DNA from: Nymphaea colorata | Taxonomy: Eukaryota; Streptophyta; Magnoliopsida; Nymphaeales; Nymphaeaceae | Direction: 5' to 3' | Length of the DNA stretch: 64,000 nt | Assembly: GCF_008831285.2 (NCBI RefSeq) | Contig: NC_045146.1 | Coordinates: forward strand, 4,722,972-4,786,971 | Shown here: one piece after another, positions 1-64,000 of the stretch | How the letters are laid out: every line of letters starts with the position of its first letter | How positions within the stretch are numbered: position 1 is the first letter of the stretch | The notes under the pieces: model-generated | The model's database searches: none | Told to the model about the DNA's origin: nothing | What the model saw: the letters and a program-made list of their open reading frames with translations, nothing else | Translations under genes and position numbers: made by a program

Positions 1-234
1 ACTGAGTATACAGAATATGGCACGATCGTCTTCAAACGGCCCTCAACTTGGTTCTCCTTTGATCAAATCTGTTGGTAGGTCATCCACAAGTCAATAGTGA
101 AGGTACTCGCACAACAAACTGGCAAGAGTCGACGGTGTCCACTAGAACTTCACGGCGGCTGACGATCACCACTCAAACGGTGATCCAATATGAGCACAAA
201 CAAGAAACTCAGAACCAGCCTGGCTCTGATACCA
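1..234 (-). mobile_element. Ty1/copia 5' leader with primer-binding site, cut by window edge
   Basis: Read on the minus strand, a primer-binding site for initiator Met-tRNA (TGGTATCAGAGC, complement at 223-234) directly follows an LTR. The rest is the untranslated leader of an element whose body lies left of the window. No coding domain is visible here. Confidence 0.7.
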
Positions 235-706
235 TTAGAAACAGTAACAGCAAGATAACGAGAAACGAACATAGATGTAACATGGAAAACCCCTCAACTA
301 GAGGGAAAAAACCACAGGTGAGGAGGACTCGTGCCCACTCGCAACGAGACACTCTCTCTCATAAACTTTCATTCATACCCAAAAAATTAGGGTTACAAAG
401 ATACAAGTAGAGTCTCAACAGGCCTAAACAGGAGCACACACTGGACCGGTCCAGACCCAGACCCGTACATTGAAAACGTCAACACTAACAATAGAGAGAA
501 ATCCCACGATAGACTGCTGTCCAACACTCCCACGGCAGATACAATCCAGCAACACAAATAGAAGACTGACAGCACCAACAATACAAATAGAAGACTGCTG
601 TCCAACAACCCCACGACTGAGAAAACCCAGCAATCCAAGAGAAAATCCAGCAATCCAACACCAAAAAAAAATTCTCACTGCTTGCACTATCTTTAGCAAC
701 CAACAA
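235..706 (-). mobile_element. Ty1/copia LTR (5' LTR, minus)
   Basis: This LTR abuts the primer-binding site at 223-234. Its 3' half resembles the LTR of the copia element at 38.6 kb: both have GAGAGAGTGTCT, then a GTGGGC segment, then a CTCACC(T/C)GTGG block, and both end near CTA(C)A. The outer end is uncertain. TGTTGG starts at either 660 or 706 on the minus strand fit the TG...CA rule. Confidence 0.6.
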
Positions 707-1109
707 CTTATCTATTTATGCATCTAACGCTGTTGTACCATAGATTATTTGCCACTAATCGTGAATAGCGACAGAAAAAAAACATTCAACATGAACTGCC
801 ACAAACTCCCACCCAGCTGCGATAAAAAATATATATTTAGACACCCATAGCTGGAGTCTATTCACATAGATTTCATAGCGTGAATAGACTCCTCCACACA
901 GTTCAGTTGCTGAAAGACAGTCAACTTGAACTAAACGTGTGTAGCAGGAGAAGGAGATGGAAGAGGTAGATGGAGAAGAAGACGGTGGAAGAGATAGCAT
1001 GAGGAGGAGAAGCCGACGGCAGTTTCCTTCACGTCGCCACCCTGATTCATGCCCCAACCACTGTTTTCTTCACGTCGCCACCACTTTCTTCACGTCGCCA
1101 GTCACGATG
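707..1109. other. Retroelement leader-like DNA with a hairpin
   Basis: This stretch lies left of a second minus-strand primer-binding site and is probably that element's leader. It contains three short repeats around CTTCACGTCGCCA (about 1027-1100). It also contains a perfect 13-bp inverted repeat (GGAGTCTATTCAC at 853-865 and its complement at 880-892) with a 14-nt loop. No gene is seen. Confidence 0.4.
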
Positions 1110-1363
1110 GCTCTGATACCATGTTGCAGCCATGAGGTTTGGAGCCGTGTTGTGAGATGTGGAGAGAGAGAGTAGCAGTCGTAAGGATTGGAGAAAGAAA
1201 ACTTTATTGAATCACTAGCCCTAATCTCCATTATAAAGAGATTAGGGTAGAAAGGAGATTTACATATTACATCAAACAGAAATAAAGGAAATATTAAAGA
1301 GATCCTATAACTCTTTAATATTACAAAGAGCCACCTAAAAACATAAAATCTTCTAATTCAACA
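1110..1363 (-). mobile_element. Second copia LTR with primer-binding site (minus)
   Basis: On the minus strand a TGTTGAATTAG...GCAACA segment of about 242 bp (1122-1363) is directly followed by TGGTATCAGAGC (complement 1110-1121). It has LTR-like ends, but its partner LTR is not in the window. Confidence 0.6.
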
Positions 1364-1887
1364 ATCTACAAGGACAGAGAGAAAATGGAGCCCCTCCCGT
1401 TTATGGCCGCCACCAATCATCTTCCCAGTTTGTAAGTCCTGAAAGAACATGAACCAGGACAAAAAATGACTCTACACTGTAAATCTCTAGCCAATTGCTT
1501 AACAGATAACAGGTTAACAAGAAATCAAGGAGCATATAGCACATGTATAATGGTCCCAAAAGGTGTGAGATAGATATCACCGCTGCCCAGAATAGGGGAC
1601 AACTTGCCATCAGCCAACCTGACGTGTTGTGATGTAGTCAACCTGGTAAACGATAAAAACATCTGTGGTTGATTACAACAATGCCTAGATGCTCCTGAGT
1701 CAATCATCCATATCATACCTGGGTCACTGGTAGGGGCACCAACAGAGAGAACCGTGTCTATAGTAGCTATACTACTTGAGGCAGGAGTAGATCTCTTAGC
1801 AAGAACCAGATCATATTCTTCCTTGCTTAAGTTGAGATAATACGATGGAGGTATAGGAGAACAGGTTGGAGAATCGACCATAGCTGT
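1364..1887 (-). pseudogene. Ty1/copia gag-pol fragment (protease region)
   Basis: The minus-strand open frame at 1525-1881 contains the copia protease signature IDSGASRHCCN, then VRLADGKLSPILGSG and a VLYAP segment. After one in-frame stop, translation continues through a recognisable NLLSVKQLARDLQCRVIF and MIGGGHKREGLHF segment down to about 1380. Gag, integrase, RT and RNase H are absent. The fragment joins a copia LTR on its left and a gypsy LTR on its right, so both ends are truncation junctions. Confidence 0.75.
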
Positions 1888-2760
1888 ACTGACTTTTGGG
1901 CTGGTCGGGTCGGATCAGGGTCCAAACCCGAACCCGAGCTCCATGCGAAGAGGAGCCCGACACCCCTTCTCTTGTCTTTCCCTTTTCTCCCTCGTTTGCT
2001 TCAACGTCTCCCTCTTTTTCACTGTCTCGTCCCGTTGGGTGCATGGGTTGCACTAAGCCCGAGAAGAAGAAGGTGAAGGATTGAGCAGCGGCAACAGAGG
2101 TTAACGGTGGTGGCGGCAGCATCGCACAGGTAAGAAACGCCGGTCCTTCCCTGTCTTTTCTTTCTCCTTCTTTTCCCTCACCCTTCATCGCACCGTTCCC
2201 TGTCTCTCCCGTGTTGTTCCCTTTTTTTGCCCCCTCTCTCTGCACGCCCTCTACCTCTGCATTCTCTATTGCCCTCTCGTCTCTCTTGCTCTCTCTCTTC
2301 TGTTTGTCTCTCTCTGTTAGTGCCTCCCTCTACGCAGGCTCTCCCTCTATCCGCCTCCACTTTTTCCCCTTTTGTCTACTCTCTCTCTCTACCCAACCTT
2401 TCTCTCTGTCTACGCTCTTCAGCTCCCTCTCTGCCGGAGGCCCTATTCCATGGCAGACCTTCCTCTTAAATTATTTCTCGTTGATTTTCACTCATGCGTC
2501 TGACTATTGGATTGGATTGCAGTTTGGGGACGCGTTCCTTCCCTCATAACAGCGACTAGATGGTGTTGGAGGGGGTGGCATTGCATGATTTCTGTCATTT
2601 GAGGATCGTTTGAATGCTTGAGGTGGTTGTCGGTAACGCTACAACAGTTTGGACTCTTTAATTGGGGTGAGCAAGGCCTAATTGAGCCTATATTGTTGTG
2701 TATTTTCTGTTGGAGCACGTATAAAAAATTGTTTAAGGGTCAAAAGGTTGGGGTGTGACA
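1888..2760 (+). mobile_element. Left LTR of degenerate Tekay/Del-like gypsy element
   Basis: It aligns over about 850 bp with 6030-6905: a shared GGGCTGGTCGGGTCGGATC block, a CT-rich middle and a GTTGGAGCACGTATAAA end. It ends GGGGTGTGACA. A mutated primer-binding site, TGGTATCAAAGC, follows at 2765-2776. The first few bases of the LTR are missing where the copia fragment abuts. Confidence 0.75.
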
Positions 2761-5700
2761 GCTTTGGTATCAAAGCTATAGCAAAACCCCACTATGGATG
2801 TGAATTAAAGACTATCTGTGAAGCCGTGTTGCCCAGATACACGCTACTTGATTGAATTGTTATTGTAGTTTTGATTTTACGGTAAACTATACGTACAGAA
2901 TGTGATTGATGTTTAAAGATTTTGTGTTGATGCACTTCTGTGATTTGACTTGAGAGATCAGTCATGGACATTGTTTGAGAATGAGGGTTTTTGTTTGTAA
3001 AGATGGAGTACCAATGTAGGGTTAAGAAACAAGCTGGGTCGGCTACAGAGGCACAAAGAGAGTTAAGTTCAGCCCATTCTGATGGGCATACCCCATTGGA
3101 TGATAGTACATCAGGGCAATAGTACGCCCAGACTAGTGTGGATGCCCAAATCCTATCAGGATAGAGGAATGGATTGAAGAGGGTGAACGCATCTTTGAAC
3201 TCTTTAAGATGCCAGAATGTGACAGAGTTAACTACAGTTCGTATTTTTGTTGAAAGGTGATGCCAAATGGTGGACGTGGAGACCCACCCATTTCATTTAC
3301 CTGCACAGTTGGTAATTCGTAAGTTTTAGTAGGTTTGATGTCATTTTGGGCATGGATTGGCTATGCACGCATTATGCCAACATGGATTGTAGGAATAAGA
3401 TACCATTGTGAACTAATGAGATGAAATCAGTGGATTTCCAAGTATGAAGAGCCAATCGCACTGATAAGATATTGGTGTCTGTACTAAAGGCTAAACGATG
3501 GTTAGAAAATGAGAATGTTGCATTCTTGGTCAATGTGTTGACCAATAAGACTGAGCCGGTGAGGTTACAGGATGTTGCCATTGTGAGTGAGTATCCCGAT
3601 GTGTTCCTGAAAGAGCTATCGAGTTTGCCTCCAACATGAGAAGTTGAATTCAAGATAGAGTTGTTACCAGGGACAACTCCTATTTCTAAGGCACCATACT
3701 GTATGGCACCGGCAGAGTTGGAAGAACTAAAGTAGCAATTGCAGGAGCTCTTAGATAAGGGCTTCATCCGACCTAGTGTGCCACCTTGGGGAGCGCCCGT
3801 GTTATTTGTTAAGAAGAATGATGGAACGATGCGTTTGTGTATAGATTACCGCATGTTGAATCAAGTCACTATCAAGAATAAGTATCCACTTCCAAGAATT
3901 GAAGACTTATTTGATCAACTTAAGAATGCAAAGGTATTCTCCAAGATCGATCTGAGGACAGGGTATCATCAACTCTTGATAAGGGAGGAAGATGTTTCTA
4001 AGACTGCTTTTCGAATTAGATAGGGGCACTATGAATTCATGGTCATGCCTTTTGGGTTGGCCAATGCTCCCGCAACATTTATGGACCTCATGAATCGGGT
4101 TTTCCAAGACTACTTGGATCGATTTGTTATTGTTTTTGTTGATGATATTCTAGTGTACTAAGATAGTGAGGCAGAGCACAGAGATCACTTGAGGAGTGTG
4201 TTGAGTATTTTACGCAAGCATAAGTTATATGTCAAATACTCGAAATGTGAATTTTGGCTATTAAGGGTAAACTTCCTTGGTCATGTGATCTCGAATGATG
4301 GAATTTCTGTTAATCCGGCTAAGGTGTCGGCTGTACAAGACTGGAATGCGCCATGCAATGTATCTGAGGTTAGAAGCTTTTTAGGATTGGTAGAATATTA
4401 TCGCAGGTTTATACAAGACTTTTCAAAAATAGCTACACTCATGACTAAGCTATTAAGAAAATGAGTGAAGTTTGTTTGGAATGAAGAGTGTGAAAAGAAT
4501 TTCCAAACTTTGAAGGACAAGTTTACCACTGTCCTTATTTTGACGCTTCCGTCAGGTCATTCTGGATTTGTGGTGTACACCGATGCATCGGGAATCGGTT
4601 ATGGTTGTGTATTGATGCAACATGGCCAAGTAGTGGCTTATGCATGAAGACAGTTGAAGGCACATGAGAAACATTATCCCACTCATGATTTGGAGTTGAG
4701 AGCGGTTGTGTTCACATTGAAGATGTAGAGACACTATCTCTATGGTGCAATTTTTGATGTGTTTACAGACCACAAGTCATTGAAGTACATATTCTCCCAA
4801 AAGGATCTCAACTTGAGCAAAGAGGATGGATTGAATATTTAAAGGATTATGATTTCACAATATCATATCATCCAGGCAAGGCGAAGGTGGTGGTTGACGC
4901 TCTAAGCAGACAGGCTAAAGCAACGAGTGTAGTATATTGACTCGTTCTTGGACATTGTTGCAATATGTGATAGCATGGCAGCCTTACCTTTGTGGCGAGA
5001 GCAAAGCAACAATGATGGCCTTGATACGACATCTTTTTTTGGAAGATCTTATATTAAAGCAAAAGGAATATCCTGATTTGCTAAGAACATAGAAGAAAGC
5101 AAGAAGACAACTTCTACTTGGTATCAAGATGAAGATGGTTCATCGCTGTTTCAACCAAGATTGTGGGTCCCTAGAGATGAAGCGGTGAAGTATCAGTTGT
5201 TTGATAAAGCTCACAAATCCAAATTTGCTATATACCTTGGCAGTACAAAGAGGTTTCGGGATATGAAAAGAAATTTTTGGTGGCTTGGAATAAAGTGTGA
5301 AATTAGTAGAATTTTCATATAATAACAGTTACCACTCTAGTATTGGGATGACACCTTTTGAGACCTTGTATGGAAGGCCATGCAGATCGCCAGCTTGTTG
5401 GACCGAATTGGGTAATGGCAAGATCGAGAACCCTTTAGTATTGCAACACTACACCGACCAAGTGCAATTGATAAGAAAAAAGTTGTTGACTGCTCAGAGT
5501 AAACATAAAAGCTATCTCGACGTTCGATGTAGAGAATTGGCTTTTGAGGTTTGTGGTCATGTGTTTTTTAGGATTTTACCTACTAAAGGCGTTTTTCGAT
5601 TTGGTATTAAGGGAAAGTTAAGCCCGAGGTCCATTGGACCTTTTGAAATATTAGAAAGGATCGGAGAGGTGGCTTACAAATTGGCACTACCACCTAACTT

Positions 5701-6029
5701 GAGTCATGTTCATGATGTTTTCCATGTTTCCATGCTTCAAAAGTATGTATCAGAACCTACGCATGTGATTGACTTTCAAGGTATTCAAGTGCAAGATGAC
5801 TTGACAGTGGAAGTAAAAAAAAAAAAAACCTGTTAGAGTTGTGGATCAAAAAGAGCAAATGCTTCACACTAAGAGGATTCCTTTAGTGAGAGTGGAATGA
5901 CACCACCATGGGTTGAAGGAGAGCACATGGGAACTCGAGGAAGATATGTGAAAAAAGTATCTACGCATGTTTTTGCATTGAGGTATGATCTAAATTTCGA
6001 GGACAAAATTTTATTTAAGGAGGGTAGGA
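2761..6029 (+). pseudogene. Degenerate Ty3/gypsy polyprotein (Tekay/Del-like)
   Basis: Remnants of gag-pol lie between two LTRs. A protease-to-RT linker precedes reverse transcriptase from about 3740: [52 protein letters not shown], then [19 protein letters not shown] and FVDDILVY. RNase H follows ([25 protein letters not shown]). The integrase zinc-finger tail (about 5160-5290, ending RNFWWLGIK) joins directly to the integrase C-terminus (FSYNNSYHSSIGMTPFETLYGRPCRSP, about 5305-5385), so the DD catalytic core is deleted. A chromodomain-like tail with HTKRIPLVRVEW and KESTWELEEDM lies at about 5855-5950. Many in-frame stops (for example at 4021, 4159, 4462, 4645 and 4726) and frameshifts make it non-functional. 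A recognisable gag is absent. Confidence 0.85.
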
Positions 6030-6905
6030 TGTAACGTTACTAACTTTTGGGCTGGTCGGGTCGGATCAGGGTCCAAACCCGGACCCGAGCTCCATGTGAA
6101 GAGGAGTCTGACGCCCCTTCTCTCGTCTTTCCCTTTTCTCCCTCAGCTGCTTCAACGTCTCTCTCTTTTTCACTGTCTCGTCCCGTTGGGTTGCATAGAG
6201 CACAGAGAAGAAGAAGGCGGAGGATTGAGCAGCAGCAACAGAGGTTAGCGGTGGCGGCGGCGGCGGCGCACAGGTAAGAAACGCCAATCATTCCTTGTCT
6301 TTTCTTTCTCCTTCTTCTCCCTCGCCCTTCATCGCACTGTTCCCTGTCTCTCCCATGTTGTTCCCCTTTTTCCACCCCCTCTCTCTGCACGCCCTCTACC
6401 TATGCATTCTCTCTTGCCCTCTCGTCTCTCTCGTTCTTTCTCTTCTGTCTGTCTCTCTCTATCAGTGCCTCCCTCTACACACGCTCTCCCTGCTAGAGCT
6501 CTCCCTCTATCCGCCTCCTCTTTTCCCCATTTTGTCTACTCTCTCTCTCTGTCCCTCTGCCCGACCTTTCTCTTTGTCTATGCTCTTCAGCTCCCTCTCT
6601 GCCGGAGGCCCTATTCTATGGCAGACTTTTCTCTTGCATTATTTCTCGCTGATTTTCACTCGTGCGTGTGACTGTTGGATTGGATTGCAGTTTGGGGACG
6701 CGTTCCTCCCCTCATAACAGCGACTAGATGGCGTTGGTGGGGGCGGCATTGCATGATTTCTGTCATTTAAGGATCGTTTGAACGCTTGAGGTGGCTGTCG
6801 GGAACACTATGACAGTTTGGACTCTTTACTTGGGGTTAGCAAGGCCTAATCTAGCCTATATTGTTGTGTATTTTCTGTTGGAGCACGTATAAATATTGTT
6901 TGAGC
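6030..6905 (+). mobile_element. Right LTR of degenerate Tekay/Del-like gypsy element
   Basis: It starts TGTAACGTTAC right after a purine tract (AAGGAGGGTAGGA) and matches the LTR at 1888-2760. The last ~25 bp present in the left LTR (through GGGGTGTGACA) are missing or diverged. CT-rich open frames inside are not genes. Confidence 0.75.
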
Positions 6906-7850
6906 ATGGTAGAATTAAGTATTGGTGATTTTAGGATGCATGTTAGCGACTTTGCTTTTTTGGAAAAAGTTTAGGATTATGTTGGAAAAGCGATGTCTAT
7001 AATGATTTTTTAAGCTTGAGGTGTTGATTTTCAAAGCAATAGGGAAGCATGGTAGAGATTGTGATCTTGTGGAGAATATTTAGAACCATCTTAGTGAGCA
7101 CGTGGTGCATGCTTTTGTGAACAGGTGTATTTTGGCGTTATTTGGGGAAATAATACATAAGTTGGATGTAACTATTGGGTTGACGTCTCGACTAAAGAAA
7201 GCAAATGAGAAATGTGTTAGTGATGGATTGATCGAAACATTGAGTTTTGATATTTGGTGGCAACGTCAAGAAGTTGGGAAGATGCCTATTGGAGGGCCTT
7301 GTGGTTCGACACTACCCGTCGACACCCTCTTGAGGCGATGACATGCCTCACCGGTTATATTTTCTACTTTTATACATTGTAAAACGAAACAAGTAGAGAA
7401 CTTACCATTTGATTATGTTTGCAGGTACACTGGGCACGTCAAGTAGGCCTTGAGCAACGTGGGTTAGAGTTCGAGGTGTTTAATGGATGCACGATAGGTA
7501 TGGCGGCATTCCAGGCAAATCCCTGCCTGGGGCCAATGTGTGAATATGTGTTCCTAGGATTGTAGGATCTTAGGATTGTGATGTGATTGAATGATTGTTT
7601 TGTGAGTGAATGTATGTATGCATGCAAATGATTTGATATATGATAAGATTTGTTTTGAAAAGCTATTAGAAGCTTGTTTTGAAAATGTTCCGCATTGCAT
7701 GTGCATACTAGAAATTGATAACTGCTTAGGACAGATAAGGTGGGGTATCGAGTCGAGTGTTTCATCGACCCCAATCGTGCATTAAAAAGGAAAGATTTGA
7801 TTGAGTAGAACCTGGTATATGGTAGATGAATCCAAACCAGTGTTAAATTA
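6906..7850 (+). mobile_element. Gypsy LTR fragment, family shared with 61.9-64.0 kb
   Basis: It is similar, in inverted orientation, to about 63.1-64.0 kb. Shared landmarks are AAGCATGGT(A/T)(G/A)AGATTGTGAT, CGACACTACCCGTCGA, TTTGCAGGTACAC(T/C)GGGCACGTC, CAGGCAAATCCC, GTGTTCCTAGGAT and ATCGAGTCGAGTGT. Open frames inside it are not convincing genes. Confidence 0.6.
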
Positions 7851-9208
7851 TCTAAGTCAGATGATTGTACTACTCATGTTTCAACTTTGCTACCTTTTTA
7901 TTATTGTTTACATTTCTACAATCATCACCACCTTTTGAGTGAGATGAATATTTCATCTCATTGTCCAAAGCAATGGCCGAAATCCACCCCTTGTCCTCAC
8001 CTCCAGGGTCCAGAGGGTTGTGTTAATGACTGGTGTCGGATCCATATGCACCTCAACTAAAAGTGCATTGTTGCTTACCTTATTAGCATAAATATATAGC
8101 ACCCAAAAAATTGAACTAAAAACCCAATGTTTCACTAGTGTTAGCTTGACCAGCTATACTACACCTCTTGGAGTGTTATTGCCATCAATTATTATCTTTA
8201 TAATTGCTGCCATTGTAGACCCACTTCAAGATCATGTCTGTTTATCTCAAATCAGGGGCTAGCGAAGATTTTTTCATGAGAGGTGGCGAATTATACTTTC
8301 AAAATTTTAACCAGATCTGAAAAATATTTTTTCAAAATTTTTATGTAGGACAACTGAAATTCTTAAAAAATTTTAAGATGGGGTGCCACATCAAGGTGAA
8401 GATGCAATCTCTCAACAAATACCAAAGCAGTATAAGGCTGATGTGGTTTCAACGTTTCAAAATTGTGTACAGTAAAGTTTTAACTTTTTCAACACTATAT
8501 ACAGTAAAGTGTGTCCCATAAGACCACATAAGTCCAAAAAAAGTCTTGGATCTTGAAATTTTTTAGTGGACCCTAAAAGTGCGAAAAAAAGGTGGTTTGG
8601 CATCTATCAAACCACCACCCATAAGATCACTGAAGAACGTGCACGTTTGTTTACACTCATTCTTCACAGAAATGGTGTGAAGAAATGGTTGGACTATGAA
8701 GGATAAGCATGTTCATACTTTTATCTTCCTTTACTAAGGAGCAACAGTTCCAAACATGGGTTTGCCATCTTCTTACGACAGAACAAGGAAAACATCTTCC
8801 AGAATGAGTTGTTGCTGCAGCAGTGGTGCTTACCCCTTTGATTTAAGAAATGGTTGATTTAAGAAGGGATGAAACATCATTGTCGATTTAACCAGACCAC
8901 CTTACGATTTTACATTTTATATTTTTTCTAATAGTTTTTTTCTTTATGATGTCGACTGCTTGCTATGACTGTAAAGATAAAAGACAAGAAAAAAAGAGAT
9001 GTGAATTCCTGGAAATTGTCATTAAAATTGAGCTTATAAGACTTCTTTTTTTTTTTAAGAAATTACCTTTCACATTAAAACTAACTTCGATAGTTATAAA
9101 CGAAGCGTGTTCTTTGAATTATAAGCTGTTGTTTATAATTTCACCAATGTCAGACTCCAATTGGAATTGAGTACAGGATTATCACCTCCAGCTTTAGCCT
9201 TTAGGCAA
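7851..9208. other. No gene recognised
   Basis: AT-rich intergenic sequence. Nothing I can support as a gene or a defined repeat; the short open frames are uninformative. Confidence 0.5.
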
Positions 9209-9341
9209 AATTGCAGACACGCTTTAAAGAAAATTGCTTGATGCGATTTTTTCAGATTATAGAAAGAGGAAACTGCATGACAATCAAACGAGGCTGTTTG
9301 AGGTCACCTTGCCTTAGGTTATTCGGCTCTGGGCAGACAGT
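9209..9341 (+). repeat. 133-bp segment duplicated at 34.1 kb
   Basis: The block from AATTGCAGACACGCTTTA to TTATTCGGCTCTG...CAGACAGTAT reappears at 34115-34247 with a few differences. It lies in the 3' flank of PIG-C, so it shows that the duplication at 34 kb drew sequence from this locus. Confidence 0.85.
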
Positions 9342-9650
9342 ATGAAACTGTTCGTTTTCTTTTGGGCGCCATACTACCAGCGAACTCTGCCTAAAAGCTT
9401 TTCGCCCACCTGTACCAGAATTTCTAAAATATGTTCAAGAAATATAAGAAAGCAATTTTTTAGTTATCATCTATTATTAAATATGGGTGTTTACATACGT
9501 CTTATATTGTTCTCCTTTAATATCTAATTCTCCACACAACTAAGAGCTGATAATTAAACTCACCATCTAGTAAATCAAGAAAGCCAGACTAAAGTATAGC
9601 AAACCGAGATAAGCTGGCATAATAGATAAAAAAACTCATTTCACTAGAGA

Positions 9651-10558
9651 TTACTCGGTTATGTCAAAACAAAGTTTAGCTTCATCCCAAGGACCATTTA
9701 TCTCAAATTTGTATTCCTGTATCCTGATAAGCCAGTAAGGACATACAACAGTAATGAACAATAATAGGGCTAGAAATAGAGCAAACAAGGAATGGTGAAG
9801 GGGAAAAAGAATGGCCAAAGTTGCACAGGTCAAGAGGAGAGAAAAACACAAGTGCACTTTGGTGGAGTACTTGATGCAGTACATCACTAGTGGAGAAAAA
9901 AAAAAAAGATCTGTAAAGAAAAAAGCATGATGGAGAACACATGATACCTTGAAGGAAGGCGGGAAGCAATAAGAACAGACGCCACAATGGACGCATTCAG
10001 GGAGATATTGCTGGTTAGTGTTGGATTCTTCAAGGCCCCAGGTGGTCTGATGGTTGAGCCAGAATAATCATGCAGAAAGAGATGAATAACAAGCAGGAAA
10101 ACTGTTAGTGCCCAAATGGAGTCTGAACTGATGGATCTTGTGAGGGTGCAATAAAGTGGGGCTAGTACATACAAGCCACTAATGAAGTAAGCAATGTTAA
10201 GGAGGTAATGAAGAAGAAGGGAAATAGAAAGTTTCGTTTCCGTTAAGACAAGCACCAGGAAGCCCATCCCAAGGAGAACAGCATTAACCAGGTGGAGTGC
10301 CCTTCCATCTATTCTGGCCAGCAATGTGTATGTCCAGACACAGACCACGAGAACTACAACACAAAGATACTGAGAGATGGAAACTGAGTCCAGCATCACT
10401 TTAAGCAAGTCTCTCTTTACAACATTGGCATTCATAACCATATCTTCAAGAAAGGATTCGTCTGTATAATAGTCCGCATACCCAGGTTGCATGCCACCAT
10501 ATGCCACTTTCTTCCATTCAGCTCGAGCTTGTGTATTCAAAGTTTTGTTCTCCATCAA
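9651..10558 (-). CDS. PIGC: PIG-C, GPI-N-acetylglucosaminyltransferase subunit C (frameshifted)
   Basis: PIG-C is a multi-span ER membrane subunit of the complex that transfers GlcNAc from UDP-GlcNAc to phosphatidylinositol, the first step of GPI-anchor synthesis. The N-terminal part (10558 down to about 9890) has the plant family signatures [74 protein letters not shown] and [17 protein letters not shown]. The C-terminal part (9887-9651) reads [20 protein letters not shown] then [12 protein letters not shown] and stops. Together they give about 302 residues, the usual length, in one exon. The two parts are in different frames, split at a run of 12 T on the coding strand (complement 9896-9907). 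Ten T would restore the expected five residues between SLQ and PLV. Either the gene is broken or the run is miscalled. MMENK at 10558 is the only sensible start. Confidence 0.9.
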
Positions 10559-11016
10559 TTAAGCTACCAACAATAGTTAAAGCAACCAAGGGTACACTGG
10601 ATAGATACACTTTGGGCCAAGAAGTAACCCTGAAGACTGCATCTAGGTCTTATGAGCAGCAGCACACCATCAAGATTCCAGTTCTATAACGTAAAAATTG
10701 GCAGCCCCCATATAGTCCTTATCCACATGGCCTGCCATAAATGAACATTAGGGAACAAAATTAATAAAAAGAAGTGCACACACACACTCTCGCAGTCTGT
10801 AAGACTTAAAAGTATTCTTAAAGTAAACCTTAGTTTCTCCATGCACACATACCATAAACCATAAAAGACTACCATTTCCCAACCTAGTCGTACAAGTAAA
10901 TATAACATCCAATAATTTGCTTATAGATGCAAGTGTGCTCATAGGCAGAGACTGATATAAGAAAAGGACAAGAGGTGCATATCTATTTGCAAAGACCATA
11001 GTATTTAACAATACTA
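10559..11016. other. PIG-C upstream region, no other gene
   Basis: Sequence 5' of the PIG-C start on the minus strand, presumably leader and promoter. I see no clear TATA element or second gene. Confidence 0.4.
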
Positions 11017-11418
11017 CAGACATCTAGGGCTCCATATGGGAAGTTCGAGCTCGAACTCGACGCATTCAAACCATTTTAACTCGTTGAAGTGTTAACTCAT
11101 TTAACATGAATGAGTGTAAGCATGAACTCGTTAACTGTGTAAGTGTAAACTAGTTTAGAAAGTGTAACTTGTGAAAATTTGTTTTTACTCTAAAAGTTAA
11201 AACCAATAATTTGGTGAACCGGTTTTGGCAATATTATATAGATTACCAGTTTGCGAGTCGAGTCGAGTATAAATGAGTCGAAACATGAACTCGACTGGTT
11301 TATCATTTCGAATATCGTTGTAAGCTCGAATTTGACACGTTTAATAAGCCGAGTTGTTTCAAGCGAGTTCGAGTCGAGTCAAAGTTGGCTCGGCTAGTTG
11401 TGCAGCCCTACAAACATG
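11017..11418. mobile_element. Short hAT-like element (GAGTCGAG-rich family)
   Basis: It runs from TAGGGCT (11025) to AGCCCTA (11410) and is full of GAGTCGAG/CTCGACTC repeats. Imperfect 8-bp flanks are CAGACATC and CAAACATG. Its right end (GGCTCGGCTAGTTGTGCAG) nearly matches that of the 51735-52821 element, so they are one family. No transposase is present. Confidence 0.65.
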
Positions 11419-11583
11419 TAATAACCCTTCAGGTTTCTATTATATTCCTTTTGCAGATAACAGATATCCAGAAACAACGCTCTTAACTTAAGAAAAAATT
11501 TCAAAAGATGGATTTACAAGTCAGCAAAACATGCACTCCATTCTTATAAATTAAGCAAAACAAGAAGGCATGGTAGATAGTTC

Positions 11584-11660
11584 AAGTCAGACAATGCTTT
11601 CCAGGCAGATGCACTTCCATCAAAACAGTTCTCAGAGCCCAGTGCATTTCATCATTCGAC
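11584..11660 (-). ncRNA. Box C/D snoRNA A1
   Basis: On the minus strand: box C ATGATGA, D' CTGA after TGCACTGGGCT, C' TTGATGG, D CTGA after AAAGCATTGT. The spacing suits a 77-nt C/D snoRNA. I cannot name the target. Confidence 0.65.
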
Positions 11661-11728
11661 CATCCCAAGCTCCATATTTGTGAAAAAGTCAAAACAACTT
11701 GTTTTCCAAGGGACACAATATGCAGTTG

Positions 11729-11732
<4 letters not shown>

Positions 11733-11766
<34 letters not shown>
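11733..11766. repeat. (TA)n microsatellite
   Basis: About 34 bp of alternating TA. The matching tract in copy 2 (about 34969-34988) is shorter. Confidence 0.9.
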
Positions 11767-11770
<4 letters not shown>

Positions 11771-12097
11771 AAGACTAAAAACCTTGACATAGGATGTCGC
11801 ACCACTCAAATAAAGAAGCTACCTTACAATATTTTTTCTGGGAACTTCTCTCAGAAAAAGCATTGACTTAGAAAATCAATTTCCCAAATGACAAGAGTTG
11901 CTGACATTATGGCTTATTTAACGTTAAGCATGGGAGAGGTACAATGACACTTTGGGCAAGGAAAAAAAGGATTGCGTCAACAAAAGTATGCAGATATACA
12001 TGACTTCATAGAACATATTCGCAGTTAAACCAATCTCCATCACATAGAAAGAAGGTCAGCAATCTCGTCTAACAAAGAGAAACGATATAGCTCATAT

Positions 12098-12175
12098 AAG
12101 TCAGACAATGCTTTCTAGGCAAATGCATTTCCATCAACAAAAACTGCTCAGAGCCCAGTGCATTTCATCATCCAA
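12098..12175 (-). ncRNA. Box C/D snoRNA A2
   Basis: Same plan as A1: GATGATGA, TGCACTGGGCT-CTGA, TTGATGG, AAAGCATTGT-CTGA. Both guide segments are unchanged from A1 while the flanking DNA differs. Confidence 0.7.
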
Positions 12176-12349
12176 CCCCATGAGTCATGGTCTCAAGATT
12201 CACAAACAACATAAACACAGAGGCCACACAGGCATAAAGATAGAGTGATAGAGAGAAGAAACTGACAAAGGGTGTAAAGGAACTTTAAAAAAAAAAAAAA
12301 AAAAGGACAAAAACCACATATCTAAAAGCGAAGATTACTTGATCTACTA

Positions 12350-12424
12350 GGTCCTCAGTGAGACTGCTTATAATTTTCAACAATGATAAATCAGGTCTCA
12401 AAGATTACATGCCATCATCGAACC
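12350..12424 (-). ncRNA. Box C/D snoRNA B1 (18S rRNA guide)
   Basis: 75 nt with a GGTTC/GGACC terminal stem, box C-like ATGATGG, guide TAATCTTTGAGAC directly before D' CTGA, a C'-like TTGTTGA and D CTGA. The 13-nt guide exactly complements GTCTCAAAGATTA near the 5' end of plant 18S rRNA. By the D+5 rule it points at C38 (Arabidopsis numbering). Confidence 0.8.
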
Positions 12425-12660
12425 TTAAAATAATTGTGAAACGAAAAGAAGGAATAAAAGTATAAAACACAAATAAAATTAAGAAAAAGATAAGAGAGGT
12501 AGTTCATGATAGAAAAATATTTTCAGTTGAATGTCGCCATCATCGAACCTTAAAATAATTGTGAACGAAAAGAAGCAATAAAAGTATAAAACACAAATAA
12601 AATTAAGAAAAAGATAAGAGAGGTAGTTCATGATAGAAAAATATTTTCAGTTGAATGTCG
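12411..12660. repeat. 125-bp direct tandem duplication
   Basis: The block starting at GCCATCATCGAACC (12411) repeats from 12536 with few changes. It begins inside B1, so a second copy of that unit's 5' stem and box C lies alone at 12536-12549. Confidence 0.85.
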
Positions 12661-12799
12661 CAGTACGTTATTCACTATACCTTTGGCAAAGAAGGCAGAG
12701 TGACTCAACAAATACCTGCCATTGGATATCAGCCCTTTCACCCAAAGCATGGGATGGATTACTCTAAAACCATCAAAATGTGGCACAAGAGACCCATTA
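12653..12799 (-). ncRNA. Candidate box H/ACA snoRNA C1
   Basis: 147 nt ending ACATTC (ACA three bases from the end). The 3' hairpin can pair GCAG with CTGC and TCACT with AGTGA. They flank a pocket, and the upper stem sits about 13-14 nt before ACA, as H/ACA pseudouridylation pockets require. The 5' half is less well defined. Confidence 0.5.
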
Positions 12800-13042
12800 A
12801 AGAGCTTATAAAAGAGAGAGAGAGAGAGACAGAGGGCACCAGCCAAAAAACCAACAAAAAATAGCCCAAAGGCCAGTGCATCAACTCAACCCCAAAGTCC
12901 ATAGCTATTGACAACATAATAAGCAAATGAGGAATTGAAAAGAATGAAGCCAATGTACACAAGATTCACCTGATGGACATTAACATAGCTTAAAAATCTT
13001 CCAACCATATATCTTTTAGGAGATAAGTGCCAGTTCTAATTT

Positions 13043-13116
13043 GTCCTCAGAAAAATGCTTGGGATGTTCATAAAATGAAAATCAGGCCACAAAGATTACT
13101 TGCCATCAGCAGACCC
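13043..13116 (-). ncRNA. Diverged box C/D unit B2
   Basis: It keeps TGATGG, D' CTGA and D CTGA, but the guide reads TAATCTTTGTGGC with mismatches to 18S rRNA, and the terminal stem is weak. It is probably a decayed or re-targeted copy. Confidence 0.5.
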
Positions 13117-13169
13117 TCAACACCCTCCAACCACCCAAAAAAACACACATTATCAAGAATTTTCTTTTG

Positions 13170-13230
13170 CATTGTATGCAGTAACTTATTCACTATACCC
13201 ATGACAAACAAAGCAGAGTGACTCCACAAT
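13170..13230 (-). ncRNA. Truncated candidate H/ACA unit C2
   Basis: Only the 3' hairpin region of the C unit is present (AGTGACTC, then GGGTATAGTGAATAAG and CATACAATG). The 5' half is gone. Confidence 0.35.
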
Positions 13231-13433
13231 ATCCAACATCTAGAACTGAGATTGGTAACCTGAAAAGCTAAACCACCAGAAAATGGTGGAACAGGTCACC
13301 GAATAGCTTAGAGAGAGAGAGAGATCAAGGGACCAACCGGTGGATAGGTACACCAATGGCTACAACACTCTACTAGCCACTGCCAATTACCGGTTAGACA
13401 GAGACAGGGAGATGGAGCAGGGTTAGCTCCTAT

Positions 13434-13511
13434 AAGTCAGACAATGCTTTCAGGGCAAATGCATTTCCATCAACAAAAAAATGCTCAGAGCCCAGTGCAT
13501 TTCATCATCCA
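13434..13511 (-). ncRNA. Box C/D snoRNA A3
   Basis: GATGATGA, TGCACTGGGCT-CTGA, TTGATGG and AAAGCATTGT-CTGA are all intact. Confidence 0.7.
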
Positions 13512-13710
13512 ACACCACAACAAACTAGATGCATTCACAATTAAAAAAAACACACACACACAGAGGACACATTGAGAGGACACATTGACAGACGTGCAGG
13601 CATGTAGATTCAGTGATAGAAAGAGAAGGCATGGAAAAGATGTTAACAAGTTTAAAAAAAATGAAAACAGTTCCATAAAAGTGAAGTCATGAAGATTATG
13701 TGGTTTACTC

Positions 13711-13784
13711 GGTCCTCAACGAGACTGCTTATAATTTTCATCAATGATAATCAGGTCTCAAAGATTAGATGCCATCATCGAACC
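13711..13784 (-). ncRNA. Box C/D snoRNA B3 (18S rRNA guide)
   Basis: GGTTC/GGACC stem, ATGATGG, guide TAATCTTTGAGAC plus CTGA, and a good C' TTGATGA. The final D box is TTGA instead of CTGA, which may weaken it. Confidence 0.7.
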
Positions 13785-13911
13785 TTGAAATAACTGTTAA
13801 GCGAAAGAAAGTATAAGGCCAACATAAAATTAAGCAAAGGAAAAGAGAGAGAGAGAGAGAGAGGGTTTTCAAAGACTTTGCTGGAAAAGAGAATGTTATG
13901 ATTATTCTGTT

Positions 13912-14056
13912 GAATGTTGCAGCACGTTATTCACTATACCTTTGACAAACAAGGCAGAATGACTCAACAAATACCTGCCAATGGATCCCAGCCCTTGCAC
14001 CCAAAGTTCAAGATGGGTTACTCGAAACCATCATAATGTGGCACAAGAGACCCATC
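13912..14056 (-). ncRNA. Candidate box H/ACA snoRNA C3
   Basis: It ends GCAACATTC and has the same 3' hairpin as C1. The 5' half has a perfect inner helix (CTTGAAC with GTTCAAG in the plus-strand relative; one change here) enclosed by GGGTCTC/GGGATCC-type pairing. Confidence 0.5.
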
Positions 14057-14377
14057 GATTGTCTTATAAAAAAGAGAGAGAAGGATAGAGGGCCACCAGC
14101 CAAAAAACAAACAAAAAGTTACCCACAGCTCAATGGATCAACTTGACCCTAAACTCTTCTTAGTTCTCTCTAGCTCTACCAGTTCTCGAACCTTGGCCCA
14201 ATCACTATACCATCATCAGGTTGTACCACAAGGCCAGGTAAGAAACATAACAAGTGAAGGAGGAACTCAAAACAAATGAAGCCTATTTACACAGGATCCT
14301 GAAGGGCACTAAAAGAGCTTAAAAGTTAAAAATCTTTGAAACATACATCTTGGAGGAAAGAAGTGCTGATTTTAATT

Positions 14378-14451
14378 GGTCCTCAGAATGATTGCTTGTA
14401 ATATTCATCTAGAGAAAATCAGGTCTCAAAGATTATTAGCCATCATCGGAC
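14378..14451 (-). ncRNA. Box C/D snoRNA B4 (18S rRNA guide)
   Basis: GTCC/GGAC stem, GATGATGG, guide TAATCTTTGAGAC before CTGA, and final CTGA. The second guide (CAAGCAATCATT) differs from that of B1 and B3. Confidence 0.75.
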
Positions 14452-14485
14452 ACTCAACACCCTCAGACCCCAAAAATATACACAC

Positions 14486-14600
14486 ATGATAAACAACGTA
14501 GAGTGACCCAATGAAATCCTGCATTTGTATCTATTCCCTTATAAGGGATATTGACATTAAAAACCACCAAAAAATGTGGAAGAAACCATTAAAGAGCTTT
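14486..14600 (-). ncRNA. Candidate H/ACA unit C4, 3' end lost
   Basis: It has an H-box-like ATACAA and the 3' hairpin stem, but the ACA end is replaced by a CA-rich stretch. Its relative at 37.6 kb keeps the tail. Confidence 0.35.
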
Positions 14601-14698
14601 TAAAAAGAGGGTGCCTCTGGTACATCCACCGGACACCACCAATTGCTAGTAAGAGAAAAGGGGGGGAGAGACAGAGAGAGGATTGGGCTAGTTTCTGT

Positions 14699-14774
14699 AA
14701 GTCAGACAATGCTTTCTAGGCAAACACATTTCCATCAACAAAAACTGTTCAGCGCCCAGTGCATTTCATCATCC
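14699..14774 (-). ncRNA. Box C/D snoRNA A4
   Basis: GATGATGA, TGCACTGGGCG-CTGA (one change next to the box), TTGATGG and AAAGCATTGT-CTGA. Confidence 0.65.
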
Positions 14775-14937
14775 AACCCCATGACAAACTCAATGGCTGC
14801 AGAATTCACACACAAAGGCCACATGGGCAGACGTGATAGAGAAAGGGTATAAACAAAGGATATTATTAACGACTTTTCCAGAAAACAACTAAAACAAAAA
14901 CTACATAGCAAAAAGCAAAGGTTACTTGATTCAGTCA

Positions 14938-15008
14938 CTTGTCAGTGACAGCTTATAATTCTCACCAATGATAAATCAGGCCTCAAAGATTACATTCCAT
15001 CATCGAAC
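14938..15008 (-). ncRNA. Box C/D unit B5, diverged 3' half
   Basis: GGTTCGATGATGG and a guide with one change (TAATCTTTGAGGC) precede CTGA. The 3' end has CTGA but no matching terminal stem. Confidence 0.5.
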
Positions 15009-15143
15009 CTTAAAATAATTGTGAAACAAAAAGAAAGTATAAGGCCAAAAAATTAACAAAAATAAATGAGAGTGTGTGTATGTGTGTCTTCACAAGGCTT
15101 GGCTGGAAAATAGTAGCTCATGACAGAAAATACTTCTTCTGCT

Positions 15144-15290
15144 GAATGTCATAGTACGTTGTTCACTATATCTTTAACAAACAAGGCAGAGCAACTCAAT
15201 ATATACCTGCCATTGGACCTTGGACCTTGCACCCAAAGGTGGAGATGAGTTACCCAAAGACCATCATAATGTGTCATGAGAGACCCATCA
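15144..15290 (-). ncRNA. Candidate box H/ACA snoRNA C5
   Basis: 147 nt ending GACATTC. It has the same hairpin plan as C1, with the 3' stem CAGGTAT...GTACTATG weakened. Confidence 0.45.
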
Positions 15291-15521
15291 AAGGGTTCAT
15301 AAGAGAGACCGGGAACAAAACAAAAAAAAAAAAAAAGACCAAAGCCCAATCAACTCCACCCCAAACTGAACAGCTATCAAGAAGACAAGAACACAACAAG
15401 CAAAAGAAGAATTCAAAACAAATGAAGCCAATGTACAATAAGATATGCTTGAAGGGAGTTGAAAGAAATTAGAAATCTTCCAAGTGATACATCTTGGTGG
15501 AGAGAACGACTAATTCTAATT

Positions 15522-15595
15522 GGTCCTCACAAAGATTGCTGTAATTTTCATTAACAGAAAATCAGGTCTCAAAGATTACTTGCCATCATTGGACC
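15522..15595 (-). ncRNA. Box C/D snoRNA B6 (18S rRNA guide)
   Basis: GGTCC/GGACC perfect stem, ATGATGG and guide TAATCTTTGAGAC plus CTGA. The final D box is GTGA here, but CTGA in the inverted copy at 59.3 kb. Confidence 0.7.
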
Positions 15596-15661
15596 CTCAA
15601 CACCATCCAACCACCCCAAAAAACATAACTACATACATTTGGAAGATTTCTCTTTTGCGTT

Positions 15662-15800
15662 GAATTTAGCAACACATTATTCATTATGCCCATGGTAAAC
15701 AAAGGACTCAACAAAATCCTGCATTTGTATCTAAGCCCTTATGAGAGATATTTAGATGGATAACTCTAAAACCATCAGAAATTGGTGTAAGAGACCATTC
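15662..15800 (-). ncRNA. Candidate H/ACA unit C6 (ACA changed)
   Basis: C-type unit with H-box-like ATACAA. The terminal box reads AAA instead of ACA in all three cluster copies, so function is doubtful. Confidence 0.35.
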
Positions 15801-15879
15801 AAGAGCTTCTTAAGAGAGAGAGACTGCCAGAACGATAAATACATCTGACAACTCTGACTACCAGCTGCCACGAAGATAT

Positions 15880-15948
<69 letters not shown>

Positions 15949-15949
15949 A
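15880..15949. repeat. (TA)n-(GA)n compound microsatellite
   Basis: A TA tract runs straight into a GA tract. It is also present, at different lengths, at about 44335-44395 and 58976-59022. Confidence 0.9.
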
Positions 15950-16199
15950 AGAGACAAAATTCTCCTGTTGCAAAGGGAAAATTTTAAGGGGCTTTTGTTG
16001 GTGCCCCAAAGTTAGATCAAGATGATAACACCTGTTGAAAATAGAATAAAACAAAAATTCCAAGTTTCATTTTTCCAGAACAGCATGCACAAATTGAGCC
16101 AAATCAGTAGAAAATAAGCCAACACATGAAAAAAACGAAATAAACAAGATGTCAAGCATGAATACATTAGGAAGAAACAAAAAAACGAAAGATTTGTAA

Positions 16200-16410
16200 A
16201 CTCACGTTGTTGTCGCCGATTCACAAGTTCATAAAATCAATTATGCTGTCACCGATTCGATGCTCACGGTAAGTCGCCAGAGGATGAAGGAGGGAGGGCA
16301 GCCGGAAAAATCAGATTCTCGCCTCAGGAGTCGTCGGAAGTCAGTTAAGGAGGTCGAGGGAGGTGCGCGGGGCTCCAAGCTCACACGTGAATGGGTTAAA
16401 CCCTAAACCG
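16200..16410 (-). promoter_or_regulatory. Telo-box and leader of snoRNA cluster, copy 1
   Basis: A telo-box, AAACCCTAAA (16398-16407), is followed on the minus strand by about 190 bp conserved in all three copies. That stretch contains CTCTGGCGACTTACCGTGAG and ends at a GTGAGTTT splice-donor-like site (about 16203). Telo-boxes are common upstream of plant ribosome-biogenesis and snoRNA genes. Promoter status is inferred. Confidence 0.5.
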
Positions 16411-16430
16411 CCTGCACTTCTGATCGATGG

Positions 16431-17234
16431 TTATTTGGTTTTTTTTTAACTAAATACAAAATTCAAAAGCATGGTATGCTACACTAGTGCAGCTTGCCTA
16501 GCATCATATATCGTAATACCACACTGGGTATGGCCTCGTGGATCTAAGAATATGCTGCCATGGAACCTTAAAAAGTGTTTAACTTTCTCCCACCGCAAAC
16601 TTAAAAGTAAACATTCTACAAAATCGATGAGCTTGAGCCCTTAACCTACCATTTGGATCATAACTAACTACGCACCCTAGAGACCAGCATGCACGATCAT
16701 CTGTCTCTCCAGGAAATTAATCATCAGTCTGCCGAACGTAGTCCATGTCACCTGCAGGGTGATCTCTCACCTTTTTTTACTTTATCAACATCCATTAAAA
16801 TTCTACTGTATCTATCCCACCAAGTACTTCCAATCGGAAAGCATCGTCCTTATAGGAGATCCTACAAACAAATTGGAAGGATCCACACGCATGGAAACAA
16901 ATAGTGTAGTAATTGTTCACCTTCAATTCTTGCTGCAACGGCTCCATCTAGAGACTATCCAAGAAAGGAATCTTCAACACATGATCTTAAATGATGGCAA
17001 TGGACCAACTAAATCGTGAATGTGGTCAGGTTGCATTCTCGCAGTTGTCCACAATCTCTAGCACTTGGTTTTCCAATTCCAACTATCCCACGATATAAAC
17101 GCCATAAACGAGCTCGGTGGTTCAGCCCAAAATAACATAAATACCACGACGTTCGATCGATTTAACATGGATAACTAAACAAACGAACGTCTCAGAAAGG
17201 TAGAGAGAGTTGAGGTATGAAAAGGGACGAACCA
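16431..17234. other. No gene recognised; possible intron of FAM133-like gene
   Basis: It lies downstream of the FAM133-like exon on the minus strand. I looked for the family's next conserved segment (around HTPEWHAARL) and did not find it. Confidence 0.4.
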
Positions 17235-17319
17235 TTCCGTCTTCGATGTTTTCGGGCGCTCCCGAGGTCGAACTCATCCTCGCCCTCTGCATCGCCTTGT
17301 ACGCTTGATTCTTCCCCAT
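17235..17319 (-). CDS. First coding exon of FAM133-like gene
   Basis: The minus strand encodes MGKNQAYKAMQRARMSSTSG, then APENIEDGM. This matches, from memory, the conserved N-terminus of a plant family of small basic, lysine/serine-rich FAM133-like proteins thought to be nuclear. Translation then leaves the family pattern exactly at ATG|GTTCGT, a possible splice donor. The start is chosen because MGKNQAYKAMQ is the family N-terminus; upstream in-frame sequence is unrelated. Later exons are not seen in the window, so the gene may be interrupted or have a long intron. A 16-kb retrotransposon nest sits 244 bp upstream of the ATG. Confidence 0.65.
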
Positions 17320-17558
17320 CTCTACACACAGAGATAGAGAGAGAGAGATTGCTGCGAGGACACCACCTAAAAGGAACGACCCTCGGACGCAAACACAGAA
17401 GAGGGGAAACAAGGGAACGGAGGCACTCCTGCTGGGTTTCAAGACGGTCGATGAGCAGAAGACACGCCACGCGCGTGGCCGCGATCGGAAAAGGCGCCCC
17501 AGCATTATCATGTTTACAAAAATCCTCATAACATTTCAGGTATTTCAATCGATGGCAT

Positions 17559-17563
17559 GCTTC
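17559..17563. repeat. Gypsy target-site duplication GCTTC (left)
   Basis: Matches GCTTC at 33718-33722. Confidence 0.85.
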
Positions 17564-18681
17564 TCATACACTTAGGACCCGCACTAGGATTAAGAAGGGG
17601 TTAGGCGAGACTAGTGAGGTTAGGACGAAACTCTTAAAAATTCTTGGGTCCAACGTCCCAACAAATGAGAACATGGGAAATTCAGAACCTAGAGCGTTAG
17701 CAGTGAGAGGTGAGGGTGGAATAGCAATGGCTCTAGGATAGGTTTTCGAGCAAGGAAGGCCGGACATGGAGAAACCAGGGGCTAGGAAACTAAATTCCTA
17801 GGATTTGGTCCAGTATAGGCCTAAGTTTAGTTCTTGAGTCGAGTCCAAAACCCAAGTCCTTAGAGTCGGGTTTGCGCGAGTCTAGGGAGGTCATCTAGTC
17901 GAGTTGAGCCTAGCTCGAGGAGGCAAGATGGGTGTGCTAAACAAGTGGTTTCCATCTTGAGCTCACATGGCTCAAGAGGAGTTTTTATTCTTGAGTTACA
18001 CTTAGTGTTTGGTTTTCTCTATTCGATTTGATGACATATTCATTCATTCGCATAATTCCATTCATTACTTACCAAGTCGGGTTGTGACTTGGGATTATAT
18101 CGTTTTTATTATGTTTATGCATTTCATTTTGAGTTTTGGGGCTGGATTCGTGTTTGGAATCCAGATTTGAATACACTTGTATAAATTGAATTGGATCAAG
18201 GGACTGAGTATGCAATTTTGGGAATTTGAGATCATTTGATTTTTGCCTTTCTCTCTCCTCACGTTTCTCCTCTCTTCACGTCAATCCCTCTCTCCCTTGT
18301 CTCTCTTCTCTCCTCAACTCTCCTAAGACCAGCGTGCTGGCCTCTCTCCCCCCTCTTGTCTCCCTCTCCTCTCTTCTTATTCCATCATCTCTCTCGTCAT
18401 CCCCTCCTAGTCACATTTATCTCCAACGTTGAAGAAGAAGGAGCGGTGATTCCTCTAGGCGAGCCACGGCCCTATGGGGATTTTCAACACTTCGACTTCA
18501 CCTCGGATCTGCACGCCTTGGGTGCAATTCCTCTGCCATATCAGAGGAGTTAGAGGCTCTAGATGCGCAAAGGAGGCTGCGGTTTCATCCCTAGTAGCGC
18601 AGCAACCCATCGTGAATCAAGAAAGAAAGGTTAGTTCGTTCCCGCTTTGGAATTGTCTAAGTAACGTGTTGGCTTAGTTTA
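17564..18681 (+). mobile_element. Gypsy left LTR, first part
   Basis: It aligns with 30624 onward. The first bases are TCATAC instead of TGATAC, and a 6-bp deletion follows. The LTR is interrupted at 18682 by the nested copia element and resumes at 23517. Total LTR length without the insert is about 3.08 kb. Confidence 0.9.
18677..18681. repeat. Copia-A target-site duplication GTTTA (left)
   Basis: Matches GTTTA at 23517-23521. The uninterrupted site is seen in the right gypsy LTR at about 31756-31765. Confidence 0.95.
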
Positions 18682-19005
18682 TGTTGGAATGTTGAGGGAG
18701 AAAAGAAGAAAGAAATTTAACGTGGTTCGGCCACTGGCCTACATCCACGAGAGAAGAAACTCTCACTCACTATTTTATTCTTTCATCAAATACATAAGCC
18801 TTATATAAGATATAAGGTATGGCCCTAACGTGTAAAGATAAACACGCTAACAGCTAATTTCCAGGATTGGATGACTCATCCATAACAGGGCAAGAAAAAC
18901 GAGGAAGGAAAGTTAGATAAGGGAAATCAAGATAAGGCAAGATCGCCTTCAACAACTTGCTATAATTTTGGTAGACGTTGGTGAAGATATCCTTTCCTTT
19001 CAACA
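18682..19005 (-). mobile_element. Copia-A 3' LTR
   Basis: 324 bp, TGTTGG...CAACA. By eye it differs from the 5' LTR at two positions. A purine tract (TTGAGGGGGAG on the minus strand) adjoins it at 19006-19016. A TATATAAGG box lies near 18801. Confidence 0.95.
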
Positions 19006-22000
19006 CTCCCCCTCAAGTGGGGCGTAAAGAATCCAGCAGCCCCACTTGATTTTGATTTCATTAAACTGCTTGATCGTGAGTCCCTTGGTAAGACCATCAG
19101 CCAATTGATTGCAGCTCTTGACATAGGGGGTACATATATCTTTCTTTTGCACTTTTTCCCTTACATAATGGCAATCAATTTCCAAATGCTTTGTTCTTTC
19201 ATGAAATACCGAATTTGCAGCAATGTGAATGGCAGCTTGATTGTCACAAAACATAGGAATAGGGTAATCAACCTTGAAGCCAAGTTCTTGAATGAAATTC
19301 TTTACCCAAATGAGTTCGCTAGCAGCAGTGGCCATAGATCTGTATTCAGCTTTTGCGCTTGACCTTGAAACAGTGTTTTGTTTCTTACTTTTCCATGAAA
19401 CTAAACTGCCTCCAAGAAATACACAATAGCCTGTCATAGATTTTTTGTCCACTCCTCCTGCCCAGTCTGCGTCAGAATAGCCATTGATGTCAATGCTTCC
19501 ATTTATTTTATACCACAATCCCTGACCGGCAGTTTTCTTTAGATATCTCAAAACTCGATCCACCATTTTAACGTGTCCGGGTTTCAGAGCATGCATATGT
19601 TGACTGATCAAACTTACAGCATATGTAATATCAGGTCTGGTCACTGTAAGATAAATAAGTTTTCCGACCAATCTTTGATACCTACTTACATCCTCAATGA
19701 CTTCACTTTCAAGATCTTCTAGCTTGCAGTAAGGATCAATAGGAGTGTCAATAGGCTTGGACTCGAGTTTTCCAGTCTCCTTGAGCAGATCGAGGATATA
19801 CTTGCGTTGAGACAGATAAATACCTTTCTTTGATCTAGAGATTTCAATGCCCAAGAAGTATTTAAGTCTTTCCAAATCTTTGATCTCAAAGGCTTTGTGA
19901 AGAAATTTTTTCGTTTTGAGCATGATATCTAAATCATTTCCAGTGATGATGATGTCATCAACATATATGAGAACAATTACCACACTTTCTCCAGTTCTCC
20001 TGACGAAGACAAAATTGTCTGTATGGCAGCGGGTAAAATGTTTAATTTCAAGAGCTTCACTCAATTTTTGATGCCATGCTCTGGGTGACTGTTTCAGCCC
20101 ATAGATAGATTTTCTCAGTCGACAGACCAACCGAAAATTGTTTCTTTGAGGATGACCCGGAGGGAGTTGCATGAACACTTCTTCCCTTAGATCGCCTTGT
20201 AGGAAGGCATTTTTGACGTCGAGCTGAAATAAAGGCCAACCAAAGTTACAAGCCAAAGAAAGTAAAATTCGTATGGTATTCATTTTCGCTACTGGTGCGA
20301 AAGTTTCCTCATAGTCTAGCCCTTGAGTCTGTGTGTATCCCTTAGCGACTAGCCTGGCCTTGTGTCTCTCTATGGAACCATCACTGTCGTATTTGGTTTT
20401 GTATATCCACTTACAACCAACAACTCTCTTGTTCTCAGGTAAAATTGTAATATCCCAAGTGTGATTTTTCAGTAGAGCATTCAGTTCTTCATTCATCGCT
20501 TCAACCCAAATAGATTGTTGTTTTGCTTCTTGATAAGAGCTGGGGTCATGGTGGCTAGCGATAGAGCTTAAGAACGCAGCATGTCTCTTGGAAAGATGTT
20601 GGTAATGAAGATACTTATTCATAGGGTACTCACTTGCAGCAACCATTACATAATCATCAAGATACTTGGGGCGTTGTGTTGTTCTTCCAGATCTTCTAAA
20701 CATGCTTTCTTCTTGATCTTGACTTAGTTCAGGTTGTGAGATGTCTTCCTCAAGGTGTTCAATAGGTTGAAGCTGCTGATCATCTGAATGACGAGTAGAA
20801 ATCACAACATCAAATTCCTTGTAGTCATCTATACAAGGTTGAACGAGGTTGTGTGAAGCTTCCTCCCCCTGCCCAACATAACCAATAGGGTGAAAGAAGG
20901 GAGTTTGTTCATGAAACACCACATCACGAGAAATGGTCAGATGACTATTATTAACATCATAGCACTTGTACCCCTTTTTTGATGATGAGTAACCTAGAAA
21001 AACACACTTAGTTGCTCTAGGACTTAATTTGTCACCCTCCAAATTTTTTACTTATATTGTGCACCCAAAGACACGCATGTGAGAGATGTTTAATTTTCTT
21101 TGCACTAACACTTCAAGAGGTGCCTTACCATGTAGCCCCTTTGAGGGAGAGCGATTTATAATATAACACGCCGTAAGTACAACATCACTCCAAAAACGCT
21201 TTGGCATATTCATTTGAAACAGGAGAGATCTTGTTACCTCTAGAATGTGTCTGTTTTTCCGTTCGGAGACACCATTTTGCTGGGGCGTTTTAACACAAGA
21301 ATACTGATGAATAATACCATGTTCCTTCTCAAAGATATCAAACTGGTGATTTTTAAATTATGTCCCATTGTCAGACCGAAAAACTTTAACATGTGCTCCA
21401 AACTGGGCTTCAATCATCTTGTAGAATTCCTTGAACTTGGAAAACACCCCATCTTTGGATTTTAATAAATAAATCCAAGTGAAACGGGAAAAATCATCAA
21501 TGAATAACACATAATATTTGAAATTGGAATAAGAATCCACAGGCGCAGGGCCCCACACATCAGAGTGAATTAACTCAAAAGGAATACTAGACTTGCTTTC
21601 AGAGTGAGAAAAAGGTAATCTTGTCATTTTTGCCAGTTTGCATATCTCACAAAGATCGGAATCAAATTGCAGACTAGGAAATAAAATTTTTAAAGGTCTA
21701 CTCGAAATATGTCCGAGGCGTTGGTGCCACATTGAGCCATCATCTTGCACCTTTGCCGAGAGAGCTTGCATTTTATCTTCTAAAATGTAGAGGCCACGGT
21801 CCATGTGACCTTCACCAATCTTCTTCTTCGTCACTATGTCCTGGAGTATCACATTAGAAGGTGAAAAAATGACTTCACAATTCAGGTCTCTAGTGATTTT
21901 GGAGACAGATAGTAAATTAGAGGACAGATCAGGTATGTATAGGACCTTGGAAGGGTCAGAGGAATCAAAGAACCGTAAATTTCCAATACTTTCAACATTT

Positions 22001-23136
22001 ATGTGTGCCCCATTGGCTATAGTAACAGTAGTGCACTTTTGTGGAGGAGCAATATCATGTAAAACAGAGCTATTCATGGTCATATGTTCGCTGGCCCCTG
22101 AATCGACAATCCACCGGTTAGGGAGGAGCATACCTTTGTTTTCTGCTGCAGAGTTTAACTGGGCTGAAGCAGCAACAGCAGATTGAGTTCCTTTGACACT
22201 TTGAAGCAGTTCATTGATTTTTCCTAGAATTATAGGAAGATCCAGAGTGTCTGGTTTTTCATTTGTTGTGGCGACTTTGGCACTTGGCGTAGTGTCCTTA
22301 TGTTTGTCACCCCACTTTCTGTCATTAGGTCTCCCATAAATATCCCAGCAACGGTCACAAGTGTGACCATCCTTTTTGCAGTAAGTACAAAATCGTTTGG
22401 TTCTGGTTCTGCCTTTAAGATCTTGAGTACTGAAGTTGTTTGCGATGAAGGTAGTCCTTTCGTTTTGTTCTGCTTCACTAGTTCCAGTCGAGGAATTCAT
22501 CACAAGTTTTCTAGATTCATCACTTAAGAGAAGAGAACATACCGTAGATAGGGGCAAAGGAATAGGAGACATAAGAATCTGCTTCCTTGTCGATTCATAC
22601 TCGGGTCCGAGACTGGCCAGAAGTTCAAATATTTTTTGCTGTTCACGGATCTTTTCTTTTGAGCTCAATCTTTCAGACATGGCCATAAGATAGTCCAACT
22701 CGTCCCATTTTCCCTGTAGTTCCCCCAAATGCTCGCTAAGAGATTGATTCTCCTTTTTTGTGTTGCGGATGCTTTGGGACAGGTGGAACATGCGAGGAAG
22801 TTGGTTTTTTTCGCCATATAGATCCTTGGCCTTCTTCCACATTTGAGACGCAGTTTCAGCAAAATAGAATCCTTGCACAATCTTGGGCTCCATGGAATTG
22901 AGGAGCCAAGACATGACAAGATGATTATTGGATCTCCATTCCTTGTAGGATGGGTCGTTCTCGTTGGGCTTGGGAAGATCATCGTTGACTTAGTCCAGCT
23001 TCGATTTGCCACTGAAGTAGAACATAGCCGACTTGGACCAAGCCAAGTAATTTGAGCCATTTAGCAAAACAGAGGTGATTCTGTTGCCCGGATTTGAGTG
23101 TTCCTGAACCACAATTTTCTCCATCATCTGGGCCAT
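19000..23136 (-). pseudogene. Copia-A gag-pol polyprotein with three nonsense codons
   Basis: A single frame of 1379 codons starts at MAQMMEK and encodes, in order: a gag domain (SYKEWRSNNHLVMSWLLNSM); a CCHC knuckle (CTYCKKDGHTCDRC); protease (WIVDSGASEHM); a pre-integrase zinc finger (MWHQRLGH...CEICKLAK); integrase (DVWGP, FIDDFSRFTW, FRSDNG); reverse transcriptase (QLDVKNAFLQGDL, YGLKQSPRAW, YVDDIIIT); and RNase H (GYSDADWAG, SSAKAEYRS, DNQAAIHIA). Three TAA codons break it, at 22990-22992 (gag), 21358-21360 and 21052-21054 (integrase). There is no frameshift. Its stop codon uses the first six bases of the 3' LTR (TGTTGA). The element is probably mobilisable only in trans. Confidence 0.95.
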
Positions 23137-23180
23137 GGAGAAATGCCTGACAGCCAGGGAGAAGAAGAAACACACCTAAT

Positions 23181-23192
23181 GCTCTGATACCA
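23181..23192 (-). other. Copia-A primer-binding site
   Basis: TGGTATCAGAGC on the minus strand, immediately next to the 5' LTR. It would pair with initiator Met-tRNA for minus-strand priming. Confidence 0.9.
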
Positions 23193-23516
23193 TGTTGGAA
23201 TGTTGAGGGAGAAAAGAAGAAAGAAATTTAACGTGGTTCGGCCACTGGCCTACATCCACGAGAGAAGAAACTCTCACTCACTATTTTATTCTTTCATCAA
23301 ATACATAAGCCTTATATAAGATATCAGGTATGGCCCTAACGTGTAAAGATAAACACGCTAACAGCTAATTTCCAGGATTGGATGACTCATCCATAACAGG
23401 GCAAGAAAAACGAGGCAGGAAAGTTAGATAAGGGAAATCAAGATAAGGCAAGATCGCCTTCAACAACTTGCTATAATTTTGGTAGACGTTGGTGAAGATA
23501 TCCTTTCCTTTCAACA
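23193..23516 (-). mobile_element. Copia-A 5' LTR
   Basis: 324 bp, paired with 18682-19005. The near-identity means recent insertion, after the gypsy element was already in place. Confidence 0.95.
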
Positions 23517-25478
23517 GTTTAGTTTTGGATTTCTCGAGGGAGGGGTTGGAACTCTTGAGTCACAGCCAAGATTCCATCATCTTCCTTGTGTGGAAGTCAC
23601 TTCTAAAATAGGTTTTACAAGTCTTAGAAGGATTCCAAAGGAGACGCGCTTGCCAACGTTGAAAGAAAGTTCAAATTTGGTCTGGTCAATCTTCTTCAAA
23701 GAAAAACACAGAAACTTGCTGGAGTTTTCACTGAAAAATCAGTGTTTCATCAATACGTTCCACGGTGAAATACCATCAAAGCCAACAAAGAAGCATAGGA
23801 GAAAAATCAGCGCGAGAAAAGAAGAAGAACGCTGGTCGTTTCGCGTAGAACGGCCAAGGCGTTTGCAAAATACAAGTCACCGAAAAATTCTGGTTTTCCG
23901 GCCACTTCTGCCATTTTTCCGGCTACATTTGGGTCTATTCCGACCACTACTCTCAAAGGTCAGACGTGTCCTCCGTTACAAGAAAAGGAGCTGAACATTT
24001 GGTGGGTAATTTTGTCAAAGAAAAAGAAGGAGGTGCACATGACGTGAAAAGAGAGAGATTCTAGGAGTGATCTACGGCCCTCCTACATTTTTGCCAAAAA
24101 GTGGTATGAGATCTATACCCCTTCCTTTCAATTAGTTCTCAACCATTCATCTTGATCACGAGGGGATTCACTTCACACGGGAACCAGTTCTTAGCCCTTA
24201 ATAATCTCCTACATTTGCTCTAATTGATCCCAAGAAAGCCACCTAGTGTTGCGCCAACTTTTGATCCACATTTGGTGGAGATTGCTCAGAAAATTCAGGA
24301 ACTATCAATCTTTCCTAACCCATAGATCCGTGCCATGTCCTATTCTTGAGCCTCACATGATTTAGGAACCACTCTTTTAGCTATTTCCCAGGCCATTAGT
24401 CAGTTTTTCCATCATTTGAGTCCCACGTCTCTAGTGTAAGCCCCTAGCTTCTCTCTATCTCATCGTTGGATGACCCAACCTGTCCTAAATCACCCAACCC
24501 CATATTCCTTGCATCTAATCATCTAAGCCTAACCATACCTCACGCCCTTGTCCTAAGCTCACGTGTTTCCAAACCTCACACACATAGAACTTAAACCCTC
24601 TTAACCCGTAGAAGCTGTCCAAGCCCACGCCTCTCCCCCAACTGTCCTTAACCAGCCACACATAGGGGAATACCATAGCTCGATGACCGAGCTCACATCT
24701 CTTGACCGTAGCTAGGGTCATTCCCCAGCTCTAGACCGAGCTGACCTTGACCAGTTCCAGCAACATCAAATCTTTTTGGCGTGCATCCTTGGGCTTCTTC
24801 ACTTGTCGCCCAAGTGGATTGAGGTCTACACCACATTAGGCCTCCTTCGTGCGCTGCCACGCACTCAGCCAGGGGGGCTGAGCTAGGAGGCATCCCTTTG
24901 CCTCACTTGGAGCCGAGGACCCCTTCGGAAGCGGCTGAACCTTCCCTTGTTCCAGCTTGGTCTTCAGCATTGTTCGTGTGAAGGAAGGAGACGCTTGCAA
25001 TTGAACCAACGTCGCCCTTGGCGTTGACATCGTCTTCCTTTGAGATGCTCCCATGGCAGCCGTCTTATTGATGTGACCATGGGCTAGCATTCTTCTAGAG
25101 CCACAGCATCCCTTTCATCTTCTGCACACATCAGAAAAGTGGTAGAATTCTGAAGTCTGAACGGCGAAGCGCAAGATCGCCTTGGAGAGGTACCGATTTT
25201 TCTATAAATCGGATTTGCTTAAGTTTGAATATTCTTATTTGCTTTCGTTAGATTTTCCAGATTTCTTGTAGTTTCCTAGAGGTCTTGTGCCTAAGATCCG
25301 GCTACAAGAGATCATTTGTGAGTGAGTCTAGTTTGCTTTACATCAATAATATTGGAGTCATTTTGCTTAGCATCACTTTGATTCTTCCTAGTGTCGTAAG
25401 TTCCCTCTACGAGGATCTTGGGGAGTAGGATTGACTCTAGGACTGGGCTGTCGCCTAAGCCGGAGTAAGATCCTACCA
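23517..25478 (+). mobile_element. Gypsy left LTR, second part
   Basis: It continues the LTR after the nested copia and ends AGATCCTACCA, matching 31756-33717. A CTATAAATCGG element at about 25201-25211 is a candidate TATA box, about 275 bp before the LTR end. Confidence 0.9.
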
Positions 25479-25481
25479 ATT

Positions 25482-25494
25482 TGGTATCAGAGCC
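25482..25494 (+). other. Gypsy primer-binding site
   Basis: TGGTATCAGAGCC three bases after the left LTR; initiator Met-tRNA type. Confidence 0.9.
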
Positions 25495-25875
25495 AACGTG
25501 GAGGTCTCCTATGCTTGCTTTCGTCGTTTGAAAACATATCATAGGGTCTAAGTTGTTAGATCTCTGAAATTTTCAGTTTTTGGGATAATCGGGTAGCTAG
25601 AGTAGTCGCTTGTTAGAGTTAGAATTTGCATGAGTTAAATTTCTGTTTTGCTTCAGTTTGAAGTATCTAGAATTAGATTTTAAGCTTGCTTTACATTTCT
25701 GTAATTTTCCAGAGCCTAGCATAATTAGGATTTCTTGTTTGTTGATTGATTGGTTTAGTCGAGTTGGGCATAACTTTGCTTATTGAAGCGTTCATTAGTG
25801 ACTAGTCCAACTAGGTGATAGTTTGCCTTGATTTTCTTGCATCAAGTGAATTTTGGGATTACAACCTACGTCCCA

Positions 25876-28800
25876 ATGACAAGGAAGGGCAAGCAACCCG
25901 CAGCCCAAGAGGTGGTCGAGCTAGAAGAAAGTGGCTCAAGTCATGAAGAGAAGTCCGTTCTAGAAACGGAGACCCACACTATTGGGCGCATGATTCAATT
26001 CGAAAGGGAGATGTATCAAATGCGCCAAGAGATGGGCGAATACAAGGCTAAATTGAACAAATTGGATGAGATCGATGAACTCAAGAACATGATCAAGTCC
26101 ATCTCTCTTAACCTTGCATCCAATCAACGTGGATCGCAAGAGTCATCCCAAGAAGCCAGTAAAGGGAAGGGACTCCTAGCCGGAACCCCCAAGGTGGAAT
26201 CTAGTGTACGTCCTCAATTCAGGGGAATGCCAGTCATGGATCCTAGATCCTATGAGGCCCAAGCTAGTAGGGTAGAGCCTGAAGAAGGGGAGCAACAACC
26301 TGCTCCCAGGGGATTCCCACAGGGATCATATTGAGGCCAACCACACTTTCAAGATGTGGCCCCTCGAACTAGAATGATCGATGAGGAATGGGAAGAATTC
26401 AGGGAGTTCCGCGAAAGGAGGAATCGTCAACCCGCGGTTCCTAGAGTGTCTTCAGTGAGGATAGAGTTTCCGAGATTCAATGGGAAAGAGGCTCAGGATT
26501 GGATCTTCCAAGTCGAGGAGTACTTCGCTTGTCAACTAATTCCAGAACCTGAGTGGATCCAGACGGCATCTCTACACTTTGAAGGAGAAGCGCGAAGATG
26601 GTGGAGATGGCAGAAGCATAACCAGCCCGTGTACGAGTGGGAACACTTCAAGGAAGTTCTGCAATACCGGTTTGGAGAGTCTATGTACATAGACTACGAC
26701 ATTGAATTGAAGAATCTGAAGCAGACTTCTACAATTCAAGATTATCAGGGCGAATTTGAGAACTTAGCTAGTATGGTGTCTTGGACTCCAAAGTCCCTCA
26801 TTGCAGCCTTCATAGGTGGGTTAAAAGAAGAGATCCAAATCAGTATGAGGACTGAGAGGTACACTAGCTTAGGTGAGTGCTTTGCTAGGGCTAGGACCAT
26901 CGAAGAGAAGAAGAAGAAGAAGAAGAAACTAGCTCTTAGGAGGATCACCAGATATCCTGAACCTGCTAGACCTCGTCCAATCCCACCTAGGACCCCTCAA
27001 CAACAACCACCTTACAGAAGGGAAGAGACCAAACCCTTCAACCGTGATCATCTCCTGACTACATTCATCAGCAGAAAAGACCGTGAGGAGATGATTGCTA
27101 AGGGATTGTGCTTTTACTGCAAGGGAAAGTACGAGAGAGGACATAAGTGCAAGCAACTTCAACTTTTTGAAGTCAATGAGGATAGCTCAGATGAGGAAGA
27201 GGTACAACCAGAGGAGCATGAGGATCCATCCCCACAGGAACAAAGTGAAGACACAGAGGCAACAACCAATCTAGATAGTGTTTGTCATCTTCTAGCAAAC
27301 CCAGATAAGCCTAATGCGATGAGAGTGTTAGGTAGGATAGGGAATAGGAGAGTCTTAGTTTTATTGGATTCAGGAGCCACACACAACTTTGTGAGTGATC
27401 AAGTGGCACAGGAAATCGAGTGTGAGAAGGAGATCCAACCTCCTCTCAAGGTCTTAGTAGCGAATGGGGCTAGTTTATCTTGCAACAGCAAGTGTAAGAA
27501 TGTGGAACTTTTACTGCAGAGTCTCCCCTTCCAAGTAGATTTGTTAGTTGTTCCTTTAGGTAGCGTTGATGTAGTCTTAGGAGTTCAGTGGTTAGAAACA
27601 TTGGGCGACATATCCTGGAACTTCGCTCACATGCTTATGAGCTTTCTTAAGGAGGGTGGTGAAGACAAGATCACCCTCAAGGCTGTCAATTCTACAATTG
27701 AACCTAAAGCAGCCATCAGAGCCCTGACTGTGCAACAACCCGCAATATAGCTAGTGTCAGTAGCCAAGGATATCACGCCCCAGGAGATAGAAGAAGAGAT
27801 AGTTCCACCTCAAGTTCAGCTCGTGCTCGAAGGCTATGAGGACATATTCGAAGAGCCTAAAGGACTACCACCCCAGAGGTCTTATGACCATCGAATTGTC
27901 CTTACAAATGGAACGGAACCAGTCAACGTGAGGCCTTACAGGTATGGTTACACTCAGAAGGCCGAGATTGAGAAATTGGTAAAAGAAATGAAGGAATCAG
28001 GTATTATACGTTCCAGTTCGAGTCCTTTCTCTTCACCTGTACTACTCGTGAAGAAGAAAGACAACACTTGGAGGTTCTGTGTAGACTACGGAGCCTTAAA
28101 CGAAGCGACTGTGAAGGACAGACATCCTATCCCAGTCATAGATGAGCTGCTGGATGAGTTGATAGGAGCTACAGTATTTTCAAAGCTGGATCTTAGAGCG
28201 GGTTATCACCAGATTAGGATGGCGGAAGATGACATCTCCAAGATGGCATTTCGGATGCATGATGGACATTACGAGTTTTTAGTTATGTCGTTTGGATTGA
28301 CCAATGCACCTGCAACCTTCCAAAGGTGCATGAATGACATTTTTAGGCAGTATCTTTAGAGTTTTGTTTTAGTTTTCTTCGATGATATCTTAGTTTATAG
28401 CAAGACTGTTCTAGATCATGTAGAGCACCTTAGGATAGTCTTACAGGTTCTCAAGAAGCACACCTTGTTCGCAAATAGGTCGAAGTGCAGTTTTGGCCAG
28501 GCATCGATAGGCTATTTGGGGCATATCATGTTAGAAGATGGTGTGAGGGTGGATCTGGAGAAACTAATGGCGATGGAGCAGTGGCCTCAACCAAAAGACC
28601 CTCGAGGATTATGCGGATTTTTAGGGTTAACTGGTTATTATCGGAGGTTTATACAAGGATATGGCCTCATAGCTTCCCCACTCACACACATGTTGAAGAA
28701 AGGGGAGTTTAAACGGTCAGACAAGGCCAAGGAAGCCTTTGTAAAGCTTAAGGCCGCCATGATGAGCGCACCAGTCCTTACTTTACAAGACTTCTCCAAA

Positions 28801-30807
28801 GAATTTGTGGTGGAGACTGACGCCAGCGACATTGGCGTTGGTGCCGTACTGAGTCAGGAGGGACATCCTATAGCGTTCATGTCAAAAGCTCTAACGAGCA
28901 GAGCCAAACCGCTATCAACCTATGAGAAGGAGCTTTTGGCGATAGTCCTCGCAGTAGAAAAATGGAGACCCTACCTGATAGGAAGGAGATTCATCGTGAG
29001 GACTGATCATAGCAGCTTGAGGTACATGGTGAAGCAGCGTATCTCAACCCCAACACAGCAAAGATGGTTAGCCAAGTTGTTGGGATGCGACTTCACGATC
29101 GAGTATAAGAAATGAGTGAAAAATTCAGCTGCTGATTCGTTATCCAGGATGCCTGAGCATATTATGACCTTATCAGTGCTCGAGTCAGACATTTGGGGTC
29201 GAATTGTAGCGGAGCAGGACTCTGATGAAGAACTGAGCTCATTAAAGACCTCTCTCACACAGAACCCAGGGTCTATTCCTAGGTTTTCGTTGCTAAGCGA
29301 CAAGTTATGTCGCAAAGGAAGAATCGTGGTGCCCAAGGAGTCGACATTAAAACGAGAACTTTTAAAGCACTTTCACGACTCCCCAAAAGCAGGCCATGAG
29401 GGAGTTGTGAAGACTCTTGGGCACATTAAAGTTCAATTTTGGTGGGAAGGGATGAAGGCAGATGTGAGACAATATGTAAAATCATGCAACATCTGTCAAA
29501 GGGAGAAGTACGAGGCGATGAAGCCTCCTGGGTTACTGAACCCCCTTCCAATTCCTGACAGACCATGGCATGATATATCGATGGATTTTATAGATGCAAT
29601 GCCGAAAGCTGAAGGGAAGGAAGCAGTAATGGTGGTGGTGGATAGATTAACGAAGTATAGCCACTTTGTTCCCTTGCCAAAGCACTACCAAGGGCCACTG
29701 GTAGCCACTATGTTCCAGGACTACATCGGAAAGCTCCATGGGATGCCTCGATCAATTGTCTGTGATCGAGATTCAATCTTCATGAGCACCTTTTGGAAAG
29801 AGTATATGAGGATGGCAGGAACAAAGATCAACTCCAGTACAGCACACCATCCGCAAACAAATGGCCAAAGCGAGGTGGTCAACCGAACCTTAGAGACGTA
29901 TCTAAGGTGTTATGCAGGGGAGAGACCCAACACTTGGGTCAGATATTTATCATGGGCTGAGTGGTCCTACAACACCAGCCTACACTCTGGGACTGGCATG
30001 ACACCTTATGAAGCACTTTACGGGTGTCCACCTCCAGGAATTCCTTGCTATGAGGGCAACACAGCTAATGATGGCGAAGTGGACTGCAGTTTGTGCAACA
30101 GAGATGAAGTGCTGTCAGAATTGAAGCGTAATATCAAGAGAGCACAAGAGAGAATGAAGAAGGCGCATGACAAGGGCAGAAAAGACAGAGAATTTGAGGT
30201 GGAAGAATTAGTTTGGTTGAAGAGGTTGCCTATGAGGCAGAGGTCCTTACTGGGTCAACCATATTCGACGCTTCTACCAAGGTATTATTGCCCTTTTCGT
30301 GTGCTACAAAGGATGGGAAAGGCTGCGTATCGCTTGGCGTTACCACCAACTGCCAAGGTTCACCCAGTCTTCCACGTTTCAAGACTGAAGCCGCATCATG
30401 GACCAGCGCCAGAACAAGAATAACCTCTACCTGATTCGTCACCAAGACCTGTAAGAATTTTGAATCACAGGTGGGTCACTAGAGAGGGTAGTACTCGCCA
30501 TGAAGTACTGGTTGAATGGGAAGGAAATGAGAGTGGCACTTCATGGGAAACATATGATCAGATCGTCTCTCAGTTTCCAGGAATACGAGCTTGGGGGCAA
30601 GCTCGATCTACGGAGGGTGGACTTGATACGAGCCCACTTAGGACCCGCACTAGGACTAAGCAGGGGTTAGGAGAGACTAGTGAGGTTAGGACGGAACTCT
30701 TAGAAATTCTTGGGTCCAACGTCCCAACAAATGAGAACATGGGAAATTTAGAACCTAGAGCGTTAGCAGTGAGAGGTGAGGGTGGAATAGCAACGGCTCT
30801 AGGATAG
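25876..30807 (+). pseudogene. Chromovirus-like Ty3/gypsy polyprotein with five nonsense codons
   Basis: One frame of 1644 codons. Gag begins MTRKGKQPAAQ and has a coiled-coil-like charged N-terminus, a capsid core (FPRFNGKEAQDWIFQVEEYF), a lysine run, and a zinc knuckle (CFYCKGKYERGHKC). Protease is LLDSGATHNFVSD. RT has [33 protein letters not shown] and FFDDILVYS. RNase H has ETDASDIGVGAVLSQ and STYEKELLAIV. Integrase has an HHCC finger (HEGVVKTLGH...CNICQ), the catalytic DIS..DF, CDRDSIF and GQSEVVNRTLE. A chromodomain-like tail (EVLVEWEGNESGTSWETYDQ) follows. Stops lie at 26332 (TGA), 27748 (TAG), 28357 (TAG), 29113 (TGA) and 30421 (TAA). There is no frameshift. The frame runs 184 nt into the 3' LTR. 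It suggests a chromovirus; I cannot fix the clade. Confidence 0.95.
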
Positions 30808-33717
30808 GTTTTCGAGCAAGGAAGGCCGGTACATGGAGAAACAAGGGCTAGGAAACTAAATTCCTAGGATTTGGTCCAGTATAGGCCTAAGTTTAGTTCT
30901 TGAGTCGAGTCCAAAACCTAAGTCCTTAGAGTCGGGTTTGCGCGAGTCTAGGGAGGTCATCTAGTCGAGTTGAGCCTAGCTCGAGGAGGCTAGATGGGTG
31001 TGCTAAGCAAGTGGTTTCCATCTTGAGCTCACATGGCTCAAGAGGAGTTTTTATTCATGAGTTACACTTAGTGTTTGGTTTTCTCTATTCGATTTGATGA
31101 CATATTCATTCATTCGCATAATTCCATTCATTACTTACCTAGTCGGGTTGTGACTTGGGATTATATCGTTTTTATTATGTTTATGCATTTCATTTTGAGT
31201 TTTGGGGCTGGATTCATGTTTCGAATCCAGATTTGAATACACTTGTATAAATTGAATTGTATAAATTGAATTGGATCAAGGGATTGAGTATGCAATTTTG
31301 GGAATTTGAGATCATTTGATTTTTGCCTCTCTCTCTCCTCACGTTTCTCCTCTCTTCACGTCAATCCCTCTCTCCCTTGTCTCTCTTCTCTCCTCAACTC
31401 TCCTAAGACCAGCGTGCTGGCCTCTCTCCCCCCTCTTGTCTCCCTCTCCTCTCTTCTTCTTCCATCATCTCTCTCGTCATCCCCTCCTAGTCACATTTAT
31501 CTCCAACGTTGAAGAAGAAGGAGCGGTGATTCCTCTAGGCGAGCCACGGCCCTAGGGGGATTTTCAACACTTCGACTTCACCTAGGATCTGCACGCCTTG
31601 GGTGCAATTCCTCTGCCATATCAGAGGAGTTAGAGGCTCTAGACGTGCAAAGGAGGCTGCGGTTTCATCCCTAGTAGCGCAGCAACCCATCGTGAATCAA
31701 GAAAGAAAGGTTAGTTCGTTCCCGTTTTGGAATTGTCTAAGTAACGTGTTGGCTTAGTTTAGTTTTGGATTTCTCGAGGGAGGGGTTGGAACTCTTGAGT
31801 CACAGCCAAGATGCCATCATCTTCCTTGCGTGGAAGTCACTTCTAAACTAGGTTTTACAAGTCTTAGAAGGATTCCAAAGGAGACGCGCTTGCCAACGTT
31901 GAAAGAAAGTTCAAATTTGGTCTGGTCGATTTTCTTCAAAGAAAAACACAGAAACTTGCTGGAGTTTTCACTGGAAAATCAGTATTTCATCAACACGTTC
32001 CACGGTGAAATACCATCAAAGCCAGCAAAGAAGCATAGGAGAAAAATCAGCGCGAGAAAAGAAGAAGAACGCCGGTGGTTTCGCGTAGAACGGCCAAGGC
32101 GTTTGCGAAATACAAGTCACCGAAAAATTCTGGTTTTCCAGCCACCTTTGCCATTTTTCCGACTACATTTGGGTCTATTCCGACCACTACTCTCAAAGGT
32201 CAGACGTGTCCTCCGTTGCAAGAAAAGGAGCTGAACATTTGGTGGGTAATTTCGTCAAAGAAAAAGAAGGAGGTGCACATGACGTGAAAAGAGAGATTCT
32301 AGGAGTGATCTACGGCCCTCCTACATTTTTTGCCAAAAAGTGGTATGAGATCTATACCCCTTCCTTTCAATTAGTTCTCAACCATTCATCTTGATCAAGA
32401 GGGGATTCACTTCACACGGGAACCAGTTCTTAGCCCTTAATAATCTCCTACACTTGCTCTAATTGATCCCAGGAAAGCCACCTAGTGTCGCGCCAACTTT
32501 TGATCCACATTTGGTGGAGATTGCTCAGAAAATTCAGGAACTATCAATCTTTCCTAACCCATAGATCCCTGCCACGTCCTATTCTTGAGCCTCACATGAT
32601 TTAGGAACCACTCTTTTAGCTATTTCCCAGGCCATTAGTCAGTTTTTCCATCATTTGAGTCCCACGTCTCTAGTGTAAGCCCCTAGCTTCTCTCTATCTC
32701 ATCGTTGGATGACCCAACCTGTCCTAAATCACCCAACCCCATATTCCTTGCATCTAATCATCTAAGCCTAACCATACCTCACGCCCTTGTCCTAAGCTCA
32801 CGTGTTTCCAAACCTCACACACATAGAACTTAAACCCTCTTAACCCGTAGAAGCTGTCCAAGCCCACGCCTCTCCCCCAACAGTCCTTAACCAGCCACAC
32901 ATAGGGGAATACCATAGCTCGATGACCGAGCTCACATCTCTTGACCGTAGCTAGGGTCATTCCCCAGCTCTAGACCGAGCTGACCTTGACCAGTTCCAGC
33001 AACATCAAATCTTTTTGGCGTGCATCCTTGGGTTTCTTCACTTGTCGCCCAAGTGGATTGAGGTCTACACCACATTAGGCCTCCTTCGTGCGCTGCCACG
33101 CACTCAGCCAGGGGGGCTGAGCTAGGAGGCATCCCTTTGCCTCACTTGGAGCCGAGGACCCCTTCGGAAGTGGCTGAACCTTCCCTTGTTCCAGCTTGGT
33201 CTTCAGCATTGTTCGTGTGAAGGAAGGAGACGCTTGCAATTGAACCAACGTCGCCCTTGGCGTTGACGTCGTCTTCCTTTGAGATGCTCCCATGGCAGCC
33301 GTCTTATTGATGTGACCATGGGCTAGCATTCTTCTAGAGCCACAGCATCCCTTTCATCTTCTGCACACATCAGAAAAGTGGTAGAATTCTGAAGTCTGAA
33401 CGGCGAAGCGCAAGATCGCCTTGGAGAGGTACCGATTTTTCTATAAATCGGATTTGCTTAAGTTTGAATATTCTTATTTGCTTTCGTTAGATTTTCCAGA
33501 TTTCTTGTAGTTTCCTAGAGGTCTTGTGCCTAAGATCCGGCTACAAGAGATCATTTGTGAGTGAGTCTAGTTTGCTTTACATCAATAATATTGGAGTCAT
33601 TTTGCTTAGCATCACTTTGATTCTTCCTAGTGTCGTAAGTTCCCTCTACGAGGATCTTGGGGAGTAGGATTGACTCTAGGACTGGGCTGTCGCCTAAGCC
33701 GGAGTAAGATCCTACCA
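30624..33717 (+). mobile_element. Gypsy right LTR (3.09 kb)
   Basis: It starts TGATACGAGCC after the purine tract CGGAGGGTGGACT and ends CCTACCA. It is followed by the TSD GCTTC. It is the uninterrupted counterpart of the left LTR and proves the copia insertion site. Short open frames inside recur in both LTRs and are not host genes. Confidence 0.95.
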
Positions 33718-33722
33718 GCTTC
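33718..33722. repeat. Gypsy target-site duplication GCTTC (right)
   Basis: Pairs with 17559-17563. Confidence 0.85.
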
Positions 33723-34114
33723 ATACTTCAGATACGTCATTTCGAAGATTAATTGACAAAAAAAATGCTTTGACCACCCATAAGCTTTCAAAAGGACAAC
33801 TTTTAAATATATATGTATATATATATAATATATATACATATATATTTTCAGTTGTATTGTTCATTTTGGAATCGCTTTCTTCATTAAAAAATAAATCCAT
33901 CTTTGTCTATTTATATGTCGACTCTACACCTGACATATGTATCGGCCAACACTGACTTATGCTAGATATTATTTCAAAGAAGTAAAATATAAAATAAATT
34001 AACATCCTATTTGCCATAGAAATGGTCCTCCCAAATAAAAAAAATTGATATCTGATTGGGCTTAGATTGGATTCCGTATTAAATAATTATCTATTGAGGA
34101 TCAGGTTCGTTCAA
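33723..34114. other. Former upstream flank of FAM133-like exon; TA microsatellite
   Basis: Once the gypsy element is removed, this sequence joins 17563 and would be the 5' flank of the FAM133-like gene. It has an AT/TA tract at about 33808-33846. No promoter motif is clear. Confidence 0.5.
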
Positions 34115-34247
34115 ATTGCAGACACGCTTTACAGTTAAGAAAATTGCTTGATGCGAATTTTTCAGATTATAGAAAGAGGAAACTGCATGACAATCAAACG
34201 AGGCTGTTTGAGGTCACCTTGCCTTAGGTTATTCGGCTCTGCAGACA
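34115..34247 (+). repeat. Copy of the PIG-C 3' flank block (9209-9341)
   Basis: It is the outermost piece of the second snoRNA-cluster copy and shares about 130 bp with the PIG-C flank. Confidence 0.85.
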
Positions 34248-34265
34248 GTATTGTTGGTTTTCCCT

Positions 34266-34405
34266 TATTCACTATACCTTTGGCAAAGAAGGCAGAGTGA
34301 CTCAACAAATACCTAATACCTGCTGCCATTGGATATCAGCCCTTTCACCCAAAGCATGGGATGGGTTACTCTAAAACCATCAAAATGTGGCACAAGAGAC
34401 CCATT
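34266..34405 (-). ncRNA. Candidate H/ACA unit C1 (patch copy, 3' end missing)
   Basis: It matches C1 but starts at TTATTCACTATACC, so the ACA tail is lost. Confidence 0.3.
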
Positions 34406-34649
34406 AAAGAGCTTATAAAAAAGAGAGAGAGAGAGACAGAGGGCACCAGCCAAAAAACCAACAAAAAATAGCCCAAAGGCCAGTGCATCAACTCAACCCC
34501 AAAGTCCATAGCTATTGACAACATAATAAGCAAATGAGGAATTGAAAAGAATGAAGCCAATGTACACAAGATTCACCTGATGGACATTAACATAGCTTAA
34601 AAATCTTCCAACCATATATCTTTTAGGAGATAAGTGCCAGTTCTAATTT

Positions 34650-34723
34650 GTCCTCAGAAAAATGCTTGGGATGTTCATAAAATGAAAATCAGGCCACAAA
34701 GATTACTTGCCATCAGCAGACCC
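34650..34723 (-). ncRNA. Diverged box C/D unit B2 (patch copy)
   Basis: Same altered guide (TAATCTTTGTGGC) as 13043-13116. Confidence 0.45.
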
Positions 34724-34821
34724 TCAACACCCTCCAACCACCCAAAAAAACACACATTATCAAGAATTTTCTTTTGCATTGTATGCAGTAACTTATTCAC
34801 TATACCCATGGTAGATAGTTC

Positions 34822-34898
34822 AAGTCAGACAATGCTTTCCAGGCAGATGCACTTCCATCAAAACAGTTCTCAGAGCCCAGTGCATTTCATCATTCGAC
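34822..34898 (-). ncRNA. Box C/D snoRNA A1, copy 2
   Basis: Boxes and guides are identical to 11584-11660. Confidence 0.65.
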
Positions 34899-35319
34899 CA
34901 TCCCAAGCTCCATATTTGTGAAAAAGTCAAAACAACTTGTTTTCCAAGGGACACAATATGCAGTTGCCAATATATATATATATATATATGTTAAGACTAA
35001 AAACCTTGACATAGGATGTCGCACCACTCAAATAAAGAAGCTACCTTACAATATTTTTTCTGGGAACTTCTCTCAGAAAAAGCATTGACTTAGAAAATCA
35101 ATTTCCCAAATGACAAGAGTTGCTGACATTATGGCTTATTTAACGTTAAGCATGGGAGAGGTACAATGACACTTTGGGCAAGGAAAAAAAGGATTGCGTC
35201 AACAAAAGTATGCAGATATACATGACTTCATAGAACATATTCGCAGTTAAACCAATCTCCATCACATAGAAAGAAGGTCAGCAATCTCGTCTAACAAAGA
35301 GAAACGATATAGCTCATAT

Positions 35320-35397
35320 AAGTCAGACAATGCTTTCTAGGCAAATGCATTTCCATCAACAAAAACTGCTCAGAGCCCAGTGCATTTCATCATCCAA
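35320..35397 (-). ncRNA. Box C/D snoRNA A2, copy 2
   Basis: Boxes and guides as at 12098-12175. Confidence 0.7.
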
Positions 35398-35563
35398 CCC
35401 CATGAGTCATGGTCTCAAGATTCACAAACAACATAAACACAGAGGCCACACAGGCATAAAGATAGAGTGATAGAGAGAAGAAACTGACAAAGGGTGTAAA
35501 GGAACTTAAAAAAAAAAAGGACAAAAACCACATATCTAAAAGCGAAGATTACTTGATCTACTA

Positions 35564-35638
35564 GGTCCTCAGTGAGACTGCTTATAATTTTCAACAATGA
35601 TAAATCAGGTCTCAAAGATTACATGCCATCATCGAACC
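35564..35638 (-). ncRNA. Box C/D snoRNA B1, copy 2 (18S rRNA guide)
   Basis: 75 nt. Terminal stem, boxes and the 13-nt guide are all as in 12350-12424. Confidence 0.8.
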
Positions 35639-35866
35639 TTAAAATAATTGTGAAACGAAAAGAAGGAATAAAAGTATAAAACACAAATAAAATTAAGAAA
35701 AAGATAAGAGAGGTAGTTCATGATAGAAAAATATTTTCAGTTGAATGTCGCCATCATCGAACCTTAAAATAATTGTGAACGAAAAGAAGCAATAAAAGTA
35801 TAAAACACAAATAAAATTAAGAAAAAGATAAGAGAGGTAGTTCATGATAGAAAAATATTTTCAGTT

Positions 35867-36013
35867 GAATGTCGCAGTACGTTATTCACTATACCTTTGG
35901 CAAAGAAGGCAGAGTGACTCAACAAATACCTGCCATTGGATATCAGCCCTTTCACCCAAAGCATGGGATGGATTACTCTAAAACCATCAAAATGTGGCAC
36001 AAGAGACCCATTA
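35867..36013 (-). ncRNA. Candidate H/ACA snoRNA C1, copy 2
   Basis: Same sequence plan as 12653-12799, ending ACATTC. Confidence 0.5.
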
Positions 36014-36256
36014 AAGAGCTTATAAAAGAGAGAGAGAGAGAGACAGAGGGCACCAGCCAAAAAACCAACAAAAAATAGCCCAAAGGCCAGTGCATCAACT
36101 CAACCCCAAAGTCCATAGCTATTGACAACATAATAAGCAAATGAGGAATTGAAAAGAATGAAGCCAATGTACACAAGATTCACCTGATGGACATTAACAT
36201 AGCTTAAAAATCTTCCAACCATATATCTTTTAGGAGATAAGTGCCAGTTCTAATTT

Positions 36257-36330
36257 GTCCTCAGAAAAATGCTTGGGATGTTCATAAAATGAAAATCAGG
36301 CCACAAAGATTACTTGCCATCAGCAGACCC
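36257..36330 (-). ncRNA. Diverged box C/D unit B2, copy 2
   Basis: As 13043-13116, with the altered guide. Confidence 0.45.
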
Positions 36331-36382
36331 TCAACAACCTCCAACCACCCAAAAAAACACACATTAGCAAGAATTTTATTTT

Positions 36383-36440
36383 GCATTGTATGCAGTAACT
36401 TATTCACTATACCCTTGACAAACAAAGAAGAGTGACTCCA
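36383..36440 (-). ncRNA. Truncated H/ACA-like unit C2, copy 2
   Basis: 3' hairpin remnant only, as in copy 1, with a further local deletion. Confidence 0.3.
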
Positions 36441-36615
36441 CCTGAAAAGCTAAACCACCAGAAAATGGTGGAACAGGTCATCGAATAGCTTAGAGAGAGA
36501 GAGAGATCAAGGGACCAACCGGTGGATAGGTACACCAATGGCTACAACACTCTACTAGCCACTGCCAATTACCGGTTAGACAGAGACAGGGAGATGGAGC
36601 AGGGTTAGCTCCTAT

Positions 36616-36693
36616 AAGTCAGACAATGCTTTCAGGGCAAATGCATTTCCATCAACAAAAAAATGCTCAGAGCCCAGTGCATTTCATCATCCA
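36616..36693 (-). ncRNA. Box C/D snoRNA A3, copy 2
   Basis: Boxes and guides as at 13434-13511. Confidence 0.7.
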
Positions 36694-36879
36694 ACACCAC
36701 AACAAACTTGATGCATTCACAATTAAAAAAAACACACACACACAGAGGACACATTGACAGACGTGCAGGCATGTAGATTCAGTGATAGAAAGAGAAGGCA
36801 TGGAAAAGATGTTAACAAGTTCAAAAAATATGAAAACAGTTCAATAAAAGTGAAGTTGTGAAGATTATGTGGTTTGCTC

Positions 36880-36953
36880 GGTCCTCAACGAGACTGCTTA
36901 TAATTTTCATCAATGATAATCAGGTCTCAAAGATTAGATGCCATCATCGAACC
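36880..36953 (-). ncRNA. Box C/D snoRNA B3, copy 2 (18S rRNA guide)
   Basis: The guide and C' box match 13711-13784. The final D box is again TTGA. Confidence 0.7.
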
Positions 36954-37009
36954 TTGAAATAACTGTCGAGCGAAAGAAAGTATAAGGCCAACATAAAATT
37001 AAGCAAAGG

Positions 37010-37011
<2 letters not shown>

Positions 37012-37062
<51 letters not shown>
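37012..37062. repeat. Expanded (GA)n microsatellite
   Basis: About 46-50 bp of GA. The orthologous tract in copy 1 (about 13843-13862) is less than half as long. Confidence 0.95.
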
Positions 37063-37065
<3 letters not shown>

Positions 37066-37110
37066 TTTCAAAGACTTTGATGGAAAAGAGAATGTTATGA
37101 TTATTCTGTT

Positions 37111-37256
37111 GAATGTTGCAGTACGTTATTCACTATACCTTTGACTAACAAGGCAGAGTGACTCAACAAATACCTGCCAATGGATCTCAGCCCTTGCACC
37201 CAAAGTTCAAGAGGGGTTACACGAAACCATCATAATGTGGCACAAGAGACCCATCG
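37111..37256 (-). ncRNA. Candidate H/ACA snoRNA C3, copy 2
   Basis: It ends GCAACATTC and matches 13912-14056. Confidence 0.5.
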
Positions 37257-37490
37257 ATTGGCTTATAAAAAAGAGAGAGAAGGATAGAGGGCCAGTTCTC
37301 GAACCTTGGACCTATCGTTATACCATCATCAGGTTGTACCACAAGGCCAGGTAAGAAACATAACAAGTGAAGGAGGAACTCAAAACAAATGAAGCCTATT
37401 TACACAGGATCCTGAAGGGCACTAAAAGAGCTTAAAAGTTAAAAATCTTTGAAACATATATCTTGGAGGAAAGAAGTGCTGGTTTTAATT

Positions 37491-37564
37491 GGTCCTCAGA
37501 ATGATCGCTTGTATTATTCATCTAGAGAAAATCAGGTCTCAAAGATTATTAGCCATCATCGGAC
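37491..37564 (-). ncRNA. Box C/D snoRNA B4, copy 2 (18S rRNA guide)
   Basis: Guide TAATCTTTGAGAC and both CTGA boxes are intact; GTCC/GGAC stem. Confidence 0.75.
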
Positions 37565-37605
37565 ACTCAACAACCTCAGACTACCCAAAAATATACACAC
37601 ATACA

Positions 37606-37738
37606 TTTGTAAGATTATTCACAATGCCCATGATAAACAACGTAGAGTGACCCAATGAAATCCTGAATTTGTATCTATTCCCTTATAAGGGATATTGACA
37701 TTAAAAACCACCAAAAAATGTGGAAGAAACCATTAAAG
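37606..37738 (-). ncRNA. Candidate H/ACA unit C4, copy 2
   Basis: It keeps the 3' tail that copy 1 lost (GTGAATAATCTTACAAATG, with an ACA). The H-box-like ATACAA is also present. Confidence 0.4.
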
Positions 37739-37878
37739 AGCTTTTAAAAAGAGGGTGCCTCTGGTACATCCAACAGCTCCATCCACCGGACACCACCAAA
37801 TGCCAGTAAGAGAAAAGGGGGGGGGGGGGGAGAGAGACATAGAGAGAGAGAGAGAGAGAGGATTGGGCTAGTTTCTGT

Positions 37879-37955
37879 AAGTCAGACAAAGCTTTCTAGG
37901 CAAACACATTTCCATCAACAAAAACTGTTCAGCGCCCAGTGCATTTCATCATCCA
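37879..37955 (-). ncRNA. Box C/D snoRNA A4, copy 2
   Basis: As 14699-14774, with one change in the second guide (AAAGCTTTGT). Confidence 0.6.
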
Positions 37956-38115
37956 ACCGCATGACAAACTCAATGGCTGCAGAATTCACACACAAAGGCC
38001 ACATGGGCAGACGTGATAGAGAAAGGGTATAAACAAAGGATATTATTAACGACTTTTCCAGAAAACAACTAAAACAAAAACTACATAGCAAAAAGCAAAG
38101 GTTACTTGATTCAGT

Positions 38116-38189
38116 CACTTGTCAGTGACAGCTTATTATTCTCACCAATGATAAATCAGGCCTCAAAGATTACATGCCATCATCAAACC
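38116..38189 (-). ncRNA. Box C/D unit B5, copy 2
   Basis: As 14938-15008. The guide has one change and the 3' stem is weak. Confidence 0.45.
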
Positions 38190-38313
38190 TTAAAATAATT
38201 GTGAAACAAAAAGAAAGTAAAATTAACAAAAATAAATGAGAGTGTGTGTATGTGTGTCTTCACAAGGCTTGGCTGGAAAATAGTAGCTCATGACAGAAAA
38301 TACTTCTTCTGCT

Positions 38314-38460
38314 GAATGTCATAGTACGTTGCTCACTATATCTTTAACAAACAAGGCAGAGCAACTCAATATATACCTGCCATTGGACCTTGGACCTTGC
38401 ACCCAAAGGTGGAGATGAGTTACCCAAAGACCATCATAATGTGTCATGAGGGACCCATCA
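38314..38460 (-). ncRNA. Candidate H/ACA snoRNA C5, copy 2
   Basis: As 15144-15290. It lies 111 bp from the copia-B insertion point. Confidence 0.45.
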
Positions 38461-38570
38461 AAGGGTTCATAAGAGAGAACGGGAACAAAAAAAAAAAAAA
38501 AAAAGACCAGCCCAATCAACTCCACCCCAAACTGAACAGCTATCAAGAAGACAAGAACACAACAAGCAAA

Positions 38571-38575
38571 AGAAG
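38571..38575. repeat. Copia-B target-site duplication AGAAG (left)
   Basis: Matches 43954-43958. The uninterrupted site is visible in copy 1 at about 15406-15411. Confidence 0.95.
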
Positions 38576-38789
38576 TGTTGACGGGTTTTGTTGTCCGGGT
38601 GTGGATCCTTACCCGATCCGGTTTGTCCTAATTAGGACTACTTATATCTCTGTAAACCCTAATCTTTGAGTTAATGAAGTTTCTAAGAGAGAGAGTGTCT
38701 GGCTGCTAGTGGGCGTCAGACCTCCTCACCCGTGGTTTTTCTTCCCTCGTGTTGAGGGTTTTTCACGTTACCTTGGTGTGCTTTCTACA
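38576..38789 (+). mobile_element. Copia-B 5' LTR
   Basis: 214 bp, TGTTGACGGG...CTACA. The primer-binding site TGGTATCACAGCC follows with no gap at 38790. It lacks about 23 bp present near the end of the 3' LTR. Confidence 0.95.
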
Positions 38790-39398
38790 TGGTATCACAG
38801 CCGTGAAGTTCCGGCGTTATTGGTTGGTCATTCGTTTTGGTTCGTGTTGGAGGAGGACTCGGCCGACACTGTTCATCGCACGCACCAGGAGCCTCTCCCG
38901 TCACTGTTCATCATCGCCCGGCACTGTTCACCGCACGCACCAGGAGCCTCTCTCGTGCGTTGCACCTGACGCCTGTGCTGCGCTGTTGCACCTCACCCGA
39001 CGCCTGCGTCCAATGACAACCCACCCAGCGTCGCTCTGCCTCTGCCTCCGTCAGGTTCCGTCCGACCTGGTTCCTTCCTTTTTTCTGGCGTTCCCCTCCT
39101 TGTTTTCTGGCGCCCGACGCACGAAGCCCCTGTTCCTGCCACTCTGTTTTTCGGCGACCTGCTCCCTCAGTTTCGTCCAGTGATCTGCTTCCACTGGATT
39201 CTCCCTGTCCGCTACTCCCTACCGCCGCCGTCGTTCTCTGCTACCGCCGTCAGTGATCTGTCTGTCGTTCTCTGCTGCCGCCATCAGTGCTCTTCCACCC
39301 GACGCTGCTGCTTCCGCTGCGTCCTGCCGCTCCTGTTGCTCACACTGCTTCTGCCGTTGATCCACCACACTCTACCCCGTGGCAGCCGCTTCGTGATC

Positions 39399-42300
39399 AT
39401 GGCTGACTCGTCTTCCTCTTCAGTCAATACCAACCTACCTGATGTTGTGTCTGCGCGGACTGATCATGTACCAGTTCAAGTTACCACCATCCAACTTACC
39501 AAGGAGAACTATTCACGATGGTCTGCAGCAATTACTATGGGGATTGCAGGGCGAGGACGCATTGCCTATATGAATGGGAGAAAGGTTGAACCTGCCGCAG
39601 ATAGTATGGCTTGGGATACATGGTTTCTTGAAGACAACCAGGTAAAAACCTGGATTGTTAATTTAGTGTCCCCTGATATCCAACCCCTCATTCTTCGCAA
39701 GAAGACTGCAAGGGATATGTGGATTATTTTGGAGCAGATGTATGGTCAAAAGAAACGAAAAGTTCGGGTGTATCAACTTATGAAGGATGTATATTCCCTG
39801 CGACAAGGTGCTCTCTCGGTTGCAGGCTTTTATGCAGCACTGAAATCAAAGTGGGAGGACCTTGACTATCATTCTGATATTACATGGAGGTGTCCTCATG
39901 ACCAGATGCAGTATATGACCGATAAATGGGAGAACAGGGTATTCCTTTTCTTATCCGGACTGAATGATGAATTTGAAAATATAAGGAGTCAGATTCTTAA
40001 CTCTAACGAATCATTTAGTATTGAAGATGTGTATTCCCGAGTTGAAGCTGAAGAACAGAGGAGGATGCTCTCTAGTGAATGAAAAGGGGGAGAACAGTCT
40101 GCCTATGTTAGTCGTGTCCCTGTGGGAACTCCTCGTTCTTCCCGAAAATGTACACATTGCAAAAAACTTGGTCATACTAGGGATTTTTGTTGGGACCTGT
40201 ATTCAGAGAAAAATGATAGTAGGGGGAGGTCTTCTAGTGGGAAGAAGTCTGTATCGTCTGCAACAAGTCTGAGTGATGGAAAATGTTCTATTTCTACAGA
40301 ACAGATTCGTGAGCTAAGAGCATATTTGAGCAAGATTGATGTTGGTCAGGCAGATGCACCAGATGAAGTGAAGATCAATCAGGCATTGGCTGTTTCAGGG
40401 GGAGAGGTACTTCTTCTATGGGTGAATGGATTGTTGACAGCGGTGCCACTCATCACATGACTGGCAACCCTAAGCTTTTCCATGACTACAAGCTATCCTC
40501 GGGAAGGGAACGTGTGTCCCTTGCCGATGGTTCCTTTACTTCTGTGGTAGGGAAAGGGAGTCTTTCCTTGTTAAATAATTTTTTAGTTCATGATGCCTTG
40601 CATGTTCCCCATCTTCCCTTAAATTTGTTATCTGTTAGTAAGATTACCAAGGAACTGAAGTGTGAGCTTATATTTTCTGAAAAACGTTGTGTTTTGTAGG
40701 ACTTGGTGGCAGGGAAGAGGATTGGGATTGGTTTGGTGTCTGATGGGCTGTATCGGCTTCCTATACGCGTTGTCATAGCTCTTATGTCAGCAGTCAGCAG
40801 GACAGAGAAGAAGGAGGAAGAGTGTCGTCAGTTATTTTTGTTTTGGCATGAATGCCTTGGTCATCTCCCATTTGGGATTTTGAAACATTTGTTCCCTGAA
40901 CTATGTTCTAGTTTATACATTTCCATGTTATCATGTGATGTGTGTCAGTTTGCGAAGCATGTTAGAGCTTCTTATCCAATTTCAAATAGTCGTTCTAATA
41001 AAGCTTTCTCCTTGGTTCATTCTGATGTGTGGGGGCCTTCGGGCATTCATTCTCGTGGTGGTTTTCAATACTTTATAACTTTTATAGATGATTATTCAAG
41101 GTGTACCTTTGTGTATTTGTTGAAAGATCGTAGTGAGGTGCCTCACATTATTGAAACCTTCATCCTCCTAGTGGAAAACCAGTATGGAAATTCTGTCAAG
41201 AGTTTTCGGTCTGATAATGCTCGTGAATATCTGTGTCTCACTGTTGAAGAATTCTTTCGAAAGAGGGGGATTGTTCATGAGACATCCTGTAGTTATACCC
41301 CCCCTCAAAATGGGGTTGCTGAAAGGAAAAATCGTCAGTTGCTCAATGTCACTCGAGCCATATTATTCCAAAGAAATCTCCCAAAATACTATTGGGGTGA
41401 TGCAATCCTTACTAGTGTCTACTTGATTAATCGCATGCCTAATCATGTGCTAAAGGGTCGTACTCCCTACTCTATGCTTCCAGGGAGTAGTCAACCTTTT
41501 CACCTTGCTCCTCGAGTCTTTGGATGTGTGTGTTTCATACATAACCACAGCCCCAATGTGAAAAAACTTGATCCCAAATCTATTAAGGGCATCTTTCTTG
41601 GGTATTCTTCCACTCAAAAAGGTTATAAATGTCTAGATCCCACCACTGGTCGTCTTCACATTACCAAAGATGTCACATTCTTGGAACATGTCTCCTATTT
41701 TGGTGAGAATTCTCTTCAGGGGGAGAAGTTAATGTCTAAGGAAGAGTATTCTCCCACACAGGAAATTCAGTTTACAGACTTTATGGATTACAGGCATGAA
41801 GAGAATCCTGTTGCCAAGGTGCTTGGCAAAGATGAAGAGGTGACGACTACTGATGTACATGAACAGGAGAAGGAGGGAGAGCATCCTATGGTGACAGAAC
41901 AAGAGGGTAATCGTATGTTTGGACAGGTGTATTCCAGGAGAAGAGCTTGTACTGACAAGGTGTTTGATGATGAGGAGGTTACACCGAATCCCAATCCTAC
42001 TTCTTCCTTGGATGATCCAAGTCGTGTTCAGAAGCAAGATGTTGGAAGAGAAATTCAGACTGGAAAAAAAAAGGAGGATCTTCCTATTGCCTTGAGAAAG
42101 GGTGTCAGGTCATGTACCCAGCACCCTATTGGTAACTTCGTATCTTACTCTAGATTGAGCACTGACTATAAATGTTTTGTATCCTCCTTGGCTGTGGTTG
42201 TGATTCCCAGGAATGCTACAGAGGCTCAGGGTGACACTAGGAGGTCTCATGCAATGAAAGAAGAGATGGAAGCTTTAGACAGAAATCAGACATGAGAGGT

Positions 42301-43719
42301 GGTTGATATTCCTGAAGCAGCCCACTTGGTTGGGTCGAAGTGGGTCTATACTGTTAAGTATAAACCAGATGGGAACATTGAGAGGTACAAAGCACGATTG
42401 GTGGCCAAGGGGTTCAGTCAAAAATATGGGATCGACTACTTAGAGACGTTTGCTCCAGTTGCAAAGATGAAGACTGTTAGAGTTATTATTTCATTGGCGG
42501 TGTTGAAAGGTTGGGAGATGTGCCAACTTGATGTGAAAAATGCCTTTCTCAATGGATATCTCGAAGAGGAGGTGTACATGTGCATGCCACCAGGTTTTGA
42601 GAAGCCTGGGCTGAAACAGTCTCCCCGAGCATGGTTTGAACGGCTCAGACTTGTTATGAAGAAACATAGCTACAAACAAGGAAATGGAGATCATACCCTG
42701 TTTGTAAATAGAAGAGAGAGTAAAGTTACTCTACTATTGGTTTATGTTGATGATGTGATTGTTACAGATGATGATAAGGAAGAGATAGCAAGATTAAAGG
42801 GTTTACTATCTACTGAATTTGATCTAAAAGATCTTGGTAAGCTGAAGTATTTCTTGGGTATTGAAATTGCTAGATCAGGTACAACTCTTGTACTTAGTCA
42901 AAGGAAGTATACCCTGGATCTATTGAAGGAGACAGGAAAACTGGGGTGCAGACCAGCCTCTACTCCTATAGATGCAGGGCATAAACTTGGTAGCAAAGAT
43001 GGAGAACTGTTGTGTGAAGAAGCTAAAGGGAGATATCAACGTTTAGTTGGCAAACTGATTTATCTCACTCTAACTAGACCTGATATCACATTTGCTGTAA
43101 ATGTGATGAGCCAGTTCATGCATGCACCTATACAAATATGCACTTGAAGGCTGTAGATAGAATTCTGTGCTACTTGAAGAAGAATCCCGGAAAGGGACTT
43201 CTATATGTGCAACAAAGATCTCTTGAAGTTGAAGGGTATTCTGATGCAGACTGGGCAGGCTGTGTTGACACCAGAAAATCCACTTCAGGGTACTGCATCT
43301 ACTTGAGAGGAAATTTAGTTGTTTGGAGAAGCAAGAGACAAGATGTGTGTTCCCGCTCGAGTGCAGAGGCTGAATATAGGGCTGTGGCTACTGGGGTATC
43401 AGAATTGTTATGGCTGAAGATCTTACTGGCAGATATTGGAATAGAGATTGAAGGGCCTATGAGGATGTATTGTGATAACAAGTCTGCAATTAACTTGGGT
43501 AACAACCCGGTTCTTCATGATCGAACAAAGCATGTGGAGATTGATCGTCACTTCATCAGAGAAAGAATTGATGCTGAGGAATTAACGCTACCATACATGA
43601 AGTCTGAAGAGCAAACTGCTGATATCCTAACCAAGGCCTTAAGTGTAACTCCATTTGAGAGAAATGTATCCAAGTTGGGCATGTTTGATATGTATGCCCA
43701 ACTTGAGGAGGAGTGTTGA
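39399..43719 (+). pseudogene. Copia-B gag-pol polyprotein (nonsense and frameshift mutations)
   Basis: It starts MADSSSSSVNTNLPDVV. Domains in order: gag (TIQLTKENYSRWSAAI); CCHC knuckle (CTHCKKLGHTRDFC); protease (WIVDSGATHHMTG); pre-integrase (FWHECLGH...CDVCQFAK); integrase (DVWGP, FIDDYSRCTFVY, FRSDNARE); RT (QLDVKNAFLNGYLEEEVY, YVDDVIVT); RNase H (GYSDADWAGCVDTRKSTSGY, SSAEAEYRAV, DNKSAINLG). Stops are TGA at 40080, TAG at 40697 and TGA at 42293 (TW expected, so TGG to TGA). Frameshifts lie at a G run near 40398-40402 and near 43128. RT has lost about 15 residues in frame between GFEKPG and LKQSPRAW, including the usual YG. The stop overlaps the 3' LTR (TGTTGA). Confidence 0.95.
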
Positions 43720-43953
43720 CGGGTTTTGTTGTTTGGGTCTGGATCCTTACCCGATCCGGTTTGTCCTAATTAGGACTACTTATATCTTTGTAAACCCTAA
43801 TCTTTGAGTTAATGAAGTTTCTAAGAGAGAGAGTGTCTGGCTGCTAGTGGGCGTCAGACATCCTCACCCGTGGTTTTTCTTCCCTCGTGTTGAGGGTTTT
43901 CCACGTTACCTTGGTGTGCTTTCTTCTACTCTCGTGCATGCTTTATTTCTACA
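43714..43953 (+). mobile_element. Copia-B 3' LTR
   Basis: 240 bp, preceded by the purine tract GAGGAGGAG. By eye it has about six substitutions against the 5' LTR, plus the indel near its end. Confidence 0.95.
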
Positions 43954-44111
43954 AGAAGAAAAAACAAATGAAGCCAATGTACAATAAGAAGCCAATGCCA
44001 TCATTGGACCCTCAAAACAAATGAAGCCAATGCCATCATTGGACCCTCAACACCATCCAACCACCCCAAAAAACATAACCACATACATTTGAAAGATTTC
44101 TCTTTTGCGTT

Positions 44112-44250
44112 GAATTTAGCAACACATTATTCATTATGCCCATGGTAAACAAAGGACTCAACAAAATCCTGCATTTGTATCTAAGCCCTTATGAGAGATA
44201 TTTAGATGGATCACTCTAAAACCATCAGAAGTTGGTGTAAGAGACTATTC
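44112..44250 (-). ncRNA. Candidate H/ACA unit C6, copy 2 (ACA changed)
   Basis: Matches 15662-15800; terminal box AAA. Confidence 0.3.
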
Positions 44251-44639
44251 AAGAGCTTCTTAAGAGAGAGAGACTGCCAGAACGATAAATACATCTGACA
44301 ACTCTGACTACCAGCTGCCACCAAGATATATACATACATAAATATATATATATATATATACATATATAAAGAAAGAGAGAGAGAGAGAGAGAAAGAGTCA
44401 AAATTCTCCTGTTGCAATGGGAAAATTTTAAGAGGCTTTTGTTGGTGCCCCAAAGTTATGAACAAGATGATAACACCAGTTGAAAATAGAATAAAACAAA
44501 AATTCCACGTTCCATTTTTCCAGAACAGCATGCACAAATTGAGGCAAATCAGTAGAAAATAAGCCAACACATGAAAAAAACGAAATAAACAAGATGTCGA
44601 GCATGAATACATTAGGAAGAACCAAAAAAACGGAAGATT

Positions 44640-44870
44640 TGTAAACTCACGTTGTTGTCACCAATTCACAAGTTCATAAAATCAATTATGCTGTCACCGA
44701 TTTGATGCTCACGGTAAGTCGCCAGAGGATGAAGGAGGGAGGGCAGCCAGAAAAATCAGATTCTTGCCTCAGGAGTCGTCGGAAGTCAGTTAAGGAGGTC
44801 AGTTAAGGAGGTCGAGGGAGGTGCGCGGCGCTCCAAGCTCACAAGTTAATGGGTTAAACCCTAAACGTGT
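44640..44870 (-). promoter_or_regulatory. Telo-box and leader of snoRNA cluster, copy 2
   Basis: AAACCCTAAA at 44856-44865, then the conserved leader to the ACTCAC (GTGAGT) site near 44646. There is a small tandem duplication of GGTCAGTTAAGGA near 44790-44815. Confidence 0.5.
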
Positions 44871-46012
44871 GAGCTTCAAACTTAAACGTTCAAGTTAAAA
44901 AAAAAAGGACAAAGTTGTCACCGGCGCACGCACGGACAAAACTCACCCGAGTCGGTGCCCGTAAAAACAGAACAAATCAAATCTAAACCAATTATTTATC
45001 AATACTCTAATAGTTCTTTATGATTTTTTTTTTATGCATGAAAATCATAGCAAAATGTAGGTACAAAAAAAAACATCAGTATCTTCAAAAGCATTCTTCA
45101 AGACATGATTTTTTTGAACTACAATTACGCACCCAACAACTGTATAACAAAAAGTATAAAATCACATGAATGAAGAGGAAACAGAGACCATGAAGAGAAT
45201 GGATATAAATCAAGATAGAAAGATGGGGGAAAAGAAGAATAAGAATAAGACATTATAGCAGCAGATAGGATACATACATAAAATTCAACATCCAAAAGTG
45301 TATCATTTTTAAAAAAAAAACAAAGACAGGAAAATGCAGCCCTCCTATTCATCGAACAGCGTGCTACAATTGCTTGTAGGATGAAGAACGGTGATGAAAG
45401 CCATCCACTCCCCTCCTCCCCTATTTCCTCTGTGCAGGATGCCCGAGAGAAAAGGCAGATGGAGGCGATGGGGCAGAGAGAAAAGAGAAACGGAGGTTCT
45501 CGCCGTGTAACCGATAGGAGGAAAGAAAAAAAACGAAGGAGCAATGGCGTCGCTATAGGGGAGAGCGGAGGAAGCCGCAGTGGACAATTGAAGACGTCAC
45601 GATGGAGGAGAGTGAAGCTTCCAGCATAAGAGAAGGAAGCAACTGAGGGATTTCAGAAGAGGAACGTCACACCAGCGGGCAAGAAGAGAAAGGTAGAAGC
45701 TTCAGAGATCTTATTCTGCGCGCATTATGCACTCGCGGACGAGGTTGGCAAACGGGCCAGACTCGGGCTGCAGGCCCGACCCAACTGTTCGGCCAGGCCT
45801 CGTAGGCCCCGTTTCTAAATATATGTTTTCAGTCGGTGGGAGGGCGTGTTATATGCACGTAATTGTACAACCAGCTGAATTCTATTACCCATACGTATAT
45901 GTATTTTAATACTAAACATTATACATCAATAAATTATCATATATCTGTCATTACTTCATACTTTTGTCATATCACATCTTGTCATTATCTCATATTGTTA
46001 TCATTATCATCT
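44871..46012. repeat. Left inner arm of large inverted repeat
   Basis: Its reverse complement recurs at about 53940-55288, including TCACCGGCGCA..., a block encoding CLFSRASCTEE in one frame, and the ATCATATATCTGT(C/A)ATTA region. The shared open frames (minus 45125-45587, plus 54403-54810) have no family I recognise. Confidence 0.85.
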
Positions 46013-47138
46013 CTTGGCCGGTAAGAGGCGTGACACTATGCCAACAAAAAATCTCAAAAAAAAAAAAAGACAACATAAAACCAAAGAAGTGAAAAACAAC
46101 AACAAATTGAAATCATACACTATGAGCCAAACCTTGGAATCATAGGTTCTGTTCCCGCCAAATTGTAACCATTTGACTGATTACTTTACAGAGATCTGTA
46201 AAAGAATATCACAAGTAAGCTTCAGAAAATACAAGCATTTCATAGTAAAAACACACAACAAACCTTGCCTTTCAAGTTCGATGTGAGACGAGGGAGCAGA
46301 GAAAAAATTTGAGGAACTCATGACCAAAATGCTAAGAGTTATCACCAGACTTAATCAATGAGTGGTACATTAAGCACCCAATCACGAACATCTCTAAAGT
46401 TCTAGTTTCAATTAGATCAGTCGTTTCTTAGGAACAAGGAACTCAAGCGTGGATTGGTCTTCTGCTAACAAGAACATGTACTAAGAAACGTGATCCTCTT
46501 TGCAAGGATTTTCGTCCTTCAATCCACATTTCAAGGTAGCAACTACTGCCTTTCACCGTACAAGAACATCCAAAGTTTAATTTCAATTATATAAAAAACC
46601 AAGGAACTCAACCGCGGACTGAATGAACTTCTAGACTCTTTTCTATTCAAAGGTTGAAAGCCTCAACGTAGTCCCACCTGAAGAAGGTAACCTTGTTATT
46701 TTGATAGGAGAGCGGTGACTCTACTTGTTTGCGCTAGATTGCCCGTGTCATCTCCGCATCGGGGAAGTTCAAGGCCGTAAGAATCGGATCCTAGCGGATT
46801 AGATCAGACCCGGAAAAAAAAGATCTGTAATTTTGTCCAACCGAAATGGAAATTTCAGCTTATCCCACAAATGACCTCACATTTAATCATATTTCCACAT
46901 GTTCCTTAGATGGAGTTTACTTTCACAGTAGCTTGAGTCTCCACAACGTTGTTCCTTACAAGGATCACATACACTGAGATAAAGAGAGCAAATGAAAAAG
47001 ACCATACTTGATTCAGGGTCTTCGACAGTTTGTAAATTTACCTCTTCCTACAACTCACCAAGTGGTTGGCATCTACAATCCAAGTTATTGCACGTATCAA
47101 CAGAAAAGTTTACAAGTGAACATAAGGGAACGAGGCAA
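46013..47138. other. No gene recognised
   Basis: It lies downstream of the NFS2 exon remnants. I looked for later NFS2 motifs (AEHHSC, SSHKMCGPTG) and did not find them. Confidence 0.5.
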
Positions 47139-47301
47139 GATATCATCTCCAGCTTTTAGGTTGGCAAGGCCCCAAGAATATGCTACCAGATTGATGGTCT
47201 CCGTGGCATTTCTTGTGAATACAATTTCTTTAGGTTTTGAACCATTAATAGAAACTGATATTTTCTTCCTTGCAAACTCAAAAGCATCGGTGGCTTTTGC
47301 A
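47139..47301 (-). pseudogene. NFS2: NFS2 (plastid cysteine desulfurase) exon remnant
   Basis: The minus strand encodes [20 protein letters not shown], then [20 protein letters not shown] and [13 protein letters not shown], which match plant SufS/NifS-type cysteine desulfurase. This PLP enzyme frees sulfur from cysteine for Fe-S clusters in plastids. An acceptor AG precedes TGCAAAAGCC and joins in phase to the exon at 48847. After GDD the sequence departs from the family (expected EVILTVAEHHS), and the domain with the PLP lysine is not found in the window. It is a truncated remnant. Confidence 0.8.
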
Positions 47302-47402
47302 CTGAATTCATAGGAACTGACAAAGCACAAATTTATCAGCATAACATTGCTCAAAAGGAAACTTCTATTAGTGAACAATGATAGACAAACAAAACACAAA
47401 AG

Positions 47403-47501
47403 TAATAAATGGGGCTAATCCATAACCCTCCAGTCGTAATAAATGGGGCTAATCCATAACCCTCCAGTCGTAATAAATGGGCTAATCCATAACCCTCCAG
47501 C
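47403..47501. repeat. 34-bp tandem repeat, three copies
   Basis: Three units of TAATAAATGGGGCTAATCCA... run head to tail; the last is slightly shorter. It sits between the NFS2 exons. Confidence 0.95.
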
Positions 47502-47569
47502 CAACCAATCAACGACTTGAGCATTGAACGAAGCATTGTGTCAAGTACATGAAAAAAAAGAATATCGGC

Positions 47570-47766
47570 AGAAATAAGTAGCAATAGTCTACTGTCCACT
47601 ATGCAGAACTACATGCATCAATATGAATGAACTTAAAAGCAGAAAGCTGCTTCAGTTTGAGGAATACCATCAGAAATAAGTAGCAATAGTCTACTGTCCA
47701 CTATGCAGAACTACATGCATCAATATGAATGAACTTAAAAGCCACAAAGCTGCTTAAGTTTGAGGG
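47570..47766. repeat. ~95-bp direct duplication
   Basis: The block CAGAAATAAGTAGCAATAGT... occurs at 47570 and again at 47671, almost unchanged. Confidence 0.9.
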
Positions 47767-48846
47767 TCACAAATTTGTCCATAACGCACATAAAATATAT
47801 CTGAATATAATTGAAAACAATAGAAAAATCGAAGAGCTTTGCAAGAAGTACAAACTCATGCATCTATTCCTGAGGATGCATGCAGTCACACTGATAATCA
47901 TTTTGAAAAATCCAGAAAATTGACAACAGAGCTAGCATTGTAGGGCATGCAAAATCATATTGGGTTTCAAAGAGAGATCTACTAACTGCTCCATTGCGTC
48001 AGATGTTGTATTGCAGATTCTAGATTGCCAGAGTGGTGGTTGACCTGTCATGGTTGTCAGAGGGTAAAGGGATGACTCCTAGTGACCTGATCCACAAACA
48101 CCACAAAATTATTGAACTCAATCCAAATCTCTTTCCATGGAAAGAGATGAAGACTCCACTTTAATTTCATGCTTCAATCAATGGTTTTCTGTCAACATAT
48201 GCAGAACTTCAATAAATAATGATCCAATATGCTTATATAGATGCTTTATCAGCCTGATTATAAAAGGCACAGTTAGGGATGCGGCAGATATTCCAGGTTG
48301 TCGAGATCAGATGGAGACCCTGATTATATTATCGACATGGTCCACTATACCTGACATAGACAAGATAGCTCAACAGCATTAGCCAATGATTTCACTTGTA
48401 ACATATTAATTATAGAAAATTATTAACATGAATGAGAGTACATGACATTAAGCACTTACATGGGTCGGACTGCTGCTGCCAGAAAGAATGAAAGAAGATA
48501 GGTGACACTGAGGTTCCAGGGTCTTTTCAAATACACAAATAATAAAACAATGAAATAATGCACAATACAAAATTATTGAAAAAAGATTAAATCAAACGAT
48601 TTATCATGCACCCAATGAACTACCTTTTTTTTTCCCTTTCTTGATATACAGAAACATAGAATTATAGAACAAGGAATTTTCTATTCTTGCTTCCTTTGCA
48701 AACAGGGCAATAAAACTAATTAATTGAAGAGTGGATCATTGTGGATGTCCAACTGTGAACATGAATGTGAGTGAGCAAGCAATCAAGACAATGGAGGGAG
48801 GGAGAGAGAGAGAGAAGGGTAGGTATGGGGCGTTATGTTGGGATAC

Positions 48847-48990
48847 CTTAAGTAATGAATATCGTGGTGAACATTTGAGTTGTAGCCCTCACATAATCAC
48901 AGAGAACATCCGAAACAGCATATGGCTTTTGAGATGTAGCTGCGTTGTCTAAATACACCAAGTTGGAACCATTCACCTCATACAAAATTT
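48847..48990 (-). pseudogene. NFS2: NFS2 upstream exon remnant, frameshifted
   Basis: On the minus strand, [20 protein letters not shown], then [11 protein letters not shown], then in another frame [14 protein letters not shown], ending TTAAG|GTATCC (donor). A one-base deletion at GATTATGTGAGG explains the frame change (the family has DYYE). The exon phase fits the one ending at 47301. Start uncertain. Confidence 0.8.
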
Positions 48991-49610
48991 ATGTAGTCAC
49001 TCTCCAATGCAAAACGAGAAACCAAGCCTCCACCAAGTAGAGGCCTCTTGGAAATAAAAGACAACCAGCAGACAATTTAGAATCATGTCCAGTAACATGT
49101 AAATTAAAATAAAGGGACCACCCAAGTGCTAGAGGAATAAAAAAAAAATTCAAGCCCTAGATTGATGACATAAAAATGCATGGATACAGACATGGGTGGA
49201 GCCATAAATTAGTAAGGTGGGGAAAAAGGGAAGGGGCATAAACCATTTCTAAATAAGTATTGAAACATTTAAGAATTCAAAGGGCTGAAGGCCTCGGCTG
49301 ATCCTTTTATTACAGAACTCTAATACATAAAAGATATTAACTACAACTAGAATGAATCTAAAAATAAAGATGAAATAGATGACATTTATACAACTCACAA
49401 AAACAAGATTAGGTGAAGCCAAGGACATACAAACATGCAACTTCCATAGAACTTTTCAAAAATATCACCTGGTGCTTTTGAAAAGAAATACCTTAAGTTT
49501 GGGTTATGCAATTAAGATGGAATAATGAGTGAGCTTTAATTACTTGTCCCAAATGGTCTACCTCTTCGAAGACAAAAGGAAATGATGGATAATTCATCAC
49601 GCTCAACATG
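48991..49610. other. No gene recognised
   Basis: Upstream of the NFS2 remnants. No transit-peptide exon is evident. Confidence 0.5.
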
Positions 49611-50637
49611 GTTGGACTTAGGCCTGGGCGCCGGGCCGGGCCGCCGCTGGCTACCCGGTACCCGGCCCGGTTCGGGCCCGGGTCCGGGCCCTTGTTTTAT
49701 CTTATCGGTCTTTCGCCTACTGTGCCCGGCCCGGCCCGACATCATAACGGGCCGGGTCCGGGTTAAGCTAACGGGCCCGTTGGGACCCGTTAGGCCCGTT
49801 AATTCGAGAATGGATTCAAGAGTTTCGATTTAAAATTTTTAGGAAATGCATTTAGGGATTTAGGGTTTTCGACAGGAGATTGCGCGTGCATTGAGTAAGC
49901 CTTGGCGCCACCACCGTCCTTCACCATCCACCTCTAGTCCACCACCGGCGCACCTCATGGCAGTCTTCACCTCCCGTTGCAGAAGGTAAGATCAACCCCA
50001 AATCCCATCCACTGCTTCAAATCGATTCAACTGATTCATTACAAATCTTTTATTTTTTTGTTGATTGACTCACCGTCGCTCTCCCCATCTTTCTCTGTTG
50101 TAAGATTAATGATGTTGGGTCATGGGAATGATGCATTTGCGGGTTGCAGGTTGGAAGGAAACTGGCGATCATAAGCGGAACTCGTGATCGTGACGGGAGG
50201 AGTGAGAGGGATCGGGCAGACCAGAACGGAGCTCATACACCATCCACGGCTTCCTCTATTCCCATTGCGACGTCACCGCGGCCATCGACCTCGCCCTCGC
50301 CCGCTTCGGCCGCCTCAACATCAAGGTCAACAACGAGGGCGTGAGCGGCACCGAGGATCGCCACGACATTCGGAAGGTCGACCTCGGCGGATTTCAGAGG
50401 GATTTCACCGTCAATGTGGACGGTGTCTTCTTGGGACAGTCGGCCCGGCCCGGTTAACAAAACGGGCCGGGTCGGGCTTCGGACGTAGTTGACGAGGCTC
50501 GGTACCCAGCCCGGCCCGGCCCGATAATAGTCGGGCCGGGTAGCGGGTCGACCTGATTCAAATCCGGACCCTTAACGACATTGACTAAACGGGTCGGGCC
50601 GGCCCGGCCCGGCCCGATGCCCAGGCCTAGTTGGACT
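49611..50637 (+). mobile_element. hAT-like nonautonomous element with captured SDR gene fragment
   Basis: A perfect 8-bp TSD, GTTGGACT (49611-49618 and 50630-50637), flanks terminal inverted repeats TAGGCCTGGGC/GCCCAGGCCTA (49619 and ending 50629). Both ends are rich in GGGCC/GGCCCG. The TSD length and TIR fit the hAT superfamily. No transposase is present. Confidence 0.85.
50184..50447 (+). pseudogene. Captured short-chain dehydrogenase fragment
   Basis: It lies inside the hAT-like element. One frame gives IVTGGVRGIGQT, the Rossmann TGGxxGIG motif. After a shift, another gives GFLYSHCDVTAAIDLALARF, then GRLNIKVNNEGVSG (NNAG motif as NNEG) and FTVNVDGVFLGQ. Order and spacing fit a plant SDR of the xanthoxin-dehydrogenase/tasselseed type. 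The catalytic S-Y-K region is absent. A possible intron precedes it (AAG|GTAAGATC near 49986 to TTGCAG|G near 50150). Confidence 0.75.
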
Positions 50638-51726
50638 AGGTTTGAGGGGTTTCATCTATTTCATGGAAGGACTAGCAATTTTGTAATGAAATGGGCAAAC
50701 ATTTTCAAGACCAAAGGGGGAGTGGTTAGTTCCTCCTATCCCTAGTTTGTAAGAAAAACAAGTTAAACTAGTTTCATCATAGGACTACCTTATGATCTTC
50801 CAAAGTGAGAACAAAAAGGTTTTTTTGGGAAGGGGGGGGGGATGAAAAAAACACTTTGAAAATGAGACTGGTTGAATCCATTGCTTACACATATAGATAT
50901 AGTGTATGGAATATGTGGACTTTTCATAGACCATCTGATGAATGTGATTGATGGTTCATCAGGTGCCATGAGAAATTGCTTTGTCAAAATATAAGTTGTC
51001 ATTCACTTTCTTGCAAAACTAACTTAACACCTTATGAATTATCAATCAAGTCTTTTAGGTGGCTCATAGACAACCTCTGTGCTCTTTGTAATTACTCTGT
51101 CCCCATATTTTGTGAACTGTACATAGCCATGTATATGGTGCACATTTTTGCATGGCCATGAATCCATGTAATGCATTCATTTACAGTTTTAACAACAACA
51201 TGAAGACCTGATAAACACAAATGAACGTAGTTATCTTACTTGTAACTGTGCATTTCTTTGGAAAAAAAAAATCAGTTTGTCCTTTTTGGTTTTCCTTTTT
51301 CCTTTAATCTGAGTAGGTGACTTACCTAGGTTTCCCCTATGCCTTTTGCCTCCATTGGTAGAAATAGAATGATGCTACTGATGAGTATTGCATAGTGTTG
51401 ATCAGTGATCACAATGTTATTCTTGACATGACACGTATTATGAGTTAATGTAGATCAGTCTTGTTCAATATTAGTAACTGACATAACTAGAAAGTTATTT
51501 TTGTTTCTTCGTGGTCAGATTAAATTTTATCTGTTGAATTACTTTCAGAAAAAAATGTCAAAGAAAGAAGGAAAATTGGTAAATACTGTTTATCTAGTTG
51601 GTCTTATGAACCTGAAATTTTCACTTTCTCGGTCTGTGGTATAGCTTTGAATGGTCATCTCTCCTGCCCCTTTTTTTTGTTATTCATGGGTAAATTGATT
51701 TTCTATTGTGGATCAAAATTGCAGCA
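50638..51726. other. No gene recognised
   Basis: AT-rich sequence with no coding pattern I can support. Confidence 0.5.
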
Positions 51727-52829
51727 ATCTTAAGTAGGGTTGCACACGAGCCGAGTCGAGCTCGAGCTTGCCCAACTCGAGCTCGACTCGACTCAACGAG
51801 CTCGAGCTCGAACTTGAGTCGAGCTGCCTAACACAAGCTCGATTTTGACTCGATTAACAAAGTCGAGCTCGAGCTGGACTCGCTTAACTCGAGTGCACAA
51901 CAGAAAAGCAAAACAACAACGAGCATCAGCGGCAAGAGAAGGCAAATGAAAAACATCTAGTGCAACTTAAATGAAGTAAAGGAATCAAAACGTACTGGAT
52001 ATGAAATGCAAAATGATCTCAAGAGTTATCCCTTTCTAAGATATCTGCCAAAATAAAAAGCAGAAAAATGATTAATAAGAGGATGAAGTCAAGGATTTGT
52101 TTTAAAGCACATGAGCATTAGCATACCATCGGGCATTAGGCAAAGGGCGGTGGTGGGCCGGTGGCGGTGGCAGAGAAGGAAAAGGAGGAGGAAATGCAGA
52201 CGGTGAGGGCCGTGGGGCTGTCGTTCCCGTGCTTGTGCAGGCCATGTGAAGGTGAGCCTGTGAGGATGAGGTCAAGAGAGTTTAAGAGAGAGAGAGGCAA
52301 AGAAAGAGCACATGAAAAAGAGGGGAACATACCTGGTGCTCACACTGTCACACACCAAGAGTTGCCCATCTTTTGGGTCGTCTATGGACTGTCATGGGGA
52401 GCCTAAATGACAACGCAGGCGGCAGGCCGGACGGTGGAGCTGGTGGTTAGATGCCGAATGCCGAATGGTGGAGATGGTGTGCGGCAGACAGGCGGACTCG
52501 CGGAGAGGAGAGGACTGAGGTGTGAGGATAGTCGACGGAAGAGAGAGACTCTAAAGGGGAAAAGAAAAATAAGTATAACCGACCAATTTTTACCCTAAAC
52601 CGGTGAACCGGTTTTGGTAAGTTGGTGTATCGGTTTTCAAGTTTTAACTGGTTTTATAAAGACGAGTCGAGTTCTTAAAACTCGAACTCGACTCATTTAC
52701 TCATTCGAGTATCATTGTAAGCTCGAACTTGACTCGTTTATAAGCTTGTTGAGCTCGAGCCGAGTTTAATCGAACAAGTTCGAGTCGAGCCCGAGTTGGC
52801 TCGACTAGTTGTGCAGTCCTAATCTTAAG
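51727..52829. mobile_element. hAT-like nonautonomous element (GAGTCGAG-rich family)
   Basis: A perfect 8-bp TSD, ATCTTAAG (51727-51734 and 52822-52829), flanks TAGGGTTGCACA and TGTGCAGTCCTA ends. Both subterminal regions are packed with GAGCTCGAG/GAGTCGAG. The middle (about 52140-52570) is G/A-rich and may be captured exon sequence (MAVAEKEKEEEMQTVRAVGL, then a GTGAGCC donor-like site). I cannot identify its source. Confidence 0.85.
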
Positions 52830-53939
52830 CCATTTTGAGATACACAAATGTGATTTTTCTAACCCTTTAGAATGATATACTTGTAAGAAAAATTACTGCA
52901 GTTAGGAGAGCTTGATAATTTGATTGTTTACCTAGTACAAGATCTGATTGTCCAACTGAAGTGCACACCTAAGAAGCAAACACAAAGAAACATATAGAGT
53001 TACCTGTTCACTTCTTGAGAACCATGGAAGCGAGATTCAATGTACTGGGAGAAGCTTAGCTTATCTAGCAATCACATGCAACTCTCTTTTTTCCACTGAT
53101 TTCATGTCTACCTCTGTAGACAAAAGTTTTAACTTCAACTTAGTTTGTAGTTCTAGGGTGATTTAGCTGCGAGTTATGATTTGTCCAATCTAGTGATGTG
53201 ACTCAATACCGTGTTAAGAATAATTTCATTATCAGTGGCTGAGGGACTGTTATAAAAAAAAATTGAGCCTTTTGTTGCTTGTCTATGCATGGGTGTTATG
53301 AATCATTATGCTCTCAGTGACTAAGGGGTGTTATCAAGAAATTGAGCTTTACCTTGCTTGTCTATGCATGGGAAATTTAAACAAATGATGTCCTTGCTTC
53401 TTCTTGCATGATTCTTATGACTTCTTCATAAAAGTCCTCATTTTGGTAGGGCCATTAAGCAACAACCTTTTGACTACATTGTGTTTACTTTTCAATTTGT
53501 AGGACCAATTTTCTTGTTCTTCATTTAGTTAAATTTCACATTTAACATACAATATGTCTTATTGGATTGCATTTGTCCATTGCGTTCTAGTGCCAACCGT
53601 TCGAGGTCACACGATTTTGTGGACCCCGTCTTAATGATAATGTGGAATCTTTTAGAGGCACTTCCAACTCCACAAATGTTTGTCCAATTCAGGCATGTCT
53701 AATTCAAAATTTCTATGAATATGTTCCGTCATCACTTGTTCCATGTTTCTATGCTACTCCCTTTAAAGTTGTACATCATTTTAAAAGCCCTAGCATCTCT
53801 ATGTTTCTGCTTTCATGCTTTATAATTATCTCATGTCTGGCCTTGATTTGGATCTTGATGTCATGCTGGCATCAATACTTTTATAAAAGAGAAACTTTTC
53901 AGTTTTGCTTAAAAACATTTTGAAAGTGTTTTTTCATTG
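52830..53939. other. No gene; ~80-bp imperfect direct repeat
   Basis: Two imperfect copies of a block ending GCTTGTCTATGCATGGG (about 53236-53293 and 53317-53373). Nothing else recognised. Confidence 0.5.
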
Positions 53940-55288
53940 AGCATGAGATAATGATGAAGGTATGAGATAACAACGAAGGTATGATAATGATAAAAATATG
54001 AGATAATGACAAGATGTGATATGACGAAAGTATGAAATAATTACAGATATATGATAATTTATTAATTTATAATGTTTAGTATTAAAGTAAATATACATAT
54101 TGGTAATGGAATTCTGCTGGTTGTATAATTACGTGCGTATAACACGCCCTCCCACCAACCGAAAACATATATCTAGAAACGGGGCCTACGAGGCCCGGCC
54201 GGGCAGTTGGGTCGGGCCTACAGCCTGAGTCCGGCCCGTTTGCCACCCTCGTCCGCGAGGGCATAATGCGCGCAAAATAAGATCTCTGAAGCTTCTACCT
54301 TTCTCTTGTTGCTCGCGGTGTGATGTTCCTCTTTTGAAATCCCTCAGTTGCTTCCTTTTCTTATGCTGGAAGCTTCACTCTCCTCCATCGTGACGTCTTC
54401 AGTTGTCCACCACGGCTTCCTCCGCTCTCCCCTACAGTGACGCCATTGCTCCTTCGTTTTTTTTTTCTTTCCCCCTATCGGTTACACGGCGAGAACCTCC
54501 ATTTCTCTTTTCTCTCTGCCCCATCGCCTCCATCTGCCTTTTCTCTCGGGCATCCTGCACAGAGGAAAAAGGGGAGGAGGGGAGTGGATGGCCTTCATCA
54601 CCGTTCTTCATCCTACAGGAAGCTGTAGCGCGCTGTTCGATGAATAGGAGGGCTGACTCTTGCTCCCTTAGCATTCTCACAACATTCTTTCTCGCGTCGA
54701 TCAGCCATTTCAGGTGTGGATTTCTATCTTCATATTTCCTTTTTGTTTTGCCTTTTATTTATTTTTCTGCTGCATTTTCCTGTCTTTGTTTTTTTTTTAA
54801 AATGATATGATTTTGGATGTTGAATTTTATGTATGTATCATATCTGCTGATATAATGTCTTATTCTTATTCTTCTTTTCCCCCATCTTTCTATCTCGATT
54901 TATATCCATATTCTTCAAGTATTTGGTTTGATTTGGATGTAGTTTTATGAAGAAAATTTGCTTTGTCGGGATCGCTGTTGTAGTCTCTGTTTTTTCTCTT
55001 CATGGTCTATGTTTCCTCTTCATTCATGTGATTTTATACTTTTTGTTATACAGTTGTTGGGTGCGTAATTGTAGTTCAAAGAAACCATGTCTTGAAGAAT
55101 GCTTTTGAAGATACTGATGTTTTTTTTTTGTACCAGCATTTTGCTATGATTGTCATGCATAAAAAAAAAATCATAAAGAACTATTAGAGTATTGATAAAT
55201 AATTGGTTTAGATTTGATTTGTTTTGCTTTTACGGGCACTGACTCGGGTGAGTTTTGTCCGTGCTGCGCCGGTGACAACTTTGTCTTT
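53940..55288. repeat. Right inner arm of large inverted repeat
   Basis: Reverse complement of 44.9-46.0 kb. The arm is interrupted after TTTGTCTTTT by the insertion at 55289. Confidence 0.85.
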
Positions 55289-57869
55289 TGAAGGGGCGTT
55301 TGTTAGGCTGGAAATCTACTATTCATCCAAAAAAATATTTCAAATTTTCAAAATTTTCGTGTGTAACAAACACGGAAAGAAATTTTCGACCCTTGAGGTT
55401 GATTCCAAAAATATTTTTTCGTATTTCACCTAGGCCCGTTTGATGGGGTGGAATTTATAACAAACAGGTTTTGAAAAAACGGAAATTTTTTTTTGTTTGA
55501 TCAATTTCAGAAATTTATTTTTGAATTTTTTTTTCTAAAAATAAATTTCTCGCCATGAAAGGGCCCCTAGTGAAAATATATTTCCGGCCCGTTAGGGCAC
55601 GCTCTTCTTCACTCGCCTCACGCAGGCCTCTTCACCTTGAGGGCTTCATCGTTTTGAAAGCTTCCTCGACCCTGTTCATCCGCATCTGTCGGTGGTGGAA
55701 CCGCATCACAGCAGCAGCGTTGTCTTTCTCAACTGCAGCAGCGTTACCTCCAGGTACTGCTCTCTCTCTCTCTCTCTCTTTATATATATATATATCTATA
55801 TATATATAAACAATGAGGTAAGACGCAGGAGGTGCTTCCTGCAAAAGCAAGGGAGGGGGTAAAGGAAAAGAGGGGAAGAAGATTACCAGAGAAGCTTATG
55901 GTTTGGGATAGAGAAGCGGAGTGATGGCCGAATCCTTTCCGTTCCATGCGTTTGAATGTGACGGTAGTTTGGTGAAACGAAAATGCCCACAGGGCAGGCG
56001 AGGGGATTTTTGTGCGTTGGCGTGTGGTGGAACGAAAATGCGCACAGTGAGCAGGGTGAGGGGAACTTTCGAGTGGCGGAGTGAGGCCATCTTCTGATTG
56101 CTTTTGAATTTGATTGGTTACTGTTTTTCTGTTTTGAATGATTGGCTTACAGACATCGGATATTATGCATCATTTTGCATGAAGGTGCTAACAGAAGCGA
56201 GTGTTTTTATTTTATTTTTTCTCTCTTTGAATGCTTCGATATCCAATACTTGGTTCGCAACTTAAAACCTGGAATTTGCATTTTTCTGGCTAAACCGAAT
56301 GCAATTAAACTTCTGCTAGCAGGCTTGAAATCCAATTTCGTACTTTGTTTTTTAAAGTTCAGCCATCATTAACTTGCCCAAATTGCATTTTTTGGTAAAA
56401 AAAACCCTTCTTTAACCCGTTGCTGTGTCTCTGTTCTTACAGACCCTAGATTGGTGGTTAGGGTTGCAAAAAGATCCATCTTAACCAGGTCCATGTAGAT
56501 GTGGACGAATCACAGTGTTCTTACAGCTTATGATATTGCTGTTATGAGCTAGTCAAAATTCCTCTTATGCAGTGTAATTTTGTACTTATGCATGTTTGAT
56601 GCTTAAGCTTGTGATTGTGGAAGTTCTTTTTCCTTTTCAAACTATGCATGAATTATGCCACTGGGTTTATTCAGCTCCTACTTGTTTTATGTTAAAAAAT
56701 AAAAAATTTATTAAGCTGTTGAAAACTTGAATAAAGTAGGAGCAAGAACTTCAAATTCTGACAATAATGCGGGTGTCATATTCTGTATCTTGCTGTTATA
56801 GCTACTCCTAACATTATGCATTAGAACACAGATGGCAAACAGAAAAAGCCTCACTTTTAATTCTTGGAGCTTTATAGCATCGCATTCTGGAAGCGAAAAT
56901 CTTTATTACTTGGATCCACAACTTTTCTTGTTTACGCGGGGGTGTGGAAAAGGCATTTCAGCTCTTGAGACTCTAGAACACAGAAGGTTTTTAGAAGAAA
57001 TTTTTTATAAGCAAATCCAATTCAGAGGATGCATTTGGCTGGTTAAGTATAGAGGCAGATGTTTGGTGTCAGGTGTATGTTCATGAATCAGAAAGGGAAA
57101 AGAAATGAATCTTTATAAGCAATAGTTATATCTGTCTTCCCTGCACAAGTTTCAGCCTAGTGCTGCTACTGTGAGCTGGCAATCTGGCATTAGAAGAGTT
57201 ACTTATCTAGTGTTTCTATTTGATGTTTGTTTCTGGAAGGCAAGAATGATTTTGTGCATGGGTTTCATGATTTGATAACTCATAATTGAACTTGCACCTC
57301 ATTTAGATTTCTTGTGCTGTGTATGGGATGTTTGTGGGAAACGAGAATAGCTTTATTCACGGTTTGATGACCTTGAATCATTTTTCTTTGGATATCTTCC
57401 TCTTGTACCAATTGAAAAGATCTCCAAGACATTCGAGGGGAAGAAGAAAAAGAAAGAATCAGGTGAAATGGAGGGCATCACCGAGATATCTGATTGATGA
57501 TCATCGCTGGGTCTTGTCGGTGTTAAGAAGTGCTTTGGAGGGTTTAGGCTATCTTATGCCCAAGGTGCATGTGTATTTCTTAATCAGCGTGCTCTGTATA
57601 GTTTTTCTTGTTAGATCATGTTGAACTTGGTTCAAATGCTTGTGTACGTGGTTTCATGTTCCTCTATTGTAAATCTGGAAAAATGTTTCCTTATTATCAA
57701 ACTAAGAAGAAATATATTTCTTTATCATCAAACTCAAAAATATATTTTTGGAAATTTATTTCTCAGTCATCACACACACATCAAAATGCGAATCGGAAAG
57801 ATTTTTCCCATTCATTTTTTCCAGGAAATATATTTCCAGAAATATATTTTCAATTCCAGATTTCCAGGC
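55289..57869. mobile_element. 2.6-kb insertion splitting the inverted-repeat arm
   Basis: It is absent from the left arm, where the flanks are joined. The ends are weakly inverted: GTTAGGCTGGAAATCT at left, and the complement of GGCCTGGAAATCTGG at right. It contains a (CT)n-(TA)n tract (about 55762-55808) and a possible nested short element (55431-55569). No transposase is seen, so the class is unresolved. Confidence 0.6.
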
Positions 57870-58130
57870 CATTTAACTTGAACGTCTAAGTTTGAAGCTC
57901 ACACATTTAGGGTTTAACTCGTTCACGTGTGAGCTTCGAGTGCCGCCCACCTCCCTCGACCTCCTTAACTGACGACTCCTCGGGCGAGAATCTGATTTTT
58001 TCCGACTGCCCTCCCTCCTTCATCCTCTGGCGACTTACCGTGAGCATCGAATCGGTGACAGCATAATTGATTTTATGAACTTGTGAATCGGCGACAACAT
58101 CGTGAGTTTACAAATCTTTTGTTTTTTTGT
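57870..58130 (+). promoter_or_regulatory. Telo-box and leader of inverted snoRNA cluster
   Basis: TTTAGGGTTT (57906-57915) is followed by the same leader as the other copies and a GTGAGTTTAC site near 58100. Confidence 0.5.
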
Positions 58131-58230
58131 TTCTTCCTAATGTATTCATGCTTGACATCTTGTTTATTTCGTTTTTTTCATGTGTTGGCTTATTTTCTAT
58201 TGATTTGCCTCAATTTGTGCATGCTGTTCT

Positions 58231-58852
58231 GCTATTTTTCACTTTTTCATTATTGTTATTTTTTTGTTAAGAAATTTTATCTTATTTTACCTTTTTATGT
58301 CGTTAAGTTGTTATAATGTTATTTGTTAACTTATTTTAGTATTTTTGTGTAATCTGTTCTGTCCAAACCATGCCTTTCTGTTCTTAGTTATATATTAGTT
58401 CTTACTTATGTCTTACTTATATATTAGTTATCAGCTTTTTTGTTTGTGCTTGTACGAGTTTTATCTGGCAACCGTGCAGCTAAGAAAGTCATGTAAGATG
58501 TTTTTGAATTATATATTAGTTTCCTACATGTGCAGCTGTATCCTTTCCCCCAAAAGTTCCATAGCTAGATCCGCCTCTGATGCCTGATACCATTTGAAGA
58601 GCCCTAGTCATATTACTTATTACTGGATAATGTTTTTGAGTATTATCTATAGAGTATTATAGCTGCACCCATGCCGAAAATTTTTTGGGATTTGCCGCAT
58701 CCCACACCCGCACTTGCAACCACACCGTTCCCTCAGGTGACATAGTTGTGGGATCAAGCAGTAACAAAAAATTCTAGAATTTCAATGCTTGTTTCATCAA
58801 ACAGCTGAATTTTAATTCTTGGATGAAAATTCCAGGCTACCAAACACAACAG
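58231..58852. mobile_element. ~620-bp insertion in inverted cluster leader
   Basis: It is absent from copies 1 and 2, which run from ATGCTGTTCT straight into AAAAATG. Its right end, AATTCCAGGCTACCAAACAC, resembles the complement of the left end of the 55289 insertion, so the two may belong to one family. Confidence 0.55.
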
Positions 58853-58974
58853 AAAAATGGAACATGGAATTTTTGTTTTATTCTATTTTCACTTGGTGTT
58901 ATCATCTCGATCATAACTTTGGGGCACCAACAAAAGCCCCTTAAAATTTTCCCATTGCAACAGGAGAATTTTGA

Positions 58975-59024
<50 letters not shown>

Positions 59025-59106
59025 TGGTGGAAGCTGGTAATTAGAGTTGTCAGATGTATTTATCGTTCTGGCAGTCTCTCTCTCTCTCTCTTAAGAAGCT
59101 CTTGGA

Positions 59107-59242
59107 TGATCTCTTACACCAATTTCTCATGGTTTTAGAGTTATCCATCTAAATATCTCTCATAAGGTTTTAGATACAAATGCATGATTTTGTTGAGTCC
59201 TTTGTTTACCATGGGCATAATGAATAATGTGTTGCTAAATTC
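59107..59242 (+). ncRNA. Candidate H/ACA unit C6, copy 3 (ACA changed)
   Basis: H-box-like ATACAA and 3' hairpin. Terminal box AAA, as in the other copies. Confidence 0.35.
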
Positions 59243-59309
59243 AACGCAAAAGAGAAATCTTCCAAATGTATGTGGTTATGTTTCTTGGGGTGGTTGTATG
59301 GTGTTGAGT

Positions 59310-59382
59310 GTCCAATGATGGCAAGTAATCTTTGAGACCTGATTTTCTGTTGATGAAAATTACAACAATCTTTCTGAGGACC
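59310..59382 (+). ncRNA. Box C/D snoRNA B6, copy 3 (18S rRNA guide)
   Basis: GTCC/GGAC stem, ATGATGG, guide TAATCTTTGAGAC, CTGA, a good C' TTGATGA and a final CTGA. It is the best-preserved B6. Confidence 0.8.
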
Positions 59383-59600
59383 AATTAGAATTAGTCGTTC
59401 TCTCCACCAAGATGTATCACTTGGAAGATTTCTAATTTCTTTCAACTCCCTTCAAGCATATCTTATTGTACATTGGCTTCATTTGTTTTGAATTTTTCTT
59501 TTGCTTGTTGTGTTCTTGATAGCTATTCAGTTTGGGGTGGAGTTGATTGGGCTTTGGGCATTTTTTTTTTGTTTTGTTCGGAGTCTCTCTTATGAACCCT

Positions 59601-59748
59601 TTGATGGGTCTCTCATGACACATAATGATGGTCTTTGGGTAACTCATCTCCACCTTTGGGTGCAAGGTCCAAGGTCCAATGGCAGGTATATATTGAGTTG
59701 CTCTGCCTTGTTTGTTAAAGATATAGTGAAAAACGTACTATGACATTC
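59601..59748 (+). ncRNA. Candidate H/ACA snoRNA C5, copy 3
   Basis: It ends GACATTC; same plan as 15144-15290. Confidence 0.45.
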
Positions 59749-59882
59749 AACAGAAGAAGTATTTTCTGTCATGAACTACTATTTTCCAGCCAAGCCTTGT
59801 GAAGACACACATACACACACTCTCATTTCTATTTGTTAATTTTATGGCCTTATACTTTCTTTTTGTTTCACCAATATTTTAA

Positions 59883-59935
59883 GGTTCGATGATGGCATGT
59901 AATCTTTGAGGCCTGATTTACATTGACAAGTGAGT
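59883..59935 (+). ncRNA. Box C/D unit B5, copy 3, 3' half deleted
   Basis: GGTTCGATGATGG, guide TAATCTTTGAGGC and CTGA are present. A deletion removes the second guide. Confidence 0.4.
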
Positions 59936-60110
59936 GAATCAAGTAAGCTTTGCTTTTTGCTATGTAGTTTTTGTTTTAGTTGTTTTCTGGAAAAGTCGTT
60001 GATAATATCCTTTGTTTATACCCTTTCTCTATCCTCTGTATATATGCCTATCACGTCTGTCCATGTGGCCTTTGTGTGTGAATTCTGCAGCCATTGAGTT
60101 CGTCATGGGG

Positions 60111-60190
60111 TGGGATGATGAAATGCACTGGGCGCTGAACAATTTTTGTTGATGGAAATGTGTTTGCCTAGTAAGCATTGTCTGACTTAC
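60111..60190 (+). ncRNA. Box C/D snoRNA A4, copy 3
   Basis: GATGATGA, TGCACTGGGCG-CTGA, TTGATGG and TAAGCATTGT-CTGA. Confidence 0.65.
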
Positions 60191-60317
60191 AAAAACTAGC
60201 CCAATCCTCTCTCTCTCTCTCTCTTTGTCTCCCTCCCCTCCCTTTCTCTTACCAGCAGTGTCCGATGGATGGAGCTGTTGGATGTACCAGGGCCACCCTC
60301 TTTTTAAAAGCTCTTTA

Positions 60318-60445
60318 ATGGTTTCTTCCACATTTTCTGATGTGTGTTAATGTCAATATCCCTTATAAGGGAATAGATACAAATGCAGGATTTCATTGGG
60401 TCACTCTACGTTGTTTATCATGGGCATTGTGAATAATCTTGCAAA
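60318..60445 (+). ncRNA. Candidate H/ACA unit C4, copy 3
   Basis: ATACAA H-box-like motif and 3' hairpin. The tail reads TTGCAAATG, so ACA is changed. Confidence 0.35.
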
Positions 60446-60486
60446 TGTATGTGTGTATATTTTTCGGTGGTCTGAGGGTGTTGAGT

Positions 60487-60560
60487 GTCCGATGATGGCT
60501 AATAATCTTTGAGACCTGATTTTCTCTAGATGAATATTTCAAGCGATCATTCTGAGGACC
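60487..60560 (+). ncRNA. Box C/D snoRNA B4, copy 3 (18S rRNA guide)
   Basis: GTCC/GGAC stem, GATGATGG, guide TAATCTTTGAGAC, and CTGA twice. Confidence 0.75.
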
Positions 60561-60880
60561 AATTAAAACCAGCACTTCTTTCCTCCAAGATATATGTTTC
60601 AAAGATTTTTAACTTTTAAGCTCTTTTAGTGCCCTTTAGGATCCAGTGTAAATAGGCTTCATTTGTTTTGAGTTCCTCCTTCACTTGTTATGTTTCTTAC
60701 CTGGCCTTGTGGTACAACCTGATGATGGTATAATGATGGGTCGAAGGTTCGAGAACTGGTAGAGCTAGCGAGAACTAAGAAGAGTTTAGGGTCAAGTTGA
60801 TCCATTGAGCTGTGGGTAACTTTTTGTTTGTTTTTGGGTGGTGGCCCTCTATCCTTCTCTCTCTTTTTATAAGCCAATTG

Positions 60881-61023
60881 ATGGGTCTCTGTGCCACATT
60901 ATGATGGTTTCGAGTAACCCATCTTGAACTTTGGGTTCAAGGGCTGAGATCCATTGGCAGGTATTTGTTGAGTCACTCTGCCTTGTTTGTCAAAGGTATA
61001 GTGAATAACGTACTGCAACATTC
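60881..61023 (+). ncRNA. Candidate H/ACA snoRNA C3, copy 3
   Basis: The clearest C unit. The 5' half has a perfect CTTGAAC/GTTCAAG inner helix and outer GGGTCTC/GAGATCC pairing. The 3' half has GCAG/CTGC and TCACT/AGTGA around a pocket. It ends ACATTC. Confidence 0.55.
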
Positions 61024-61154
61024 AAGAGAATAATGATAACATTCTTTTTTCCATCAAAATCTTTGAAAACCCTCTCTCTCTCTCTCTCTTTTCCTTTGCT
61101 TAATTTTATGTTGTCCTTATACTTTCTTTTTCTTTTGCTTAACAGTTATTTCAA

Positions 61155-61227
61155 GGTTCGATGATGGCATGTAATCTTTGAGACCTGATTATCATTGATG
61201 AAAATTATAAGCAGTCTCACTGAGGAC
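61155..61227 (+). ncRNA. Box C/D snoRNA B3, copy 3 (18S rRNA guide)
   Basis: The most canonical unit: GGTTC/GGACC stem, GATGATGG, guide TAATCTTTGAGAC with D' CTGA, C' TTGATGA, and second guide AAGCAGTCTCA with D CTGA. Confidence 0.85.
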
Positions 61228-61371
61228 CGAGTAAACCACATAATCTTCACAACTTCACTTTTATGGAACTGTTTTCATTTTTTTTAAAGTTGTTAACATC
61301 TTTTCCATGCCTTCTCTTTCTATCATTGCATCTACATGCCTGCACGTCTGTCAATGTGAACTCTATGTGTG

Positions 61372-61926
61372 TGTTGAAATCACAAGTTCCTATCAGTACG
61401 AGTGAGATTTAAGTGATTCTTTTGATCACACATATTTAATTGAATGTGCTTAACTTGTTGTTACGTCGATATTGAACGATTTAGTGGACTGACATCACAA
61501 GTTTGTATGAAAATGAATGAGATTAAATCATTCATTTGATCCCTTGTAGTTAACCTAATGTGTTTCACATGTTATTGCATTCGTAATGAATGATTTAAAT
61601 GATTCAAAACTCAAGTTCATATGAATACAAACGGGATCTATGCTTTAGTTTGATCCCTTGTAGTTAATGCAATGAGTTGAACTTGTTGTTACATATATAG
61701 TGAACAATTTAAGGGATTGAAATCACAGACTTGTATCCATACGAGTGTATTTTAAGTGATTTTGTCATTTAATAATGCATATTTAATTTATTGTGTTCAA
61801 CTTGTTGTTACATTCATATCGAATGATTTAGTGAATTGAATTCATAAGTTTGTATAAAAATGAATGAGATTCAAGTCATTCATGTGATCTCTTATAGTTA
61901 ATCTAATGTGTTTCACTTGTTATAAT
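61372..61926. repeat. ~117-bp tandem repeat, nearly five units
   Basis: Units begin near 61376, 61492, 61609, 61724 and 61841 with variants of AATCACAAGTTTGTAT, and share AACTTGTTGTTAC or CACATGTTATTGC ends. Units 1 and 4 resemble each other, as do 2 and 5. Confidence 0.85.
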
Positions 61927-64000
61927 GTGCCACACCCCGACCTTTTGACACTCAAACATTTTTTTTTCTAACATCAAACATTGAGGTGTGACTACACAAC
62001 AATTCAAAAAGAAATGAGCCAAGTAATTCAAAACAATGGGGCAAGCTTTCCATTATATAGTATTTCAGTTCAACTGTACATTTGACAAAAATGCTCCAAA
62101 CTGTATAATTGATGCCTAACAAAAACAAGACATCAATAAAACCAAAATAAGACGTGCCGGCACTACAAAAACAAAACCCAAAACCTCTCCAGTAGGACGT
62201 GAGTGTAGCCATCCGCTTAGCCTGCTGCCCCGGGTCCGTCAAAACCTGAAAATGGAAACAATGGAAGGCTTAGCCTTCGCAGTATAGCAACAAGCCAGGG
62301 AAAAGTCCAAACCCTCTTAAGTAGGGCTCAATTATACAAGCAACATCAGAACAATCTATCATTATGTCGTGTCAGGACACGACATGCAGAAGCCACTCAA
62401 TGGCTACAATAACATAATTTTAATCACATGCAAGGCATGCTCAAACATGTCACTTGCATTCATAAGCACAACAGTCACATGCACATCAATCCTGTACATT
62501 TCAATCACATACATTTCAGTTTCATTACTATCAGTGAATTTACAGTTCCTGTGGGTGCAAACACAGGCACGTGCACACCGCGGGCGGCCTACAGTCGAGA
62601 GACAATCCCCGTGGTGGCCCAGAACAGTATGGATCCATCTATCCGCTGCAGCGGTAGAGCACTCATCCATGGATGTGTGAATTCCAAGGAGAGATACTCA
62701 GCCTTCCCTATGACGCCTAGGTTGGGAAGACGGGAACCTACACTCCAAGCGCATCACACAACATTACCCTGGGGCCTTGCACCGCTTGCGCTCCGAACAG
62801 GCCAGACCAGTGGCGAAAGCGGGACAACTCCCAAACACATAGCCACATCTCACTGGCCTCTCATCTCTTATTCTTTCATTCTTATACTTATACTTGCACA
62901 AACACCATTAACTGGCTAGCTCATGGGGTTGGTTCACTTCACGAGTGAACCCACACCTCCAATTGCCTTCACACGAGTATTACACATACAACAATAGTTT
63001 TGGCTAGCCGTCATAACAAAATGGGTACAACTACCCTCTGTGCAATCATTTGCATCATTGCCCGCGGCAATGTGTATTTAATAAACACAACATTCACATT
63101 CATCATCATAACAATCACATCTTTGAAAACTTAGCCAAACCACAGAGAGTAGTCTCGATCTGTGGTGGGCTCGTAGTTGTCCTATGCAGTTATCATTGTA
63201 GGATGCTTTCTTATGCAAAATTGGGGTCGAGGAGACACTCGACTCGATACCTCGCCTCATTTGTCCTAAACAGTTATCAATTCTAGCATGCACATGCAAA
63301 TGCGTAACATTTTCAAAACAATTACTATAAGCCTTTCAAAACAATTCATATCATGTCTCAATTCATGTACATGCATACACACATTCATTCACGGAACAAT
63401 CAATCAATTCACATCACAAATCCGAGGATCTCATGATCCTAGGAACACACATTCACACACTTGGCCAGGTAGGGATTTGCCTGAAATGTCGCCATACCTG
63501 TGGCGCGTTCACAAGACTCTTCAAAATGCCTCGAGCTTTGAATCCGGTAGCTCAAGGTCGATGGGACGTGCCCGGTGTACCTGCAAACATACACAAGTGG
63601 TAAATGACTAAATTCTACATTAGTTTAGATTCACAATCAAAACAAATATAAAACAAAATCATTGAGGCACGCCATTGCCCAAAGAGGGTATCGACGGGTA
63701 GTGTCGACCCACAAAGCCCTCAAGAGGGTCTCTCCTCAGTCCTAGAGGTCACCACTAGAGGTTTAAGCTTCGCACCATCGATTTGAATCGATCACTAATC
63801 CATTTTTCTCTTGCTTCCTTAGTGAAGGTGTCTTCCCAACATGTACCCCTCTTCCTTCCCATACATACTACCTATGTCGACAAAGACGCTCCCAAGCGTT
63901 CACAAAGACGGCCCTACACTTCTCCACAACATCACAATCTTAACCATGCTTCTCTATTGCTTCACAAATTAACTCATCATGCTTAAATGATCATTATAGG
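61927..64000 (-). mobile_element. Gypsy LTR fragment (minus), runs off window
   Basis: Its end TGTGCCACACCCCGACC is the complement of an LTR terminus like the one at 2740-2760. Much of it is similar, inverted, to 6906-7850. No internal domain adjoins at 61926, so it is a solo or truncated LTR. The open frames inside have no recognised product. Confidence 0.65.

Follow-up and report, generated by a model that had tools for sequence, protein, structure and literature searches.

The repetitive locus on the minus strand of the window, the whole 64,000-nucleotide stretch of Nymphaea colorata DNA analyzed here, is very probably a plant polycistronic snoRNA gene that grew by block duplication, was copied to nine places in the genome and guides rRNA methylation. 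Loci of this kind, in which several snoRNAs are encoded within a few kb on the same strand, are known; the amplification is unusual, and the neighbor, GPI2, is unexpected.

Unit order in array 1

Searches with nhmmer and window-derived profiles resolved array 1 into 16 minus-strand units that read (C-B-C-B-A)x3-A from 5' to 3' between positions 15822 and 11584. This confirms the three-fold order plus an extra A of the original prediction, whose span (11569-16430) was also good and took in the telo box near the 5' end, and whose block of ~1.3 kb is borne out by two of the three A-to-A spacings (514, 1336 and 1265 nt). The two proposed box C/D types, A and B, correspond to Rfam snoR118 (RF01424) and snoR66 (RF00202), respectively, so covariance models did not fail on all units.

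Each module contains a first C (C1, decayed) and a second (C2), all placed by nhmmer, and an odd and an even B. Module 1 consists of C1 (15660..15822), an odd B (15523..15593, snoR66, 56.1 bits), C2 (15143..15312, with a terminal ACA), an even, snoR66-like B (14938..15007, 35.5 bits, E 1.1e-4, below gathering) and A (14699..14776, snoR118, 68.9 bits). Module 2 likewise comprises C1 (14485..14613), B (14379..14450, 55.3 bits), C2 (13910..14080, with folds of the module-2 type), B (13712..13782, 57.9 bits) and A (13434..13512, 66.5 bits). In module 3, C1 (13177..13322) is followed by an odd B with a changed D' guide (13043..13113, 46.8 bits), C2 (12651..12822, with folds of the module-3 type), an even B (12351..12422, 62.4 bits) and A (12098..12175, 73.7 bits), and the extra A closes the array (11584..11659, 60.2 bits).

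Guides of units A and B

The snoR118 gathering score was reached by all 4 A units of array 1 and by 9 in the window; genome-wide, 25 of 27 snoR118 matches lie above the Rfam cut-off. The D' guide core GCACTGGGC is present in 27/28 A copies. The target assigned to Arabidopsis snoR118 in Table 1 of PMC8053127 is 25S C2198. The A guide gave no match above shuffles in rDNA loci L013, L014 and L053, and the context of the C2198 site was absent from all rDNA loci searched with it. An exact 25S pattern search of Nymphaea colorata returned 0 matches, and the 5.8S matches retrieved from this genome had no adjoining 18S or 25S motif. Since the plant's own 25S was not found and no match exceeded shuffles, 25S C2198 as the target of A rests here on Arabidopsis.

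Five of the six B units of array 1 reached the snoR66 gathering score, the even B of module 1 being the exception, as did 34 of 37 matches in the genome. The same Table 1 assigns 18S C38 to Arabidopsis snoR66. The canonical B guide pairs at 13 of 14 bases with the 5' end of this genome's own 18S, placing C38 at D'+5, and the pairing scores 13, against no more than 11 for 10 shuffled versions of that locus. For the plant's own 18S, 5' ends were recovered and 3' ends were not found. With the boxes ignored, the guide is canonical in 26 of 41 B copies, compatible through G-U pairs in a further 6 and changed in 9; under strict patterns, 19/41 combine the canonical guide with C and D boxes, and 5 more do so only via a G-U pair.

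The odd B of module 3, found in 8 of the nine arrays (9 copies), carries two substitutions within the D' guide in all 9 copies. In a B tree of 38/41 copies (3 truncated copies were dropped), odd and even B fall on opposite sides of one branch with support of 100/100, so the predicted grouping of B by block position holds. The claim that guides stay conserved while linkers diverge is correct for A and even B but fails for the module-3 odd B, in which 9/9 D' guides are changed.

Unit C

The original prediction called C H/ACA-like. In its favor, ACA is present in 16/16 aligned C2 copies (the 3' end is predicted), and hairpin folds were obtained for representative C2 half-units from modules 2 and 3, three of the four at z -2.4 to -4.0 and the fourth at -1.7. 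Against it, the H box ANANNA is absent from the C2 hinge, where the modeled fold reads AUAUCC, AGAUCC or AAGGUCC by eye, no covariation was detected in the C structure (268/500 shuffles scored equally high), and no convincing target was found. No Rfam family matched any of the 6 C units of array 1 when the array was searched at E<=1. Membership in an Rfam H/ACA family was rejected for C after one copy, searched at E<=10, returned only two microRNA matches far below cut-offs.

A first C target scan (12 versus <=6 in L013; 13 versus <=11 in L014) was discarded because its control was spoiled: L013 contains 3000 N in 8000 bases. The scan was repeated with N excluded and first-order Markov resamples, as 15 guide-by-contig tests against two non-plant contigs (one with 3000/8000 bases N) and a fragment of the plant's own 18S. 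The best test, an 18S site in L014 with 13 pairs, was matched by 4/60 shuffles and is a weak lead; the remaining tests were equalled by 9 to 60 of 60 shuffles. The L014 site differs by one base in L013.

These results bear on whether C is simply spacer carried along with B and not an RNA gene, a reading to which we assign a real but minority chance. The missing Rfam match, H box, covariation and significant rRNA target all favor it, as do the folds of module 1 C2, whose representatives (z -0.3 and -0.7) are no better than shuffles. C1 also evolves at a spacer-like rate, and the 3' halves of three representative C1 gave fold z of 0.3 to -1.5. Set against this are the invariant ACA and the folds of modules 2 and 3, together with the conservation of C2 between old modules, with at most 1 gap column in about 170.

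Nine related arrays

Nine related arrays are present in the genome, three in the window and six on another contig. Genome searches with three probes gave 37 snoR66, 27 snoR118 and 33 C matches, all within the same nine places; the arrays hold 114 profile matches, fragments counted. Over the whole window, 9 A units were counted alongside 16 B, of which one is clearly truncated, and 18 C, among them a short fragment. Arrays 2 and 3 of the window (34261-44863, minus; 57908-61227, plus) had been missed by the original prediction.

The main part of array 2 (34261..38482, minus) reads C-B-A, C-B-C-B-A, C-B-C-B-A-A and then a C(fragment)-B-C tail. A Copia element, flanked by its own 5-base direct repeat (by eye), splits it from a 5' part (44110..44863, minus) with the telo box, leader and first C1. 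Insertion of this element was rejected as the cause of array 2's missing first B: the lost stretch adjoins the element. Array 3 is inverted (57908..61227, plus) and comprises a telo box, leader and C-B-C-B(truncated)-A-C-B-C-B. Its 620-base insertion (58232-58851) was rejected as a mobile element, because the leader at 33.96 Mb shares two of its nine-base strings; array 3 may thus keep a stretch that was lost from arrays 1 and 2.

The loci at 9.58 and 23.266 Mb hold one module each and were considered as the founding state. This was rejected, since the module is of the module-3 type and 94-98% like module 3 elsewhere, whereas modules within array 1 differ far more. Directly upstream of the module, both loci carry DNA resembling window 55586-56678, and deletion is the simpler explanation for their single module.

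Leader and telo box

The telo box of array 1 (AAACCCTA on the plus strand; 16398..16405, minus), a putative promoter element, marks its 5' end and is followed by a leader (15823..16397, minus) with a G+C-rich start and then AT and AG microsatellites. Homologous leaders lie at 44.3-44.9 kb and 57.9-59.0 kb of the window, and a telo box precedes 6/9 arrays. No Site II or TEF box was seen near the telo box in the stretches checked, which came from four of the nine arrays (1-3 and the one at 9.58 Mb). As reported in PMC3022908, a telo box is accompanied by Site II or TEF in 85% of the loci of Arabidopsis and, in rice, in 51% of the independent clusters; the association is usual, not universal.

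Divergence between modules and between loci

Between modules of array 1, identity is 91-96% for A (0-1 gap columns), 87-94% for even B (1-3 gap columns), 78-86% for C2 (0-1 gap columns) and 68-71% for spacers (230-300 gap columns). Spacers are about 89-98% alike between loci, so triplication would have preceded dispersal. Tandem duplication of a five-unit block, the growth mode originally proposed, is supported but incomplete as an account: the triplication is old and common to arrays at nine places, and the window mainly records the later copying, by segmental duplication, of an array that was already complete, together with decay.

Relative to array 1, A differs between loci at 12/1064 sites compared to 309/10436 in spacers (Fisher p 1.8e-4). 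Neither B (33/1496, p 0.11) nor C2 (41/1882, p 0.06) is clearly slower than spacer, and the leader (118/1917) is faster; these comparisons with spacer are not independent of each other. The slow change of A argues against the reading that these are mostly dead repeats, decaying arrays with expression from only one or two loci, as does the retention of both boxes, the D' box and the guide core in 22/28 A copies (strict patterns) after repeated duplication. Pointing the other way are the truncated units and the altered guides that some copies carry, the Copia insertion in array 2, the fast leader and the broken frame of 4/6 GPI2 copies. On balance we consider widespread death of the repeats unlikely.

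GPI2 as neighbor and possible host

A GPI2 (PIG-C) copy with a broken frame, like array 1 on the minus strand, lies on the 3' side of that array (9654..10555; Pfam PF06432, 1.2e-55); relative to two intact copies it carries a frameshift. A search in which all 14 candidates were scored found 6 GPI2 copies, all in or beside arrays, with the frame intact in 2. Five of the six follow an array directly on its 3' side and on its strand, with 0.7-2.2 kb separating them from the last A; the remaining copy is a fragment that sits inverted within an array. At array 2, GPI2 was probably lost, as judged from DNA resembling that 3' of GPI2 joined to the array's cut-off 3' end.

This arrangement would fit an array that is a 5'-UTR intron of GPI2, with splicing of the GPI2 pre-mRNA releasing the snoRNAs and array copies without the coding part persisting as non-coding snoRNA genes. 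The position and strand of the five copies support it, as do the junction at array 2 and a T-rich, acceptor-like stretch ending GGCAG ahead of the GPI2 ATG in 4/6 copies. Donor-like sites, scored with a set of donor weights, occur ahead of the cluster as well as in the interval separating it from GPI2. Those common to the leaders with a telo box score weakly (6.0 to 7.2), against a rate in shuffled sequence of 1.3 sites of >=7 per kb, and at the three loci checked a site of 8.6 lies in the stretch from the last A to the acceptor, so GPI2 could carry a short first intron of its own. Known plant hosts, as described in PMC4660826, are moreover mostly ribosomal or ribosome-biogenesis genes. Judged from these sequence features, the intron reading falls a little short of an even chance.

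Proposed history and relation to known systems

Starting from the observed unit families, unit order, B lineages and nine places, we infer the following history and function for the polycistronic gene. A C-B pair would have duplicated first, A would then have joined the duplicated pairs, and the five-unit block C-B-C-B-A would have triplicated in place before the finished array was copied elsewhere, often with its telo-box leader and 3' GPI2. RNA polymerase II, starting at the telo-box end, would produce one precursor of the whole array that is cut into single snoRNAs, with B directing fibrillarin to 18S C38 and A to 25S C2198. The many copies would supply dose and redundancy, leaving individual units, and the frame of the attached GPI2, free to decay.

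Polycistronic snoRNA clusters of Arabidopsis and rice, as described in PMC4660826, PMC3022908 and PMC5122169, share the one-strand units, short spacing, 5' telo box and duplicated members. They differ from the present locus in its regular three-fold C-B-C-B-A supermodule and its nine arrays, with all their matches, in one genome; in Table 1 of PMC8053127, neither SnoR66 nor SnoR118 carries the Arabidopsis mark for multiple gene variants. Covariance-model matches and D' guides retained in most copies tie the units to snoR66 and snoR118, apart from the changed guide of the module-3 odd B. As in the rice intronic clusters of PMC3022908, the array lies on the 5' side of a protein gene that shares its strand, but that gene encodes a GPI-anchor enzyme instead of a ribosome component, and the intron position is putative. 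In the animal snoRNA host genes described in PMC11405852, whose exons evolve neutrally, RNA units likewise outlast the attached non-guide part; here the setting is a plant, the spread is by segmental copying, and the host role of GPI2 is putative.

It is doubtful, though conceivable, that an upstream intron of GPI2 supplies snoR66, snoR118 and C2 as an undescribed ACA-ended RNA, that copying of the whole locus made a protein gene into non-coding snoRNA arrays outliving the protein, and that the locus thus holds a new family of RNA, with the module-3 odd B perhaps a retargeted snoR66. C2 is in any case a candidate RNA outside every Rfam family. Because the same guide-RNA array occurs in nine places, a single genome allows a comparison of how selection acts on the guides, the spacers, the promoter and the attached protein gene, and the arrays together with GPI2 make it possible to test how a protein gene can turn into a non-coding snoRNA gene. 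If GPI2 is indeed the host, the locus would be a plant parallel of the animal snoRNA host genes.

Array composition and guide targets

The array at 11569-16430 (array 1) was examined by Rfam covariance models, profile searches, repeat finding, alignments, a tree and searches of a 408 Mb genome of 783 contigs that includes the window. The content of this genome points to a plant, given its plant snoRNA families, telo boxes and elements of Copia and Gypsy type. Profile searches and alignments bore out the unit order noted originally, (C-B-C-B-A) x3 followed by a further A on the minus strand, and Rfam covariance models identified the 2 box C/D types as snoR118 (unit A) and snoR66 (unit B). A segment of 124 bases, with the start of B inside it, occurs twice in tandem at 12411-12661 in array 1 and at 35625-35875 in array 2, and TRF listed no counterpart in array 3.

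An Arabidopsis table (PMC8053127, Table 1) assigns SnoR66 to 18S C38 and SnoR118 to 25S C2198, and flags neither as having multiple gene variants. Pairing of the canonical B guide with the 18S 5' end of its own genome covers 13 of 14 bases and sets C38 against base five counted from the D' box; the guide scored 13 there, compared to ≤11 when that locus was shuffled 10 times. The search of the 783 contigs (408 Mb) turned up no 25S, the context of the snoR118 target site (25S C2198) was absent from the rDNA loci examined, and the A guide had no match above shuffles in those loci. A 28-base string from the 18S 5' end matched this genome exactly 19 times. In the 4 such loci that were retrieved (L051-L054, of which L054 is N at 5500 of 8000 bases), 18S homology ended within ~500 bases, and neither a 25S motif nor the 18S 3' end followed. 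In 14 contigs catalogued as bacterial or archaeal (L001-L014), a 27-base stretch is identical to eukaryotic 18S rRNA; this is apparently contamination (5 of the 14 aligned further).

Unit C had been described as H/ACA-like, and no Rfam family matched it. The description is fair for the second C unit of each module (C2): a terminal ACA is present in 16/16 aligned copies, and the 5' and 3' halves of representatives gave folding z scores of -1.7 and -3.0 for module 2 and -4.0 and -2.4 for module 3, albeit only -0.3 and -0.7 for module 1. It did not extend to the first C unit (C1), whose representative 3' halves scored 0.3 to -1.5. Alignments and the modelled fold revealed no ANANNA box in the hinge of C, and the covariation in pair counts did not exceed that of shuffled controls, 268 of 500 of which were as high. 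Paired cells made up 89% of the C structure compared to 34-46% in slid controls, a difference that is expected since the structure was derived from the same sequences. A pocket scan of C yielded one weak 18S lead, which 4 of 60 shuffles reached, among 15 tests; an earlier control on L013, a non-plant contig with rDNA, was spoilt by N.

Nine related arrays and their history

Array 1 is one of 9 related arrays found. Two others lie in the window, array 2 on the minus strand (34261-44863) and array 3 on the plus strand (57908-61227), and Rfam and profile searches placed 6 on another contig of this genome (near 9.58, 23.13, 23.23, 23.255, 23.266 and 33.96 Mb). Genome searches returned at least 37 snoR66, at least 27 snoR118 and 33 C matches, every one inside these 9 places. 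Scoring in the 2 Rfam searches covered 60 of 147047 and 64 of 15178 initial candidates, so further snoR66 or snoR118 copies elsewhere are possible; the C search scored 32 of 32. Counting fragments, profile hits over the 9 arrays came to 28 A, 41 B and 45 C.

The original prediction that first (odd) and second (even) B units of a module should group apart was upheld by a tree of 38 of the 41 B copies (3 truncated copies were left out), in which they form the 2 sides of one branch with support of 100/100. This split indicates that the C-B pair doubled before block copying. In array 1, pairwise comparison of modules 1, 2 and 3 showed 230-300 gap columns and a spacer identity of 68-71%, compared to ~89-98% for matching stretches at different loci; thus, triplication is much older than dispersal. 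The loci at 9.58 and 23.266 Mb are short, each with a single module of type 3, and are best explained by deletion from a longer array.

A Gypsy-type element (17569-33717, repeats of ~3 kb) separates arrays 1 and 2, and a Copia-type element (~18681-23516) lies inside its left repeat. Array 2 is split by a Copia-type LTR element (38576-43953) with terminal repeats 96.8% alike and a flanking 5-base direct repeat, AGAAG. Identity between arrays 1 and 2 is 98.3% over 11569-13227 and 93.7% over 14485-15409, and this unevenness suggests patchy exchange among array copies. Their 3' parts are closer than the terminal repeats of the Copia element are to each other, which fits exchange after insertion.

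Constraint on units, guides and leader

Between the old modules of array 1, identity was 91-96% for A, 87-94% for even B, 75-87% for odd B, 78-86% for C2 (0-1 gap columns) and 64-80% for C1 (23-46 gap columns). Between loci, using only matches of ≥89% identity and ≥100 bases, which all share array 1 and hence are not independent, spacers differed from array 1 at 309/10436 sites. Relative to this reference, A (12/1064, p 1.8e-4) and the extra A (0/212, p 0.003) changed more slowly, and the neighboring GPI-anchor enzyme gene GPI2 (PIG-C) weakly so (82/3601, p 0.03). C2 (41/1882, p 0.06), B (33/1496, p 0.11) and C1 (48/1432, p 0.41) were not clearly slower. The leader, between the telo box and the first C1, changed faster than spacer (118/1917, p 9e-11), arguing against strong constraint on the whole promoter region.

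Under strict patterns, the C and D boxes and the guide core with its D' box are all retained in 22 of 28 A copies. Among the 41 B copies, 19 have the canonical guide and both boxes, 7 the canonical guide minus one box, and 6 a guide that is G-U compatible, 5 of these having both boxes. The 9 copies with 2 D' guide substitutions are all module-3 odd B (13043-13113 in array 1), the least diverged B position among the loci compared (2/340 sites). Their guide scored 11.5 at the 18S site of the canonical guide, where inspection by eye showed a mismatch next to the target base, and was no better than shuffles in 2 of 3 rDNA contigs. Module-3 odd B may be inactive or retargeted.

GPI2 and the upstream region

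A genome search for GPI2 (14/14 candidates scored) gave 9 matches representing 6 copies, 5 of them sharing the strand of an array and lying 3' of it. The window copy (9654-10555, minus strand, Pfam PF06432), 3' of array 1, is broken by frameshift. Copies at 9.58 and 23.266 Mb are intact (301 aa); those near 23.254 Mb (86-base insertion and a stop) and at 33.972 Mb (one-base insertion) are broken, and an inverted fragment lies inside the 33.96 Mb array. Array 2 probably lost its GPI2, since its 3'-end DNA (34277-34113) is 88% like DNA 3' of GPI2 (9374-9208).

In 4 of 6 copies, an acceptor-like T-rich stretch lies before the GPI2 ATG, and site weights placed donor-like sites ahead of the cluster as well as in the interval from the last A to the acceptor. 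Judged from these sites, it is possible that the array is hosted in an intron upstream of GPI2, with the choice of donor ambiguous. Upstream of array 3, 55586-56678 is 95% like DNA directly 5' of the intact 9.58 Mb GPI2 locus, and this stretch could represent the original promoter region.

A telo box, reported at the 5' end of plant snoRNA clusters in PMC4660826, lies 5' of 6 of the 9 arrays; these all derive from one ancestor, and therefore count once. Site II and TEF boxes were absent from the stretches examined at 4 of the 9 arrays (arrays 1-3 plus the one at 9.58 Mb). According to PMC3022908, a telo box is accompanied by one of these boxes at 85% of Arabidopsis loci and 51% of independent rice clusters, which makes the pairing usual without being universal.

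Relation to known clusters

Mixing of classes in polycistronic plant snoRNA clusters, as originally noted, is already described, as are duplicated members and intronic clusters. Mostly non-subscription literature on snoR66/snoR118, snoRNA with GPI2, Nymphaea snoRNA, plant snoRNA duplication and intronic hosting yielded no description of a regular three-fold supermodule, its 9 copies, a GPI2 link or unit C2. Taken together, the locus is real, well resolved and of a known kind, its amplification is unusual and its GPI2 neighbor is unexpected. As the most novel of the possible readings, GPI2 may be a snoRNA host, and C2 may represent a new RNA family.
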